From: a virus
Length of the DNA: 38,503 bases
Strand: one strand, 5' to 3'
Virus record (IMG/VR): IMGVR_UViG_3300042890_004156
Location: 1-38,503 of that record
Below are positions 1 through 38,503 of this stretch, piece after piece; position 1 is the first letter of the stretch; each line of letters starts with the position of its first letter. The translations under genes were made by a program, and so were the position numbers. The notes beneath the pieces were generated by a model. The model did no database searches, was not told the origin of the DNA, and worked only from the letters and a program-made list of their open reading frames with translations.

Positions 1-99
1 TGCAATTAAAATACCACCCTGTGTTACGCTTTCTGCAGGATCTTGTCTTACAACAATACGATCATGCAAAGGAATTACGTTTTCTTGTGTTACTGCCAT
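1..99 (-). CDS. groES: GroES-type co-chaperonin (N-terminal fragment, runs off left edge)
   Basis: The 33 visible residues begin MAVTQENVIPLHDRIVVRQD and continue into a GGILIA stretch. This is the start of the GroES/Cpn10 fold: the PLxDRxxV strand followed by the GGI(L/V) strand before the mobile loop. Such proteins cap the GroEL chamber; T4 uses gp31 this way to fold its major capsid protein. The ATG at 99 has an AAGG Shine-Dalgarno 9 bases upstream and a consensus promoter at 131-158. The rest of the gene lies outside the window, so mobile-loop features cannot be judged. Confidence 0.85.
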   Translation of the reverse strand, partial: MAVTQENVIPLHDRIVVRQDPAESVTQGGILIA

Positions 100-130
100 G
101 TTGTGTACCTTTGTTGTTTAGTATGTGTAT

Positions 131-158
131 ATTATACACTAATAAAATTGTTTGTCAA
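131..158 (-). promoter_or_regulatory. Early-type sigma70 promoter for groES
   Basis: Reading the minus strand, TTGACA (153-158) is followed by 16 bases and TATAAT (131-136), both perfect consensus hexamers. It faces the groES start 32 bases further on. It is one of nine similar minus-strand promoters in the window. Confidence 0.8.
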
Positions 159-165
159 GTGTTTT

Positions 166-318
166 TTATTCTTTTGGATATAACATTTCACCAATAAGTA
201 AACAGCTAAATGATAATACTAAATATTCAATAGGTGACAACAGGTATTCACTATCATGTATATACATTAATAAAGTTACATAAAACAATATACCTGCTGC
301 TAACCCTTTATTGATCAT
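166..318 (-). CDS. Small membrane protein, 50 aa
   Basis: Unrecognised 50-residue protein starting MINKGLAAGILFYVTLLMYI. It has one clear hydrophobic segment at residues 5-19 and a second at about 31-46. The ATG overlaps the stop of the preceding 36-aa gene as ATGA, which suggests translational coupling. It is the last gene of the operon that starts with the RNA ligase at 1911 and ends just before the groES promoter. No function can be assigned. Confidence 0.6.
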   Translation of the reverse strand: MINKGLAAGILFYVTLLMYIHDSEYLLSPIEYLVLSFSCLLIGEMLYPKE

Positions 319-425
319 TTCTTTAACTCATCCAGTCTTTGTATCTCCTTGAAAGCTGCAACTGTTTTAGTAATTGCAATTCCAAATAAAGTTCCTACTG
401 CTAACGCTATCGGTACTAGTGGCAT
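315..425 (-). CDS. Membrane micropeptide, 36 aa
   Basis: A 36-residue reading frame, MPLVPIALAVGTLFGIAITK then a charged tail ending ELKK. The single hydrophobic helix spans residues 3-19 with a positive, cytoplasmic-type C-terminus. AAAGGAG lies 6 bases before the ATG. The start overlaps the stop of the 77-aa gene (TAATG) and the stop overlaps the next start (ATGA). This coupling on both sides is the main reason for calling such a short frame. Function unknown. Confidence 0.6.
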   Translation of the reverse strand: MPLVPIALAVGTLFGIAITKTVAAFKEIQRLDELKK

Positions 426-658
426 TATTTTTCTCCTTTTAGTAAATTATATAGTATTTCAAATGGATAATATATTCCAAATGCTATAATTAAAAGAAGT
501 GATAGTGGCCAACAAAAGAATCCTATCACAATAAAGTAGTTGCGAAACGGACTATGCTTAACAACTGGTGCATTTGATAAAATCGTAGCACAACCAGCGC
601 CTAATATTAAGTATGAAATACTTAGCATTCCTATCACAATTACATCTGTTGATACCAT
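425..658 (-). CDS. Small two-helix membrane protein, 77 aa
   Basis: Unrecognised protein with hydrophobic segments at about residues 5-27 and 43-62 and a short charged C-terminus (LLKGEK). GGAGAT precedes the ATG by 8 bases. It lies between two other short membrane-protein genes in a tightly overlapping operon behind the RNA ligase. The architecture would fit a holin-like or superinfection-exclusion protein, but nothing specific supports either. Confidence 0.7.
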   Translation of the reverse strand: MVSTDVIVIGMLSISYLILGAGCATILSNAPVVKHSPFRNYFIVIGFFCWPLSLLLIIAFGIYYPFEILYNLLKGEK

Positions 659-661
659 TAC

Positions 662-811
662 TTAACATCTCCACATTACTACTGGCCAAAAGACCATGCG
701 GTGTGTCCATGACACTAAACTTCCAGCATCATCACTGTTATCAAATGACAACGTTGCAAAAAGTGCACCTGCTATGTAGTACGCTATTGCTATCATTATT
801 AAAAATTCCAT
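662..811 (-). CDS. Small membrane protein, 49 aa
   Basis: The 49-residue frame starts MEFLIMIAIAYYIAGALFAT, has a membrane segment at residues 3-21, an acidic loop (FDNSDDAG) and a second aromatic hydrophobic stretch (MVFWPVVMW) at the end. A perfect AGGAGG sits upstream. The ATG overlaps the RNA ligase stop as TAATG, a strong sign of coupled translation. Function unknown. Confidence 0.65.
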   Translation of the reverse strand: MEFLIMIAIAYYIAGALFATLSFDNSDDAGSLVSWTHRMVFWPVVMWRC

Positions 812-1911
812 TACATCTCCTCCTGTGCTAAAAACCATGTACGTGCAACATATTTAACTCTTGTTATTACATCTTTGATTTCTAGATGGCTAGCAACAAG
901 TGTATCAGTTTCTTCTTTAACAACATCATCTGCAATCCATTTTAAGAATACAGGAGTGCTTTTAGGTTCAATACTAATGTTGTGTACTTTTAAGTATTCT
1001 AAACCTTGAGTAAGTCTAGATTCAGTAACTACTGTATCAGCAAACTCATTAATAGAATTAACCTTTTCAATATCAACACTTGCTAGTGTTTTAACTTTAG
1101 ATGAACTGTGTTTTTCACCTTTAACTTTAAACATAAAGCGTGATTGTTCGTAACCCGGAGTAACACATTGCCACACAATTCCCTCGCCGACCCCTTCTGC
1201 ACCAAGTTGTTTAGCAATTGGACATTCTTGTTCTACTGCAATAGTAAGATCAGCAAGAATGTTCTGTGCAACCTCAGGTTCATTAAAGTTGATATCCATT
1301 GTGTATGTTTTGAAATCGTATTTAGTGTATAAGTTATCTGGCCAAACTTCACCGTTAAACCCTACAATCTCTTTAGCGTATGCAACAGTTTCTGCAATTT
1401 GATCTTTTGTAAAGTAAATGCGAGTTTGTTCGCCTTCGTTATCAACAGGACCTTCCCATGCAACAATGCCAAAGATAATAAACATTTTAGGAACATTGCT
1501 AATACCTACACCTTTTTGAATGCCTTGACCACACCATTCGCCAAAGATAGAATAATGTGTAATAGTAAACTTAGCTAATGTATCTTGTGCTGCAGTTAAT
1601 AGATCAGTAAACACACCGTTATTTGCTTGTGTGTACTTTGCCCAACCGTAGTTGTCATCATCTATTGTTAAAATGCGTTCACGTGATTGAGCCCAAAACC
1701 CAGTTGGTTTGCTGGCAATAGAAGTAACACTAGCATTAGTACCGTGTGACTTAACTGAACCTTCAAACGTTAAAGTTGGAATAGGTGCATATGGATCAAA
1801 AGTTGGTTCACCATTGTCATCTAACCCTTTAAAGGTAGCACGACTTTTAACTTCTCTAACTACTTGTCTAAACTGATTAATGCTGGGCCATGATTTGTGT
1901 ACTTGTTGCAT
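811..1911 (-). CDS. RNA ligase, Rnl2-type nucleotidyltransferase
   Basis: A 366-aa ATP-dependent RNA ligase. The catalytic motif I is KSHGTN at about residue 54, where Lys forms the AMP adduct. Motif III is IFGEWCGQGIQKG near 122, motif IV is EGIVWQC near 242, and motif V is the KVKGEKHS region near 261. This order and the KxxG core match the RNA_ligase family that includes T4 Rnl2, which seals nicks in duplex RNA. Phages use such enzymes to repair tRNAs cut by host defences. It heads an operon behind a perfect sigma70 promoter with CAGGAG before the ATG. A second ligase of the Rnl1 type lies at 35150-36244, so the two probably cover different substrates. Confidence 0.85.
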   Translation of the reverse strand: MQQVHKSWPSINQFRQVVREVKSRATFKGLDDNGEPTFDPYAPIPTLTFEGSVKSHGTNASVTSIASKPTGFWAQSRERILTIDDDNYGWAKYTQANNGVFTDLLTAAQDTLAKFTITHYSIFGEWCGQGIQKGVGISNVPKMFIIFGIVAWEGPVDNEGEQTRIYFTKDQIAETVAYAKEIVGFNGEVWPDNLYTKYDFKTYTMDINFNEPEVAQNILADLTIAVEQECPIAKQLGAEGVGEGIVWQCVTPGYEQSRFMFKVKGEKHSSSKVKTLASVDIEKVNSINEFADTVVTESRLTQGLEYLKVHNISIEPKSTPVFLKWIADDVVKEETDTLVASHLEIKDVITRVKYVARTWFLAQEEM

Positions 1912-1943
1912 AGTGTACTCCTGTGTTAATTAAATAAAAATAT

Positions 1944-1972
1944 ATTATATAATAAAGTATAGCACTTGTCAA
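1944..1972 (-). promoter_or_regulatory. Early-type sigma70 promoter for the RNA ligase operon
   Basis: TTGACA (1967-1972), 17-base spacer, TATAAT (1944-1949) on the minus strand: fully consensus. The -35 box overlaps the last codons of the upstream FeoA gene, showing how compact the genome is. Confidence 0.8.
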
Positions 1973-2190
1973 ACTTTATTAACATGTAATTGTGCCGCAT
2001 CACTTTTTCTTAGTGTTAATGAAAATCCACGTAGTTTAATTTCAATTGGATCTCCTAATGGAGCAACTCTAACTACTTGTACTTGTGTGTTACGAGTAAG
2101 TCCCATGGCTAGTAATTGTTTACGAGATTTATTACCTTCATAACCAGTAATAATACCAACTTCGTTTACCTTTAAGAGATCTAGTGTCAT
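1969..2190 (-). CDS. feoA: FeoA-like protein (SH3-fold ferrous iron transport accessory)
   Basis: A 73-aa protein matching FeoA along its full length: an N-terminal strand (MTLDLLKVNEVGII), a central LLAMGLTRNTQVQVVRVAPL and the terminal GDPIEIKLRGFSLTLRKSDA block. FeoA proteins are cytoplasmic SH3-like domains that bind and modulate the FeoB iron transporter; related SH3 domains occur in metal-dependent regulators. There is no feoB here, so it would act on a host FeoB or have a new role. The ATG overlaps the upstream stop (TAATG). A lone FeoA is an unusual phage cargo gene, probably host-derived. Confidence 0.8.
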   Translation of the reverse strand: MTLDLLKVNEVGIITGYEGNKSRKQLLAMGLTRNTQVQVVRVAPLGDPIEIKLRGFSLTLRKSDAAQLHVNKV

Positions 2191-2834
2191 TAGTGTAATT
2201 GTGAAATACGTGTTTCGTTAATGTTAATATGTTCTAGATTGTCAAAGTATCCAGTCCATGGCAGATAGCTAAAGTTAATAGATTGGCCATCTGAAGTATG
2301 TAAATACATTTTAATTTTCCCATGGGAGGTACCTTCATCTGGAATAAACTCATAAGTAACATTGTGTGGCTGATTAACTTCGCTAATAAGTTTTTCAGCT
2401 TGGTACTTAGTTATGCGCCATGCAGATACAATTTTATCATAATATTCCGAAGCTTCTAAAAACGATTCTAATTCAGCTGCTGATTTATAATCTTTAAATA
2501 CAGCAATTGGTTCAGATGAACCGCAATGTGCTGATCCAAATGAATTTCCAGTGGACCACTCAACCCATACTACAATCACGTCATCGCCTGCTCTAACATC
2601 TAATGTTGTAACGATGTCCGGCATATGATCAGTAAGTTTCACAGTAGATAACATGTTTATATAAGATTCACTCCACTCACCAAATTCTTCTTCAGACTGA
2701 TAATGGTTAGTACAAGTTCTGTTAATCTCAATACTTAAACCAATATTAACTGGTTTGTCTTCAATTTTATGAATATCATAATCATCTAATGATGGATCAA
2801 TATATTCTTCATGTTCGCCTGTGTACGCTGTCAT
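2190..2834 (-). CDS. Hypothetical protein, 214 aa
   Basis: Unrecognised acidic protein. I place the start at ATG 2834 (MTAYTGEHEEYID), which overlaps the preceding stop as ATGA, rather than at the 20-codon-longer frame. A mixed alpha/beta pattern is visible, with strands such as DDVIVVWVEW (about 105-114) and a Tyr/Phe-rich C-terminus, but no catalytic motif. No signal peptide or membrane segment. It is translationally linked to feoA downstream and to a 73-aa gene upstream. Confidence 0.75.
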   Translation of the reverse strand: MTAYTGEHEEYIDPSLDDYDIHKIEDKPVNIGLSIEINRTCTNHYQSEEEFGEWSESYINMLSTVKLTDHMPDIVTTLDVRAGDDVIVVWVEWSTGNSFGSAHCGSSEPIAVFKDYKSAAELESFLEASEYYDKIVSAWRITKYQAEKLISEVNQPHNVTYEFIPDEGTSHGKIKMYLHTSDGQSINFSYLPWTGYFDNLEHININETRISQLH

Positions 2835-3052
2835 ACTTGTCTCTCTATAAAATTGTGTTGTGGTATTGAAAACCAATCTGTGCCGCAATAGCATGTTGGG
2901 TTTGTAGTTTGTCCTTGTGTTGGTATTGGCTGTCCTGGCATATAATCAAATGCGTCAGCGTACATAGTGTTCTTAAATATATCTCTATTAGTAATTGCAA
3001 CTAAATGATTATTAGAGCAAAATATAAAAGTACTACGAGGAACTTTAAGCAT
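2831..3052 (-). CDS. Hypothetical protein, 73 aa
   Basis: Starts MLKVPRSTFIFCSNNHLVAI and ends GTDWFSIPQHNFIERQV. It contains three cysteines, including a CYCG pair, but no recognisable zinc-finger spacing. The ATG at 3052 is preferred to an in-frame TTG at 3073. It overlaps the end of the 55-aa gene by 8 bases, and its stop overlaps the next start (ATGA). Function unknown. Confidence 0.6.
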   Translation of the reverse strand: MLKVPRSTFIFCSNNHLVAITNRDIFKNTMYADAFDYMPGQPIPTQGQTTNPTCYCGTDWFSIPQHNFIERQV

Positions 3053-3212
3053 AAAAAGATTCAGGGGAATCAACTTCCCCTTCTTCTAAATAATCATAAT
3101 AGTCAGATAGTTCAAAATCTAATTCCGGAACTATCTCTTTAGGTGATTGATGAGGTCCTCCTTTACCTAATATAGGAGCTGGGTTGTGACCTCGCAATAT
3201 TTGTGATTTCAT
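3045..3212 (-). CDS. Hypothetical acidic protein, 55 aa
   Basis: First gene of the 3.2-2.0 kb operon. It starts MKSQILRGHNPAPILGKGG and ends in a very acidic tail (DYYDYLEEGEVDSPESFYA), so the protein is bipolar: basic head, acidic tail. TGGAG lies 8 bases upstream of the ATG and a consensus promoter 33 bases upstream. Small acidic early proteins are typical phage host-takeover factors, but there is no direct evidence of function. Confidence 0.6.
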   Translation of the reverse strand: MKSQILRGHNPAPILGKGGPHQSPKEIVPELDFELSDYYDYLEEGEVDSPESFYA

Positions 3213-3244
3213 ATATGACTCCATGTGTAATAATAATTTTGTTT

Positions 3245-3273
3245 ATTATATAGTGTAATTATAATAAAGTCAA
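3245..3273 (-). promoter_or_regulatory. Early-type sigma70 promoter
   Basis: TTGACT (3268-3273), 17 bases, TATAAT (3245-3250) on the minus strand. It drives the 55-aa, 73-aa, 214-aa and feoA operon. The -35 box overlaps the end of the HNH endonuclease gene. Confidence 0.75.
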
Positions 3274-3968
3274 TGTTTATGTTTGCAGTTATCTCCGTGC
3301 CATCGTGTCATGATGTGCGCACTTACTTCTAAATTACAATGTATGCATTTTGATTTTTGTTTCTTCATATTTGCACGTACTTCAGCTGAAAAGGTTGTTC
3401 CTTTATTATGTGCCGGTTTTCCTTTTCTAGACGCGCTCATCTTAGCTTTAGTTTCAGCAGTATGATTTTTACCTAACCTATGTGGATTAATCAGCTGAGC
3501 AGCACGCATCTTGGCTTTAGTTTCAGCAGTATGTGTTCGTCCTTTAAACATGGCACTCATTTTAGCTTTATCGTCATCCGTACGGATTCTTTGTTTTAAC
3601 GTAGCACTTATTTTATCGCGAATTTCTTGCGGCATATTTTGTCTAATTAACCTCAGTTTAGCTTTAGTTTCAGCTGAAACTACGCGATTAGACATTGCTA
3701 TTGCATGTCGTCTCTTAAGCCATCCGTATAATTTGTTAGTAGATCTTCCGTTATTCATCATGTGTGCAGCATAAATTAGCTTAGGATTATTAGGATATAT
3801 CTTAACTAGCAGTTGATGTGCTACATAATGAGCTTCAGGAGTTAATCTTACTAAATTACTGCTGTCATCAGAACCTCCCATGCATTTAGGAATGATATGA
3901 TGTTTTTCTGTATATTCTGCAATCATATCTTTTGCAGTTAAGTTTTCATATATTTTTTGATAATTCAT
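3270..3968 (-). CDS. HNH homing endonuclease with NUMOD3 repeats and C-terminal zinc finger
   Basis: A 232-aa free-standing homing endonuclease. The N-terminal HNH nuclease core reads EKHHIIPKCMGG (about 21-32), then NLVRLTPEAHYVAHQLL. The middle holds several NUMOD3-type DNA-binding repeats of the form (S/T)AETKAKM (about 98-195). The C-terminus is a CxxCN...RWHGDNC zinc finger (about 209-228). Such proteins cut intron- or gene-less alleles to spread themselves. The same zinc-finger module ends the GIY-YIG enzyme at 14376-14978, implying domain exchange. Upstream lies a 560-base noncoding stretch, not a recognisable intron. Confidence 0.85.
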   Translation of the reverse strand: MNYQKIYENLTAKDMIAEYTEKHHIIPKCMGGSDDSSNLVRLTPEAHYVAHQLLVKIYPNNPKLIYAAHMMNNGRSTNKLYGWLKRRHAIAMSNRVVSAETKAKLRLIRQNMPQEIRDKISATLKQRIRTDDDKAKMSAMFKGRTHTAETKAKMRAAQLINPHRLGKNHTAETKAKMSASRKGKPAHNKGTTFSAEVRANMKKQKSKCIHCNLEVSAHIMTRWHGDNCKHKH

Positions 3969-4527
3969 TTAAATTCCATTTTAAGTGTAAAGGCTAAAGC
4001 CTAAAACATTCAAAGCTCATATTCACTAGCGTTCATATTCACTTATCATGTTTTTATTTTTATTTCTTTTAATTATTTAATAATTATGAATGCTTTTTAT
4101 ATTCATGTAGATTCTTTGTGTCAAAATGATACTAGTTTCCTAGTACCATAAGAAAGGTTTTCATGTGAGTTCCTCTTAGCCTTTTTTAGATAGCAGGTGT
4201 TTTTATTTTGATCCCGATGTTTGGCTCTACGCTTACCAGTACCTGCCGCGACTTTTAAGAATACCTCGTATCATTGTATTCATACATCGTTTAGAATCAT
4301 TTTGCAACCATATACAATTAAACAAACGCTAGCAACCAGTGGGTTCTCGTTTAGGCATCCAATAAAGGGTAGTGTTTAAAGGCCTGACTATAGCAATCAG
4401 AACTAGCTACCATCACACATCAGAATGGGTTCACTAACGGTATTACAATTGGCCCGTCAACCTTAAGCTATAATTTCAACTAGTATACACTCACTGTTTT
4501 CAAAAGTCATCTTTCATTTTACCAACG
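3969..4527. other. 560-base noncoding stretch, partly GC-elevated; candidate structured RNA
   Basis: No convincing gene on either strand. From about 4200 to 4440 base composition rises to about 43-47% G+C against roughly one third around it, a common mark of structured RNA in AT-rich genomes. On the minus strand GGTACTAG-GAAA-CTAGTATC (4128-4147) forms an 8-bp stem with a GNRA tetraloop, and AAACG...CGTTT enclosing AACC/GGTT (around 4324-4352) forms another hairpin. GCAGGT/ACCTGC (4193 and 4241) could pair over 50 bases. The sequence TCATATTCACT occurs twice near 4017-4044. I do not recognise a known RNA family. Confidence 0.4.
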
Positions 4528-4535
4528 GATAAATA
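4528..4535 (+). promoter_or_regulatory. T4-late-like promoter box GATAAATA
   Basis: GATAAATA lies only 7 bases before the ATG at 4543, so a transcript starting about 6 bases downstream would be almost leaderless. The same box precedes all plus-strand gene islands. T4 late promoters use TATAAATA. Confidence 0.55.
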
Positions 4536-4542
4536 TATTACT

Positions 4543-4932
4543 ATGAAAATACATGAATTATTAGAAAACCACCATGGCTCGTTAGCACGAGACAACGGTG
4601 ATGTAATCACAATCGGTGATGCAAGAATTGATATTGATACTAAAGCACAGTTTTCACCTAGACCACAATCTGTTATTGAATTCTTAGTTCCTAAAGAATT
4701 ACGCGGACAAGGAATCGGAACACAGTTACTAACAAAAGCTGTAGCAAAGTATCCGATGTTAGGCGGACAAGTAAGCTCTATAGCATCGTTAAAAGTATTT
4801 TGGAATTTAGGGTTTAGAAATCCAAGAATGCCAGAAGCATCGTTTCAAGATCATGCTGATAGAATGAATGAATACAGTTCAGTGTTTATGGCACGTACTG
4901 ACGAACACGGAGTTCCATATGAAAATACATGA
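4543..4932 (+). CDS. GNAT-type N-acetyltransferase with capsid-targeting-like N-terminus
   Basis: A 129-aa protein. Residues 1-8 (MKIHELLE) match the shared M(K/R)IxE(L/I) peptide of this phage. The body is a small GNAT domain: the acetyl-CoA pyrophosphate loop is LRGQGIGTQLLTKAV (about 52-66), preceded by the strand VIEFLVP. GNAT enzymes transfer acetyl groups to amines of proteins, antibiotics or tRNA; the substrate is unknown here. It is first in a plus-strand operon with two other genes carrying the same N-terminal peptide, behind a late-type box. I infer a packaged effector, possibly injected with the DNA. Confidence 0.7.
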   Translation: MKIHELLENHHGSLARDNGDVITIGDARIDIDTKAQFSPRPQSVIEFLVPKELRGQGIGTQLLTKAVAKYPMLGGQVSSIASLKVFWNLGFRNPRMPEASFQDHADRMNEYSSVFMARTDEHGVPYENT

Positions 4933-5323
4933 AATAATCTCTGAAGAAATTAAAACAAGACTTGATGCCAAATGCTGGAAAGGAAAACATAAAGAAGGTA
5001 CTAAAGTAAAAGGCGGTGTTAGAGTTAACAACTGTGTGCCAAATGAATCAATGGATGAAACCGCAGCATGGCAGAAGAAATCAGGTAAGAATAAGAATGG
5101 TGGGTTAAATGCGAAAGGCGTTGCTAGCTATCGTAGAGAAAATCCTGGAAGTAAATTACAAACTGCAGTAACTACTAAACCAAGTAAACTTAAACCTGGA
5201 AGTAAAGATGCAAAACGCCGTAAGAGTTTTTGTGCAAGAATGGGCGGTATGGAAGGTCCTATGAAAGACGAAAAAGGTAAACCAACTAGAAAAGCATTAG
5301 CATTGAGAAAATGGAATTGCTAA
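4919..5323 (+). CDS. DUF6321-like basic protein with capsid-targeting-like N-terminus
   Basis: The start is ATG 4919 (MKIHEIISEE), inside the end of the GNAT gene, because it restores the shared N-terminal peptide; the longer frame from 4868 only shadows the GNAT gene. The remaining 120 residues are very basic and match a domain common in phages: KSGKNKNGGLNAKGVASYRR, then TTKPSKLKPGSKDAKRRKSF, CARMGGM and a final LRKWNC. I recognise this as the DUF6321 pattern, biochemical role unknown. High positive charge fits a DNA-associated internal head protein. There is no good Shine-Dalgarno, so coupling to the upstream gene is likely. Confidence 0.7.
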   Translation: MKIHEIISEEIKTRLDAKCWKGKHKEGTKVKGGVRVNNCVPNESMDETAAWQKKSGKNKNGGLNAKGVASYRRENPGSKLQTAVTTKPSKLKPGSKDAKRRKSFCARMGGMEGPMKDEKGKPTRKALALRKWNC

Positions 5324-5332
5324 ATTAAAATT

Positions 5333-6526
5333 ATGAAAATACAAGAAATTATAAGCGAAGCAATATCAGGTGCTCACTGGATACACGGATTGCACAATGG
5401 GTTAAATGATATTTTAGAACAACCGTTAGGACTTACATTTAACTTAGAAACTATAAATGGATTTAATGCCATTGCAGTATACCTTAAAGATATGTCCGAC
5501 GGCAGGATATGTAGTTTTTATGAGAAAATGCAACCTAGTGATATTATTTACATGTTAGAAGAGATAGTAAAGATAGCACATTATGTTATACAGCAGAAAT
5601 ATGCTAAAGTGTGCGCGGATGTAAGTGGAACAAACTTTTCTCATATTCAAATTCTACCTCAGTCTAATAATCCAGGAGCCCTCGCCTCGGCTGGTTATGA
5701 CTATGTAACATTCTATGAAACTGATAAGAATGCTTTCCAACATCAAGATATAGATATGCTAAAAGACTTGTTATATAGTACAGAAGCAATGACTGATGTT
5801 AACAGAGGATGGAGTAATGCTGAACAAAAGAATCTATATGTGCCTGTGATAACTGATATGTTTCAAATCGAACCTGCATTTAGAAATTTGAAACTAGGTG
5901 ATTTTAGTTTAGCTGAATTCTTCTTAGACACTAAAAACATAGATAATATGGTTCACGAATTAGTACATATTAGACAACACGCACCTCAATCTAGATATAA
6001 AACTAAACGAGTATTTGATAAAGATACTAAACAGCACAAATTGGTTACTAAACAAGGCACTGAATTTAGAAGTAAAGTAGAGCCAAATCAAGAAAAGTTT
6101 TATAATGCAATTAGAGATTTAGATAAGTCGCCTGAAAACTATAAAATATATAGTTCGTCGTTACAAGAAATACCAGCACATGCGCATGACGCTGCAGTTA
6201 GCGTTATACGTCATTTAGATTTTGCATGGGGCGGTTCGGTTGATGAATATGGCAGAGACGTGTCACATTTAAAATCTCAAGTAAAAGCACTTAAATTGAT
6301 TATTGCTAATTTGTCTAATGGACCAACCGCGTTAAAAGATGTTTATGGTCACCCGATTAAAATTAGAAGATTTGAATATTTCAGTAAGACATTTAATCAT
6401 CCTAAAGATAAAAAGTTATACCCGGTATATAAAAAATTTGTAAAAATAATGAGTCAAGAATTAATCAATTATTACAATTACTGGAATGAAAAACTTATTA
6501 ACCTTAGTAAATCAAATGGTCAATAA
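5333..6526 (+). CDS. Zincin-type metalloprotease-like protein with capsid-targeting-like N-terminus
   Basis: A 397-aa protein starting MKIQEIISEA. Around residue 205 it has VHELVHIRQH, an HExxH zinc-binding motif, and about 75 residues later SLQEIPAHAHD, whose Glu is a candidate third ligand, as in gluzincins. The N-terminal 190 residues are not recognised. A second, shorter protein with the same layout (N-terminal peptide, HEVTH, QPDEIAAYA) is encoded at 22148-22951. Possible roles are proteolysis inside the head or in the injected cell; both are inference. The gene ends at the terminator at 6525. Confidence 0.65.
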   Translation: MKIQEIISEAISGAHWIHGLHNGLNDILEQPLGLTFNLETINGFNAIAVYLKDMSDGRICSFYEKMQPSDIIYMLEEIVKIAHYVIQQKYAKVCADVSGTNFSHIQILPQSNNPGALASAGYDYVTFYETDKNAFQHQDIDMLKDLLYSTEAMTDVNRGWSNAEQKNLYVPVITDMFQIEPAFRNLKLGDFSLAEFFLDTKNIDNMVHELVHIRQHAPQSRYKTKRVFDKDTKQHKLVTKQGTEFRSKVEPNQEKFYNAIRDLDKSPENYKIYSSSLQEIPAHAHDAAVSVIRHLDFAWGGSVDEYGRDVSHLKSQVKALKLIIANLSNGPTALKDVYGHPIKIRRFEYFSKTFNHPKDKKLYPVYKKFVKIMSQELINYYNYWNEKLINLSKSNGQ

Positions 6527-6549
6527 AAAAGCACCCCGAAGGGTGCTTA
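6525..6549 (-). terminator. Rho-independent terminator of the tmRNA gene (possibly bidirectional)
   Basis: A perfect stem AAGCACCC/GGGTGCTT with a TTCG-type loop (minus strand) followed by six T residues on the minus strand. It ends the tmRNA transcript, and the same hairpin immediately follows the stop of the plus-strand zincin gene, so it may serve both. Confidence 0.85.
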
Positions 6550-6943
6550 GTTGTATTTTGGTTAATAAGGCATACATGCCCCAGAGCGGTAGTTTCTTAA
6601 GCTACCATGTCAGCTGCTTCCAAAGAGAAGTCAACTGTCATATACTCGAATTTAGATGCTTTTGCGTCTATAAGTTTTGCGCTGTTTAGGACAGTCACCT
6701 CACCTGTTGCCGTCTCCATTATCTCACCAAGTCGAATCCAATTCATCCCCATTATAAAACACACTATCACTTCCCATTTGAGGGGCAGGAAGTCTACGGC
6801 TGTTGCCCCACTCCGATACCTCTAATGTGTTTTATGGTGGAGATGTGGGGTTTCGAACCCCAGTGTTTGATGCCGTCACTTTGAAGGAATTACAACAATA
6901 ATAAACACACTAAAATATTTAATGTGCTTATTATTGTTAACTT
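6550..6943 (-). ncRNA. ssrA: Circularly permuted (two-piece) tmRNA
   Basis: Transcribed from 6943 downward. The acceptor piece carries a T-arm (TGGGG-TTCGAAA-CCCCA, 6846-6862), then CATCTCC-A-CCA ending at 6835. After an 84-base intervening segment the coding piece starts at 6750 with GGGGATG and GGATTCGAC. GGGGATG pairs with CATCTCC over 7 bp, with a G3:U70 wobble, the alanine identity signal. TTGGTG in the coding piece can pair with CATCAA before the T-arm (helix P2). The tag frame resumes at GCA 6678-6680 and runs 27 codons (AKLIDAKASK...EAADMVA) to TAA at 6597-6599. That stop sits in the loop of GGTAG...CTACC, as in E. coli helix P5. The tag is long compared with about ten codons in E. 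coli. Confidence 0.9.
6894..6938 (-). other. 16-bp hairpin at the 5' end of the tmRNA precursor
   Basis: The arms 6894-6909 and 6923-6938 pair over 16 bp with one G:U wobble and a 13-base AT loop. It starts a few bases after the predicted transcription start and before the T-arm. It probably protects or positions the 5' leader for processing. Confidence 0.7.
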
Positions 6944-6949
6944 GTGCAT

Positions 6950-6977
6950 ATTATAACATAAAAATAATATTTGTCAA
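6950..6977 (-). promoter_or_regulatory. Sigma70 promoter of the tmRNA gene
   Basis: TTGACA (6972-6977), 16 bases, TATAAT (6950-6955) on the minus strand, both perfect. The tmRNA should therefore be made early by unmodified host RNA polymerase. Confidence 0.8.
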
Positions 6978-6985
6978 GTGTTAAT

Positions 6986-6993
6986 GATAAATA
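6986..6993 (+). promoter_or_regulatory. T4-late-like promoter box GATAAATA
   Basis: GATAAATA 66 bases before the plus-strand endonuclease start at 7060, back to back with the tmRNA promoter. Confidence 0.45.
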
Positions 6994-7059
6994 AAAATGT
7001 AGTTCACGATGCGCTAACATCTAACTACTCTAAACATTTTTAACTTTTAAGGAACAACA

Positions 7060-7857
7060 ATGTCCAGCAACATTATTTATACCAAACCAATCTGCGCCTG
7101 TATTATTTGTAAAAAAGAATTTTCTATTTACGGAATTCATACACATTTTGAACGTGCGCACGGAACACCTGAACAAAAACAAAAATATCCATCTGGTAAT
7201 CATGGAAGATATAATGATGAATCATATCTTCAAAAAATAAAAACCCCTCGGCATGTAATTACTGATACATGTAAACAGTGTGGTAACACATTTACTTATG
7301 AAAAATTAGTGTCTAATACATATAAGAAAGGTTGTAGTAAATCCTGCATAACAAGTTTAAATAATAAAGCAAGAATTAACAATGGGTTTGTGCAACCTAA
7401 ACATTCTTCCGAAGCAAGAAAACAAGCCTCAGAACGATCAAAAGCATTATGGCAAAATTCTGAATACGCTAAAAAAGTAATGTCGCAATCAAAACGATTT
7501 ACATCAAAAAATGAAGTCTTAATAAGAGATCATTTTATAAACACTCATCCAGAAGATGAATGGACATTTGGCGGCGGCTTAAAACATAATGGAGAAACAA
7601 TTGTACGTGATTTATTTTCTAAAAAATTAAAGATATGTTTTGAATATGACGGCATATGGCATTTTAAAGAAGTGCATGGCCAACTTGCTCGTAAGCAGTT
7701 AAAGGATAAGTTATTAGAGGAATGGTGTATTGAAAATAAATATTCTCTAATAAGACTTGATGAAAATAAGTTCAACAGTAGTTCAATTGCTGAACTAACT
7801 AAAATATTTTATTCATTAGATAAACCTACAATTTTAAAAATTGGTGATAGGTACTAA
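7060..7857 (+). CDS. Homing-type endonuclease, Vsr/EDxHD-like fold with N-terminal zinc fingers
   Basis: A 265-aa protein. The N-terminus has a C2H2-like finger (CIICKKEF...HTHFERAH) and a second Cys cluster (CKQCGNTF...CSKSC, about 72-96), followed by NUMOD-like (S/A)EARKQAS repeats. The C-terminal nuclease domain (about 145-250) reads SKNEVLI, TIVRDLFSKKLKICFEYDG, IWHFKE, then KDKLLEEWCIENKYSLIRLDE. This matches the Vsr-like PD-(D/E)xK/EDxHD homing nucleases. AAGGA precedes the ATG. The stop directly abuts the convergent gene at 7858 with no space, as expected after a precise insertion. Confidence 0.75.
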   Translation: MSSNIIYTKPICACIICKKEFSIYGIHTHFERAHGTPEQKQKYPSGNHGRYNDESYLQKIKTPRHVITDTCKQCGNTFTYEKLVSNTYKKGCSKSCITSLNNKARINNGFVQPKHSSEARKQASERSKALWQNSEYAKKVMSQSKRFTSKNEVLIRDHFINTHPEDEWTFGGGLKHNGETIVRDLFSKKLKICFEYDGIWHFKEVHGQLARKQLKDKLLEEWCIENKYSLIRLDENKFNSSSIAELTKIFYSLDKPTILKIGDRY

Positions 7858-8064
7858 TTACTCCCATCTTAACACAAACCATGCATGATTAGATTTAACT
7901 TGGAATACATGTACGCCAGTACTACAAGATTGTAATAAGAATTCTTTACATTTATTCCTTAACATCCAAGTTAACACTTCATTGTAATCATCAAATGTAT
8001 TACACCTGTACACGGGATAGTTATTCCAACCTGGATAAGTTGTTCTTGTTACTTGTTTCTTCAT
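7858..8064 (-). CDS. Small protein with C-terminal WFxLxW motif, 68 aa
   Basis: Last of five tandem small genes. It ends FQVKSNHAWFVLRWE, matching the C-terminal pattern F-x(4-6)-aromatic-F-x-L-x-W shared by its neighbours. GAGGT lies before the ATG. The family is common among small early genes of T4-like phages as far as I remember, without known function. Confidence 0.65.
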   Translation of the reverse strand: MKKQVTRTTYPGWNNYPVYRCNTFDDYNEVLTWMLRNKCKEFLLQSCSTGVHVFQVKSNHAWFVLRWE

Positions 8065-8074
8065 GTTACCTCAG

Positions 8075-8281
8075 TTAAATGCTTAATAAGAACCAGGCTA
8101 AATCTTTTTCAGATTCAAATGTTATGTGACCAAAACCTACATCCATGTTAAGATCACCTTTAAACTTATCTTTAACAAAATTTTTTGTTCTAGGTACTGA
8201 TGTAACATTTTCAGGTAAGTAAACCTTATCGTGTGTTGCAATATATTGCCATTGTTTAAATGTTAGTTTATGTACTATCAA
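8075..8281 (-). CDS. Small protein with C-terminal WFLL motif, 68 aa
   Basis: I choose TTG at 8281 (MIVHKLTFKQWQ) rather than ATG at 8299. GGGGGAG sits 5 bases before the TTG, and TTGA overlaps the upstream stop. The ATG option would instead overlap the previous gene by 22 bases. The protein ends FESEKDLAWFLLSI, a variant of the WFxLxW C-terminus. Function unknown. Confidence 0.6.
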   Translation of the reverse strand: MIVHKLTFKQWQYIATHDKVYLPENVTSVPRTKNFVKDKFKGDLNMDVGFGHITFESEKDLAWFLLSI

Positions 8282-8502
8282 AATATCTCCCCCGCCCATA
8301 GCAAAGTAAATACAAAGTAATCATCTTTATCCATATACCAATAACCAGATTGGTCACGACTTGTTTCATTGGTTATAACAAACTTTGCTGATGTGTAGCC
8401 TTGCTGTCTCATAAATTCGTCACACAGTATTTCTTTATCATCATCTCTGCTCCATAATTCATAAAACTCAGGATAATTATCGTATAAATCTGTTATCTTC
8501 AT
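8278..8502 (-). CDS. Small acidic protein, WFxLxW-family, 74 aa
   Basis: Starts MKITDLYDNYPEFYELWSRD and ends DKDDYFVFTLLWAGEIF, with the aromatic-F-x-L-x-W C-terminal motif slightly extended. The ATG follows the previous stop directly (TAAATG). Function unknown. Confidence 0.65.
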   Translation of the reverse strand: MKITDLYDNYPEFYELWSRDDDKEILCDEFMRQQGYTSAKFVITNETSRDQSGYWYMDKDDYFVFTLLWAGEIF

Positions 8503-8688
8503 TTAACCCCACTTCAACACAAACCAGTTACGATCTTTCTCTTCTTTAAATTGAACAGTCCACTCTAACATACACCATCTGCTGTTTGTTAACCCAACAG
8601 ATGGTCCAAACGTTTCAGTACACCATTCGTTAACTTCTGCCTTACTTACACTGTAAGGCAGACGTGCAGCATACCGTAAACCGCTCAT
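8503..8688 (-). CDS. Small protein, WFxLxW-family, 61 aa
   Basis: Ends FKEEKDRNWFVLKWG, the clearest example of the shared C-terminus. The start overlaps the previous stop as TAATG. The N-terminal half differs from the neighbours, so only the tail is conserved. Function unknown. Confidence 0.65.
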   Translation of the reverse strand: MSGLRYAARLPYSVSKAEVNEWCTETFGPSVGLTNSRWCMLEWTVQFKEEKDRNWFVLKWG

Positions 8689-8960
8689 TACGAAACAGTA
8701 AGATACTTAATCTGGAACATCATAAATCGTTTTTCGTCACTAACATCATAGTTCATAGTGTAGTAACCATCGTCATTTTTTAACATGACAACCCCGTACA
8801 CTTTATCAATCCAATCTTGGAATGGCATTTGGGTAACTGCTTCGGATGCTAAAAACTCTTCTCTTGAATTACGTAACGCATTGCGATAACGATCACGGTG
8901 TTCTGTAGTTAGTTCTTCTTTTTTAGTTACAACTGGTGCTTCTTCAAGTAATAAAGACAT
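8688..8960 (-). CDS. Small protein heading the WFxLxW gene array, 90 aa
   Basis: Starts MSLLLEEAPVVTKKEELTTE with a charged helical N-terminus and ends SDEKRFMMFQIKYLTVS, a divergent form of the F-x-L-x-W tail. AGGAG precedes the ATG. It is first in the five-gene early operon, behind a 140-base structured leader and a consensus promoter. Confidence 0.7.
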   Translation of the reverse strand: MSLLLEEAPVVTKKEELTTEHRDRYRNALRNSREEFLASEAVTQMPFQDWIDKVYGVVMLKNDDGYYTMNYDVSDEKRFMMFQIKYLTVS

Positions 8961-8995
8961 AAAATACTCCTATAAAATTAAAAAAAAATAAAATA

Positions 8996-9090
8996 GCAAC
9001 ACACTAATGAATAATGTATTAAGCTACAGATATGTAGCGGTTTGGTTTTCAATCCTGAGCAAATGTTATACAATGCTTTAAGTGTGTTGC
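8996..9090 (-). ncRNA. Structured 5' leader, candidate cis-regulatory RNA
   Basis: In the leader of the 8960 gene, a perfect 10-bp outer helix (8996-9005 with 9081-9090) encloses a multibranch fold: TGTAT/ATACA (9015-9019 with 9068-9072), GCTACA/TGTAGC with a 4-base loop (9023-9038), and GGATTG/CAAACC with one mismatch (9039-9055). It is followed by a T-rich run before the ribosome binding site. This resembles a riboswitch or attenuator, but I match it to no known class. Confidence 0.5.
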
Positions 9091-9101
9091 GTATGTTGTA
9101 T

Positions 9102-9129
9102 ATTATAGCAGTATTTTAATAAATGTCAA
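9102..9129 (-). promoter_or_regulatory. Early-type sigma70 promoter
   Basis: TTGACA (9124-9129), 16 bases, TATAAT (9102-9107) on the minus strand. The spacer is nearly identical to that of the promoter at 25495-25522. Confidence 0.8.
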
Positions 9130-9133
9130 GTGT

Positions 9134-10114
9134 TTATTTGTTAACAGTATTAGTTGTTCTCTTTTTAAATGGAGTTTTCTTCTTAGGAGAGTTAATCATT
9201 CCAGCATGTGTAACTTTTTTAATTTCACGATTTGCTAAAACGCTTTGGTAAAGTTCTTCCGGAACAAAAAATCTATCCATTACTCCTTTCATCTTTTCCC
9301 ATTCTTGACCAATATCACGTCCCATAAAATCACAAACACGATAGTTACCTATAGTTTTTGTAAAGTAATCATAAAGATCTTGCGGGCTATAACCAAATCT
9401 TTTACATTGTGTATCAACAATTTCTAATTGTACAATAGGGCGTTGTGTTCTAATAGTGTGTTCTGCACCTTTGAGTACGTTAAACTCGTAACCTTCGCAG
9501 TCTACTTTAATGCAGTCTACTTCTGTTAAGTTTTGACTATCAAGTGTGACAATTTCAACATCAAAAACTTCGTATTTAGTTTGTGCTAAACGATCTCCTT
9601 CTACAATACAGTTATGTCCTGCATTGAACGGATGGTTCTCAATCTTCATTATTCCTGCAATATGACCTAACCCTTTGTTATGTATATGTACATCTGCAAT
9701 TATATCTAAACTAGCAAACGTACCATTTTCTTGTTTCCACCAACCATCTTGTTTATCTTCTTCTCTAATAGGATAGTATCTTCCTTTTAGTTTTAAAGTT
9801 TTGTTTAGTGCTACGTTAACTTCTGCTAGTTCAAAAGTAGGGGTAAATGGTTCAAAGCCATGTACTGTGTTAGCCCATGTTGCGTATTCCATAGTATTAT
9901 TACCTACGTTCATACCGATGTCTACGATTGTTCTAGCTTTTGGTTTACAAAGTCTCAACATTTGTATGTTACGAACTTGATATGGCCCATTACATGTTCC
10001 AAATCGTTGTTCATACAATCTATCATCTCTCCATACCCAATATTCTCTCCCCATGCGATTATGCAAATGCCGTTTAGTAAGATCGTTATCAAATTTATTT
10101 AAATCAACTGTCAT
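9134..10114 (-). CDS. FkbM-family methyltransferase
   Basis: A 326-aa SAM-dependent methyltransferase. SAM-binding motif I is ARTIVDIGMNVGNNTMEYA (about 60-78), followed by the acidic strand HGFEPF. The FkbM signature VTLDSQ...DCIKVDCEGYEFNVLKGAE lies at about 188-218. FkbM enzymes O-methylate sugars or small molecules. In phages they often cluster with tail or glycan genes and could modify virion or host surface glycans. The last 30 residues are basic (SPKKKTPFKKRTT). A TATAAATA box lies 25 bases upstream. Confidence 0.8.
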   Translation of the reverse strand: MTVDLNKFDNDLTKRHLHNRMGREYWVWRDDRLYEQRFGTCNGPYQVRNIQMLRLCKPKARTIVDIGMNVGNNTMEYATWANTVHGFEPFTPTFELAEVNVALNKTLKLKGRYYPIREEDKQDGWWKQENGTFASLDIIADVHIHNKGLGHIAGIMKIENHPFNAGHNCIVEGDRLAQTKYEVFDVEIVTLDSQNLTEVDCIKVDCEGYEFNVLKGAEHTIRTQRPIVQLEIVDTQCKRFGYSPQDLYDYFTKTIGNYRVCDFMGRDIGQEWEKMKGVMDRFFVPEELYQSVLANREIKKVTHAGMINSPKKKTPFKKRTTNTVNK

Positions 10115-10139
10115 TAGACCATTCCTTTTAATATAAATT

Positions 10140-10147
10140 TATTTATA
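10140..10147 (-). promoter_or_regulatory. T4-late-like promoter box TATAAATA
   Basis: A perfect TATAAATA on the minus strand, 25 bases before the FkbM methyltransferase ATG, divergent from the plus-strand box at 10185. Confidence 0.6.
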
Positions 10148-10184
10148 ACTGAAATTAACTGTGTATTTTAAATACGGTTTTGCG

Positions 10185-10192
10185 GATAAATA
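10185..10192 (+). promoter_or_regulatory. T4-late-like promoter box GATAAATA
   Basis: GATAAATACAGTAT, 24 bases before the ATG at 10217. The same 13-base string GATAAATACAGTA precedes the RimK-like gene on the other strand at 26400. Confidence 0.6.
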
Positions 10193-10216
10193 CAGTATAC
10201 AAAAAGGAGTGCAAGG

Positions 10217-10498
10217 ATGCATGAAGTATTTAAACTAATTGGAGAGTTAGGCTTTCCTATTGCAGTAGCATTTGCTGGTGGGTATTTCGTATACCTAACC
10301 ATTAAGCTATTGCTTGGCGGTGTATTAGGAAGTATCAAAGGAATGGCAGGTATTATCGTAGCATTAGATAACCGCGTTAAAACAATGAACCACGATGTAA
10401 TCCGTATAGACACTATTGTGTCTAATGCATTAGGGTTAAAACCTGATGTAGAACGGATATCACGTGCTGACGGAAAAAATGATGCGCGTCGAGACTAA
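10217..10498 (+). CDS. Single-pass membrane protein with coiled coil, 93 aa
   Basis: Residues 10-30 (GELGFPIAVAFAGGYFVYLT) form a membrane helix, followed by a second hydrophobic stretch and a heptad-like region ALDNRVKTMNHDVIRID. It is a paralogue of the 129-aa gene two places downstream: both share GFPI(A/V), a Gly-rich membrane helix and a matching D-R-(V/I)-x3-(N/D)-D-(V/L)-IR helix. The layout resembles BhlA/UviB-type holin-like proteins. I recall similar structural or membrane proteins in cyanophages, without known function. AGGAG precedes the ATG. Confidence 0.65.
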   Translation: MHEVFKLIGELGFPIAVAFAGGYFVYLTIKLLLGGVLGSIKGMAGIIVALDNRVKTMNHDVIRIDTIVSNALGLKPDVERISRADGKNDARRD

Positions 10499-10509
10499 AA
10501 GGAATTAAT

Positions 10510-10707
10510 ATGCATTACATAGATTATGTTTGGCAACTGTTTGAGTTTGGAATGATCTTAGATGAAGAGATTGATTTTGATAGTTTAGGATGGGAAGATG
10601 GTTCTTATTTTAGATTAGACCGTACAACTGATGGTAGTCGTCCAGTTTTAAGAAAAGTTAAAGTAATTAAAAAGTATACTCCCGGAGCAGAAAATGGATC
10701 CGAGTGA
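10510..10707 (+). CDS. Small conserved phage protein, 65 aa
   Basis: Starts MHYIDYVWQLFEFGMILDEE and contains the block LGWEDGSYFRLDRTTDG. I recall this small acidic protein type between the same two membrane-protein genes in T4-like marine phages. AAGGA lies before the ATG. Its end overlaps the next gene by 14 bases. No known function. Confidence 0.65.
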   Translation: MHYIDYVWQLFEFGMILDEEIDFDSLGWEDGSYFRLDRTTDGSRPVLRKVKVIKKYTPGAENGSE

Positions 10708-11083
10708 AATTGTAGCTGTTGTAAATAAATATGGTTTTCCTATTGTTATGGCAGTCGGAATGGGATATATTATACGTTATGTGTGGGAATGGTCTACTAA
10801 AGAAGTTAAACCAGTTTTAAGTGAAGCTAATACTGTATTAATTGCACTTATTGATCGTATTCGTATGTTAGATAATGATCTAATCAGATTAACTCAAAAG
10901 GTAAATACCGTATTACATTTACGTGGTAAGATTATTGAAAGTGATCGTGTACTTGAACAAGTTAAAGTAGAGCGTGAAGCATCTAAACAATTTGATAAAG
11001 CTGTTCGTATGGACGATCCTAAACCGCCAAAGAAGAAAGCAAAATCTGAAGATGATAATACTGCAGCAGCTGGAGAAAGTTAA
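10694..11083 (+). CDS. Membrane protein with coiled coil and basic tail, 129 aa
   Basis: Paralogue of the 10217 gene. The membrane helix is at about 12-32 (KYGFPIVMAVGMGYIIRYVW). Then comes VKPVLSEANTVLIALIDRIR and a long amphipathic helix DNDLIRLTQKVNTVLHLRGK, and a lysine-rich tail (PPKKKAKSEDD). Single helix plus coiled coil with a charged tail suggests a holin- or spanin-like or virion membrane-contact role; this is inference. Confidence 0.65.
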   Translation: MDPSEIVAVVNKYGFPIVMAVGMGYIIRYVWEWSTKEVKPVLSEANTVLIALIDRIRMLDNDLIRLTQKVNTVLHLRGKIIESDRVLEQVKVEREASKQFDKAVRMDDPKPPKKKAKSEDDNTAAAGES

Positions 11084-11085
11084 GA

Positions 11086-11328
11086 ATGAGAATAAGAGAG
11101 CTATTAGAAAGTATTGAATTAGATGAAACTAAAATACCAACTAGTAAAGAATTAAGAAAAGCGTTACTAAAAAAAGGTTATACTTCACATGAAGGTGGAG
11201 AACATGAGAAGTTTTATGCACCTGATAATTCGCATCATATTGCAATACCTCGTGGGTCGAGGGCGTTGAGTACCGGCCTTGCTCGATCTGCTATGAAAAA
11301 AGCCGGTATAACTGATGACGATTTATAG
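11086..11328 (+). CDS. HicA-like RNase-fold protein with capsid-targeting-like N-terminus
   Basis: An 80-aa protein. Residues 1-9 (MRIRELLES) carry the shared M(K/R)IxE(L/I) peptide. Residues 18-80 resemble HicA mRNA interferases: SKELRKALLKKGY, then GGEHEKFYAP with His in the usual catalytic GSH region, IAIPRGSRALSTGLARSAMK and KKAGI. HicA toxins cleave mRNA and normally pair with HicB; no hicB is present. With the N-terminal peptide it could be a toxin carried in the capsid and delivered on injection. It ends one base before the convergent cyclase gene. Confidence 0.7.
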   Translation: MRIRELLESIELDETKIPTSKELRKALLKKGYTSHEGGEHEKFYAPDNSHHIAIPRGSRALSTGLARSAMKKAGITDDDL

Positions 11329-11329
11329 C

Positions 11330-13378
11330 TTACTTTTCGTGGGCTACAAATTCTCCCTGCCAATCATCGCCTAGATCTTGATGTTTCATAAACTCACAAC
11401 GTTCAATCCACATTTTATAGTACTTGTCCATTTGACCGCCAAAACTGCCTTTCATCTTTTTACACATAGCAGCAGCATCATCAAATCGTTTTAGTTTATA
11501 TAATATATGCATCATATCATGTTGGTCTTTATCTTTACTGTAATCAGCACCTTTAGTACGTAATGCAGTATAGATTAAATCTGCAACAGTTTTACCTTTT
11601 GGTTGTAAGTTATCTAACATTAAGTAGAAGAAATCATCTTTAGTTCTATTGTATGTTTCTGCACCAATAATACATAGTACACCGTATGCTTTACAGCGTG
11701 CTTCTAACCTTGCAGCAGTTGATACCATGTCACCTAGAATATCATAGCTGTGTCTATCAGTAGAACCCATTTCTCCAATAAAGCCAATACCACTATTACA
11801 ACCCCAACCCATTGCAGCTGGCGGCAATCCTTGTTCTTCCATTACTTTAGTGTAAGCGTCTACTGCATCTAACATTTCTAAACCAACTTTAACAATAGTG
11901 CGAGCATGGTAATTGTCGTCAATTGGAGCACCGTGTATATGCATAGATGCATCTCCTACATACTTAATAACCATTCCGTTGTTATCTATAATAGGTCTAC
12001 TAATGCTATCCATGTAGCCATTCATGTACTTGCCAAGTCCTGCTACGTTATCACCGTAGTGTTCTCCGATTGGAGTAAACCCTCGCAAGTCACTAAACAT
12101 AACTGATACATCTTTACGCACCCCACGTTTAATTAGTTCCGGATCTTTTTGTAGCATTTCAACTACTTCTTTAGAGCAGTAACCTGCAAACTGTTTTTTA
12201 ATAGCTAGCTTCTGTGTTAGTTCAGAAACAAACTTAACAGTATAAGCATGAGCATACACAAGGCCAAATCCAGCCACAACAAACGTTGCATCCAGTAAAA
12301 TGCTATAATTGGTGAAAACATAGCTAGCAGCATAAGGAATGCCGCCGATAAACATAATAATAGGAATAAAGCCATAACGCCATCTCGTTAAAAATATAGA
12401 ACCAATAGCTAGTGCAATAAATGCTAATAGTTCTGCCCCATCTGCGTAGTCTGGTCTAACAATGTTAGTACCAGATACTAGTGTATCTAATACAGCACTT
12501 TGAAGTTCATGAGGAAACCGTTCCCCTGTAGCTGTTGCCACTGGGTTGTTGAGTCCTCTTGCGGTAAGACCAACAATAATGATTCTCCCTTCAAGGGAGT
12601 CTGGAAGACTAGTGATTGAATAGCTTGTGGGCTTATGTGACCAGTCAATCCAAATTCTACTGAACGGGTCGGTTGCAATTTTTCCAAACTTAGGTATTCT
12701 AACAGCTTCGACTCCGAGCTCTGAGATTTTAACTTGGAAACTTGGATCTCCACTCGCGACTCGTAAAGTGTCAAGTCCAAGTGACGGGTATAACTTTCCT
12801 TTTGATGATACAACCATTGGCATTCTTCGCACAACGCCATCGAGTTCTGGGAAAGTGTTAACAATACCAGCACCTGCAATAACATCGTTAAGTTGTTTAG
12901 TATTTGCTTGTATGTTTTCATAATTTACAGTAAATGGTTGATCTTCATTTCCTATTACACTAACACCTGGACGGAATGCAATAGTATCTGATTTTACAGG
13001 TTCATTAGTTGCTGTCTGTGGTAGTACAACAGGAGAAATTGAAATAACGTTAGCTAAGTCTGCATCTCTTTTAAATCTATCTGCATCTGGCATAAAGATA
13101 TTAAACACTACTAATCCTGCACCTCTAGCATATAAGTCTTCAATTATCTGTGCGTATATGTCGCGAGAGAACGGAAATTGCCCATACTTCTCTAATGCAG
13201 CATCATCTATGTTTACCGTAGTAACAGATGAGTCTTGTATTGGTTTACTTGTAATTAATGTATCAAAGTATCTTAGTCGCATACTTTCTACAAATGACGG
13301 ATCTGCGATACGTACACCCGCTACTAACATAACTGTTAGTAGCGCAGTCCAGGGGTTTAATAATATTTTTTTAATCAT
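11330..13378 (-). CDS. CHASE2-domain class III adenylate cyclase
   Basis: A 682-aa membrane enzyme. A membrane segment at about 8-24 is followed by an extracytoplasmic CHASE2 sensor (about 30-310), three membrane helices (about 312-380) and a cytoplasmic class III cyclase (about 415-600). Metal-binding Asp residues are in VSVMFSDLRGFTPIGE and KYVGDAS; the Lys of KYVGD and the Asp of SYDILGD fit ATP preference. The usual catalytic Asn of GDxVNxAARLE is Ser here (GDMVSTAARLE), so activity may be altered. The product would be cAMP. It is last in the 9.3-kb curli/PlcP/Agt operon, overlapping Agt by ATGA. Confidence 0.9.
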   Translation of the reverse strand: MIKKILLNPWTALLTVMLVAGVRIADPSFVESMRLRYFDTLITSKPIQDSSVTTVNIDDAALEKYGQFPFSRDIYAQIIEDLYARGAGLVVFNIFMPDADRFKRDADLANVISISPVVLPQTATNEPVKSDTIAFRPGVSVIGNEDQPFTVNYENIQANTKQLNDVIAGAGIVNTFPELDGVVRRMPMVVSSKGKLYPSLGLDTLRVASGDPSFQVKISELGVEAVRIPKFGKIATDPFSRIWIDWSHKPTSYSITSLPDSLEGRIIIVGLTARGLNNPVATATGERFPHELQSAVLDTLVSGTNIVRPDYADGAELLAFIALAIGSIFLTRWRYGFIPIIMFIGGIPYAASYVFTNYSILLDATFVVAGFGLVYAHAYTVKFVSELTQKLAIKKQFAGYCSKEVVEMLQKDPELIKRGVRKDVSVMFSDLRGFTPIGEHYGDNVAGLGKYMNGYMDSISRPIIDNNGMVIKYVGDASMHIHGAPIDDNYHARTIVKVGLEMLDAVDAYTKVMEEQGLPPAAMGWGCNSGIGFIGEMGSTDRHSYDILGDMVSTAARLEARCKAYGVLCIIGAETYNRTKDDFFYLMLDNLQPKGKTVADLIYTALRTKGADYSKDKDQHDMMHILYKLKRFDDAAAMCKKMKGSFGGQMDKYYKMWIERCEFMKHQDLGDDWQGEFVAHEK

Positions 13379-14379
13379 TTTATTTTTGGCACCAAGTTGT
13401 CTTTAAATATTTCCCAACAATTTTCCCAAGTCCATCTAAATGAACTTATATATACACGGTGTCTATCAAGTTTTAAACATTCTTCAATTGCTGTTTCTAA
13501 GTTAGTATCCATAATACCATTACGACCTTGTTCTATAATATCAATAGGACCTGGCACTGGATATGCAGCAACTGGACAACCTAACGACATTGCTTCAATT
13601 ATTACAATACCAAACGTATCAGCTGCACTTGGAAAAACAAATACATCAGCATTAACATAATAATCAGCTAACTCTGATCCTGACTTGTATCCTACAAATT
13701 CTACTAATGGATATTTCTTTTCTAATCGTTTACGATAAGGACCATCTCCTACAATTTGCACATGATACTTTTCGTTTTTAGATAATACACATAGATCATC
13801 TAATGATTTTTCTTTAGACACTCTGCCTACATATAGCAAAACAGTTTTGTCTGAATCTGCTTTGTGTGCAGTTGGTTGTAGTACATCTCTATCAACCCCG
13901 CGTGTCCATGGTATGACATTTGGTCTAAACTTATGTTCTTTAAGTTCTTCAACCATTGTTTGTGTAGTAGTTAATACTACAGTTGAATCTTTATGAAACC
14001 AACGCACGTATGCGTATGTAATCCATTTTGGTATTCCGTATATTTTTTTAATAAACTCAGGAAACTTTGTATGATAGGATGTATTATAGTTAAATTTACG
14101 ATTACGGCAATATCCACGAGCTGCTAGCCCAATTGGCCCTTCTGTGCAAATATGAATATAATCTGGATTGATCCTGTCAATCATTTTTCTAATACCAGAG
14201 GTACGGCTAAGTTTTACTTCTGGATATTTTGGAGCATCTATATAACGGAAATGACTAGGGTTTATAATTTCTATTTCATATCCGTTTAATTCTGCTTGTT
14301 TTTTTATATTAGTGAACGTAGTCACTACGCCGTTAACTTGATCAAACAAGTTGTCGGAAACTATTAAAATTTTTTTCAT
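13375..14379 (-). CDS. agt: GT4 glycosyltransferase of the Agt/SqdX lipid type
   Basis: A 334-aa GT-B glycosyltransferase. The N-terminal domain reads NGVVTTFTNIKKQAELNGYE, then HICTEGPIGLAARGYCRNRK and SYHTKFPEFI. The linker holds IPWTRGVDRDV, and the C-terminal nucleotide-sugar site reads LLYVGRVSKEKSLDD and SAADTFGIVIIEAM. This block order is typical of the diacylglycerol glycosyltransferases (Agt, MgtA, SqdX) that make glycolipids from the diacylglycerol released by PlcP during phosphate starvation. The plcP gene lies just upstream, separated only by a homing endonuclease. Acceptor specificity cannot be proven from sequence. Confidence 0.8.
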   Translation of the reverse strand: MKKILIVSDNLFDQVNGVVTTFTNIKKQAELNGYEIEIINPSHFRYIDAPKYPEVKLSRTSGIRKMIDRINPDYIHICTEGPIGLAARGYCRNRKFNYNTSYHTKFPEFIKKIYGIPKWITYAYVRWFHKDSTVVLTTTQTMVEELKEHKFRPNVIPWTRGVDRDVLQPTAHKADSDKTVLLYVGRVSKEKSLDDLCVLSKNEKYHVQIVGDGPYRKRLEKKYPLVEFVGYKSGSELADYYVNADVFVFPSAADTFGIVIIEAMSLGCPVAAYPVPGPIDIIEQGRNGIMDTNLETAIEECLKLDRHRVYISSFRWTWENCWEIFKDNLVPKIK

Positions 14380-14978
14380 TTGATTACCTTACAATTTTCA
14401 AAGTGCCAACGTTTCATAGAACTGTTTACTCCTGTTGTGTTGCAATGCGGGCAAGAGATATGTTGTCTATTTTGTTGAGAAGCAGACATTTTAGCTCTAG
14501 TTTCTATTGAGTGCGGTTTACCTGTATTATGTGCAGGTTTACCTGTTTTAATGCCTTTATTCCAAGCAGGCTTAGTTGCTTTGATTCCTTTATTTGGACC
14601 AGGTTTACCTTTCTTTGAATCACGTATTTTAGATTTAGTTTCTTCTGTACACGGTTTTCCTTGAACTGCTCCACTAATACCGTTTTCAGGTATTAAGTTA
14701 GCCCACTCTTTAGATTCTACTATATTATTTTCTTTTGAAAAGGTTAATGCAAATTCAGTTAACATAGTTTTATTTGTATATGGATCTGAAACCCAAATAG
14801 TTTCTACAAATTCCTTTCCGTGTGCAGTAATATGATTTTTCCAATGTTTTCCTGATCCTAAATATCTTTTAGGATCTTGAGAAGTAGTTTTGCCGAAATA
14901 TTTTAAACCTGTTACTGAATGTTGTTTGATATACAGATAAGTTGGTTTTATATCTATATAAATAATTGTGCTGGGCAT
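14376..14978 (-). CDS. GIY-YIG-type homing endonuclease with NUMOD3 repeats and zinc finger
   Basis: I use ATG 14978 because AAGGAGA lies 6 bases upstream; a longer frame starts at 14999. The 200-aa protein opens with YLYIKQH...LKYFGKTT and RYLGSGKHW, the GIY-YIG-like core seen in phage homing enzymes. NUMOD3-type repeats follow (EETKSKIRDSKKGKPGPNKG and related, about 112-165), then a C-terminal finger CPHCN...RWHFENC. Its stop overlaps the agt start (ATGA), so it is embedded in the operon between plcP and agt. Confidence 0.8.
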   Translation of the reverse strand: MPSTIIYIDIKPTYLYIKQHSVTGLKYFGKTTSQDPKRYLGSGKHWKNHITAHGKEFVETIWVSDPYTNKTMLTEFALTFSKENNIVESKEWANLIPENGISGAVQGKPCTEETKSKIRDSKKGKPGPNKGIKATKPAWNKGIKTGKPAHNTGKPHSIETRAKMSASQQNRQHISCPHCNTTGVNSSMKRWHFENCKVIK

Positions 14979-15013
14979 TAGTGTCTCCTTAGATAACATA
15001 TATAATGTTTAGT

Positions 15014-15050
15014 GCTAGTGGATGATAGTGCATCGCGACTAGCTTTTTTT
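15014..15050 (+). terminator. Terminator-like hairpin on the plus strand
   Basis: GCTAGT (15014-15019) pairs with ACTAGC (15038-15043), with an inner GATG/CATC pair, followed by seven T residues on the plus strand. All surrounding genes run on the minus strand, so this would stop antisense transcription or be a relic brought by the endonuclease insertion. Confidence 0.5.
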
Positions 15051-15066
15051 ATTTAGTAAATTGTTA

Positions 15067-15222
15067 TTATGATTTTGTACACTCGGCAGTAACTTTAAAC
15101 CAATCAAATTTTACTGTATATGTTAGTGATGATGCTACATGCACACACTCTTGTTCTGTAGGAAAAAACAATTTCATTCTTCCGGGTACGTCTGTTGGAT
15201 CGTGTATGTTAACTACTAGCAT
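15067..15222 (-). CDS. Hypothetical protein, 51 aa
   Basis: A 51-residue frame starting MLVVNIHDPTDVPGRMKLFF and ending VKFDWFKVTAECTKS. It overlaps the plcP end by 14 bases and has no clear Shine-Dalgarno, so it would be coupled. The alternating hydrophobic pattern and two cysteines look protein-like, but there is no recognised family. Confidence 0.45.
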   Translation of the reverse strand: MLVVNIHDPTDVPGRMKLFFPTEQECVHVASSLTYTVKFDWFKVTAECTKS

Positions 15223-15994
15223 TATTAATGTCCACATTACTTTTTATCTCCGTCCAGTATATAATTTCCCATTCACCTGTGTGGTGTTCAACTAATGCTG
15301 ACATAGATTCAACCCAGTCACCATCATTCATTAGTATAATGCTGTTAATCTCTTTAATAAGTGGTGTATGTGTATGTCCACATATTACACCGTCATAGTT
15401 TCTTTTTTTACAGTAGTCAGTTAAGTTAATCTCAAACTGAAAGATAAAATCTACAGCCTTCTTAACTTTATGTTTTAGGTATTTACTTAAACTCCAGTAT
15501 CCAAACCCTAACTTGTGACGCACCCAATTAAAATGATTATTAAGTCCTAAGATAAAGTCGTAGCCTTTATCACCTAAGAAACCTAACCATGGTGCTAATC
15601 TAGTTATACCGTCAAACAAGTCGCCGTGTGTAACTAAGTAACGCTTTCCATCTACGCCAATATGATCACACTGATTAACAATAGATATCTTTCCAAATGA
15701 TATTCCTAATCGTAGCATAGGTCTTAAAAATTCATCATGATTACCTGCTATGTAGATAACTTGAGTGTGTTGTCTTGAAATTTTTAAAAATCTACGTATG
15801 ATATCAGTATGGCTTTGTTTCCATCTTAGTTTATTTTGCTGAACTTTCCATCCATCTATAATGTCACCTACTAAGTATAGTGTTTCGCAAGTGTTATGTT
15901 TAAGGAAGTCGTTAAGTTGTTCTGCTTTACAATCTCGAGTACCTAAGTGTATATCCGAGATAAAGATTGATTTATAAGTTTTAAGTTTTTTCAT
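15209..15994 (-). CDS. plcP: PlcP-type metallophosphoesterase (phospholipase C)
   Basis: A 261-aa calcineurin-like phosphoesterase with all metal motifs: FISDIHLGTRDC, YLVGDIIDGW, AGNHDEFL, VTHGDLFDG and CGHTHTP. Outside the motifs it matches the alphaproteobacterial family often labelled UDP-2,3-diacylglucosamine pyrophosphatase but shown to include PlcP: LGFLGDKGYDFILGLNNHFN, GYWSLSKYLKHKVKKAV and NDGDWVESMSALVEHH. PlcP removes phospholipid headgroups under phosphate limitation, and Agt then adds sugars. The neighbouring agt gene strongly favours PlcP over LpxH. It is soluble, without signal peptide. Confidence 0.8.
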   Translation of the reverse strand: MKKLKTYKSIFISDIHLGTRDCKAEQLNDFLKHNTCETLYLVGDIIDGWKVQQNKLRWKQSHTDIIRRFLKISRQHTQVIYIAGNHDEFLRPMLRLGISFGKISIVNQCDHIGVDGKRYLVTHGDLFDGITRLAPWLGFLGDKGYDFILGLNNHFNWVRHKLGFGYWSLSKYLKHKVKKAVDFIFQFEINLTDYCKKRNYDGVICGHTHTPLIKEINSIILMNDGDWVESMSALVEHHTGEWEIIYWTEIKSNVDINNASS

Positions 15995-15995
15995 A

Positions 15996-16313
15996 TTATT
16001 TTTGATGACTCTCTAATGCAGAAATACGCCATTCTAAAACTTTAACTGAACTTTTATTTTCTGCAGAACGTTCAATGTTTTCAGTTTGCAAGGTTAATAA
16101 ATCTTGACGTAGTTTTTCACGAGCTAGATCTAATATGTTATTCATTTCGTGTAATGCATCAGCAGTAACTATAGTTTGATTTTTTGCCTCTAACATAGTA
16201 ATGCGTTCATTAGCACTGGACAATGAGTTAATTAAATACACTATACACGAGAATAAGATTGGTATTAGTGCAAACATTATCTTTTCAATAAGTGCGCCTC
16301 TTGAAGTTTCCAT
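15996..16313 (-). CDS. Membrane-anchored coiled-coil protein, 105 aa
   Basis: Residues 9-30 (IEKIMFALIPILFSCIVYLI) form a membrane helix. The rest is a long charged helix with heptad character (ITMLEAKNQT...DLAREKLRQDLLTLQTENIE...VLEWRISALE). I recall homologous single-pass coiled-coil proteins in T4-like cyanophages, function unknown. AAGGA precedes the ATG. Its place between the curlin genes and plcP suggests an envelope role, but that is context only. Confidence 0.6.
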   Translation of the reverse strand: METSRGALIEKIMFALIPILFSCIVYLINSLSSANERITMLEAKNQTIVTADALHEMNNILDLAREKLRQDLLTLQTENIERSAENKSSVKVLEWRISALESHQK

Positions 16314-16361
16314 ATTAATTCCTTATTTACATTTTAATTTCCTAATAGCCTTAACTAAAAG

Positions 16362-17519
16362 TTATTGCCCTTGTTGTACTTGAATTGGTGCGCATCCTCC
16401 TACTGTAGCACAATTAAAGTTTATTGAGTAATACTGTTGAGTAGCACCACTTTGTTGTAAACTTAAATCTACTGGTTGTCCTGATAGTTTAATATCAGTC
16501 ATGTGATTTGCTGAACCCTGTTGTAATACATTAACATGTTTATTACCACCAGATAATTCAATATTAGCATAATAATTTCCACTACCCTTTTGTTGTAAAA
16601 TTAAACTGTTGTTATTATCAGTTATATTTATAAAAGCACCTTTACTAAACCCGGCAGTATATGTATCTTGATCTATACTAAGCAAATTAGAATTGCCATT
16701 TACTGTTAAGTCAATAAAGTTTACTTGTAAGTTATTGGCTGCAGTTTGATTAATAGTAGTAGTGTTAGACGAGCCATTACTGCTGTAATTTACATAATTG
16801 TTGTTAGTACCTTTTTGATCAATTGTAATCTTGTTATTGTTTCCTAACTGATCTATATATACTTGATTGTTAGTAGTTGATCTAGATGTAAAAGCCGTTA
16901 CTTTTGCAGTATTAGCAGGAGCGGCATTAAATGAAGATCCACTGCCACCGCAGCAATATACACTTGGAAACGTAGTCCATGGTAACGTACTTCCTAAGTC
17001 AATGCTAGTAGTAGGATCATTTTGATCGTACAAGAATGTTATTTCTGCAATTTGCATAGAGTTAGCAGCACCTGCGTCTTTAACAATTGGAAACGTTATA
17101 TTATAATACACGTATGCTTTTGTATTGTCAATTGGGTATACTGGACTAACTGCAAGTCTATTATTAGGTAATGCAATAAGTTGAGAAGTTATTAACGTCC
17201 AACCTCCTGATGTATCATTACTTCCAAATAAACTAAAACTAGCAGGATCTCGTTCTGGAGAATCATTTGCTGTAGTAAATTGTACTTGACTAATAACTTT
17301 ACCTTGTGACAGTTTAAGCATAACACCTGCACTAAGTTTATCAAAGTTAAGATACTTAGTTCCGGGATTACCGTCAAACGCATTACTAAAGAACTCACCA
17401 CCTGGACTATTCATACTTGATGGAATATATCCTAACATTAATGGTCTAAGTGGTACATAGTTAGGAACAGCATCTACATTTGAATACCATAACAACAATA
17501 TGAAAAATAAAATTCTCAT
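16362..17519 (-). CDS. Secreted curlin-repeat protein with discoidin-like domain
   Basis: A 385-aa protein with a signal peptide (MRILFFILLLWYSNVDA). Residues about 30-170 form an F5/8-type C (discoidin-like) domain: NAFDGNPGTKYLNF, FTTANDSPERDPASFSLFGS and SMQIAEITFL, a fold that often binds sugars. The C-terminal 170 residues carry curlin-type strands of the form (V/I)xIDQxGNNNxI, including VYIDQLGNNNKITIDQKG, plus later LQQKGSGN and LQQGSANH units. These Asn/Gln-rich repeats build curli amyloid. It could give the fibre a glycan-binding element. It overlaps the FecR gene by ATGA. Confidence 0.75.
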   Translation of the reverse strand: MRILFFILLLWYSNVDAVPNYVPLRPLMLGYIPSSMNSPGGEFFSNAFDGNPGTKYLNFDKLSAGVMLKLSQGKVISQVQFTTANDSPERDPASFSLFGSNDTSGGWTLITSQLIALPNNRLAVSPVYPIDNTKAYVYYNITFPIVKDAGAANSMQIAEITFLYDQNDPTTSIDLGSTLPWTTFPSVYCCGGSGSSFNAAPANTAKVTAFTSRSTTNNQVYIDQLGNNNKITIDQKGTNNNYVNYSSNGSSNTTTINQTAANNLQVNFIDLTVNGNSNLLSIDQDTYTAGFSKGAFINITDNNNSLILQQKGSGNYYANIELSGGNKHVNVLQQGSANHMTDIKLSGQPVDLSLQQSGATQQYYSINFNCATVGGCAPIQVQQGQ

Positions 17520-18601
17520 CGTCTTAACACTCCGGTAGTTTGTGTAATACTTATTGTATTACCGCCACTGCTGTCGCCTATCATTGTAGATGCAGCAGTA
17601 TCATTTTGAATAATAGATATAGCAGTATTAGAAGTATACCCTTGTGTTTTTATTTCAGCATAGTGTTCATCTGGGGTTATACGATATGCAGTACCTTTAC
17701 CTTTTTGTGTACCGTCTGCATTAGGTTGTTCCCACATTACACATACATGCGATGTTGGGTCGCAAGGTGCAATAGATTGTATAGTTTCTGCAATCTGTTC
17801 TATTCTAGCAGCAATAGTTTCTTGAGTTTTAGCTACTTGATTTGCTAATCGTCTAGTTGCTTCTTTTTCTAAATCTTCTTGTTCTTCATCTTTCTTTGTT
17901 CTAGCTGCTTGTTTAATTGCGTTAACAATTTCTTTTGGCGCAGAAATGATTAAGTTATTATTGATTTTAGATTCTACCAAACTAATAACTTCCGGAGCAG
18001 TTGGCATTGCAGTTCTACTACTAACATAAGTTGCATGAAACGCTTGCTCTAAGGTTACTTCACCTGCATCGTTTGTAACTACAATTTTACCAACTTTACA
18101 TATATTCTCTTGTAGCTCGTATTGTTTAACATCTTTTTCATCTTTACAACTTGGAAGTAGTACAATAAGAGATTGGCCAGTTTCATCTACTGTCATGGTA
18201 AAGTCAGTACCACGTACTGCAATTGTAGCAGTAGGAGTTTGAATACCTACTTGCTGTGGATTAGCTTTTGCTATTTGCCCACTTGCATATCTAACAGTAC
18301 CTAATCCAACTTTTAATGCAAGTTTACCTGCATCTGATTGTTTTGGATCGTATACAAAGTCATCTATTACTAATCTACTATTCTCTGTAATTTTAACTTT
18401 TGTTTCATCTTTAAATAGAATGTTACTAACACACCCGCCGGTAATGTACGCATCCATACTTTCTATAGATGCGCCTTTATCACCTGCAAGTTTTTCTTTG
18501 TTACGTTCAATGCTGCATGCAGTGCCTTTAGCGTCTGAAACTGCACCAATTCCTGCATAAGCATTATTAACAACTAATAATAAAAAAACTAAGAACCACA
18601 T
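17516..18601 (-). CDS. FecR-domain secreted protein with curlin-like tail
   Basis: A 361-aa protein. The signal peptide is MWFLVFLLLVVNNAYA. A FecR domain covers about 30-150 (GCVSNILFKDETKVKITENS, VGLGTVRYASGQIAK and TPTATIAVRGTDFTM). A charged helical region follows (about 215-270), and the C-terminus holds a single curlin-like unit (NTAISIIQND...GGNTISITQTTG). FecR domains occur in envelope signalling and are often encoded next to CHASE2 cyclases in bacteria. It lies between two curlin genes, with a CHASE2 cyclase at the end of the operon. GAGGT precedes the ATG. Confidence 0.8.
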   Translation of the reverse strand: MWFLVFLLLVVNNAYAGIGAVSDAKGTACSIERNKEKLAGDKGASIESMDAYITGGCVSNILFKDETKVKITENSRLVIDDFVYDPKQSDAGKLALKVGLGTVRYASGQIAKANPQQVGIQTPTATIAVRGTDFTMTVDETGQSLIVLLPSCKDEKDVKQYELQENICKVGKIVVTNDAGEVTLEQAFHATYVSSRTAMPTAPEVISLVESKINNNLIISAPKEIVNAIKQAARTKKDEEQEDLEKEATRRLANQVAKTQETIAARIEQIAETIQSIAPCDPTSHVCVMWEQPNADGTQKGKGTAYRITPDEHYAEIKTQGYTSNTAISIIQNDTAASTMIGDSSGGNTISITQTTGVLRR

Positions 18602-18602
18602 A

Positions 18603-19370
18603 TTACCTCGAAACGGCTGTATTTGAATTTACAATACTGCTTGAATTAGTTGACCTTACAGTAATTGTATTATGATCTCCAATTGTACTAATATCTATCA
18701 TAGAATCGTTAGTACCTTGCTGCTGTGTTACAACAGAGTTATAACTCCCAGTAAAATCTTGTACTAGATGATGCCCAATACCTCCATCGTCTTGTTCGTT
18801 AATGAAACTGTTAAACCCACCACTTACTGTTGTATCTACTACACCGTTAGTGCTATTTAATCGTGTTGTAACTTCATTGTTACTGCCATTAATATCAATT
18901 GTACTATGTATGCTACCTTTAGTTAAACTTTGTATAACATAGTTTAAATCACCAGTAATTGTTTCAGTAACAACATTAGCATTTACTGGAGTACCAAGTC
19001 CAATGTTAAGTAACGTTTGATTTTGATTACCTTTAATGATACTAGAATATATATTATTTGCTCCGCTAATATTATATTGTGCCCAGTTAGTATCTCCAGT
19101 GTGCGACAATGTTACTTGGTTAGAATTACCCGTAATAGTCGCATAATTTGATGAGCTTGCAGTAGCTGGTACAAACGATATAATAGTGTTACTAGAACTG
19201 TATAGTAAAGGAACATTAAGTGCTGTGCCACCGACATTATTTCCTCCGCCAATTTGATCAATAACGATTGTATTTGCATTTCCAACTTGTTCAATGTATA
19301 CATTGTTTACTCCTGTACTTGCTGCAAACACTGGACTACTTATTAGTAGTAGTAGTATTAGTTGTTTCAT
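18603..19370 (-). CDS. Curlin-repeat protein (CsgA/CsgB-like)
   Basis: A 255-aa protein with a signal peptide (MKQLILLLLISSPVFAAS). It then has Asn/Gln-rich beta repeats starting NVYIEQVGNANTIVIDQIG and continuing with units such as ITGNSNQVTLSHTGDTN and STIDINGSNNEVTTRLNS to the C-terminus. These match the GxN/QxG logic of curlin subunits, though more degenerate than E. coli CsgA. It should be exported through the CsgG pore. The start lies inside the end of csgG (35-base overlap) and has AGGAG 6 bases upstream. Confidence 0.75.
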   Translation of the reverse strand: MKQLILLLLISSPVFAASTGVNNVYIEQVGNANTIVIDQIGGGNNVGGTALNVPLLYSSSNTIISFVPATASSSNYATITGNSNQVTLSHTGDTNWAQYNISGANNIYSSIIKGNQNQTLLNIGLGTPVNANVVTETITGDLNYVIQSLTKGSIHSTIDINGSNNEVTTRLNSTNGVVDTTVSGGFNSFINEQDDGGIGHHLVQDFTGSYNSVVTQQQGTNDSMIDISTIGDHNTITVRSTNSSSIVNSNTAVSR

Positions 19371-20190
19371 TTTTTAGCTCCTGTGGCGCTTCTCTAAACG
19401 TCCAATGACCTTTCTTAGCACCTTCTTTAATAGTTTCGACCACAGCGGCTTGAATAGCTTTGTTAGTCGCTTTGTTAATACTTTCATTTATACTTCCGCC
19501 CACTTCTGTTTCTAATGCTTTAGTATCTGAAGAGAACATTTTTAAGACACCAACTTTATCCATATAACTTAGTACAGTTTTAGTTACTACAACTGATGTT
19601 AGAATTTCACCAGATGTTACTGATACTATACGCACGCTCACTGTTACTGTATCGCTTTGATATTGTGTTTCGCCACCTATGCCAAATATCCTTACACCTG
19701 CTCCGCCTGTGATTGTATTTGAATCGTAGCCAACTACTGCGCCTTCTGCAATAATTCCGGCAAACGTCATAGCAGGTAAAATAGTTGCATCTTTGCCTTG
19801 AAACTGTTCGCGTGTTTGGCGAATCATTTGACGCTCTTTAACTAGGTTGTCTAAGCCAACGCGTTCTAGTACTACAAACCAGCGACTATCACCGACTTCT
19901 TTTAATGACTTGATTAAATAGTTTTCAGCACCTTGAGTAATTGCAGAACTTAAACTAGCAATGTTTGGTATTGATTTGCGTTGTCCAGTTTTATCCGTAA
20001 AACCGTATACTGCAATTGGAATAGGTCCACCTTGCGGCGGAGCTAAATAATTTTCTTCTTTTTTTAAATACGGTGTATTATCAACGATTGGATCGTCAAA
20101 CTGTTCACCTGTTATAAGTTTTTCAATTGAACTACTTGCTGCACATCCTTGTAGTAGTAGAATAATTGCTAATAATAGTAATTTTTTCAT
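19336..20190 (-). CDS. csgG: CsgG-like curli secretion pore lipoprotein
   Basis: A 284-aa protein. The lipobox LLLQGC (about 11-16) marks lipidation after signal peptide II cleavage. CsgG signatures follow: IPIAVYGFTDKTGQRK, the amphipathic region SRWFVVLERVGLDNLVKERQ and ILPAMTFAGIIAEGAVVGYD. The pore hairpin region GVRIFGIGGETQYQSDTVTV comes next, then MDKVGVLKMF. CsgG forms a nonameric outer-membrane channel that secretes curlin. The C-terminus ends in a Thr/Asn-rich tail. Directly follows csgF with GAGGT before the ATG. Confidence 0.9.
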   Translation of the reverse strand: MKKLLLLAIILLLQGCAASSSIEKLITGEQFDDPIVDNTPYLKKEENYLAPPQGGPIPIAVYGFTDKTGQRKSIPNIASLSSAITQGAENYLIKSLKEVGDSRWFVVLERVGLDNLVKERQMIRQTREQFQGKDATILPAMTFAGIIAEGAVVGYDSNTITGGAGVRIFGIGGETQYQSDTVTVSVRIVSVTSGEILTSVVVTKTVLSYMDKVGVLKMFSSDTKALETEVGGSINESINKATNKAIQAAVVETIKEGAKKGHWTFREAPQELKNETTNTTTTNK

Positions 20191-20197
20191 AGTTACC

Positions 20198-20674
20198 TCA
20201 AAAATAGAAAGTACCGGCCGGTACTTTCATTGTTGTTGTTTGATTTGGATTACTATTACTTGTAATATTGATAATAATTAGTCCATTATCTGTACCTGAT
20301 CCTAATCCCCATGTAACCGTGTTTCCACCTAAGTCTGGAATATTTCCACAAGTTGCACCTGGGATAGTACATGTAGACCCTTCGGCAAACATGCTATCAG
20401 TAAGTTGTTTTGCTAGTTGTGAATAGATCCTTGATTCTAAGTTTGCTAAGAATTTAGCCGCTGGCGTATTAGCTGCTGCTGATGCTGCTTTAGCTGCTAA
20501 TGAATCTGCAAGTGATTTGTTTTTTTCAACACCTTGTTGTTCTAACTGCTGGATAGTTAGAATGTGATTGCTATACCCAATTCCGCTAAATGATGGACTA
20601 TTAAATGAGTGTTGGAGTTCAGCAGAAAATGCTGATGATGATACTAGTAGTAATAATACTAAGATTTTGTTCAC
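20198..20674 (-). CDS. csgF: CsgF-like curli assembly factor
   Basis: A 158-aa protein starting at GTG 20674 with AAGGAG 8 bases upstream. The signal peptide is MNKILVLLLLVSSSAFSA; the mature N-terminus ELQHSFNSPSFSGIGYSNHI matches the CsgF segment that plugs the CsgG pore. A helical middle (KNKSLADSLAAKAASAAANT) and a beta C-terminus ending MKVPAGTFYF complete the fold. CsgF couples the pore to curlin nucleation. It is first in the 9.3-kb operon, behind a late-type GTAAATA box. Confidence 0.85.
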   Translation of the reverse strand: MNKILVLLLLVSSSAFSAELQHSFNSPSFSGIGYSNHILTIQQLEQQGVEKNKSLADSLAAKAASAAANTPAAKFLANLESRIYSQLAKQLTDSMFAEGSTCTIPGATCGNIPDLGGNTVTWGLGSGTDNGLIIINITSNSNPNQTTTMKVPAGTFYF

Positions 20675-20702
20675 TTCTCTCTCCTTGATAAAGTTACTAA
20701 CG

Positions 20703-20709
20703 TATTTAC
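20703..20709 (-). promoter_or_regulatory. Late-like box GTAAATA for the curli/PlcP/cyclase operon
   Basis: GTAAATACGTTAG on the minus strand, 29 bases before the csgF GTG. It matches CTAAATACGTTATG at 22980 in the flanking bases, so this may be a variant of the late box. No sigma70 promoter is seen here. Confidence 0.45.
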
Positions 20710-20746
20710 CTACAAAAACAGTAAAAATAAAGCCAGTGGAAACAAT

Positions 20747-20754
20747 GATAAATA
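20747..20754 (+). promoter_or_regulatory. T4-late-like promoter box GATAAATA
   Basis: GATAAATATAGAAT lies 23 bases before the ATG at 20778, divergent from the csgF box. Confidence 0.6.
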
Positions 20755-20777
20755 TAGAATATGATTAAGGATACAAA

Positions 20778-21572
20778 ATGAGAATCAATGAATTACTTGA
20801 AGGTGACCAAATAGGTCTTCCATTTCAAAATGAACCAGATTTACCACAAACACAAGTAAAATCAAAACATAAACGCGTTAACAAAGATCATGGACAAACA
20901 CCTGCACGTTACGAGCTACCGTTTACTTTAGAAAAACATCCAAAATTACAAGCAGCAGCTAAAGAAGTTGAAGCAGGGACTATGTCTAGAGCTGAATACA
21001 CTGCGTTAGTAAAGAAATATAAACCAGTAAGACCGTATGATTATATTCCAACACCTGCATCAGAAAAAGATATGAATCGTGGATTAGACGTAGATAAACG
21101 CGAACTTATTAATTCGCCTATCCAAGATGGTGAACCTGTGCAATTACGATTAGATATTCCTGCATACAATCATAAAAATGTGTGGGTTCCAACAATTCAT
21201 AATAAAGCAGGAATATCTATTTCGCATAGAGGTGCAGCAGTTATTAATAATGTTACTGTTAAATTACCACAAAAAGGAACATTAAATATTGCAACCGGTA
21301 AAACTCATAAAACTCCAATAGCTACTATAAAAGGATTTTGGGAAGAAACATCTCCTGAAGATGCATTTAAGCAAGCAAATGAAGCATTGCATGATAAAAG
21401 CTGGGCGCAAGTAGGAATGGATCCAAAACGTCATGCATTTTTCTATGATAGAAAAACAGAACAACCTATTATAGGCGGTAGTCGTGTAATACAAATAGGA
21501 GCATTAGTTTTAATTAAAGATCCAGTATACGACGATGATGGTGAATATATTTATGAAAGATCAAAAAGATAA
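20778..21572 (+). CDS. Polyvalent-type phage protein with capsid-targeting-like N-terminus
   Basis: A 264-aa protein starting MRINELLEGDQ, the shared N-terminal peptide. The C-terminal half reads LRLDIPAYNHKNVWVPTIHN, TPIATIKGFWEE, WAQVGMDPKRHAFFYDRKTE and IGALVLIKDPVY. I recognise this pattern from domains of large phage and mobile-element polyvalent proteins, where it accompanies enzymes injected with DNA; its activity is not known to me. AAGGA precedes the ATG. The acidic, proline-rich N-terminal third is poorly conserved in appearance. Confidence 0.65.
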   Translation: MRINELLEGDQIGLPFQNEPDLPQTQVKSKHKRVNKDHGQTPARYELPFTLEKHPKLQAAAKEVEAGTMSRAEYTALVKKYKPVRPYDYIPTPASEKDMNRGLDVDKRELINSPIQDGEPVQLRLDIPAYNHKNVWVPTIHNKAGISISHRGAAVINNVTVKLPQKGTLNIATGKTHKTPIATIKGFWEETSPEDAFKQANEALHDKSWAQVGMDPKRHAFFYDRKTEQPIIGGSRVIQIGALVLIKDPVYDDDGEYIYERSKR

Positions 21573-21585
21573 ATAATAGTAACAA

Positions 21586-21686
21586 CTTAGGACCGTCACA
21601 TTTATGTGCCTAAGGCGTCAAGGTTTGCCCTACCTGACAGTTTGAGATTCGCTACCTCTTACGACTGTAAACGGGGCTTTTTTTTT
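21586..21686 (+). ncRNA. Candidate structured small RNA or complex terminator
   Basis: Between two convergent genes. CTTAGG/CCTAAG with inner CACAT/ATGTG (21586-21614), GTCAAGG/CCTGAC with one bulge (21617-21638) and ACAGT/ACTGT with GAG/CTC (21637-21668) can form on the plus strand. GGGGC and nine T residues (21678-21686) follow. This is more elaborate than a simple terminator and could be a processed sRNA. No known family recognised. Confidence 0.4.
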
Positions 21687-21688
21687 GA

Positions 21689-22120
21689 CTAGCGATCAAT
21701 GTATTTTGCAAGATTATCGTAATAACTCATTGGTACTTTTTTACTGCGTGGTCTTTCTTTTCTAGGATCATTAGGATCTTTTACCTTTACAGGTTTATTA
21801 AGTTTTGCAATATCAGCGTCTATTCTTGCTTGCTTTCTTTTTGCTAGTTCTTCTGGACTATTAAGTGCAGCTTTTCTTTCTTGTTCAGCTTTTCTAAGAG
21901 CAGCTTTTTCTTCAGCTTCTTTCTTTTTCTCAAGCCAAATACGTTTTTCTTTTTTAGTTAATCCACTAGGCGGTTTATTTGGATCTGTAGGTGTTTTGTA
22001 TTGTGCTTTTAATTGGCGTGATTGTTTACCAATTTCTTTTTCAGAAGGTTTTAACATATTATGATCTTTGTTCATTAATGCTAGTTCTTTATCTGAAAAC
22101 ATAATTTCGTTTATTTTCAT
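21689..22120 (-). CDS. Basic coiled-coil protein with capsid-targeting-like N-terminus
   Basis: A 143-aa protein starting MKINEIMFSDKE. The rest is highly charged and helical, dominated by Lys, Glu and Ala (KKEKRIWLEKKKEAEEKAAL, RKAEQERKAALNSPEELAKR), with a net basic charge. No enzymatic motif. It resembles an internal head or DNA-binding protein in composition. A TATAAATA box lies 24 bases upstream and AGGA before the ATG. Confidence 0.6.
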   Translation of the reverse strand: MKINEIMFSDKELALMNKDHNMLKPSEKEIGKQSRQLKAQYKTPTDPNKPPSGLTKKEKRIWLEKKKEAEEKAALRKAEQERKAALNSPEELAKRKQARIDADIAKLNKPVKVKDPNDPRKERPRSKKVPMSYYDNLAKYIDR

Positions 22121-22144
22121 ATTTTAATTCCTATGATGCTACTC

Positions 22145-22152
22145 TATTTATA
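22145..22152 (-). promoter_or_regulatory. T4-late-like promoter box TATAAATA
   Basis: A perfect TATAAATA on the minus strand overlapping the stop codon of the upstream zincin gene (22148-22150), 24 bases before the ATG at 22120. Confidence 0.6.
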
Positions 22153-22951
22153 AACTAGACTTATAATCGTCTAAATGTTGATAGATTGATTTTAAGTATC
22201 TACGATACACTTGTTCATAGCCTGGTTTGGTTCTACCTTTAAAATCACTGTAAGGAATTGGCTGTTTTGATATTTCTTTTAAGAATACACCAATAGCAGT
22301 TGATTGTTCTTGAGGCGATAGTTTGTGAATTTTACCAATTAAGTCTGATGCAGTTTCCTGTGCGTATGCTGCAATTTCATCAGGTTGTGATTTATATATT
22401 TCTCTAGCACGTAATTGTTCTTCTTCACTGTTAAATTCATCTTGTATCAATGCTGTAAAGAATTTAATTTTATCTTTTTCAATATACCCATGTTTATATT
22501 CATATCGTTGCCCGTGACTTACTTGTGTAGCATGTGTTACTTCGTGTAAGAATACAGAAGTCAAATGGTTAATAATAGTGTTAACATCGGCTTCGTTAAT
22601 TTTATCAGTGTAGTGTTTAAATAACAATGAAATTAATTTTGCAATTACTTTAGGAGCAATTGTTATAGTATTTGAGTCTTCAAGATATTGGCCAGTTCCT
22701 TGCGCTAGTGATTTGAACTGTATAGTAACATCAGTATTTGTTATTTGTTTTGCGTAGTGTGTCAGTATAGGTTTAATAGCATTTACAAACAATGTATTGT
22801 ATTTGACCATAAACTGCATATCCATTTTACTTACAGGAGTTTGTGGCAAGGTATTAAACACATTTATAATAGCTCTGTGTAGTGTATTGTTAATTTCTGG
22901 AGAAAGTGATGATAACGATATACGTTCGATTAACAGTTCTTTAATTTTCAT
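22148..22951 (-). CDS. Second zincin-type protein with capsid-targeting-like N-terminus
   Basis: The start is set at ATG 22951 (MKIKELLIERIS), which gives the shared N-terminal peptide and an AGGA upstream; a longer frame from 23017 would run through the promoter. The 267-aa protein has FLHEVTHATQVSHG (about 142-155), an HExxH metal site, and QPDEIAAYAQETA about 50 residues later as a likely third-ligand segment. This parallels the 397-aa protein at 5333. Substrate unknown; a role in the head or after injection is inference. Confidence 0.65.
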   Translation of the reverse strand: MKIKELLIERISLSSLSPEINNTLHRAIINVFNTLPQTPVSKMDMQFMVKYNTLFVNAIKPILTHYAKQITNTDVTIQFKSLAQGTGQYLEDSNTITIAPKVIAKLISLLFKHYTDKINEADVNTIINHLTSVFLHEVTHATQVSHGQRYEYKHGYIEKDKIKFFTALIQDEFNSEEEQLRAREIYKSQPDEIAAYAQETASDLIGKIHKLSPQEQSTAIGVFLKEISKQPIPYSDFKGRTKPGYEQVYRRYLKSIYQHLDDYKSSL

Positions 22952-22971
22952 TCGTGGTCCTAATTGTATAA

Positions 22972-22979
22972 TATTTATA
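22972..22979 (-). promoter_or_regulatory. T4-late-like promoter box TATAAATA
   Basis: A perfect TATAAATA on the minus strand, 20 bases before the ATG at 22951. It abuts the plus-strand CTAAATA box, so two late-type promoters lie back to back. Confidence 0.6.
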
Positions 22980-22986
22980 CTAAATA
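22980..22986 (+). promoter_or_regulatory. Late-like box CTAAATA
   Basis: CTAAATA, then four bases, then the ATG at 22991. A transcript from this box would be essentially leaderless. Confidence 0.4.
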
Positions 22987-22990
22987 CGTT

Positions 22991-23341
22991 ATGAGAATAT
23001 TTGAAATTACAGCACACATGTCAACTGATCCGGACAACTATGGTACTAGTATTAATAGTTGGAATGCAAAAGAACGACATAAAGTTAAAGAAATTCCAAT
23101 GTCACGTTTAATAACATTTGAACATCCTAATAAAATGAAAGATCCTAAAAGTAAGCAGAATATGATGAAGCTTGCAAAAGCATATTATATGGGAGAAAAG
23201 ATACCGCCTATCATGGTAAAGAGACATGAAGATAAGTATATGGTATTAGATGGGCATCACAGATTCTTTGCAGCAAAACTTGCAGGGATAAGAGCTATCC
23301 CTGCAATTGTTATACCTGATGATAAAATAACTATTGTTTAA
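22991..23341 (+). CDS. ParB/sulfiredoxin-like domain protein with capsid-targeting-like N-terminus
   Basis: Start at ATG 22991 (MRIFEITAHMS) rather than 22964, because it restores the shared N-terminal peptide and follows a late box. The 116-aa protein contains KIPPIMVKRHEDKYMVLDGH, then HRFFAAKLAGIRAIPAIVIP (about 72-111), the ParB/Srx nuclease-fold core with its DGHHR motif. Such domains include CTPases, nucleases and kinases. In phages they often modify host DNA or transcription. It ends overlapping the convergent gene by 4 bases. Confidence 0.7.
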   Translation: MRIFEITAHMSTDPDNYGTSINSWNAKERHKVKEIPMSRLITFEHPNKMKDPKSKQNMMKLAKAYYMGEKIPPIMVKRHEDKYMVLDGHHRFFAAKLAGIRAIPAIVIPDDKITIV

Positions 23342-23844
23342 GCGCGGCCTTTATTTAATCTAGGTAACGCTCCTGTTTGTTTAACAATATTATCTAAATA
23401 TTTCTTTTCTAAATCTTTATGAAATGTTGAGATAACAGTTCCTGCAGGTGCACCGCAAAATGTATACGGTGTTTCAACATAGTCGCATTTTTTAGCCCAA
23501 AACGCAACAGTGTTACTGTATATTGATTCTTGCAATGATTCTCGACAATATCGATCAGTGTCATCTCCGTTAATATAACGACCAAATCTTGATTTACTAC
23601 CAGTAAGTGGTTGTGGATCAGTTTCCCACCATTGTTCATTCTTTCTCCGAATACCTAATGGTTGTCCTGTTTCACCTACTTTAACTACTTCGTTATTATC
23701 AACGATAAGGTAAACCCATGACTTGTGATCAGCGTACATCAATGGTTGATTTATGTTTTCGTAGTAAAAGTTATTACCTTGAAGTTTTATATCGCAAACT
23801 TTTTCAAAACCGTCTAATTTATAATCTTGTATATTTAATGTCAT
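23338..23844 (-). CDS. GIY-YIG-like nuclease-fold protein, 168 aa
   Basis: The central region SWVYLIVDNNEVVKVGETGQ followed by R residues and SRFGRYI resembles the two-strand core of GIY-YIG nucleases, with VYLI and VKVGET in place of GIY and YIG. The match is partial and I see no clear catalytic Glu. Two cysteine-containing segments occur later. A perfect hairpin with an ACAG loop lies 25 bases upstream of the ATG. Confidence 0.45.
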   Translation of the reverse strand: MTLNIQDYKLDGFEKVCDIKLQGNNFYYENINQPLMYADHKSWVYLIVDNNEVVKVGETGQPLGIRRKNEQWWETDPQPLTGSKSRFGRYINGDDTDRYCRESLQESIYSNTVAFWAKKCDYVETPYTFCGAPAGTVISTFHKDLEKKYLDNIVKQTGALPRLNKGRA

Positions 23845-23869
23845 AATTGAATTCCTGATGATCTAAATT

Positions 23870-23893
23870 ATGCAAAGGCCTGTGCCTTTGCAT
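23870..23893 (-). promoter_or_regulatory. Perfect 10-bp stem-loop with ACAG tetraloop
   Basis: ATGCAAAGGC-ACAG-GCCTTTGCAT on the minus strand, 25 bases before the ATG of the 23844 gene. A second perfect hairpin with the same loop sits 26 bases before the upstream gene, hinting at shared post-transcriptional control. Confidence 0.55.
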
Positions 23894-23911
23894 ATTTAAC
23901 ATGTTTACGTA

Positions 23912-25393
23912 TTACTCAACCGTTGGTTTGAACATCGTAAATGAATTCTTCATTGCCTGAGATTTAAACGGAATATCAATTTCAAAAAATTGTCCTCCGC
24001 TATTTGTAACAGGTGCTAATACAAGATTGTAACTAAGTCCTAATTCTGGATTTTGTTGCGCCCATGCTTCGTAGTTATCTACTACTGATTTAATTCCAGC
24101 AGCAATCATAAGTCCTCGATTACCTGAATTAGTATATCGATGATCTTTATATTCGGTATATTCATCTAAATTAGATAAAGGATTTCTTTCTTTTATTGGG
24201 TATTGTTTTTTAATTTGAGAATTTACATCTTTCCATACTGCATTTGCAGAATTCCATTTTAATGCTAGAATTTCTGATACAGAGATTAAAAACTCTGGAT
24301 GTTTAATAACTGCTGCCGGTTGTTTACTAAGTAGTTCAATTAATCCCCATACTGGTTCGTGCATTAGTGGAGAAGTTCTCCACGCTTGACGTGTAATTTT
24401 AATAGCAAGTTCAAAAATCTCTCTATTTTCATACATGCTGTTGCAATAATTTTTAAAGTGTTTTTGAAACTGTGCAGTTGAATTAGTTTCGCCAGGTTTA
24501 GGTGATACATCTTCGTGAACAAGTCTAACATTGCAATCAGAAAACACTCGATCTAAATTATACGATGCTAAATCTTGACACTTAATCGTCAAACCGTTAG
24601 CAACAAATTCTTTAGCACGATTTACTAATACTTTATGAGTGTCATAAATTGATATCGGCAAAACGTCATGATTTCTAGCAATAAACTGATTAAATCCCAT
24701 ATATGATGTATTCATATATGTTACAATCATTGGTATAGTTAGTACACCGTGAAATAGTAAAGTAAGAGCGCCGTGTTGGCCATCATTACAATATACTCGC
24801 TCTTCTTCAATTGACACATGCCCAGTTCCGCCTAAACTTAAACTACTGTCAAAGTCTACTAGTAATTTAAAAATTCGAAGTAAACTAGGATCACGTTGAA
24901 CAGCCATATTAATCATTATAAATTTTGAATCATACGGAGTTCCGGCAATAGCAGCATTGTTTAAGTCATATGATTTAAGTTGATACCCGTACAGCACACC
25001 TTTACCAGTAACTGGATCTATAATTTCATTAAATGCTCTAATTACTAGTTTAAATACTGTATTAATATCAACTAGTACTAAATTTTCAATATGCAATTTT
25101 CCGTTGCTAATTTCACCGTTTGCACTTTTATACTTTCTAATAGCTTCTTTTTTTCTATTGTAGTCGTTTAAGTTTTTTGATAGTGATGACATCGGAACTC
25201 GTTGTGACACTGGACCAAATACATGATCTAACGTAACTCCACCAAATGCAGTAGCAATATCAGATGGGTAACCAAATTTCATAGTGTTGCGCCAGTGTGC
25301 TACTGAGTTAGCTACGTCCAACCCAAATGGTGATAATACTGACGGGGTTACGTTAGAATTTGAAGAAAGAGGTATACTATTATTTTTAGACAT
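23912..25393 (-). CDS. DGQHR/ParB-like domain protein, 493 aa
   Basis: A large protein of uncertain role. Residues about 200-235 read SIEEERVYCNDGQHGALTLL then HGVLTIPMIVTYM, which resembles the DGQHR/ParB superfamily core (DndB-like) with Gly in place of Arg. Downstream are helical regions without recognised motifs. No membrane segments. It has its own consensus promoter and a 100-base leader with a perfect ACAG hairpin. Possible roles include DNA-modification or transcription control, but this is only a fold-level suggestion. Confidence 0.5.
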   Translation of the reverse strand: MSKNNSIPLSSNSNVTPSVLSPFGLDVANSVAHWRNTMKFGYPSDIATAFGGVTLDHVFGPVSQRVPMSSLSKNLNDYNRKKEAIRKYKSANGEISNGKLHIENLVLVDINTVFKLVIRAFNEIIDPVTGKGVLYGYQLKSYDLNNAAIAGTPYDSKFIMINMAVQRDPSLLRIFKLLVDFDSSLSLGGTGHVSIEEERVYCNDGQHGALTLLFHGVLTIPMIVTYMNTSYMGFNQFIARNHDVLPISIYDTHKVLVNRAKEFVANGLTIKCQDLASYNLDRVFSDCNVRLVHEDVSPKPGETNSTAQFQKHFKNYCNSMYENREIFELAIKITRQAWRTSPLMHEPVWGLIELLSKQPAAVIKHPEFLISVSEILALKWNSANAVWKDVNSQIKKQYPIKERNPLSNLDEYTEYKDHRYTNSGNRGLMIAAGIKSVVDNYEAWAQQNPELGLSYNLVLAPVTNSGGQFFEIDIPFKSQAMKNSFTMFKPTVE

Positions 25394-25419
25394 TTTATTT
25401 TCCTGTAAATTAAATTATT

Positions 25420-25441
25420 GATTAAGCACTGTTGCTTAATC
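25420..25441 (-). promoter_or_regulatory. Perfect 9-bp stem-loop with ACAG tetraloop
   Basis: GATTAAGCA-ACAG-TGCTTAATC on the minus strand, 26 bases before the ATG at 25393. It matches the position and loop of the 23870-23893 hairpin while the stems differ. Confidence 0.55.
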
Positions 25442-25494
25442 TATTAGACGTTAGATACATCTGAAAGTGTTAGATCATTCTCAACGTTTTATAT

Positions 25495-25522
25495 ATTATA
25501 CAGTATTTTTAATAAATGTCAA
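25495..25522 (-). promoter_or_regulatory. Early-type sigma70 promoter
   Basis: TTGACA (25517-25522), 16 bases, TATAAT (25495-25500) on the minus strand. The -35 box overlaps the stop of the RimK-like gene. Confidence 0.8.
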
Positions 25523-26400
25523 GCTCTCATTTTATCCAATATATAATTAACGATATCTAGTGCAATATCAGTTTTGCAAAAGTAATCAAATCCACTAAAT
25601 CCTGGATTTGAGTTAGCTTCGCATACACGAAACCCGCGTTTATCAAATAACAAATCAATACCAGCTATTTCTAACCCTAATGCGTTAGCAGTAGCTAATG
25701 CAATTTTTTCTATTTCAGGTGATACAGTATATGGTTCACCTTTACCGCCTATTGTAATATTTGCTCGAAAGTCACCGTCAGGTGCAGTTCGCTTCATTGC
25801 ACCTAATACTTTGTTCCCTACTACAAATACTCTAAGATCTTCGCCCGGTCGATCATTAAGATATTCTTGTACTAGTAATTTCTTATCGTTATCAAGATTT
25901 TTTAAAAATTCGATTAATTTACAGTATTCTTGTTCGTTGTGGCATAAGTAAACTCCTTCACCAAAACTACCAACTAGTACTTTAATTACGCAGGGAAATC
26001 CTATATGTGTTGCGATTAAGTTGTTAGTTATTGGAAAGTGTACTAACATAGTAGTAGGAACTGCGATGTTAGCATTTGACAGAACTTGCCCAGTGTGAAA
26101 TTTATTTTGTACAGTGTGTATGCTTGTGCTTGAATTAACACACGGAATACCAACTAATTCAAAATATCGTATTACTGCTAATTCAACAGAAGTTATACCG
26201 GCACCTAATCTTACTAATACTAAATTAGGCAAAGTAAATTCTTTACCATCGTATCTAATAGGGTGACCAGTAATAATATCAAAATTAGCAAAATGACATA
26301 CGGATACGTCGACGTTGGCAGCTACGAAACTAATAAGTAATTTGTTAGTTTCGTAGTCCGGTGTAGTTTGTTTTGTAAGTATTATAACAGAATGTTTCAT
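25519..26400 (-). CDS. RimK-like ATP-grasp ligase
   Basis: A 293-aa ATP-grasp enzyme of the RimK group. The ATP-binding loop region reads FPCVIKVLVGSFGEGVYLC (about 134-152). LLVQEYLNDRPGEDLRVFVV follows, then MKRTAPDGDFRANITIGG (the flexible loop) and the metal-binding RVCEANSNPGFSGFD near 265-280. RimK enzymes add glutamate to protein C-termini such as ribosomal S6; related enzymes make amide-linked peptides or cofactors. The target here is unknown. A GATAAATACAGT box ends 4 bases before the ATG. Confidence 0.85.
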   Translation of the reverse strand: MKHSVIILTKQTTPDYETNKLLISFVAANVDVSVCHFANFDIITGHPIRYDGKEFTLPNLVLVRLGAGITSVELAVIRYFELVGIPCVNSSTSIHTVQNKFHTGQVLSNANIAVPTTMLVHFPITNNLIATHIGFPCVIKVLVGSFGEGVYLCHNEQEYCKLIEFLKNLDNDKKLLVQEYLNDRPGEDLRVFVVGNKVLGAMKRTAPDGDFRANITIGGKGEPYTVSPEIEKIALATANALGLEIAGIDLLFDKRGFRVCEANSNPGFSGFDYFCKTDIALDIVNYILDKMRA

Positions 26401-26404
26401 ACTG

Positions 26405-26412
26405 TATTTATC
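26405..26412 (-). promoter_or_regulatory. T4-late-like promoter box GATAAATA
   Basis: GATAAATA, CAGT, then the ATG at 26400. Transcription from it would leave no room for a ribosome binding site. Confidence 0.45.
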
Positions 26413-26426
26413 AGTATTTAAACACT

Positions 26427-27104
26427 CTAAATTTCAGGAAATAAGCATTGTTGAATGAAGATGTTAACTTCGGAATCATTTAAACCGAGAGCAGCCATAA
26501 CTTTAGGGGTATGAGGATTTAATTTTTGATTTTGTGCATAGTAGTTTTGTTCTGATACTGTGCTGTTAACGCTGTTATTTGTTGCTGCAACGTGCGACAA
26601 GTAATAGTTGCTTGTAGTGTTAACAGTGTTAATAATTTGTGCTATTTCACTGCTGCTTTGAACATTACTAGCAGCAATCATTGATGGGGTAAAAATACGT
26701 TTAGCCCAATCTGGTAATTCTCGCAGTTTGTTCCAGTGTAATGGATCTACTTCATTTTCGAACCATTTAATCATAGGATGATTAGTATTACCGGTAGGAC
26801 TAAAATCGTGAAAACACCCTGTAATTTTATTACGCCCTGCAACTATATCAAAACCAAATATAGGTGCTGGATTATGAGTATGAGGAAATATACAACAATG
26901 TAACATCCACAATCCTCTAGTATCTCTTTCATCGATTATGTCAATGTGTGCCCTTCGATACGATTTACTTTCCCATACTTGATGAATCCATCCTTTGTGA
27001 CTAAAATGGTTGCTGTTTGAATCAACAACAACCGTTCCTGTACTATTAAATTGATCTTCTAACATAATTTGAACATCAATTAATTGATCCCACAGTGCTG
27101 TCAT
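26427..27104 (-). CDS. pcyX: Ferredoxin-dependent bilin reductase (PcyX/PebS type)
   Basis: A 225-aa protein of the ferredoxin-dependent bilin reductase family. The core reads LHCCIFPHTHNPAPIFGFDI, then ITGCFHDFSPTG, HPMIKWF, LPDWAKRIFTPSMIAASNV and NYYL. These enzymes reduce biliverdin to phycobilins. Phage versions (PebS, PcyX) make phycoerythrobilin in two two-electron steps, and PcyX was described from a SAR11 myovirus. It overlaps the heme oxygenase stop (ATGA), so substrate production and use are coupled. The host role of the pigment is unknown. Confidence 0.85.
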   Translation of the reverse strand: MTALWDQLIDVQIMLEDQFNSTGTVVVDSNSNHFSHKGWIHQVWESKSYRRAHIDIIDERDTRGLWMLHCCIFPHTHNPAPIFGFDIVAGRNKITGCFHDFSPTGNTNHPMIKWFENEVDPLHWNKLRELPDWAKRIFTPSMIAASNVQSSSEIAQIINTVNTTSNYYLSHVAATNNSVNSTVSEQNYYAQNQKLNPHTPKVMAALGLNDSEVNIFIQQCLFPEI

Positions 27105-27637
27105 TTTTCTAATTCTTCAAATAGTAAGGTAGCAAATCTAAAACATACTAATGCTTCATCTGCTAACGAATCATCTAACTTAGTACGGATTGCAGTTTTA
27201 AGTTCCTCAGCATTTTCAAACTTATAAAAATTACCAGAACTTGGAACTTTCTTAGCAATCATTTGTCCACCAAATAAATCACCCATATGTCTAACATATA
27301 TGTGAGCCATTAATTTTTTAGGATCATCTTTAATTTCAGCAAGGTGTTTGAGATATTCATTAGTTGCTTCTGCACATTCCATGTTGGGCAGTTCTGGAAC
27401 ATCTGCTTCTAATTCAAGTAAGTCTTCTTGAATTTTACTAGCACGTTCGATACCGGGCAAATCGTCTAATAGACCTACATCTTTTGCAAACGATTCTAAC
27501 AACATGTATGCAAGTTCTTGATTAAGTAAATATCTTGCATACTCTTTTTTGGTAATAGTACCAGAAAAGATTTTTTTAACAAATGGCTGAGTCTCAGCTA
27601 ATTTGTGTGCTTCTGCGGTTAGTTCTTTTAAACTCAT
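27101..27637 (-). CDS. ho1: Heme oxygenase
   Basis: A 178-aa HO-1-type enzyme that opens heme to biliverdin IX-alpha, CO and iron. The proximal heme ligand is His in TAEAHKLAE (residue 11). The distal helix contains HIYVRHMGDLFGGQMIAK, and the C-terminus has IRTKLDDSLADEALVCF, all typical. It feeds the adjacent bilin reductase. Start and stop overlap clpS and pcyX as ATGA, making a coupled trio. Confidence 0.9.
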   Translation of the reverse strand: MSLKELTAEAHKLAETQPFVKKIFSGTITKKEYARYLLNQELAYMLLESFAKDVGLLDDLPGIERASKIQEDLLELEADVPELPNMECAEATNEYLKHLAEIKDDPKKLMAHIYVRHMGDLFGGQMIAKKVPSSGNFYKFENAEELKTAIRTKLDDSLADEALVCFRFATLLFEELEK

Positions 27638-27939
27638 GCATCTTCCTCCATTTTAATTTGTAGTGGGTAACCTGATGATCTTGCAAGTGTTGTAGCTTCA
27701 ACTGCTTTAATTTCTGCAATTTCAAAACTATACACACCTGCAACACCTGAACCGGTTTCATGTATTTGCATAGTAATATTACCTGCAGAATTTGGATCGT
27801 GTCTAAAAACATCCATTAACAATGTTACAACAAAGTCAACCGGAGTTACGTCGTCATTAATAAGAATAATTTTCCAACGTTTTGGTTCTTGCACACGAAC
27901 TCTAACTTTTTCGTCTACTGCTACATCTGTGTTTGCCAT
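27634..27939 (-). CDS. clpS: ClpS-like N-end rule adaptor
   Basis: A 101-aa ClpS. WKIILINDDVTPVDFVVTLL carries the NDD-TP motif that binds destabilising N-terminal residues; the Met/hydrophobic gate and the MQIHETGSGVAGVYSFEIAE block follow. ClpS hands such proteins to ClpAP. In a phage it could redirect host protein turnover. It lies between hsp20 and heme oxygenase and overlaps the latter by ATGA. Confidence 0.88.
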   Translation of the reverse strand: MANTDVAVDEKVRVRVQEPKRWKIILINDDVTPVDFVVTLLMDVFRHDPNSAGNITMQIHETGSGVAGVYSFEIAEIKAVEATTLARSSGYPLQIKMEEDA

Positions 27940-27947
27940 TTGGGCTC

Positions 27948-28397
27948 CTATTTAATTTGAATTTGACGGGGTTGTAGTGCAGCTGGCATTAGTCTTTCAA
28001 TACCAATAGTAAGCATACCATCTTCTACTTTAGCATCTTTAACTTCCATATACTCTGCAAGTGTAAAGGTCTGTTCAAAATCTCTAAATGCTAATCCGCG
28101 ATGTAGAAATTCTTTTCGTTCATTTATTTCAGGATTATATGTTGGGTTTGCATGTTTCTTACCTGTTATAACAAGTAAGTCTTGATTAACTTCAACCTTA
28201 ATATCGTTTTTAGTAAAACCGGCAACTGCTACTTCTATTTCATAGTATGTGTCGTTGTATTTTACAATGTTATGTGGTGGGTAATTGTTAGCAGCAGTTG
28301 CGGCTAACACGTTTGAAAATAAAGTATCAAACCCTATTAATGCTTTATTTAATACTGCCATCTCGGCATTGCTTATTGTTACTCTTGATTGTGACAT
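27948..28397 (-). CDS. hsp20: Hsp20/IbpA-type small heat-shock protein
   Basis: A 149-aa alpha-crystallin-domain protein. The domain runs from about 45 to 140: YYEIEVAVAGFTKNDIKVEV, LLVITGKK, EFLHRGLAFRDFEQTFTLAE and GMLTIGIERLMP. This is the type found in T4-like marine phages. It binds unfolding proteins, probably aiding capsid assembly or stress tolerance with DnaK encoded upstream. AGGAG precedes the ATG, and it has its own promoter inside an inverted repeat. Confidence 0.9.
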   Translation of the reverse strand: MSQSRVTISNAEMAVLNKALIGFDTLFSNVLAATAANNYPPHNIVKYNDTYYEIEVAVAGFTKNDIKVEVNQDLLVITGKKHANPTYNPEINERKEFLHRGLAFRDFEQTFTLAEYMEVKDAKVEDGMLTIGIERLMPAALQPRQIQIK

Positions 28398-28456
28398 AAA
28401 AATCTCCTTATTGTAAGCGAGGACTATTTAAACCCTTACGGCGTTTACTTGCGTAT

Positions 28457-28485
28457 ATAATAACATAGCTGCTAACAAATGTCAA
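28457..28485 (-). promoter_or_regulatory. Sigma70 promoter for the hsp20-clpS-ho1-pcyX operon
   Basis: TTGACA (28480-28485), 17 bases, TATTAT (28457-28462) on the minus strand. The box lies within the inverted repeat described next, which could occlude it. Confidence 0.7.
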
Positions 28486-28495
28486 CAGCTATGTT
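28462..28495. repeat. 10-bp perfect inverted repeat over the hsp20 promoter
   Basis: AACATAGCTG (28462-28471) and CAGCTATGTT (28486-28495) flank 14 bases containing the -35 box. It may be an operator, or an RNA hairpin ending dnaK transcripts; no T-run follows on the minus strand. Confidence 0.55.
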
Positions 28496-28508
28496 TTAAA
28501 GTGTTATA

Positions 28509-30473
28509 TTATTTAGATTCTTCTACAACAGTTTCTTCTACAACAGTTTCTTCTACAACAGTTTCTTCTACAACAGTTTCTTCTTTAGGATCTACTTCAG
28601 TAAACTCTGCAGTAATGTCTGCTTCACCTTTTGCATCTGCTTCAGCCTTAGCTTGATCAAGTTCTTGTTTTTTAGTAAACACCGGACTTGCAGCTTCAAA
28701 TAGCTTAGTAGTTGCGTCAGTGATTGCTTCAACTTCTTCACCGTCGCGTGCAGTTTCAAGAGCAATTAATGCATCGTCAAACGCAGTACGTTCTTCATCA
28801 GTTAACTGATCTTTAACTTCGTCGTAGTCTTTTTTCAATGAATGCGATTGTGCTTCTGCACTGTTACGTGCTTCAATTAACTCTTTAGCTTTAGCATCTG
28901 CTTCTGCATTTTCTTCAGCTTCGCGAACCATACGTTGAATTTCATCATCAGTTAACCCTGAATCAGATTTAATAACAATTTTGTTCTCTTTGCCAGTGTT
29001 TTTATCTTTAGCACTTACATGCATAATACCGTTAGCATCGATATCAAAAGTTACTTCGATCTGCGGTTGCCCACGTGGTGCAGCATCAATACCTTCTAAG
29101 TTAAATTCGCCTAGTTGTTTATTGTAACGATACAAGTCACGTTCACCTTGTCCTACTTTAATAGTAACAGCAGGTTGATTGTCTTCTGCGGTTGAGAACG
29201 TTTGGCTTGCTTTAGTTGGAATAGTTGTATTTTTAGTAATTAACTTAGTAAAAACTCCGCCCATTGTTTCAATACCTAAACTTAATGGAGTAACGTCAAG
29301 TAACAATACGTCAGTTTTGTCACCTGCTAACACTGCACCTTGAATAGCAGCCCCTGCAGCAACAGATTCATCTGGATTAACGTCTTTACGTGGTGCTTTT
29401 CCAAAGAATGCTTCAACTGCTTCTTGTACTTTAGGCATACGTGTTTGACCACCTACTAAAATAATTTCGTCAATATCTGACAATTGTACTTTAGCATCTG
29501 CAATTGCAATTTTACATGGTTCAATTGAACGTTGTACTAAGTCGTCAACTAATGATTCAAACTTAGCGCGAGTTACTGTTACATTTAAGTGTTTTGGACC
29601 TGTAGCATCTGCAGTAACATATGGTAAGTTAACATTTGTTTGTGCAGTACTTGACAATTCAATTTTAGCTTTTTCAGCAGCTTCTTTTAAACGTTGCAAC
29701 GCCATTGTATCAGTTTTAAGATCTACGCCAGACTCTTTCTTAAATTCATCAATCAAATGATCCATTAAACGTTGATCAAAATCTTCACCACCTAAGAACG
29801 TATCACCGTTTGTAGATAACACTTCAATTTGTTTATCACCGTCAACATTAGCGATCTCAATAATACTAATATCAAAAGTACCACCACCTAAGTCAAATAC
29901 AGCAACTTTGCGGTCTTTCTTGTCAGACTTATCAACACCGTAGCTTAATGCTGCAGCAGTTGGTTCATTAATAATACGCAATACTTCTAATCCAGCAATA
30001 CGACCTGCATCTTTAGTTGCTTGACGTTGTGAATCGTTAAAGTATGCAGGTACTGTAATAACTGCTTGAGTTACTTCTGTACCTAAATAGTCCTCTGCAG
30101 TTTTTTTCATCTTACGTAAGATTTCTGCAGACACTTGTGGAGGAGCTAGTTTCTCACCATTTGCTTCTACCCATGCATCACCGTTTTCAGCTTTAATAAT
30201 GCTATATGGCATTAAGTCAATATCTTTCTGTACAGCTGACTCATCAAATTTACGACCAATAAGACGCTTAACAGCATATAATGTGTTTTTTGGATTTGTT
30301 ACTGATTGACGTTTTGCTGCTGCACCAACTAGGATTTCGTCGTTAGTGTATGCGATGATTGAAGGGGTAGTACGTGTACCTTCTGCGTTTTCAATTACTT
30401 TAGCAATTCCGTTTTCTAAGATTGCTACGCAGCTATTTGTTGTACCTAAGTCGATTCCGATAATTTTGCTCAT
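28509..30473 (-). CDS. dnaK: DnaK (Hsp70) chaperone, full length
   Basis: A complete 654-aa Hsp70. The ATPase domain opens [20 protein letters not shown] and includes [26 protein letters not shown] and [13 protein letters not shown]. The interdomain linker region is [10 protein letters not shown], followed by the substrate domain and helical lid. Phrases such as NGDAWVE and [19 protein letters not shown] resemble betaproteobacterial DnaK. The C-terminus departs from the bacterial form: a tandem VVEET repeat replaces the usual end. No dnaJ or grpE is present, so host partners would be needed. Full DnaK is rare in phages to my knowledge. Confidence 0.93.
28515..28584 (-). repeat. 15-bp tandem repeat in the dnaK 3' end
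   Basis: Four to five near-identical 15-base units encode repeated VVEET just before the stop. Slippage would change the length of an acidic C-terminal tail in five-residue steps without a frameshift. Confidence 0.85.
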
Positions 30474-30531
30474 TGTATTTCTCCTATATATTAAGCGAGT
30501 AATTTGGACACTATGTCCGTGTATTAAACCC
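30474..30531 (-). promoter_or_regulatory. dnaK leader, copy 1 of a duplicated 58-base element
   Basis: This leader carries AGGAG at the ribosome binding site and the hairpin GGACA-TAG-TGTCC. It matches 32111-32169 upstream of the porin with one single-base insertion and one substitution. The substitution turns an A:U into a G:U pair in RNA, keeping the hairpin. Confidence 0.85.
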
Positions 30532-30552
30532 TATTGGCATTTAATACGTTTT

Positions 30553-30560
30553 TATTTATC
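30553..30560 (-). promoter_or_regulatory. T4-late-like promoter box GATAAATA for dnaK
   Basis: GATAAATAAAAACG on the minus strand, 79 bases before the dnaK ATG and upstream of the duplicated leader. Weak similarity to the porin upstream region continues through here. Confidence 0.5.
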
Positions 30561-30586
30561 ATCTGATAAAATTATTTCATATTTTT

Positions 30587-32110
30587 TTAGTAGTTCCACT
30601 GCAACTGTGTACGAATCATATCGCCCGAAGCTTGTCCTAAGTTAGTAACGTTTGTTCTATCCATAGTTGAATAAGCCACGGTTAATTCTAAAGCTTTCAT
30701 CATTTGCCATTCTACACCAGCCTCAATTTCTTCAACTGAAACGCGTGGCGCATTGTTTGCTCCCTTATAGGCGCCATCATAAGTTTGCCATTTTGTGTAA
30801 GGAATGACTGAATCATCAGAGCGTAAAACTTTATCTATTTTATACATAGCTTGAACATAACCACCGCTCAAACCTTGGCTGGTGATTTTTTTCTGTGTTG
30901 TATCTAAAGTTCCACCTTCACCCCAGTTCCATTCAGTTTGTAAACCAAAAGGTTGTGGGAATAATACAGCATGAACGCCAACTCGTTCTTCACGAATACC
31001 ATTTTTACCACCTAAAGATGTTGGTGTAAATGATGTTTTGCCGTTAAATCCATCAACACCTGCAAATGGTGTAATTGACGCAGTAGGTGTATTAAATTTA
31101 CCACTGATAGCATCTGCACCAATTTCTAATACTTGACCTTTGAAGAATGAGCCTAAGAAGTTCAATTCAATTGGATAGGTACTGTGTGCCACTAAATAAA
31201 GGTCATCATTTGTTTCGGCTTTATTGATACTTTGACCATTGTAAACACCAAAACCTAAGATACCGTAGTCACCCGATGTTTTTAAGCCTTTTTTCGACAA
31301 GTCTTTCCATAATTTTTGGACTTCAGATGGCGCCCAATATCCGATTAAACCTAAATCACGTTCACTTGGTACAGCACTGTTTAACGCATCGTTACGATCT
31401 AACGCTATACGATTTTGCGATGACTGTAAGTTTTCCCAACCAAAAGGCACTTTTGATTGACCCGCACGAATACGGTATTCATGTTTTTTATCAAAGGCCA
31501 AATCGGCATAAGCGTCACGAAGTTGCACAAAATGTTGTTGTGAATCGCTGACATTACTTGCAAAATCTGGTTGGATATAAAGTGATACGTAATCATTAAT
31601 ATCACCTGAGAAAACAAGACGAACTCGACGGAATGTAAACCCACCATTATCCTTAATACCACTATCACCAGGTGATCTCATTTCTGGGTCAGTTTTGCCT
31701 CTCGCTTCTCTATCGCCAGAAAGTGGTTGGTTAAAACGTAATTGAGTATAACCACGCATACTAATTTTGTTAAACCATTTTTCATCGTTTTTAGCTGCTG
31801 ACTCTTTATTAGCAACGATGTGTTCTTCTAGAGCTTTGATTTCATTGCCTTTAACCTCTAAATCTTGTTCAATTTTTTTGATTTCAGATTTTTCACTTTC
31901 AACCGCTTGGATTGTATGTTCATTGTTGACTGTTGTATGTGTAGCTTCGTCTACTTTTTCAAACGCACCCAATTTTTGGCGACCTTTACCAGGTTCTGCA
32001 AAAATTTGTTTCGTTTTTGTGTTAACATACAAATCTAGCGCAAATGCCGATGTAGTTACACTTGATGTTAGTGCAACTGTTACCGCAATAGCTAGTTTTG
32101 ATAATTTCAA
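30587..32110 (-). CDS. Outer-membrane porin, phosphate-selective O/P type
   Basis: A 507-aa protein with a signal peptide (MKLSKLAIAVTVALTSSVTT...AFA). A short N-terminal domain and coiled coil follow (about 65-105, KSEIKKIEQDLEVKGNEIKA), then a beta-barrel ending in aromatic RTQLQWNY. Barrel segments such as RRVRLVFSGDINDYVSLYIQ, AGQSKVPFGWENLQSSQNRI and ERDLGLIGYW are typical of Porin_O_P (OprP/OprO) proteins, which pass phosphate or polyphosphate. It reads like a bacterial, probably betaproteobacterial, gene. The start is TTG at 32110 with AGGAG 8 bases upstream, in a leader copied from or to dnaK. Confidence 0.85.
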   Translation of the reverse strand: MKLSKLAIAVTVALTSSVTTSAFALDLYVNTKTKQIFAEPGKGRQKLGAFEKVDEATHTTVNNEHTIQAVESEKSEIKKIEQDLEVKGNEIKALEEHIVANKESAAKNDEKWFNKISMRGYTQLRFNQPLSGDREARGKTDPEMRSPGDSGIKDNGGFTFRRVRLVFSGDINDYVSLYIQPDFASNVSDSQQHFVQLRDAYADLAFDKKHEYRIRAGQSKVPFGWENLQSSQNRIALDRNDALNSAVPSERDLGLIGYWAPSEVQKLWKDLSKKGLKTSGDYGILGFGVYNGQSINKAETNDDLYLVAHSTYPIELNFLGSFFKGQVLEIGADAISGKFNTPTASITPFAGVDGFNGKTSFTPTSLGGKNGIREERVGVHAVLFPQPFGLQTEWNWGEGGTLDTTQKKITSQGLSGGYVQAMYKIDKVLRSDDSVIPYTKWQTYDGAYKGANNAPRVSVEEIEAGVEWQMMKALELTVAYSTMDRTNVTNLGQASGDMIRTQLQWNY

Positions 32111-32169
32111 TGTATTTCTCCTATATATTTAAGCGAGTAATTTGGACACTATGCCCGTGTATTAAACCC
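32111..32169 (-). promoter_or_regulatory. Porin leader, copy 2 of the duplicated element
   Basis: 59 bases nearly identical to the dnaK leader at 30474-30531. The homologous position of the dnaK ATG is TTG here, which should lower translation. Similarity fades beyond 32170. Confidence 0.85.
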
Positions 32170-32186
32170 GAATACTTTAATACTTG

Positions 32187-32489
32187 TTATTTTTGAATAA
32201 TTTCTGAATAATATTCATTAAAGAAATCTAATTTACATGTGAAAAATTCACCATTAATATCTTTAACAACATAATCGCCTTCTGTTGCAATATACTTTGC
32301 AGGCGGGGCTAGATTATGATTATGCTCTACAACTCCTATCTCTGCCCAACCCATTGCATAAGGTTGGCGATCTTTTCCATACTGAATTAATTCTTCACCA
32401 AGGAATCCTTTTAATTGTTCAATGCCCGTATCAGAGTATTCAAATTGCATTGCTTGTACTACGTGTAAATTGTTTGTATATTGTTTCAT
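32187..32489 (-). CDS. Conserved phage protein, 100 aa
   Basis: The C-terminal pattern YIATEGDYVVKDINGEFFTCKLDFFNEYY matches, in its general form (G-D-(Y/W)-x-V-K-D-x-x-G-E-(F/Y)-x-x-(C/V)-K-x-D-x-F), a common phage/prophage protein of unknown function. The N-terminus is acidic. It overlaps the upstream 75-aa gene by 4 bases (ATGA). Last gene of the early operon beginning at 34444. Confidence 0.65.
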   Translation of the reverse strand: MKQYTNNLHVVQAMQFEYSDTGIEQLKGFLGEELIQYGKDRQPYAMGWAEIGVVEHNHNLAPPAKYIATEGDYVVKDINGEFFTCKLDFFNEYYSEIIQK

Positions 32490-32713
32490 AATTTTTTAAA
32501 CACCGGCATTTGATTTGTTATTTCTATAAACTTGTATTTATTTGGGTTCAAACGTTTTTTAATGTCGTTTACGGGATTGCTAATGCTTACTGGCATTCGT
32601 TCAATGTGTCGACCACTATTGCCTATAATCATGTACCACAATAACCCGACACCTGTATCAGCTGGAAATGATTCCAGCTGCGTTTTAAATAATGCATGAT
32701 ATTTTAGTTTCAT
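32486..32713 (-). CDS. Hypothetical protein, 75 aa
   Basis: Unrecognised basic protein starting MKLKYHALFKTQLESFPADT with a central GVGLLWYMIIGNSG and a lysine-rich C-terminus. Both ends overlap neighbours by 4 bases (ATGA). No motif. Confidence 0.65.
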   Translation of the reverse strand: MKLKYHALFKTQLESFPADTGVGLLWYMIIGNSGRHIERMPVSISNPVNDIKKRLNPNKYKFIEITNQMPVFKKL

Positions 32714-33270
32714 TTGTATTTCTTAAATGGAGTAATGCCATGTTCCATTAGTACTTGTGATACATTCTGTACACCGATTGCTTGTGCTACAGCATCTTCT
32801 ACAGCATTGTGAGCTGTTACTTGTGGCATTTTTGGATCAATGCCTAGATCAAACATTGTGCGTACATCGCGTATTGCCCAATACTTCCATGGAGCAGCTT
32901 TTTGTATACGATCAAAGTAAGTGTCACATACTACAATATCAAACCCTGCACCATTTGACCAAAAGCAACTTGCACCCCAACAGAACTTGTAGAGTTGAGT
33001 AAATGCATCAGTTGCAGACAATCTACCTTCTTCACCAAACGCTTCTTCTTGTGCTTCTGGTGACTGTTTAGCCCACCATTCAATAGTGTTATCGTCAATG
33101 TGTAGATCTAAGTCTGCGCAACTGTCTAAGTCTATTTTAATATATAGCTTATCTTTCTCTTCAATTGGGTCGTTTCCGAGCGGATCAAATCTAACAGCGC
33201 CTAGAGTTAAGATCGTTGCATTTGTCTTAGTTGACAAAGTTTCCAAATCCAGCATCACGTGGTTTTTCAT
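32710..33270 (-). CDS. dexA: DexA-like DEDDh 3'-5' exonuclease
   Basis: A 186-aa exonuclease of the T4 DexA/exonuclease VIII-like group. Metal-binding acidic residues are in VMLDLETLS (Exo I, residues 5-13), WSNGAGFDIVV (Exo II, about 103-113) and HNAVEDAVAQA (Exo III, with the DEDDh His, about 150-160). It degrades DNA or RNA 3' ends; in T4, DexA helps break down host DNA. Length and motif spacing are complete, so it should be active. Confidence 0.85.
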   Translation of the reverse strand: MKNHVMLDLETLSTKTNATILTLGAVRFDPLGNDPIEEKDKLYIKIDLDSCADLDLHIDDNTIEWWAKQSPEAQEEAFGEEGRLSATDAFTQLYKFCWGASCFWSNGAGFDIVVCDTYFDRIQKAAPWKYWAIRDVRTMFDLGIDPKMPQVTAHNAVEDAVAQAIGVQNVSQVLMEHGITPFKKYK

Positions 33271-33593
33271 TTCTTACCTTTTTCTAATACTTGTTTGCGT
33301 TTTGCAGCCGCCTTAGCTTTTAAGGTAGCGCGGAATCTTTCATATTTAAGTTGTAATGGAGATTTACAAACTTCCATTAGTGATACTGCTTCAGTACACT
33401 TACCGTTAGTCTTACGTATAGTAGACTTACCTTGTTTACTCTTTGGCATATCATCTTCAATTGGAAAAACTACATCAGGTAACGGCTGTACTGGATTAGC
33501 TGCTGCATATTTCTCAAGCATAGGAGTAATGTCAATATCGTCATTGGCATACGCTGTACTTACTAATAATAAAACCAAAAAGTATTTTTTCAT
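33267..33593 (-). CDS. Small secreted/periplasmic basic protein, 108 aa
   Basis: The N-terminus MKKYFLVLLLVSTAYA is a clear signal peptide with a likely cleavage after Ala16. The mature part has an acidic segment (DDIDITPMLEKY), two cysteines that could form a disulfide (GKCTEAVSLMEVC), and a basic C-terminal helix (FRATLKAKAAAKRKQVLEKG). A periplasmic lysis or exclusion role is possible but unsupported. It overlaps dexA by ATGA. Confidence 0.65.
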   Translation of the reverse strand: MKKYFLVLLLVSTAYANDDIDITPMLEKYAAANPVQPLPDVVFPIEDDMPKSKQGKSTIRKTNGKCTEAVSLMEVCKSPLQLKYERFRATLKAKAAAKRKQVLEKGKK

Positions 33594-33596
33594 AAA

Positions 33597-33956
33597 TCAC
33601 CAAGTAATAGTTAATTTGAATGCGTGATCAAATTGCGGAGAATCATGTTCCTCGGCTCGTAAATGGTAACCGTATTCGTCAAGATCGTCTACTAATTTTG
33701 CCATCATTGGTTCAGTAAACCAAGTAGCAACAGATGGCTGATAATACCAATCAACGCCAGGCTCTTTAGTTGGATTGTATTGTCTAGGACTAAACAAGCC
33801 TTTATTTTCTTTTATTTTATCGTACATTACTACAGTTAATACACGATCAAGTCTAGTAGCCTGATCGGACCGTAGTTTGCGGTCTAAATCGTTAATGAAC
33901 AAGTATGCTGCATGATCTTGTTTTGTGTATTTTTGTAGCTTTCGTGAGTCTATCAT
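33597..33956 (-). CDS. Hypothetical protein, 119 aa
   Basis: Start set at ATG 33956 (MIDSRKLQKYTKQD), which overlaps the upstream stop as TAATG and has GGGAGG just before it. The protein ends DHAFKLTITW, similar to the F-x-L-x-W tails of the 7.9-8.7 kb genes. The central segment GVDWYYQPSVATWFTEPMMA is not recognised. Function unknown. Confidence 0.65.
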   Translation of the reverse strand: MIDSRKLQKYTKQDHAAYLFINDLDRKLRSDQATRLDRVLTVVMYDKIKENKGLFSPRQYNPTKEPGVDWYYQPSVATWFTEPMMAKLVDDLDEYGYHLRAEEHDSPQFDHAFKLTITW

Positions 33957-34444
33957 TATTCCTCCCATACGTTTGGTAATCTGCTTTTGTTACGGATTGC
34001 AGTATAAATGTTGATATTCTCGTTATCTGCAAAGTGAATTAGTTTGTTAATTATAGCTGTACCAACTAAGAAGTCAGCACAGTCAATAACAAGTATGTTT
34101 GGCTTAACTGCTAAATCAACACCTTTGTAAAGTTCAAATAAGTAAGGAACCATTTCACCATTGTAAATCTCATGTGTAGATTTTACTGCTACACTCATTA
34201 AGCTTTCAATAATATGAATGTTTTCAACATTTGAATTTGCGTCATTGAATCGTTTTTTAATTGCATCTTCATGCATTTCCATACTAAGAAACACTACTGT
34301 GTTACCTCTTAGTGATTCGTGTGCAGCTGCATTAACAAGTAATTGAGTAATGCCTCTTTCTTTTTTTGAAAAGTCATAGACCATAACTTTGTTGCGTGAT
34401 TCTACACCATTGTTCATAGATCTAAATGAAACTTTTTGTATCAT
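33956..34444 (-). CDS. DnaB/gp41-like RecA-fold protein with degenerate Walker A
   Basis: A 162-aa protein. Its layout follows the core of replicative helicases: a strand and loop (KVMVYDFSKKERGITQLLVN), TVVFLSMEMHEDAIKKRF (like the LSLEM segment of DnaB) and NILVIDCADF (Walker B). The first loop lacks the GxxxxGK(S/T) of a working Walker A and there is no N-terminal helicase domain. It may be an inactive regulator or remnant. It is first in an early operon behind a consensus promoter, with AGGAG upstream. Confidence 0.5.
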   Translation of the reverse strand: MIQKVSFRSMNNGVESRNKVMVYDFSKKERGITQLLVNAAAHESLRGNTVVFLSMEMHEDAIKKRFNDANSNVENIHIIESLMSVAVKSTHEIYNGEMVPYLFELYKGVDLAVKPNILVIDCADFLVGTAIINKLIHFADNENINIYTAIRNKSRLPNVWEE

Positions 34445-34468
34445 GTGGACTCCTAAGTTAAAAATAAT

Positions 34469-34497
34469 ATTATACTATATTTTGTATACGATGTCAA
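34469..34497 (-). promoter_or_regulatory. Early-type sigma70 promoter
   Basis: TTGACA (34492-34497), 17 bases, TATAAT (34469-34474) on the minus strand. It starts the operon 34444-32187. Confidence 0.8.
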
Positions 34498-34655
34498 ATC
34501 TTATGAAACACAATTAATAGAGAAAATGCAACTAATCCAGCTGCAACTAGAGAACCCCCAATAATTGGGTTAACTCCAAAAAGAAGTAACATAATACCAA
34601 TAAATGATATTAAGTTAAAGAATGTACTAAGCGTAAAATCAGTCATAACGCTCAT
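34494..34655 (-). CDS. Two-helix membrane protein, 53 aa
   Basis: I start it at ATG 34655 (MSVMTDFTLSTFFNLISFIG), with GAGGT 7 bases upstream; a longer frame to 34736 only shadows the previous gene. Two hydrophobic helices (about 9-26 and 30-50) are joined by a short GVNPIIGG turn. It overlaps the end of the 97-aa membrane gene by 17 bases. Function unknown. Confidence 0.6.
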   Translation of the reverse strand: MSVMTDFTLSTFFNLISFIGIMLLLFGVNPIIGGSLVAAGLVAFSLLIVFHKI

Positions 34656-34932
34656 GTTTATACCTCGAGTGTTTACGGATACGCATCCATAGCCAAAAGT
34701 TGTGTAAGTAAATGCTTGATACAATACCACATGCACCGCCTAGTACAAATACTATACTTTCGTAAGTAGATGCAGTTGGTGCTAATTTAAATAAAACTAG
34801 TTGGCAAGTACCAAGCATTAGTGATGTAATAAATGCAGTTAGAACATGTTTGTCGCGTACAATTTGAGATTGAAATCCTAACAGCAGTACTGAACAATAC
34901 GATGAGAAAAACAGCATCAATAACGTTTCCAT
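34639..34932 (-). CDS. Three-helix membrane protein, 97 aa
   Basis: Starts METLLMLFFSSYCSVLLLGF; helices at about 3-20, 30-50 and 60-82, with a basic C-terminus (RIRKHSRYKHERYD). The block GFQSQIVRDKHVLTAFITSL and GGACGIVSSIYLHNF look like a conserved phage membrane family I remember without a named function. Its ATG overlaps the previous stop (TAATG). Confidence 0.65.
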   Translation of the reverse strand: METLLMLFFSSYCSVLLLGFQSQIVRDKHVLTAFITSLMLGTCQLVLFKLAPTASTYESIVFVLGGACGIVSSIYLHNFWLWMRIRKHSRYKHERYD

Positions 34933-35150
34933 TATGCAGCTGCCTTTTTACGTGCTTTAATAATTTTCTTAGCACGCCATCCGATATCAAACCAATATCG
35001 TGCAGTCATAAATGGAGAGTTACGTTCAAGTGCAGTGTCATCCATTGAAATTAATTGATGATTGCAGATGCTTTTAAAATACTTCCACTGTTTATCAGTA
35101 AGTGGACCTTGTAGTTGTTTGTTAAGTGCTTTTTCTAAATCTTTTTTCAT
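34932..35150 (-). CDS. Basic helical protein, 72 aa
   Basis: Start set at ATG 35150 (MKKDLEKALNKQLQGPLTDK), with GGGAG 8 bases upstream and TAATG overlap with the RNA ligase stop; an in-frame GTG lies 9 bases earlier. It ends in a strongly basic helix (GWRAKKIIKARKKAAA), suggesting nucleic-acid binding. Not recognised. Confidence 0.6.
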   Translation of the reverse strand: MKKDLEKALNKQLQGPLTDKQWKYFKSICNHQLISMDDTALERNSPFMTARYWFDIGWRAKKIIKARKKAAA

Positions 35151-36244
35151 TATATACACTCCCGTGAATATTCGTGTAAATGGTTGTTTAAAAAGTATTT
35201 GGCATACGCAGGTTCTTGACCTTTAAACTTCATCATCAGTAGCCAAAATAGTGGATGATTATTGTACGTTAACGCAAACTCTTTAAATTGTCCAGTTTCA
35301 ATACCGCAAGTATTAACAGTAGTGTTTACGTCTTCGATGATTTCAGATAATGTGTCGTTTACACGTGATTCAATTTCTACCACTTTATCAAACAAATCAA
35401 AATCTTCAACTGTAGTACAGTATGCTTTGAAGTCATCAAGAGTTTCATCAAAGATCATTTCAACTATGTTTTTCTCTGTAGTAAATGTAACATTACGATG
35501 CAACGACATATACCACAAAGTTTTCATTTTAATCATTTCGCCAGTATGGAACTGAATTACAAAACCTTCAAACGCAGTTAGCGTGTTGATTTTATCTTTG
35601 TAGTCTTCAATGTTAGACCATAAGTTAGTACCAACTATAGGCACATTCCATGCAGAACCTAACGCTTCAATTTCTCCGCGTGTAATATAGTTACCTGACT
35701 CATTGTGTCGTACTGCTAGTAGGGTAAGTTCGGATTCTTTGTATGCTACTACAATACGATTTACAGGAGAAGTTAATTCAAAGATTGGCGTACAATCTAA
35801 TTGGCATAACTCTTTTGACATTTCATATTGCGGAGTACCTGGCCCAAATGTGTTATTAGCGTGTATTGCTTCATCAGATGTGTAAGTACGTTTAGTTTTG
35901 AACTTGATAGTACCATCTGGAAAAAGCACAGGAGATATCATTGAGCCATCGCGTTTATCCATTACAGATTCAACGTTATTCCAATCTAAGTTAGATTCTA
36001 AAGTAGCTTCTTTTTCACCTAAGTTAAAAAACTTGTGAAATGGACGTGAAACTAGTTTGCCGTTTTTATCAAATGTAATACCACGGCACTCACGCGCATA
36101 TGGATTGTCAAATACTTTACTATCTAAAATATAGTAAGACGCAACTGTATAACCATCCTCATTAGTTTTAAACTCAATGCCAGGTATTTCACCTACATTA
36201 GCTTTAAAATCATCTAAGTTAGTTATAGTTGGAAACATGCTCAT
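35150..36244 (-). CDS. rnlA: RNA ligase 1 (T4 RnlA type)
   Basis: A 364-aa ATP-dependent RNA ligase of the T4 Rnl1 family. The N-terminal block ARECRGITFDKNGKLVSRPF precedes KFFNLGE, then the catalytic motif I KRDGS (about residue 97). Later motifs are FELTSPVNRIVV (about 152-163), FEGFVIQF (motif IV, about 226-233) and the MIKMKTLWY region (motif V). Rnl1 repairs host tRNA anticodon loops cut by nucleases such as PrrC, working with polynucleotide kinase. It overlaps the upstream gene by ATGA. Confidence 0.88.
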   Translation of the reverse strand: MSMFPTITNLDDFKANVGEIPGIEFKTNEDGYTVASYYILDSKVFDNPYARECRGITFDKNGKLVSRPFHKFFNLGEKEATLESNLDWNNVESVMDKRDGSMISPVLFPDGTIKFKTKRTYTSDEAIHANNTFGPGTPQYEMSKELCQLDCTPIFELTSPVNRIVVAYKESELTLLAVRHNESGNYITRGEIEALGSAWNVPIVGTNLWSNIEDYKDKINTLTAFEGFVIQFHTGEMIKMKTLWYMSLHRNVTFTTEKNIVEMIFDETLDDFKAYCTTVEDFDLFDKVVEIESRVNDTLSEIIEDVNTTVNTCGIETGQFKEFALTYNNHPLFWLLMMKFKGQEPAYAKYFLNNHLHEYSRECI

Positions 36245-36789
36245 TCATCCTCCTCATTATTATTTAAAAATTTACCTTCAAGTATTTCGTTAATGAATAC
36301 TTCTAATTTTGCACCTTTTCTAAACTCATCAATTTTAGGATGCAATGAACTAAACATACGTATACGGTTATCAGTGTCTGGATCTAGTGATTGTTTGTAA
36401 TCATAAATGATAGATCTAATCCGTTTTAATTTAAGTTCTGCAAGTTTAAGTTTTGGATTAAGTTCTGTTTTAACTATTGCAGTTAGTAATTGTGCAACAA
36501 ACTCTGGTCTTTCTTTAAGAGTTGCAAATGTTGTTGTTGTTATTCGCCTAACTTCTTCTTCTGTTTGCGCTTTAACTGCATCAACAAATATATTGTCAAT
36601 TATAACAAGTCCGTACCATTCCTTAGTTGGCCATGAATCTTCAATTAAGTAGTAAGTGCCTGTTGGACCGTCAAAGTTGCCTTCGTAGTTAGGAACAGTG
36701 TCACCTAACTGAAAACTGCTTAAATTGTTATCAAGAGCTTTTGTTTGTACTTCAACGCCTCTTACGTAAAATGAATCAAACATTCCCAT
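36241..36789 (-). CDS. Conserved phage protein, 182 aa
   Basis: Starts MGMFDSFYVRGVEVQTKALD, continues FQLGDTVPNYEGNFDGPTGT and YLIEDSWPTKEWYGLVII, then a mostly helical charged C-terminal half. The MGMFD-x-QTK-x-LD-x-LGD start resembles a widespread small bacterial/phage family, but I cannot assign a function. The ATG overlaps the stop of a 28-aa micropeptide (TAATG). First large gene of the operon behind the 36900 promoter. Confidence 0.7.
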   Translation of the reverse strand: MGMFDSFYVRGVEVQTKALDNNLSSFQLGDTVPNYEGNFDGPTGTYYLIEDSWPTKEWYGLVIIDNIFVDAVKAQTEEEVRRITTTTFATLKERPEFVAQLLTAIVKTELNPKLKLAELKLKRIRSIIYDYKQSLDPDTDNRIRMFSSLHPKIDEFRKGAKLEVFINEILEGKFLNNNEEDE

Positions 36790-36875
36790 TATTCTTTTCC
36801 TGATAGTATAGTTAAAAGTGTAATTATAAGCGGTATTGATATTGATGCTATTATAATTAATATGTCTGTATACAT
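36789..36875 (-). CDS. Membrane micropeptide, 28 aa
   Basis: A 28-codon frame that is nearly all hydrophobic (MYTDILIIIASISIPLIITL...SGKE), with AAGGAG 8 bases upstream. Its stop overlaps the next ATG as TAATG. It has its own promoter at the right distance. One membrane helix with a charged C-terminus. It may act as a leader peptide or membrane factor. Confidence 0.55.
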   Translation of the reverse strand: MYTDILIIIASISIPLIITLLTILSGKE

Positions 36876-36899
36876 AAATGAACTCCTTATGTTTTGTAT

Positions 36900-36928
36900 A
36901 TTATAGCAAATAGTTGCAAGAAATGCAA
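36900..36928 (-). promoter_or_regulatory. Early-type sigma70 promoter
   Basis: TTGCAT (36923-36928), 17 bases, TATAAT (36900-36905) on the minus strand. The -35 box is weaker than its siblings. Confidence 0.6.
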
Positions 36929-36933
36929 GAGAT

Positions 36934-36959
36934 AAAAAAGCCGCTTATAACGCGGCTTT
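36934..36959 (-). terminator. Rho-independent terminator of the tail-fibre gene
   Basis: AAAGCCGC/GCGGCTTT (36937-36944 with 36952-36959) forms an 8-bp stem followed by T residues on the minus strand, about 20 bases after the stop at 36981. Confidence 0.85.
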
Positions 36960-36980
36960 AGTATTTGTTAATTTAAATTG

Positions 36981-38503
36981 TTAAGGATTAACTGCAGTTA
37001 AACCAGCAGCACCAGTTAAAGCTGTTAACACAACAGTATTATCTACTTTCTTATTTAAATCTGGATACGGATATGTAGTTGATTTACCTACCATAATATT
37101 ATTATAGAACACACCAGTTGGATCTGTTGCATTCCCTTTAATCATGCGACTTGCAGCATTAGATGATGCCACTGAAATTACAGTATTAATAATAATTGCG
37201 TTACCACCTAAGTCGTGTAACCAAATACCGTATGAAACACCAGTATTTGAATTAGAAAGTAAACAGTTATTAACTGAAATAGATCCAGTGCCGTATGCTT
37301 CTAATATAACCTCACCGTTAGCATCTAGTGTAGAGTTAGTAAACGCTAATAATGAACCAGATCCTGCAGCACCTACTTGTGTAGCTCCACTGGTTTCTAC
37401 CTTATCAAATTCACCGGTAGACCCGTTGCTAAATCTAAAGCAATACACGTCACCAGAACCAGTATGACTAATTTTAACATCACTGCCGTGAATAGGTGAA
37501 CGTTTGTTATCACTTGCTCTTACGCCTGAGTTATCAGAAAAAATACCATAACCGCCTGCGTCAACGAACGGTGTTGTACCAGTTTGGCTACCACGCGCAG
37601 TTAACCAGATATCTTGTACTTGCAGACGTTGTGCGTTGGTACCGGTAAAGTATATACAAGCACCTTGATTAGGTCCAATAATAGTTAAACCAGTAATAGC
37701 AAAGTGATTAGCGTCGATTGCACCTGTAGAAGAGTTGTTACCATTAATCGTAATCTGTCCAGTTAAATAAATTGGAGTATGTATACCACCGTTTAGTGTA
37801 GTTAAGAACACATGACCTCTAGTTAACGTTACATTTTCAGTAATAGATCCAGTTAACACAATAAAGATCGGATTAAGTTCTCCTGGAACTAATGTATTAG
37901 CTGTGATACGAGCTTCTATTTCTGCTTGTGCAGCAGCAATAGTTCTAAATGGTTTTAGTATACTTCCAGTTGGGGTATAAGTATTTGCAGCAAACGGATC
38001 AACATAGAATTGATTTGTTACATCTGGTTCTCTGTAGGCAGTATGCTGAATAGTAGTATCTGGGAATGTTAATTGACCGCTTGAATTAAATTGCCATTGA
38101 TTCGTGCCGCTCTTAACAACTACTTTGCCGTAGGTGTTATCTTGGGCATTGCGTCCACCTTCTATATAAACATTTCCAGCAGTTTTACCTGTTGATGCAC
38201 TACCACTTGGCAAATTTGAACCAGAAATATATAACGGTGCTGCAGCATTATTGGGTGTGAGGTAATCATTAGTAAACGGTTGAACTACTATACCATCGTT
38301 GTAGTAAATGTATAATTCTGGACCAGTACCGCCTGTATTGTGAGTTGGGTGCAATCCAATACCTTGATTAGCATGTATATAGTTTGGCGAAGTATTATTG
38401 TATGCCGTACCTGGTAATTTTAATTTACCATCTGTGCCAAATTTCCAATCATTGCCGTTGACACCAATTGCTGTTCCACTTGGTATATAATTTGCAGTAT
38501 ATA
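36981..38503 (-). CDS. Tail-fibre-like beta-helical protein (C-terminal part, runs off right edge)
   Basis: The frame stays open to the window edge, so at least 507 codons are present and the true start is outside. Two phage-fibre repeats are visible: NDWKFGTDGKLKLPG near the edge and NQWQFNSSGQLTFPDTTIQH further on. The C-terminal 320 residues form a right-handed beta-helix-like region: Asn/Gly/Thr-rich strands (FRTIAAAQAEIEARITANTL, GLTIIGPNQGACIYF, GEVILEAYGTGSISVNNCLL) as in pectin-lyase-fold spikes. It probably binds or cuts a host surface glycan. No catalytic residues can be assigned by eye. Confidence 0.75.
   Translation of the reverse strand, partial: YTANYIPSGTAIGVNGNDWKFGTDGKLKLPGTAYNNTSPNYIHANQGIGLHPTHNTGGTGPELYIYYNDGIVVQPFTNDYLTPNNAAAPLYISGSNLPSGSASTGKTAGNVYIEGGRNAQDNTYGKVVVKSGTNQWQFNSSGQLTFPDTTIQHTAYREPDVTNQFYVDPFAANTYTPTGSILKPFRTIAAAQAEIEARITANTLVPGELNPIFIVLTGSITENVTLTRGHVFLTTLNGGIHTPIYLTGQITINGNNSSTGAIDANHFAITGLTIIGPNQGACIYFTGTNAQRLQVQDIWLTARGSQTGTTPFVDAGGYGIFSDNSGVRASDNKRSPIHGSDVKISHTGSGDVYCFRFSNGSTGEFDKVETSGATQVGAAGSGSLLAFTNSTLDANGEVILEAYGTGSISVNNCLLSNSNTGVSYGIWLHDLGGNAIIINTVISVASSNAASRMIKGNATDPTGVFYNNIMVGKSTTYPYPDLNKKVDNTVVLTALTGAAGLTAVNP

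What the first reader, a model, noticed from the sequence alone, without database searches (positions are those of the whole stretch)
11086..11328. HicA-like toxin carrying the putative packaging peptide, without a HicB antitoxin
Seen: an 80-aa protein with HicA-like blocks including the His region, preceded by MRIRELLES, and no adjacent hicB. Inferred: a toxin stored in the capsid away from the producing cell's cytoplasm and delivered at infection would not need an antitoxin and could shut off host translation at once.
Basis: partly seen in the sequence, partly recalled or inferred. Interest (0 to 1): 0.72.

Follow-up and report, generated by a model that had tools for sequence, protein, structure and literature searches.

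The report
Phage HicA toxin with capsid-targeting leader
A giant phage carries an RNA-cutting-toxin gene of the HicA family with no antitoxin, and the protein begins with a short tag that, by every sequence test available, looks like the T4-style address label that loads proteins into the virus head for injection into the next cell.

Summary
Window 11086-11328 encodes an 80-aa protein; residues 21-75 pass Pfam's HicA_toxin cut-off. The predicted fold is the HicA αβββα, whose six best PDB matches are all HicA proteins, and His40 aligns with the HicA catalytic His. No HicB was detected next to it or in any of five related records.

The "packaging peptide" reading is strengthened. The phage belongs to the RaK2-like/T4-related jumbo group, and its 372-kb relatives encode a T4 gp21-type prohead protease. 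In two of them 17 and 14 genes start with the same leader, against 0.1-0.3 expected, on 21 unrelated protein bodies. In 15 of 17, [L/I]-x-E, the T4 gp21 cleavage motif, falls at the expected place, against 65 of 487 other genes (p=3e-11). Leader genes are enriched for a T4-like late promoter.

Best reading: an injected, antitoxin-free HicA effector loaded by a T4-type capsid targeting sequence. Packaging is well supported by inference. Ribonuclease action and virion presence are untested. New variant of a known kind.

The parts
11086..11328 (+). hicA-like gene, 80 aa (whole finding)
11086..11109 (+). codons 1-8 MRIRELLE: proposed capsid targeting sequence; proposed prohead-protease cut after Glu8 (LLE|S)
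   Evidence: leader shared by 31 proteins in 21 body families; [LI]xE enrichment p=3e-11; conserved as ..E[LI]LE[SG].. in relatives
11146..11310 (+). HicA domain (residues 21-75), dsRBD-like fold
   Evidence: Pfam hit, fold match 1whz/6g26/5yrz/4p78/6hpb/4c26
11203..11205 (+). codon of His40, predicted catalytic His (GGEH)
   Evidence: aligned to His in 1whz and 4p78; invariant in relatives
10185..10192 (+). GATAAATA, T4-like late-promoter box upstream of the operon that ends with hicA
   Evidence: GATAAATA is among the most enriched upstream 8-mers in the related genome; window sites
10217..10498 (+). operon gene 1: small membrane protein, phrog_18771, weak holin/YvrJ similarity
10510..10707 (+). 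operon gene 2: 65 aa, unknown
10694..11083 (+). operon gene 3: membrane/coiled-coil paralogue of gene 1; ends 2 bases before hicA; not a HicB
4543..4932 (+). same leader (MKIHELLE|N) on a GNAT-like acetyltransferase; late box at 4528
4919..5323 (+). same leader (MKIHEIISE|E) on a DUF6321 protein
5333..6526 (+). same leader (MKIQEIISE|A) on a 397-aa protein with an HExxH-type motif
20778..21572 (+). same leader (MRINELLE|G), 264 aa unknown; late box at 20747
21689..22120 (-). leader-like start (MKINEIMF..), 143 aa unknown, no clear LxE; late box at 22152 (-)
22148..22951 (-). same leader (MKIKELLIE|R) on a metallopeptidase-like protein (HEVTH); late box at 22979 (-)

Best explanation
This is a virion-packaged, antitoxin-free HicA-type ribonuclease effector of a RaK2-like jumbo phage. 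It is transcribed late, at the end of an operon behind a T4-like late promoter. Its first 8-9 residues (MRIRELLE|S) act as a T4-type capsid targeting sequence that draws it into the prohead core. The phage's gp21-type prohead protease removes the leader, leaving a 72-residue HicA domain in the mature head. It is ejected with the DNA into the next host cell, where the HicA domain cuts mRNA at the start of infection. SHOWN by computation: HicA family, fold and catalytic His, no detectable HicB, a shared leader, the cleavage-motif enrichment, the protease gene in close relatives, and the late-promoter association. INFERRED: packaging, cleavage, ejection, RNase activity, and mRNA as target. How the producing cell tolerates the toxin (late synthesis, rapid capture, or masking by the uncleaved leader) is open.
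For: HicA. Conservation with leader in 12 contigs and few amino-acid relative to silent changes. Leader real: 17 and 14 gene starts in two 372-kb relatives against 0.26 and 0.12 expected; 0/1444 and 2/1451 internal Met; 31 proteins in 21 unrelated body families, including kinase-like, protease-like and HNH-like bodies. Cleavage motif: 15/17 vs 65/487, p=3e-11; relatives of HicA change LLES to ILEG/LLEG, keeping [LI]xE|small residue; the MCP N-terminus has LME|S before the conserved shell sequence in this lineage, and most RaK2-like phages compared have a similar site. gp21-type protease E=5e-26 in relatives. A small protein between portal and protease genes, where T4 keeps its core-protein genes 67/68, starts in related style (MKLVELFEA, MKLTELFN, MILRELF). 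Late box upstream of leader genes: 5/17 vs 28/487, p=0.003; second genome p=0.0009; hicA operon and four other leader genes in the window. T4 precedent: the first 10 residues of IPIII suffice for packaging, processing depends on residues 8 and 10, and fused nucleases were packaged (PMC9026906).
Against: No virion proteomics was readable for this phage or any leader-bearing relative. The leader pattern was drawn from the window's own peptides, and the two test genomes are relatives. The hicA late box is three genes upstream and degenerate in relatives (AAATAAATAC, CTAAATAC). The well-studied RaK2-like phage CBB has no such leader, so the exact sequence is not general to the group. Enzymatic activity is untested; a His that I recall as usual in HicA proteins after the third strand (PrH) reads PRG here. 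Packaging does not by itself remove toxicity in the producing cell.
Confidence: 0.55

Rival explanations
1. Packaged and injected, but not a killer of host mRNA: the HicA domain works as an RNA-binding or decoy protein, for example binding host HicB or blocking a host RNA-based or toxin-antitoxin defence, much as T4 internal protein I inhibits a restriction enzyme.
For: Same packaging evidence as above. T4 internal proteins include defence inhibitors (PMC9026906, PMC3012670). Lack of an antitoxin is easier to tolerate if activity is weak.
Against: The catalytic His and GxxH context are invariant, which suggests that catalysis is kept.
Confidence: 0.2
2. Not packaged: HicA acts late in the producing cell, as part of the membrane/curli/cyclase module at 10217-20674, for example by degrading mRNA near lysis. 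The leader has some other localising role.
For: hicA is the last gene of an operon of holin-like membrane proteins. That module without hicA is present in Methylophilales phage Melnitz and Pelagibacter phage HTVC008M, where a lysis-timing role was proposed for the curli genes (PMC9004378).
Against: The leader is shared with 20 other body families, most of them outside this module, and carries the prohead-protease motif; the module occurs in other phages without hicA.
Confidence: 0.17
3. Degenerating orphan of a hicAB pair picked up from a host, with no present function.
For: No HicB.
Against: Conserved ORF, position and leader in 12 contigs, with few amino-acid changes relative to silent changes.
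Confidence: 0.05

Closest known systems
HicA toxins of HicAB type II toxin-antitoxin systems (PF07927; PDB 1whz, 6g26, 4p78, 5yrz, 6hpb, 4c26)
   Same: HMM match over cut-off, alpha-beta-beta-beta-alpha dsRBD-like fold, catalytic His context
   Different: No HicB gene in any record searched; a roughly 16-residue N-terminal extension absent from most of the solved structures, whose residues 0-2 align with residues 14-19 here
T4 internal head proteins (IPI, IPII, IPIII) and Alt, targeted by a capsid targeting sequence (PMC9026906, PMC3012670)
   Same: Short N-terminal leader shared by unrelated proteins, [LI]xE-type cleavage site, gp21-type protease in the phage lineage, T4-like late promoters
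   Different: The cargo is a toxin-antitoxin ribonuclease domain; the leader is slightly shorter and different in sequence; virion presence not demonstrated
Predicted injected phage RNase toxins: MuF-fused and polyvalent-protein PBECR domains (PMC5512222)
   Same: Idea of an RNase delivered with phage DNA
   Different: Different fold and delivery signal; here a free-standing 80-aa HicA with no MuF, portal or polyvalent architecture; HicA is not mentioned in that paper's main text
Ordinary phage-borne hicAB, e.g. locus L013
   Same: HicA domain in a viral contig
   Different: L013 has a HicB-like gene 36 bases downstream and no leader

Membership tests
HicA family (PF07927) | profile match above the curated cut-off | tested here: met
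   32.4 bits vs 27
[quoted passage not shown]
   AF2 model and PDB matches, ranks 1-6 all HicA
HicA family (PF07927) | catalytic His in the GSH/GxxH turn | tested here: met
   His40 aligned, invariant
HicA family (PF07927) | ribonuclease activity and toxicity | not testable with these tools
   needs bench assay
HicAB toxin-antitoxin module | adjacent hicB antitoxin gene | tested here: not met
   neighbours are not HicB; PF15919 and PF05534 absent
T4-type CTS-bearing internal head protein | short N-terminal leader shared by otherwise unrelated proteins of the phage | tested here: met
   31 proteins, 21 body families; shuffles give 0.1-0.3 per genome
T4-type CTS-bearing internal head protein | gp21-type cleavage motif [LI]xE| at the end of the leader | tested here: met
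   LLE|S here; 15/17 leaders vs 65/487
T4-type CTS-bearing internal head protein | prohead protease of the gp21 family in the same phage | tested here: inconclusive
   present in both 372-kb relatives; this window is a 38.5-kb fragment without the head genes
T4-type CTS-bearing internal head protein | late expression | tested here: inconclusive
   late box upstream of the operon and enrichment at leader genes; box degenerate in relatives
T4-type CTS-bearing internal head protein | presence in virions, cleaved at the leader | not testable with these tools
   needs virion mass spectrometry
MuF / polyvalent injected toxin | MuF, portal or multi-domain polyvalent architecture | tested here: not met
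   single 80-aa protein, only HicA above cut-off

The most novel reading that the evidence does not exclude
A group of jumbo phages tags a whole arsenal of some 20 different proteins (kinase-like, protease-like, acetyltransferase-like and HNH-like proteins, and a HicA toxin) with one T4-type capsid targeting sequence and injects them with the genome. HicA would be a toxin-antitoxin ribonuclease converted into an injected weapon by swapping its antitoxin for a packaging tag.
Probability: 0.5. Interest if true: 0.8.

Novelty: new variant of a known kind. Interest (0 to 1): 0.62.

Why it matters
Toxins of toxin-antitoxin systems are usually thought to need an antitoxin wherever they are made. A HicA whose HicB has been replaced by a capsid address label would show another way to carry such a toxin and would make a phage use of it as an injected weapon directly testable. 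The leader itself is a readable, genome-wide tag: it predicts which of the many unknown proteins of these jumbo phages are carried in the head and enter the host first, a long-standing gap for jumbo phages.

Tried and rejected
tblastn of the protein in 50,697 phage records: no match. NCBIfam: no match. A profile search of viral contigs found no further distant relatives with the leader. CBB virion proteomics as an independent test of the leader: CBB lacks this leader. It has another shared N-terminus (MLPF.R..EYG) on proteins of which seven are in its published virion list, but several of these have kelch or laminin-G domains and may be whisker or fibre proteins, so I did not count this as support. 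Atu_ph07 has 7 leader-like starts and 131 virion proteins are reported (PMC6102473), but the list is in a supplement that I could not read. Cyanophages Syn19 and ACG-2014f: no obvious leader of this type in the stretches looked at. Membrane neighbour as a non-HicB antitoxin: possible in principle, but its homologues occur in phages without hicA (Melnitz and HTVC008M were judged by annotation and by the failed tblastn). A text search of the mBio 2024 survey of HicA contexts (PMC10865869) showed no passage on a solitary phage HicA with a leader; I did not read the whole paper.

Full report
WHAT IS THERE. The ORF at 11086-11328 (+) is real and 80 aa long, beginning MRIRELLES. Residues 21-75 match Pfam HicA_toxin above the curated cut-off and PHROG 353 'toxin'. 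An AlphaFold2 model from eight related sequences (pLDDT 81) has a short helix at residues 3-8, a linker, then alpha-beta-beta-beta-alpha. The six best PDB entries are all HicA-family structures (VIA Z 8.2 to 5.3, next row 3.6). For most of them residues 0-2 align at residues 14-19 here, so the first 16 or so residues are an extension that these HicA proteins do not have. His40 in GGEH aligns with the His of 1whz, His28 of 4p78, and the position that is Ala in 4c26/6g26, which I recall as H24A mutants.

CONSERVATION AND CONTEXT. Twelve viral contigs encode the protein at 71-97% identity, with the leader wherever the start is covered. Nei-Gojobori estimates give far fewer amino-acid than silent changes per site over the whole gene. 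In 11 loci examined plus the window, the same small genes precede it and the last of them ends 2 bases upstream. What follows is variable: a convergent adenylate-cyclase gene or a GIY-YIG-like ORF. No gene nearby resembles HicB, and PF15919 and PF05534 are absent from all five records. The one ordinary phage HicA in the same scan has a HicB-like ORF just downstream and no leader.

WHICH PHAGE. The window record is a 38.5-kb viral fragment. Two relatives are 372 kb. They carry a gp23-type major capsid protein, 66-70% identical to those of Sinorhizobium phage Phosso, Vibrio phage 2.275.O, GAP32 and CBB, that is, RaK2-like jumbo phages of the T4 superfamily, and a gp21-type prohead protease.

THE LEADER. 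In relative G001, 17 gene starts fit the pattern M[KR]-hydrophobic-x-[ED]-hydrophobic-hydrophobic; 0.26 are expected from shuffled proteins, and 0 of 1444 later Met positions fit. In G002, 14 fit against 0.12 expected, and 2 of 1451 later Met. These 31 proteins fall into 21 body families with no detected similarity after residue 15, including GNAT-like, metallopeptidase-like, kinase-like and HNH-like proteins (several assignments rest on weak matches or on motifs seen by eye). Homologues of some bodies in other phages lack the leader. So the leader is a detachable tag.

CLEAVAGE MOTIF. In 15 of 17 leaders an [LI]xE lies within residues 6-16, against 65 of 487 other genes (p=3e-11). T4 gp21 cuts after Glu in such a context: T4 leaders of 10-19 residues are removed by gp21, processing depends on residues 8 and 10 of the IPIII leader, and 'LIE' is named as conforming to the gp21 logo (PMC9026906). 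The capsid protein of G001 reads ..YLME|SPTAGATSAGN.. and most other RaK2-like capsid proteins compared show a similar site. In the HicA relatives LLE|S becomes ILE|G or LLE|G, keeping the motif. The small protein encoded between portal and protease genes, where T4 has its core genes 67/68, starts in related style in several of these phages.

TIMING. GATAAATA, close to the T4 late-promoter box, is among the most enriched upstream 8-mers in G001. It is over-represented directly upstream of leader genes (5/17 vs 28/487, p=0.003; G002 p=0.0009), and several of the other genes behind it look like tail genes by size and position. In the window it precedes four leader genes and the operon that ends with hicA (10185). 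In relatives the operon's box is degenerate.

MECHANISM. By the T4 precedent the leader would direct HicA into the prohead core, be cut off after Glu8, and leave a 72-residue HicA in the head to be ejected with the DNA. T4 leaders carried foreign proteins including nucleases into heads, and cargo into cells (PMC9026906). HicA enzymes cut mRNA (established knowledge), so the simplest function is early mRNA attack in the new host. Packaging is supported by several largely independent lines. Activity, target and benefit are inference. The weak step is tolerance in the producing cell, which packaging alone does not settle.

LIMITS. The leader pattern was taken from this window before being tested on relatives, so the genomes are not fully independent; the 21 unrelated bodies and the Met controls reduce that concern. 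No proteomics exists for a leader-bearing member that I could read. CBB, which has published virion proteomics, lacks this leader.

KNOWN OR NEW. HicA proteins, T4 capsid targeting sequences and predicted injected RNases (PMC5512222) are all known. The literature searches run here turned up no report of a HicA carried on a capsid targeting sequence without HicB, but coverage was limited to open papers and text matches. I therefore call it a new variant of a known kind.

Noticed in passing
window 4543-6526, 20778-22951; G001 and G002 genome-wide: The same leader is on about 20 other protein families, including three kinase-like and three HExxH-containing proteins in G001: a candidate injected effector set.
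   Followed up: partly
window 10217-20674: Two holin-like genes, CHASE2-type cyclase, curlin-repeat proteins, FecR-like protein and CsgG-like protein form a module shared with Methylophilales phage Melnitz and Pelagibacter phage HTVC008M; here the curli part is inverted and hicA sits at the junction.
   Followed up: partly
window 25519-30473: ClpS-like, Hsp20-like and DnaK genes in a row, and next to them a heme-oxygenase-like ORF (27101-27637) and a RimK-like ATP-grasp ORF (25519-26400); judged by eye only.
   Followed up: no
L001, L005-L007, L011, L012 and L002-L004, downstream of hicA: A GIY-YIG-like ORF (homing endonuclease candidate) lies between hicA and the cyclase remnant in several relatives, inserted at nearly the same point and of two different kinds.
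   Followed up: no
Pectobacterium phage CBB 344368-355464 and 173132-173866: CBB has another shared N-terminus, MLPF.R..EYG, on at least nine clustered proteins, seven of them in its published virion list; may be a fibre or whisker anchor or another targeting peptide.
   Followed up: partly
G001 upstream regions: A second enriched motif, around TTTGCTATAATAT, precedes other genes but none of the 17 leader genes: a likely early promoter.
   Followed up: no
G001 319-360 kb: Many small paralogous proteins beginning M(D/N/T)YD.AWLYC or MRLLTSNAER, unknown function.
   Followed up: no
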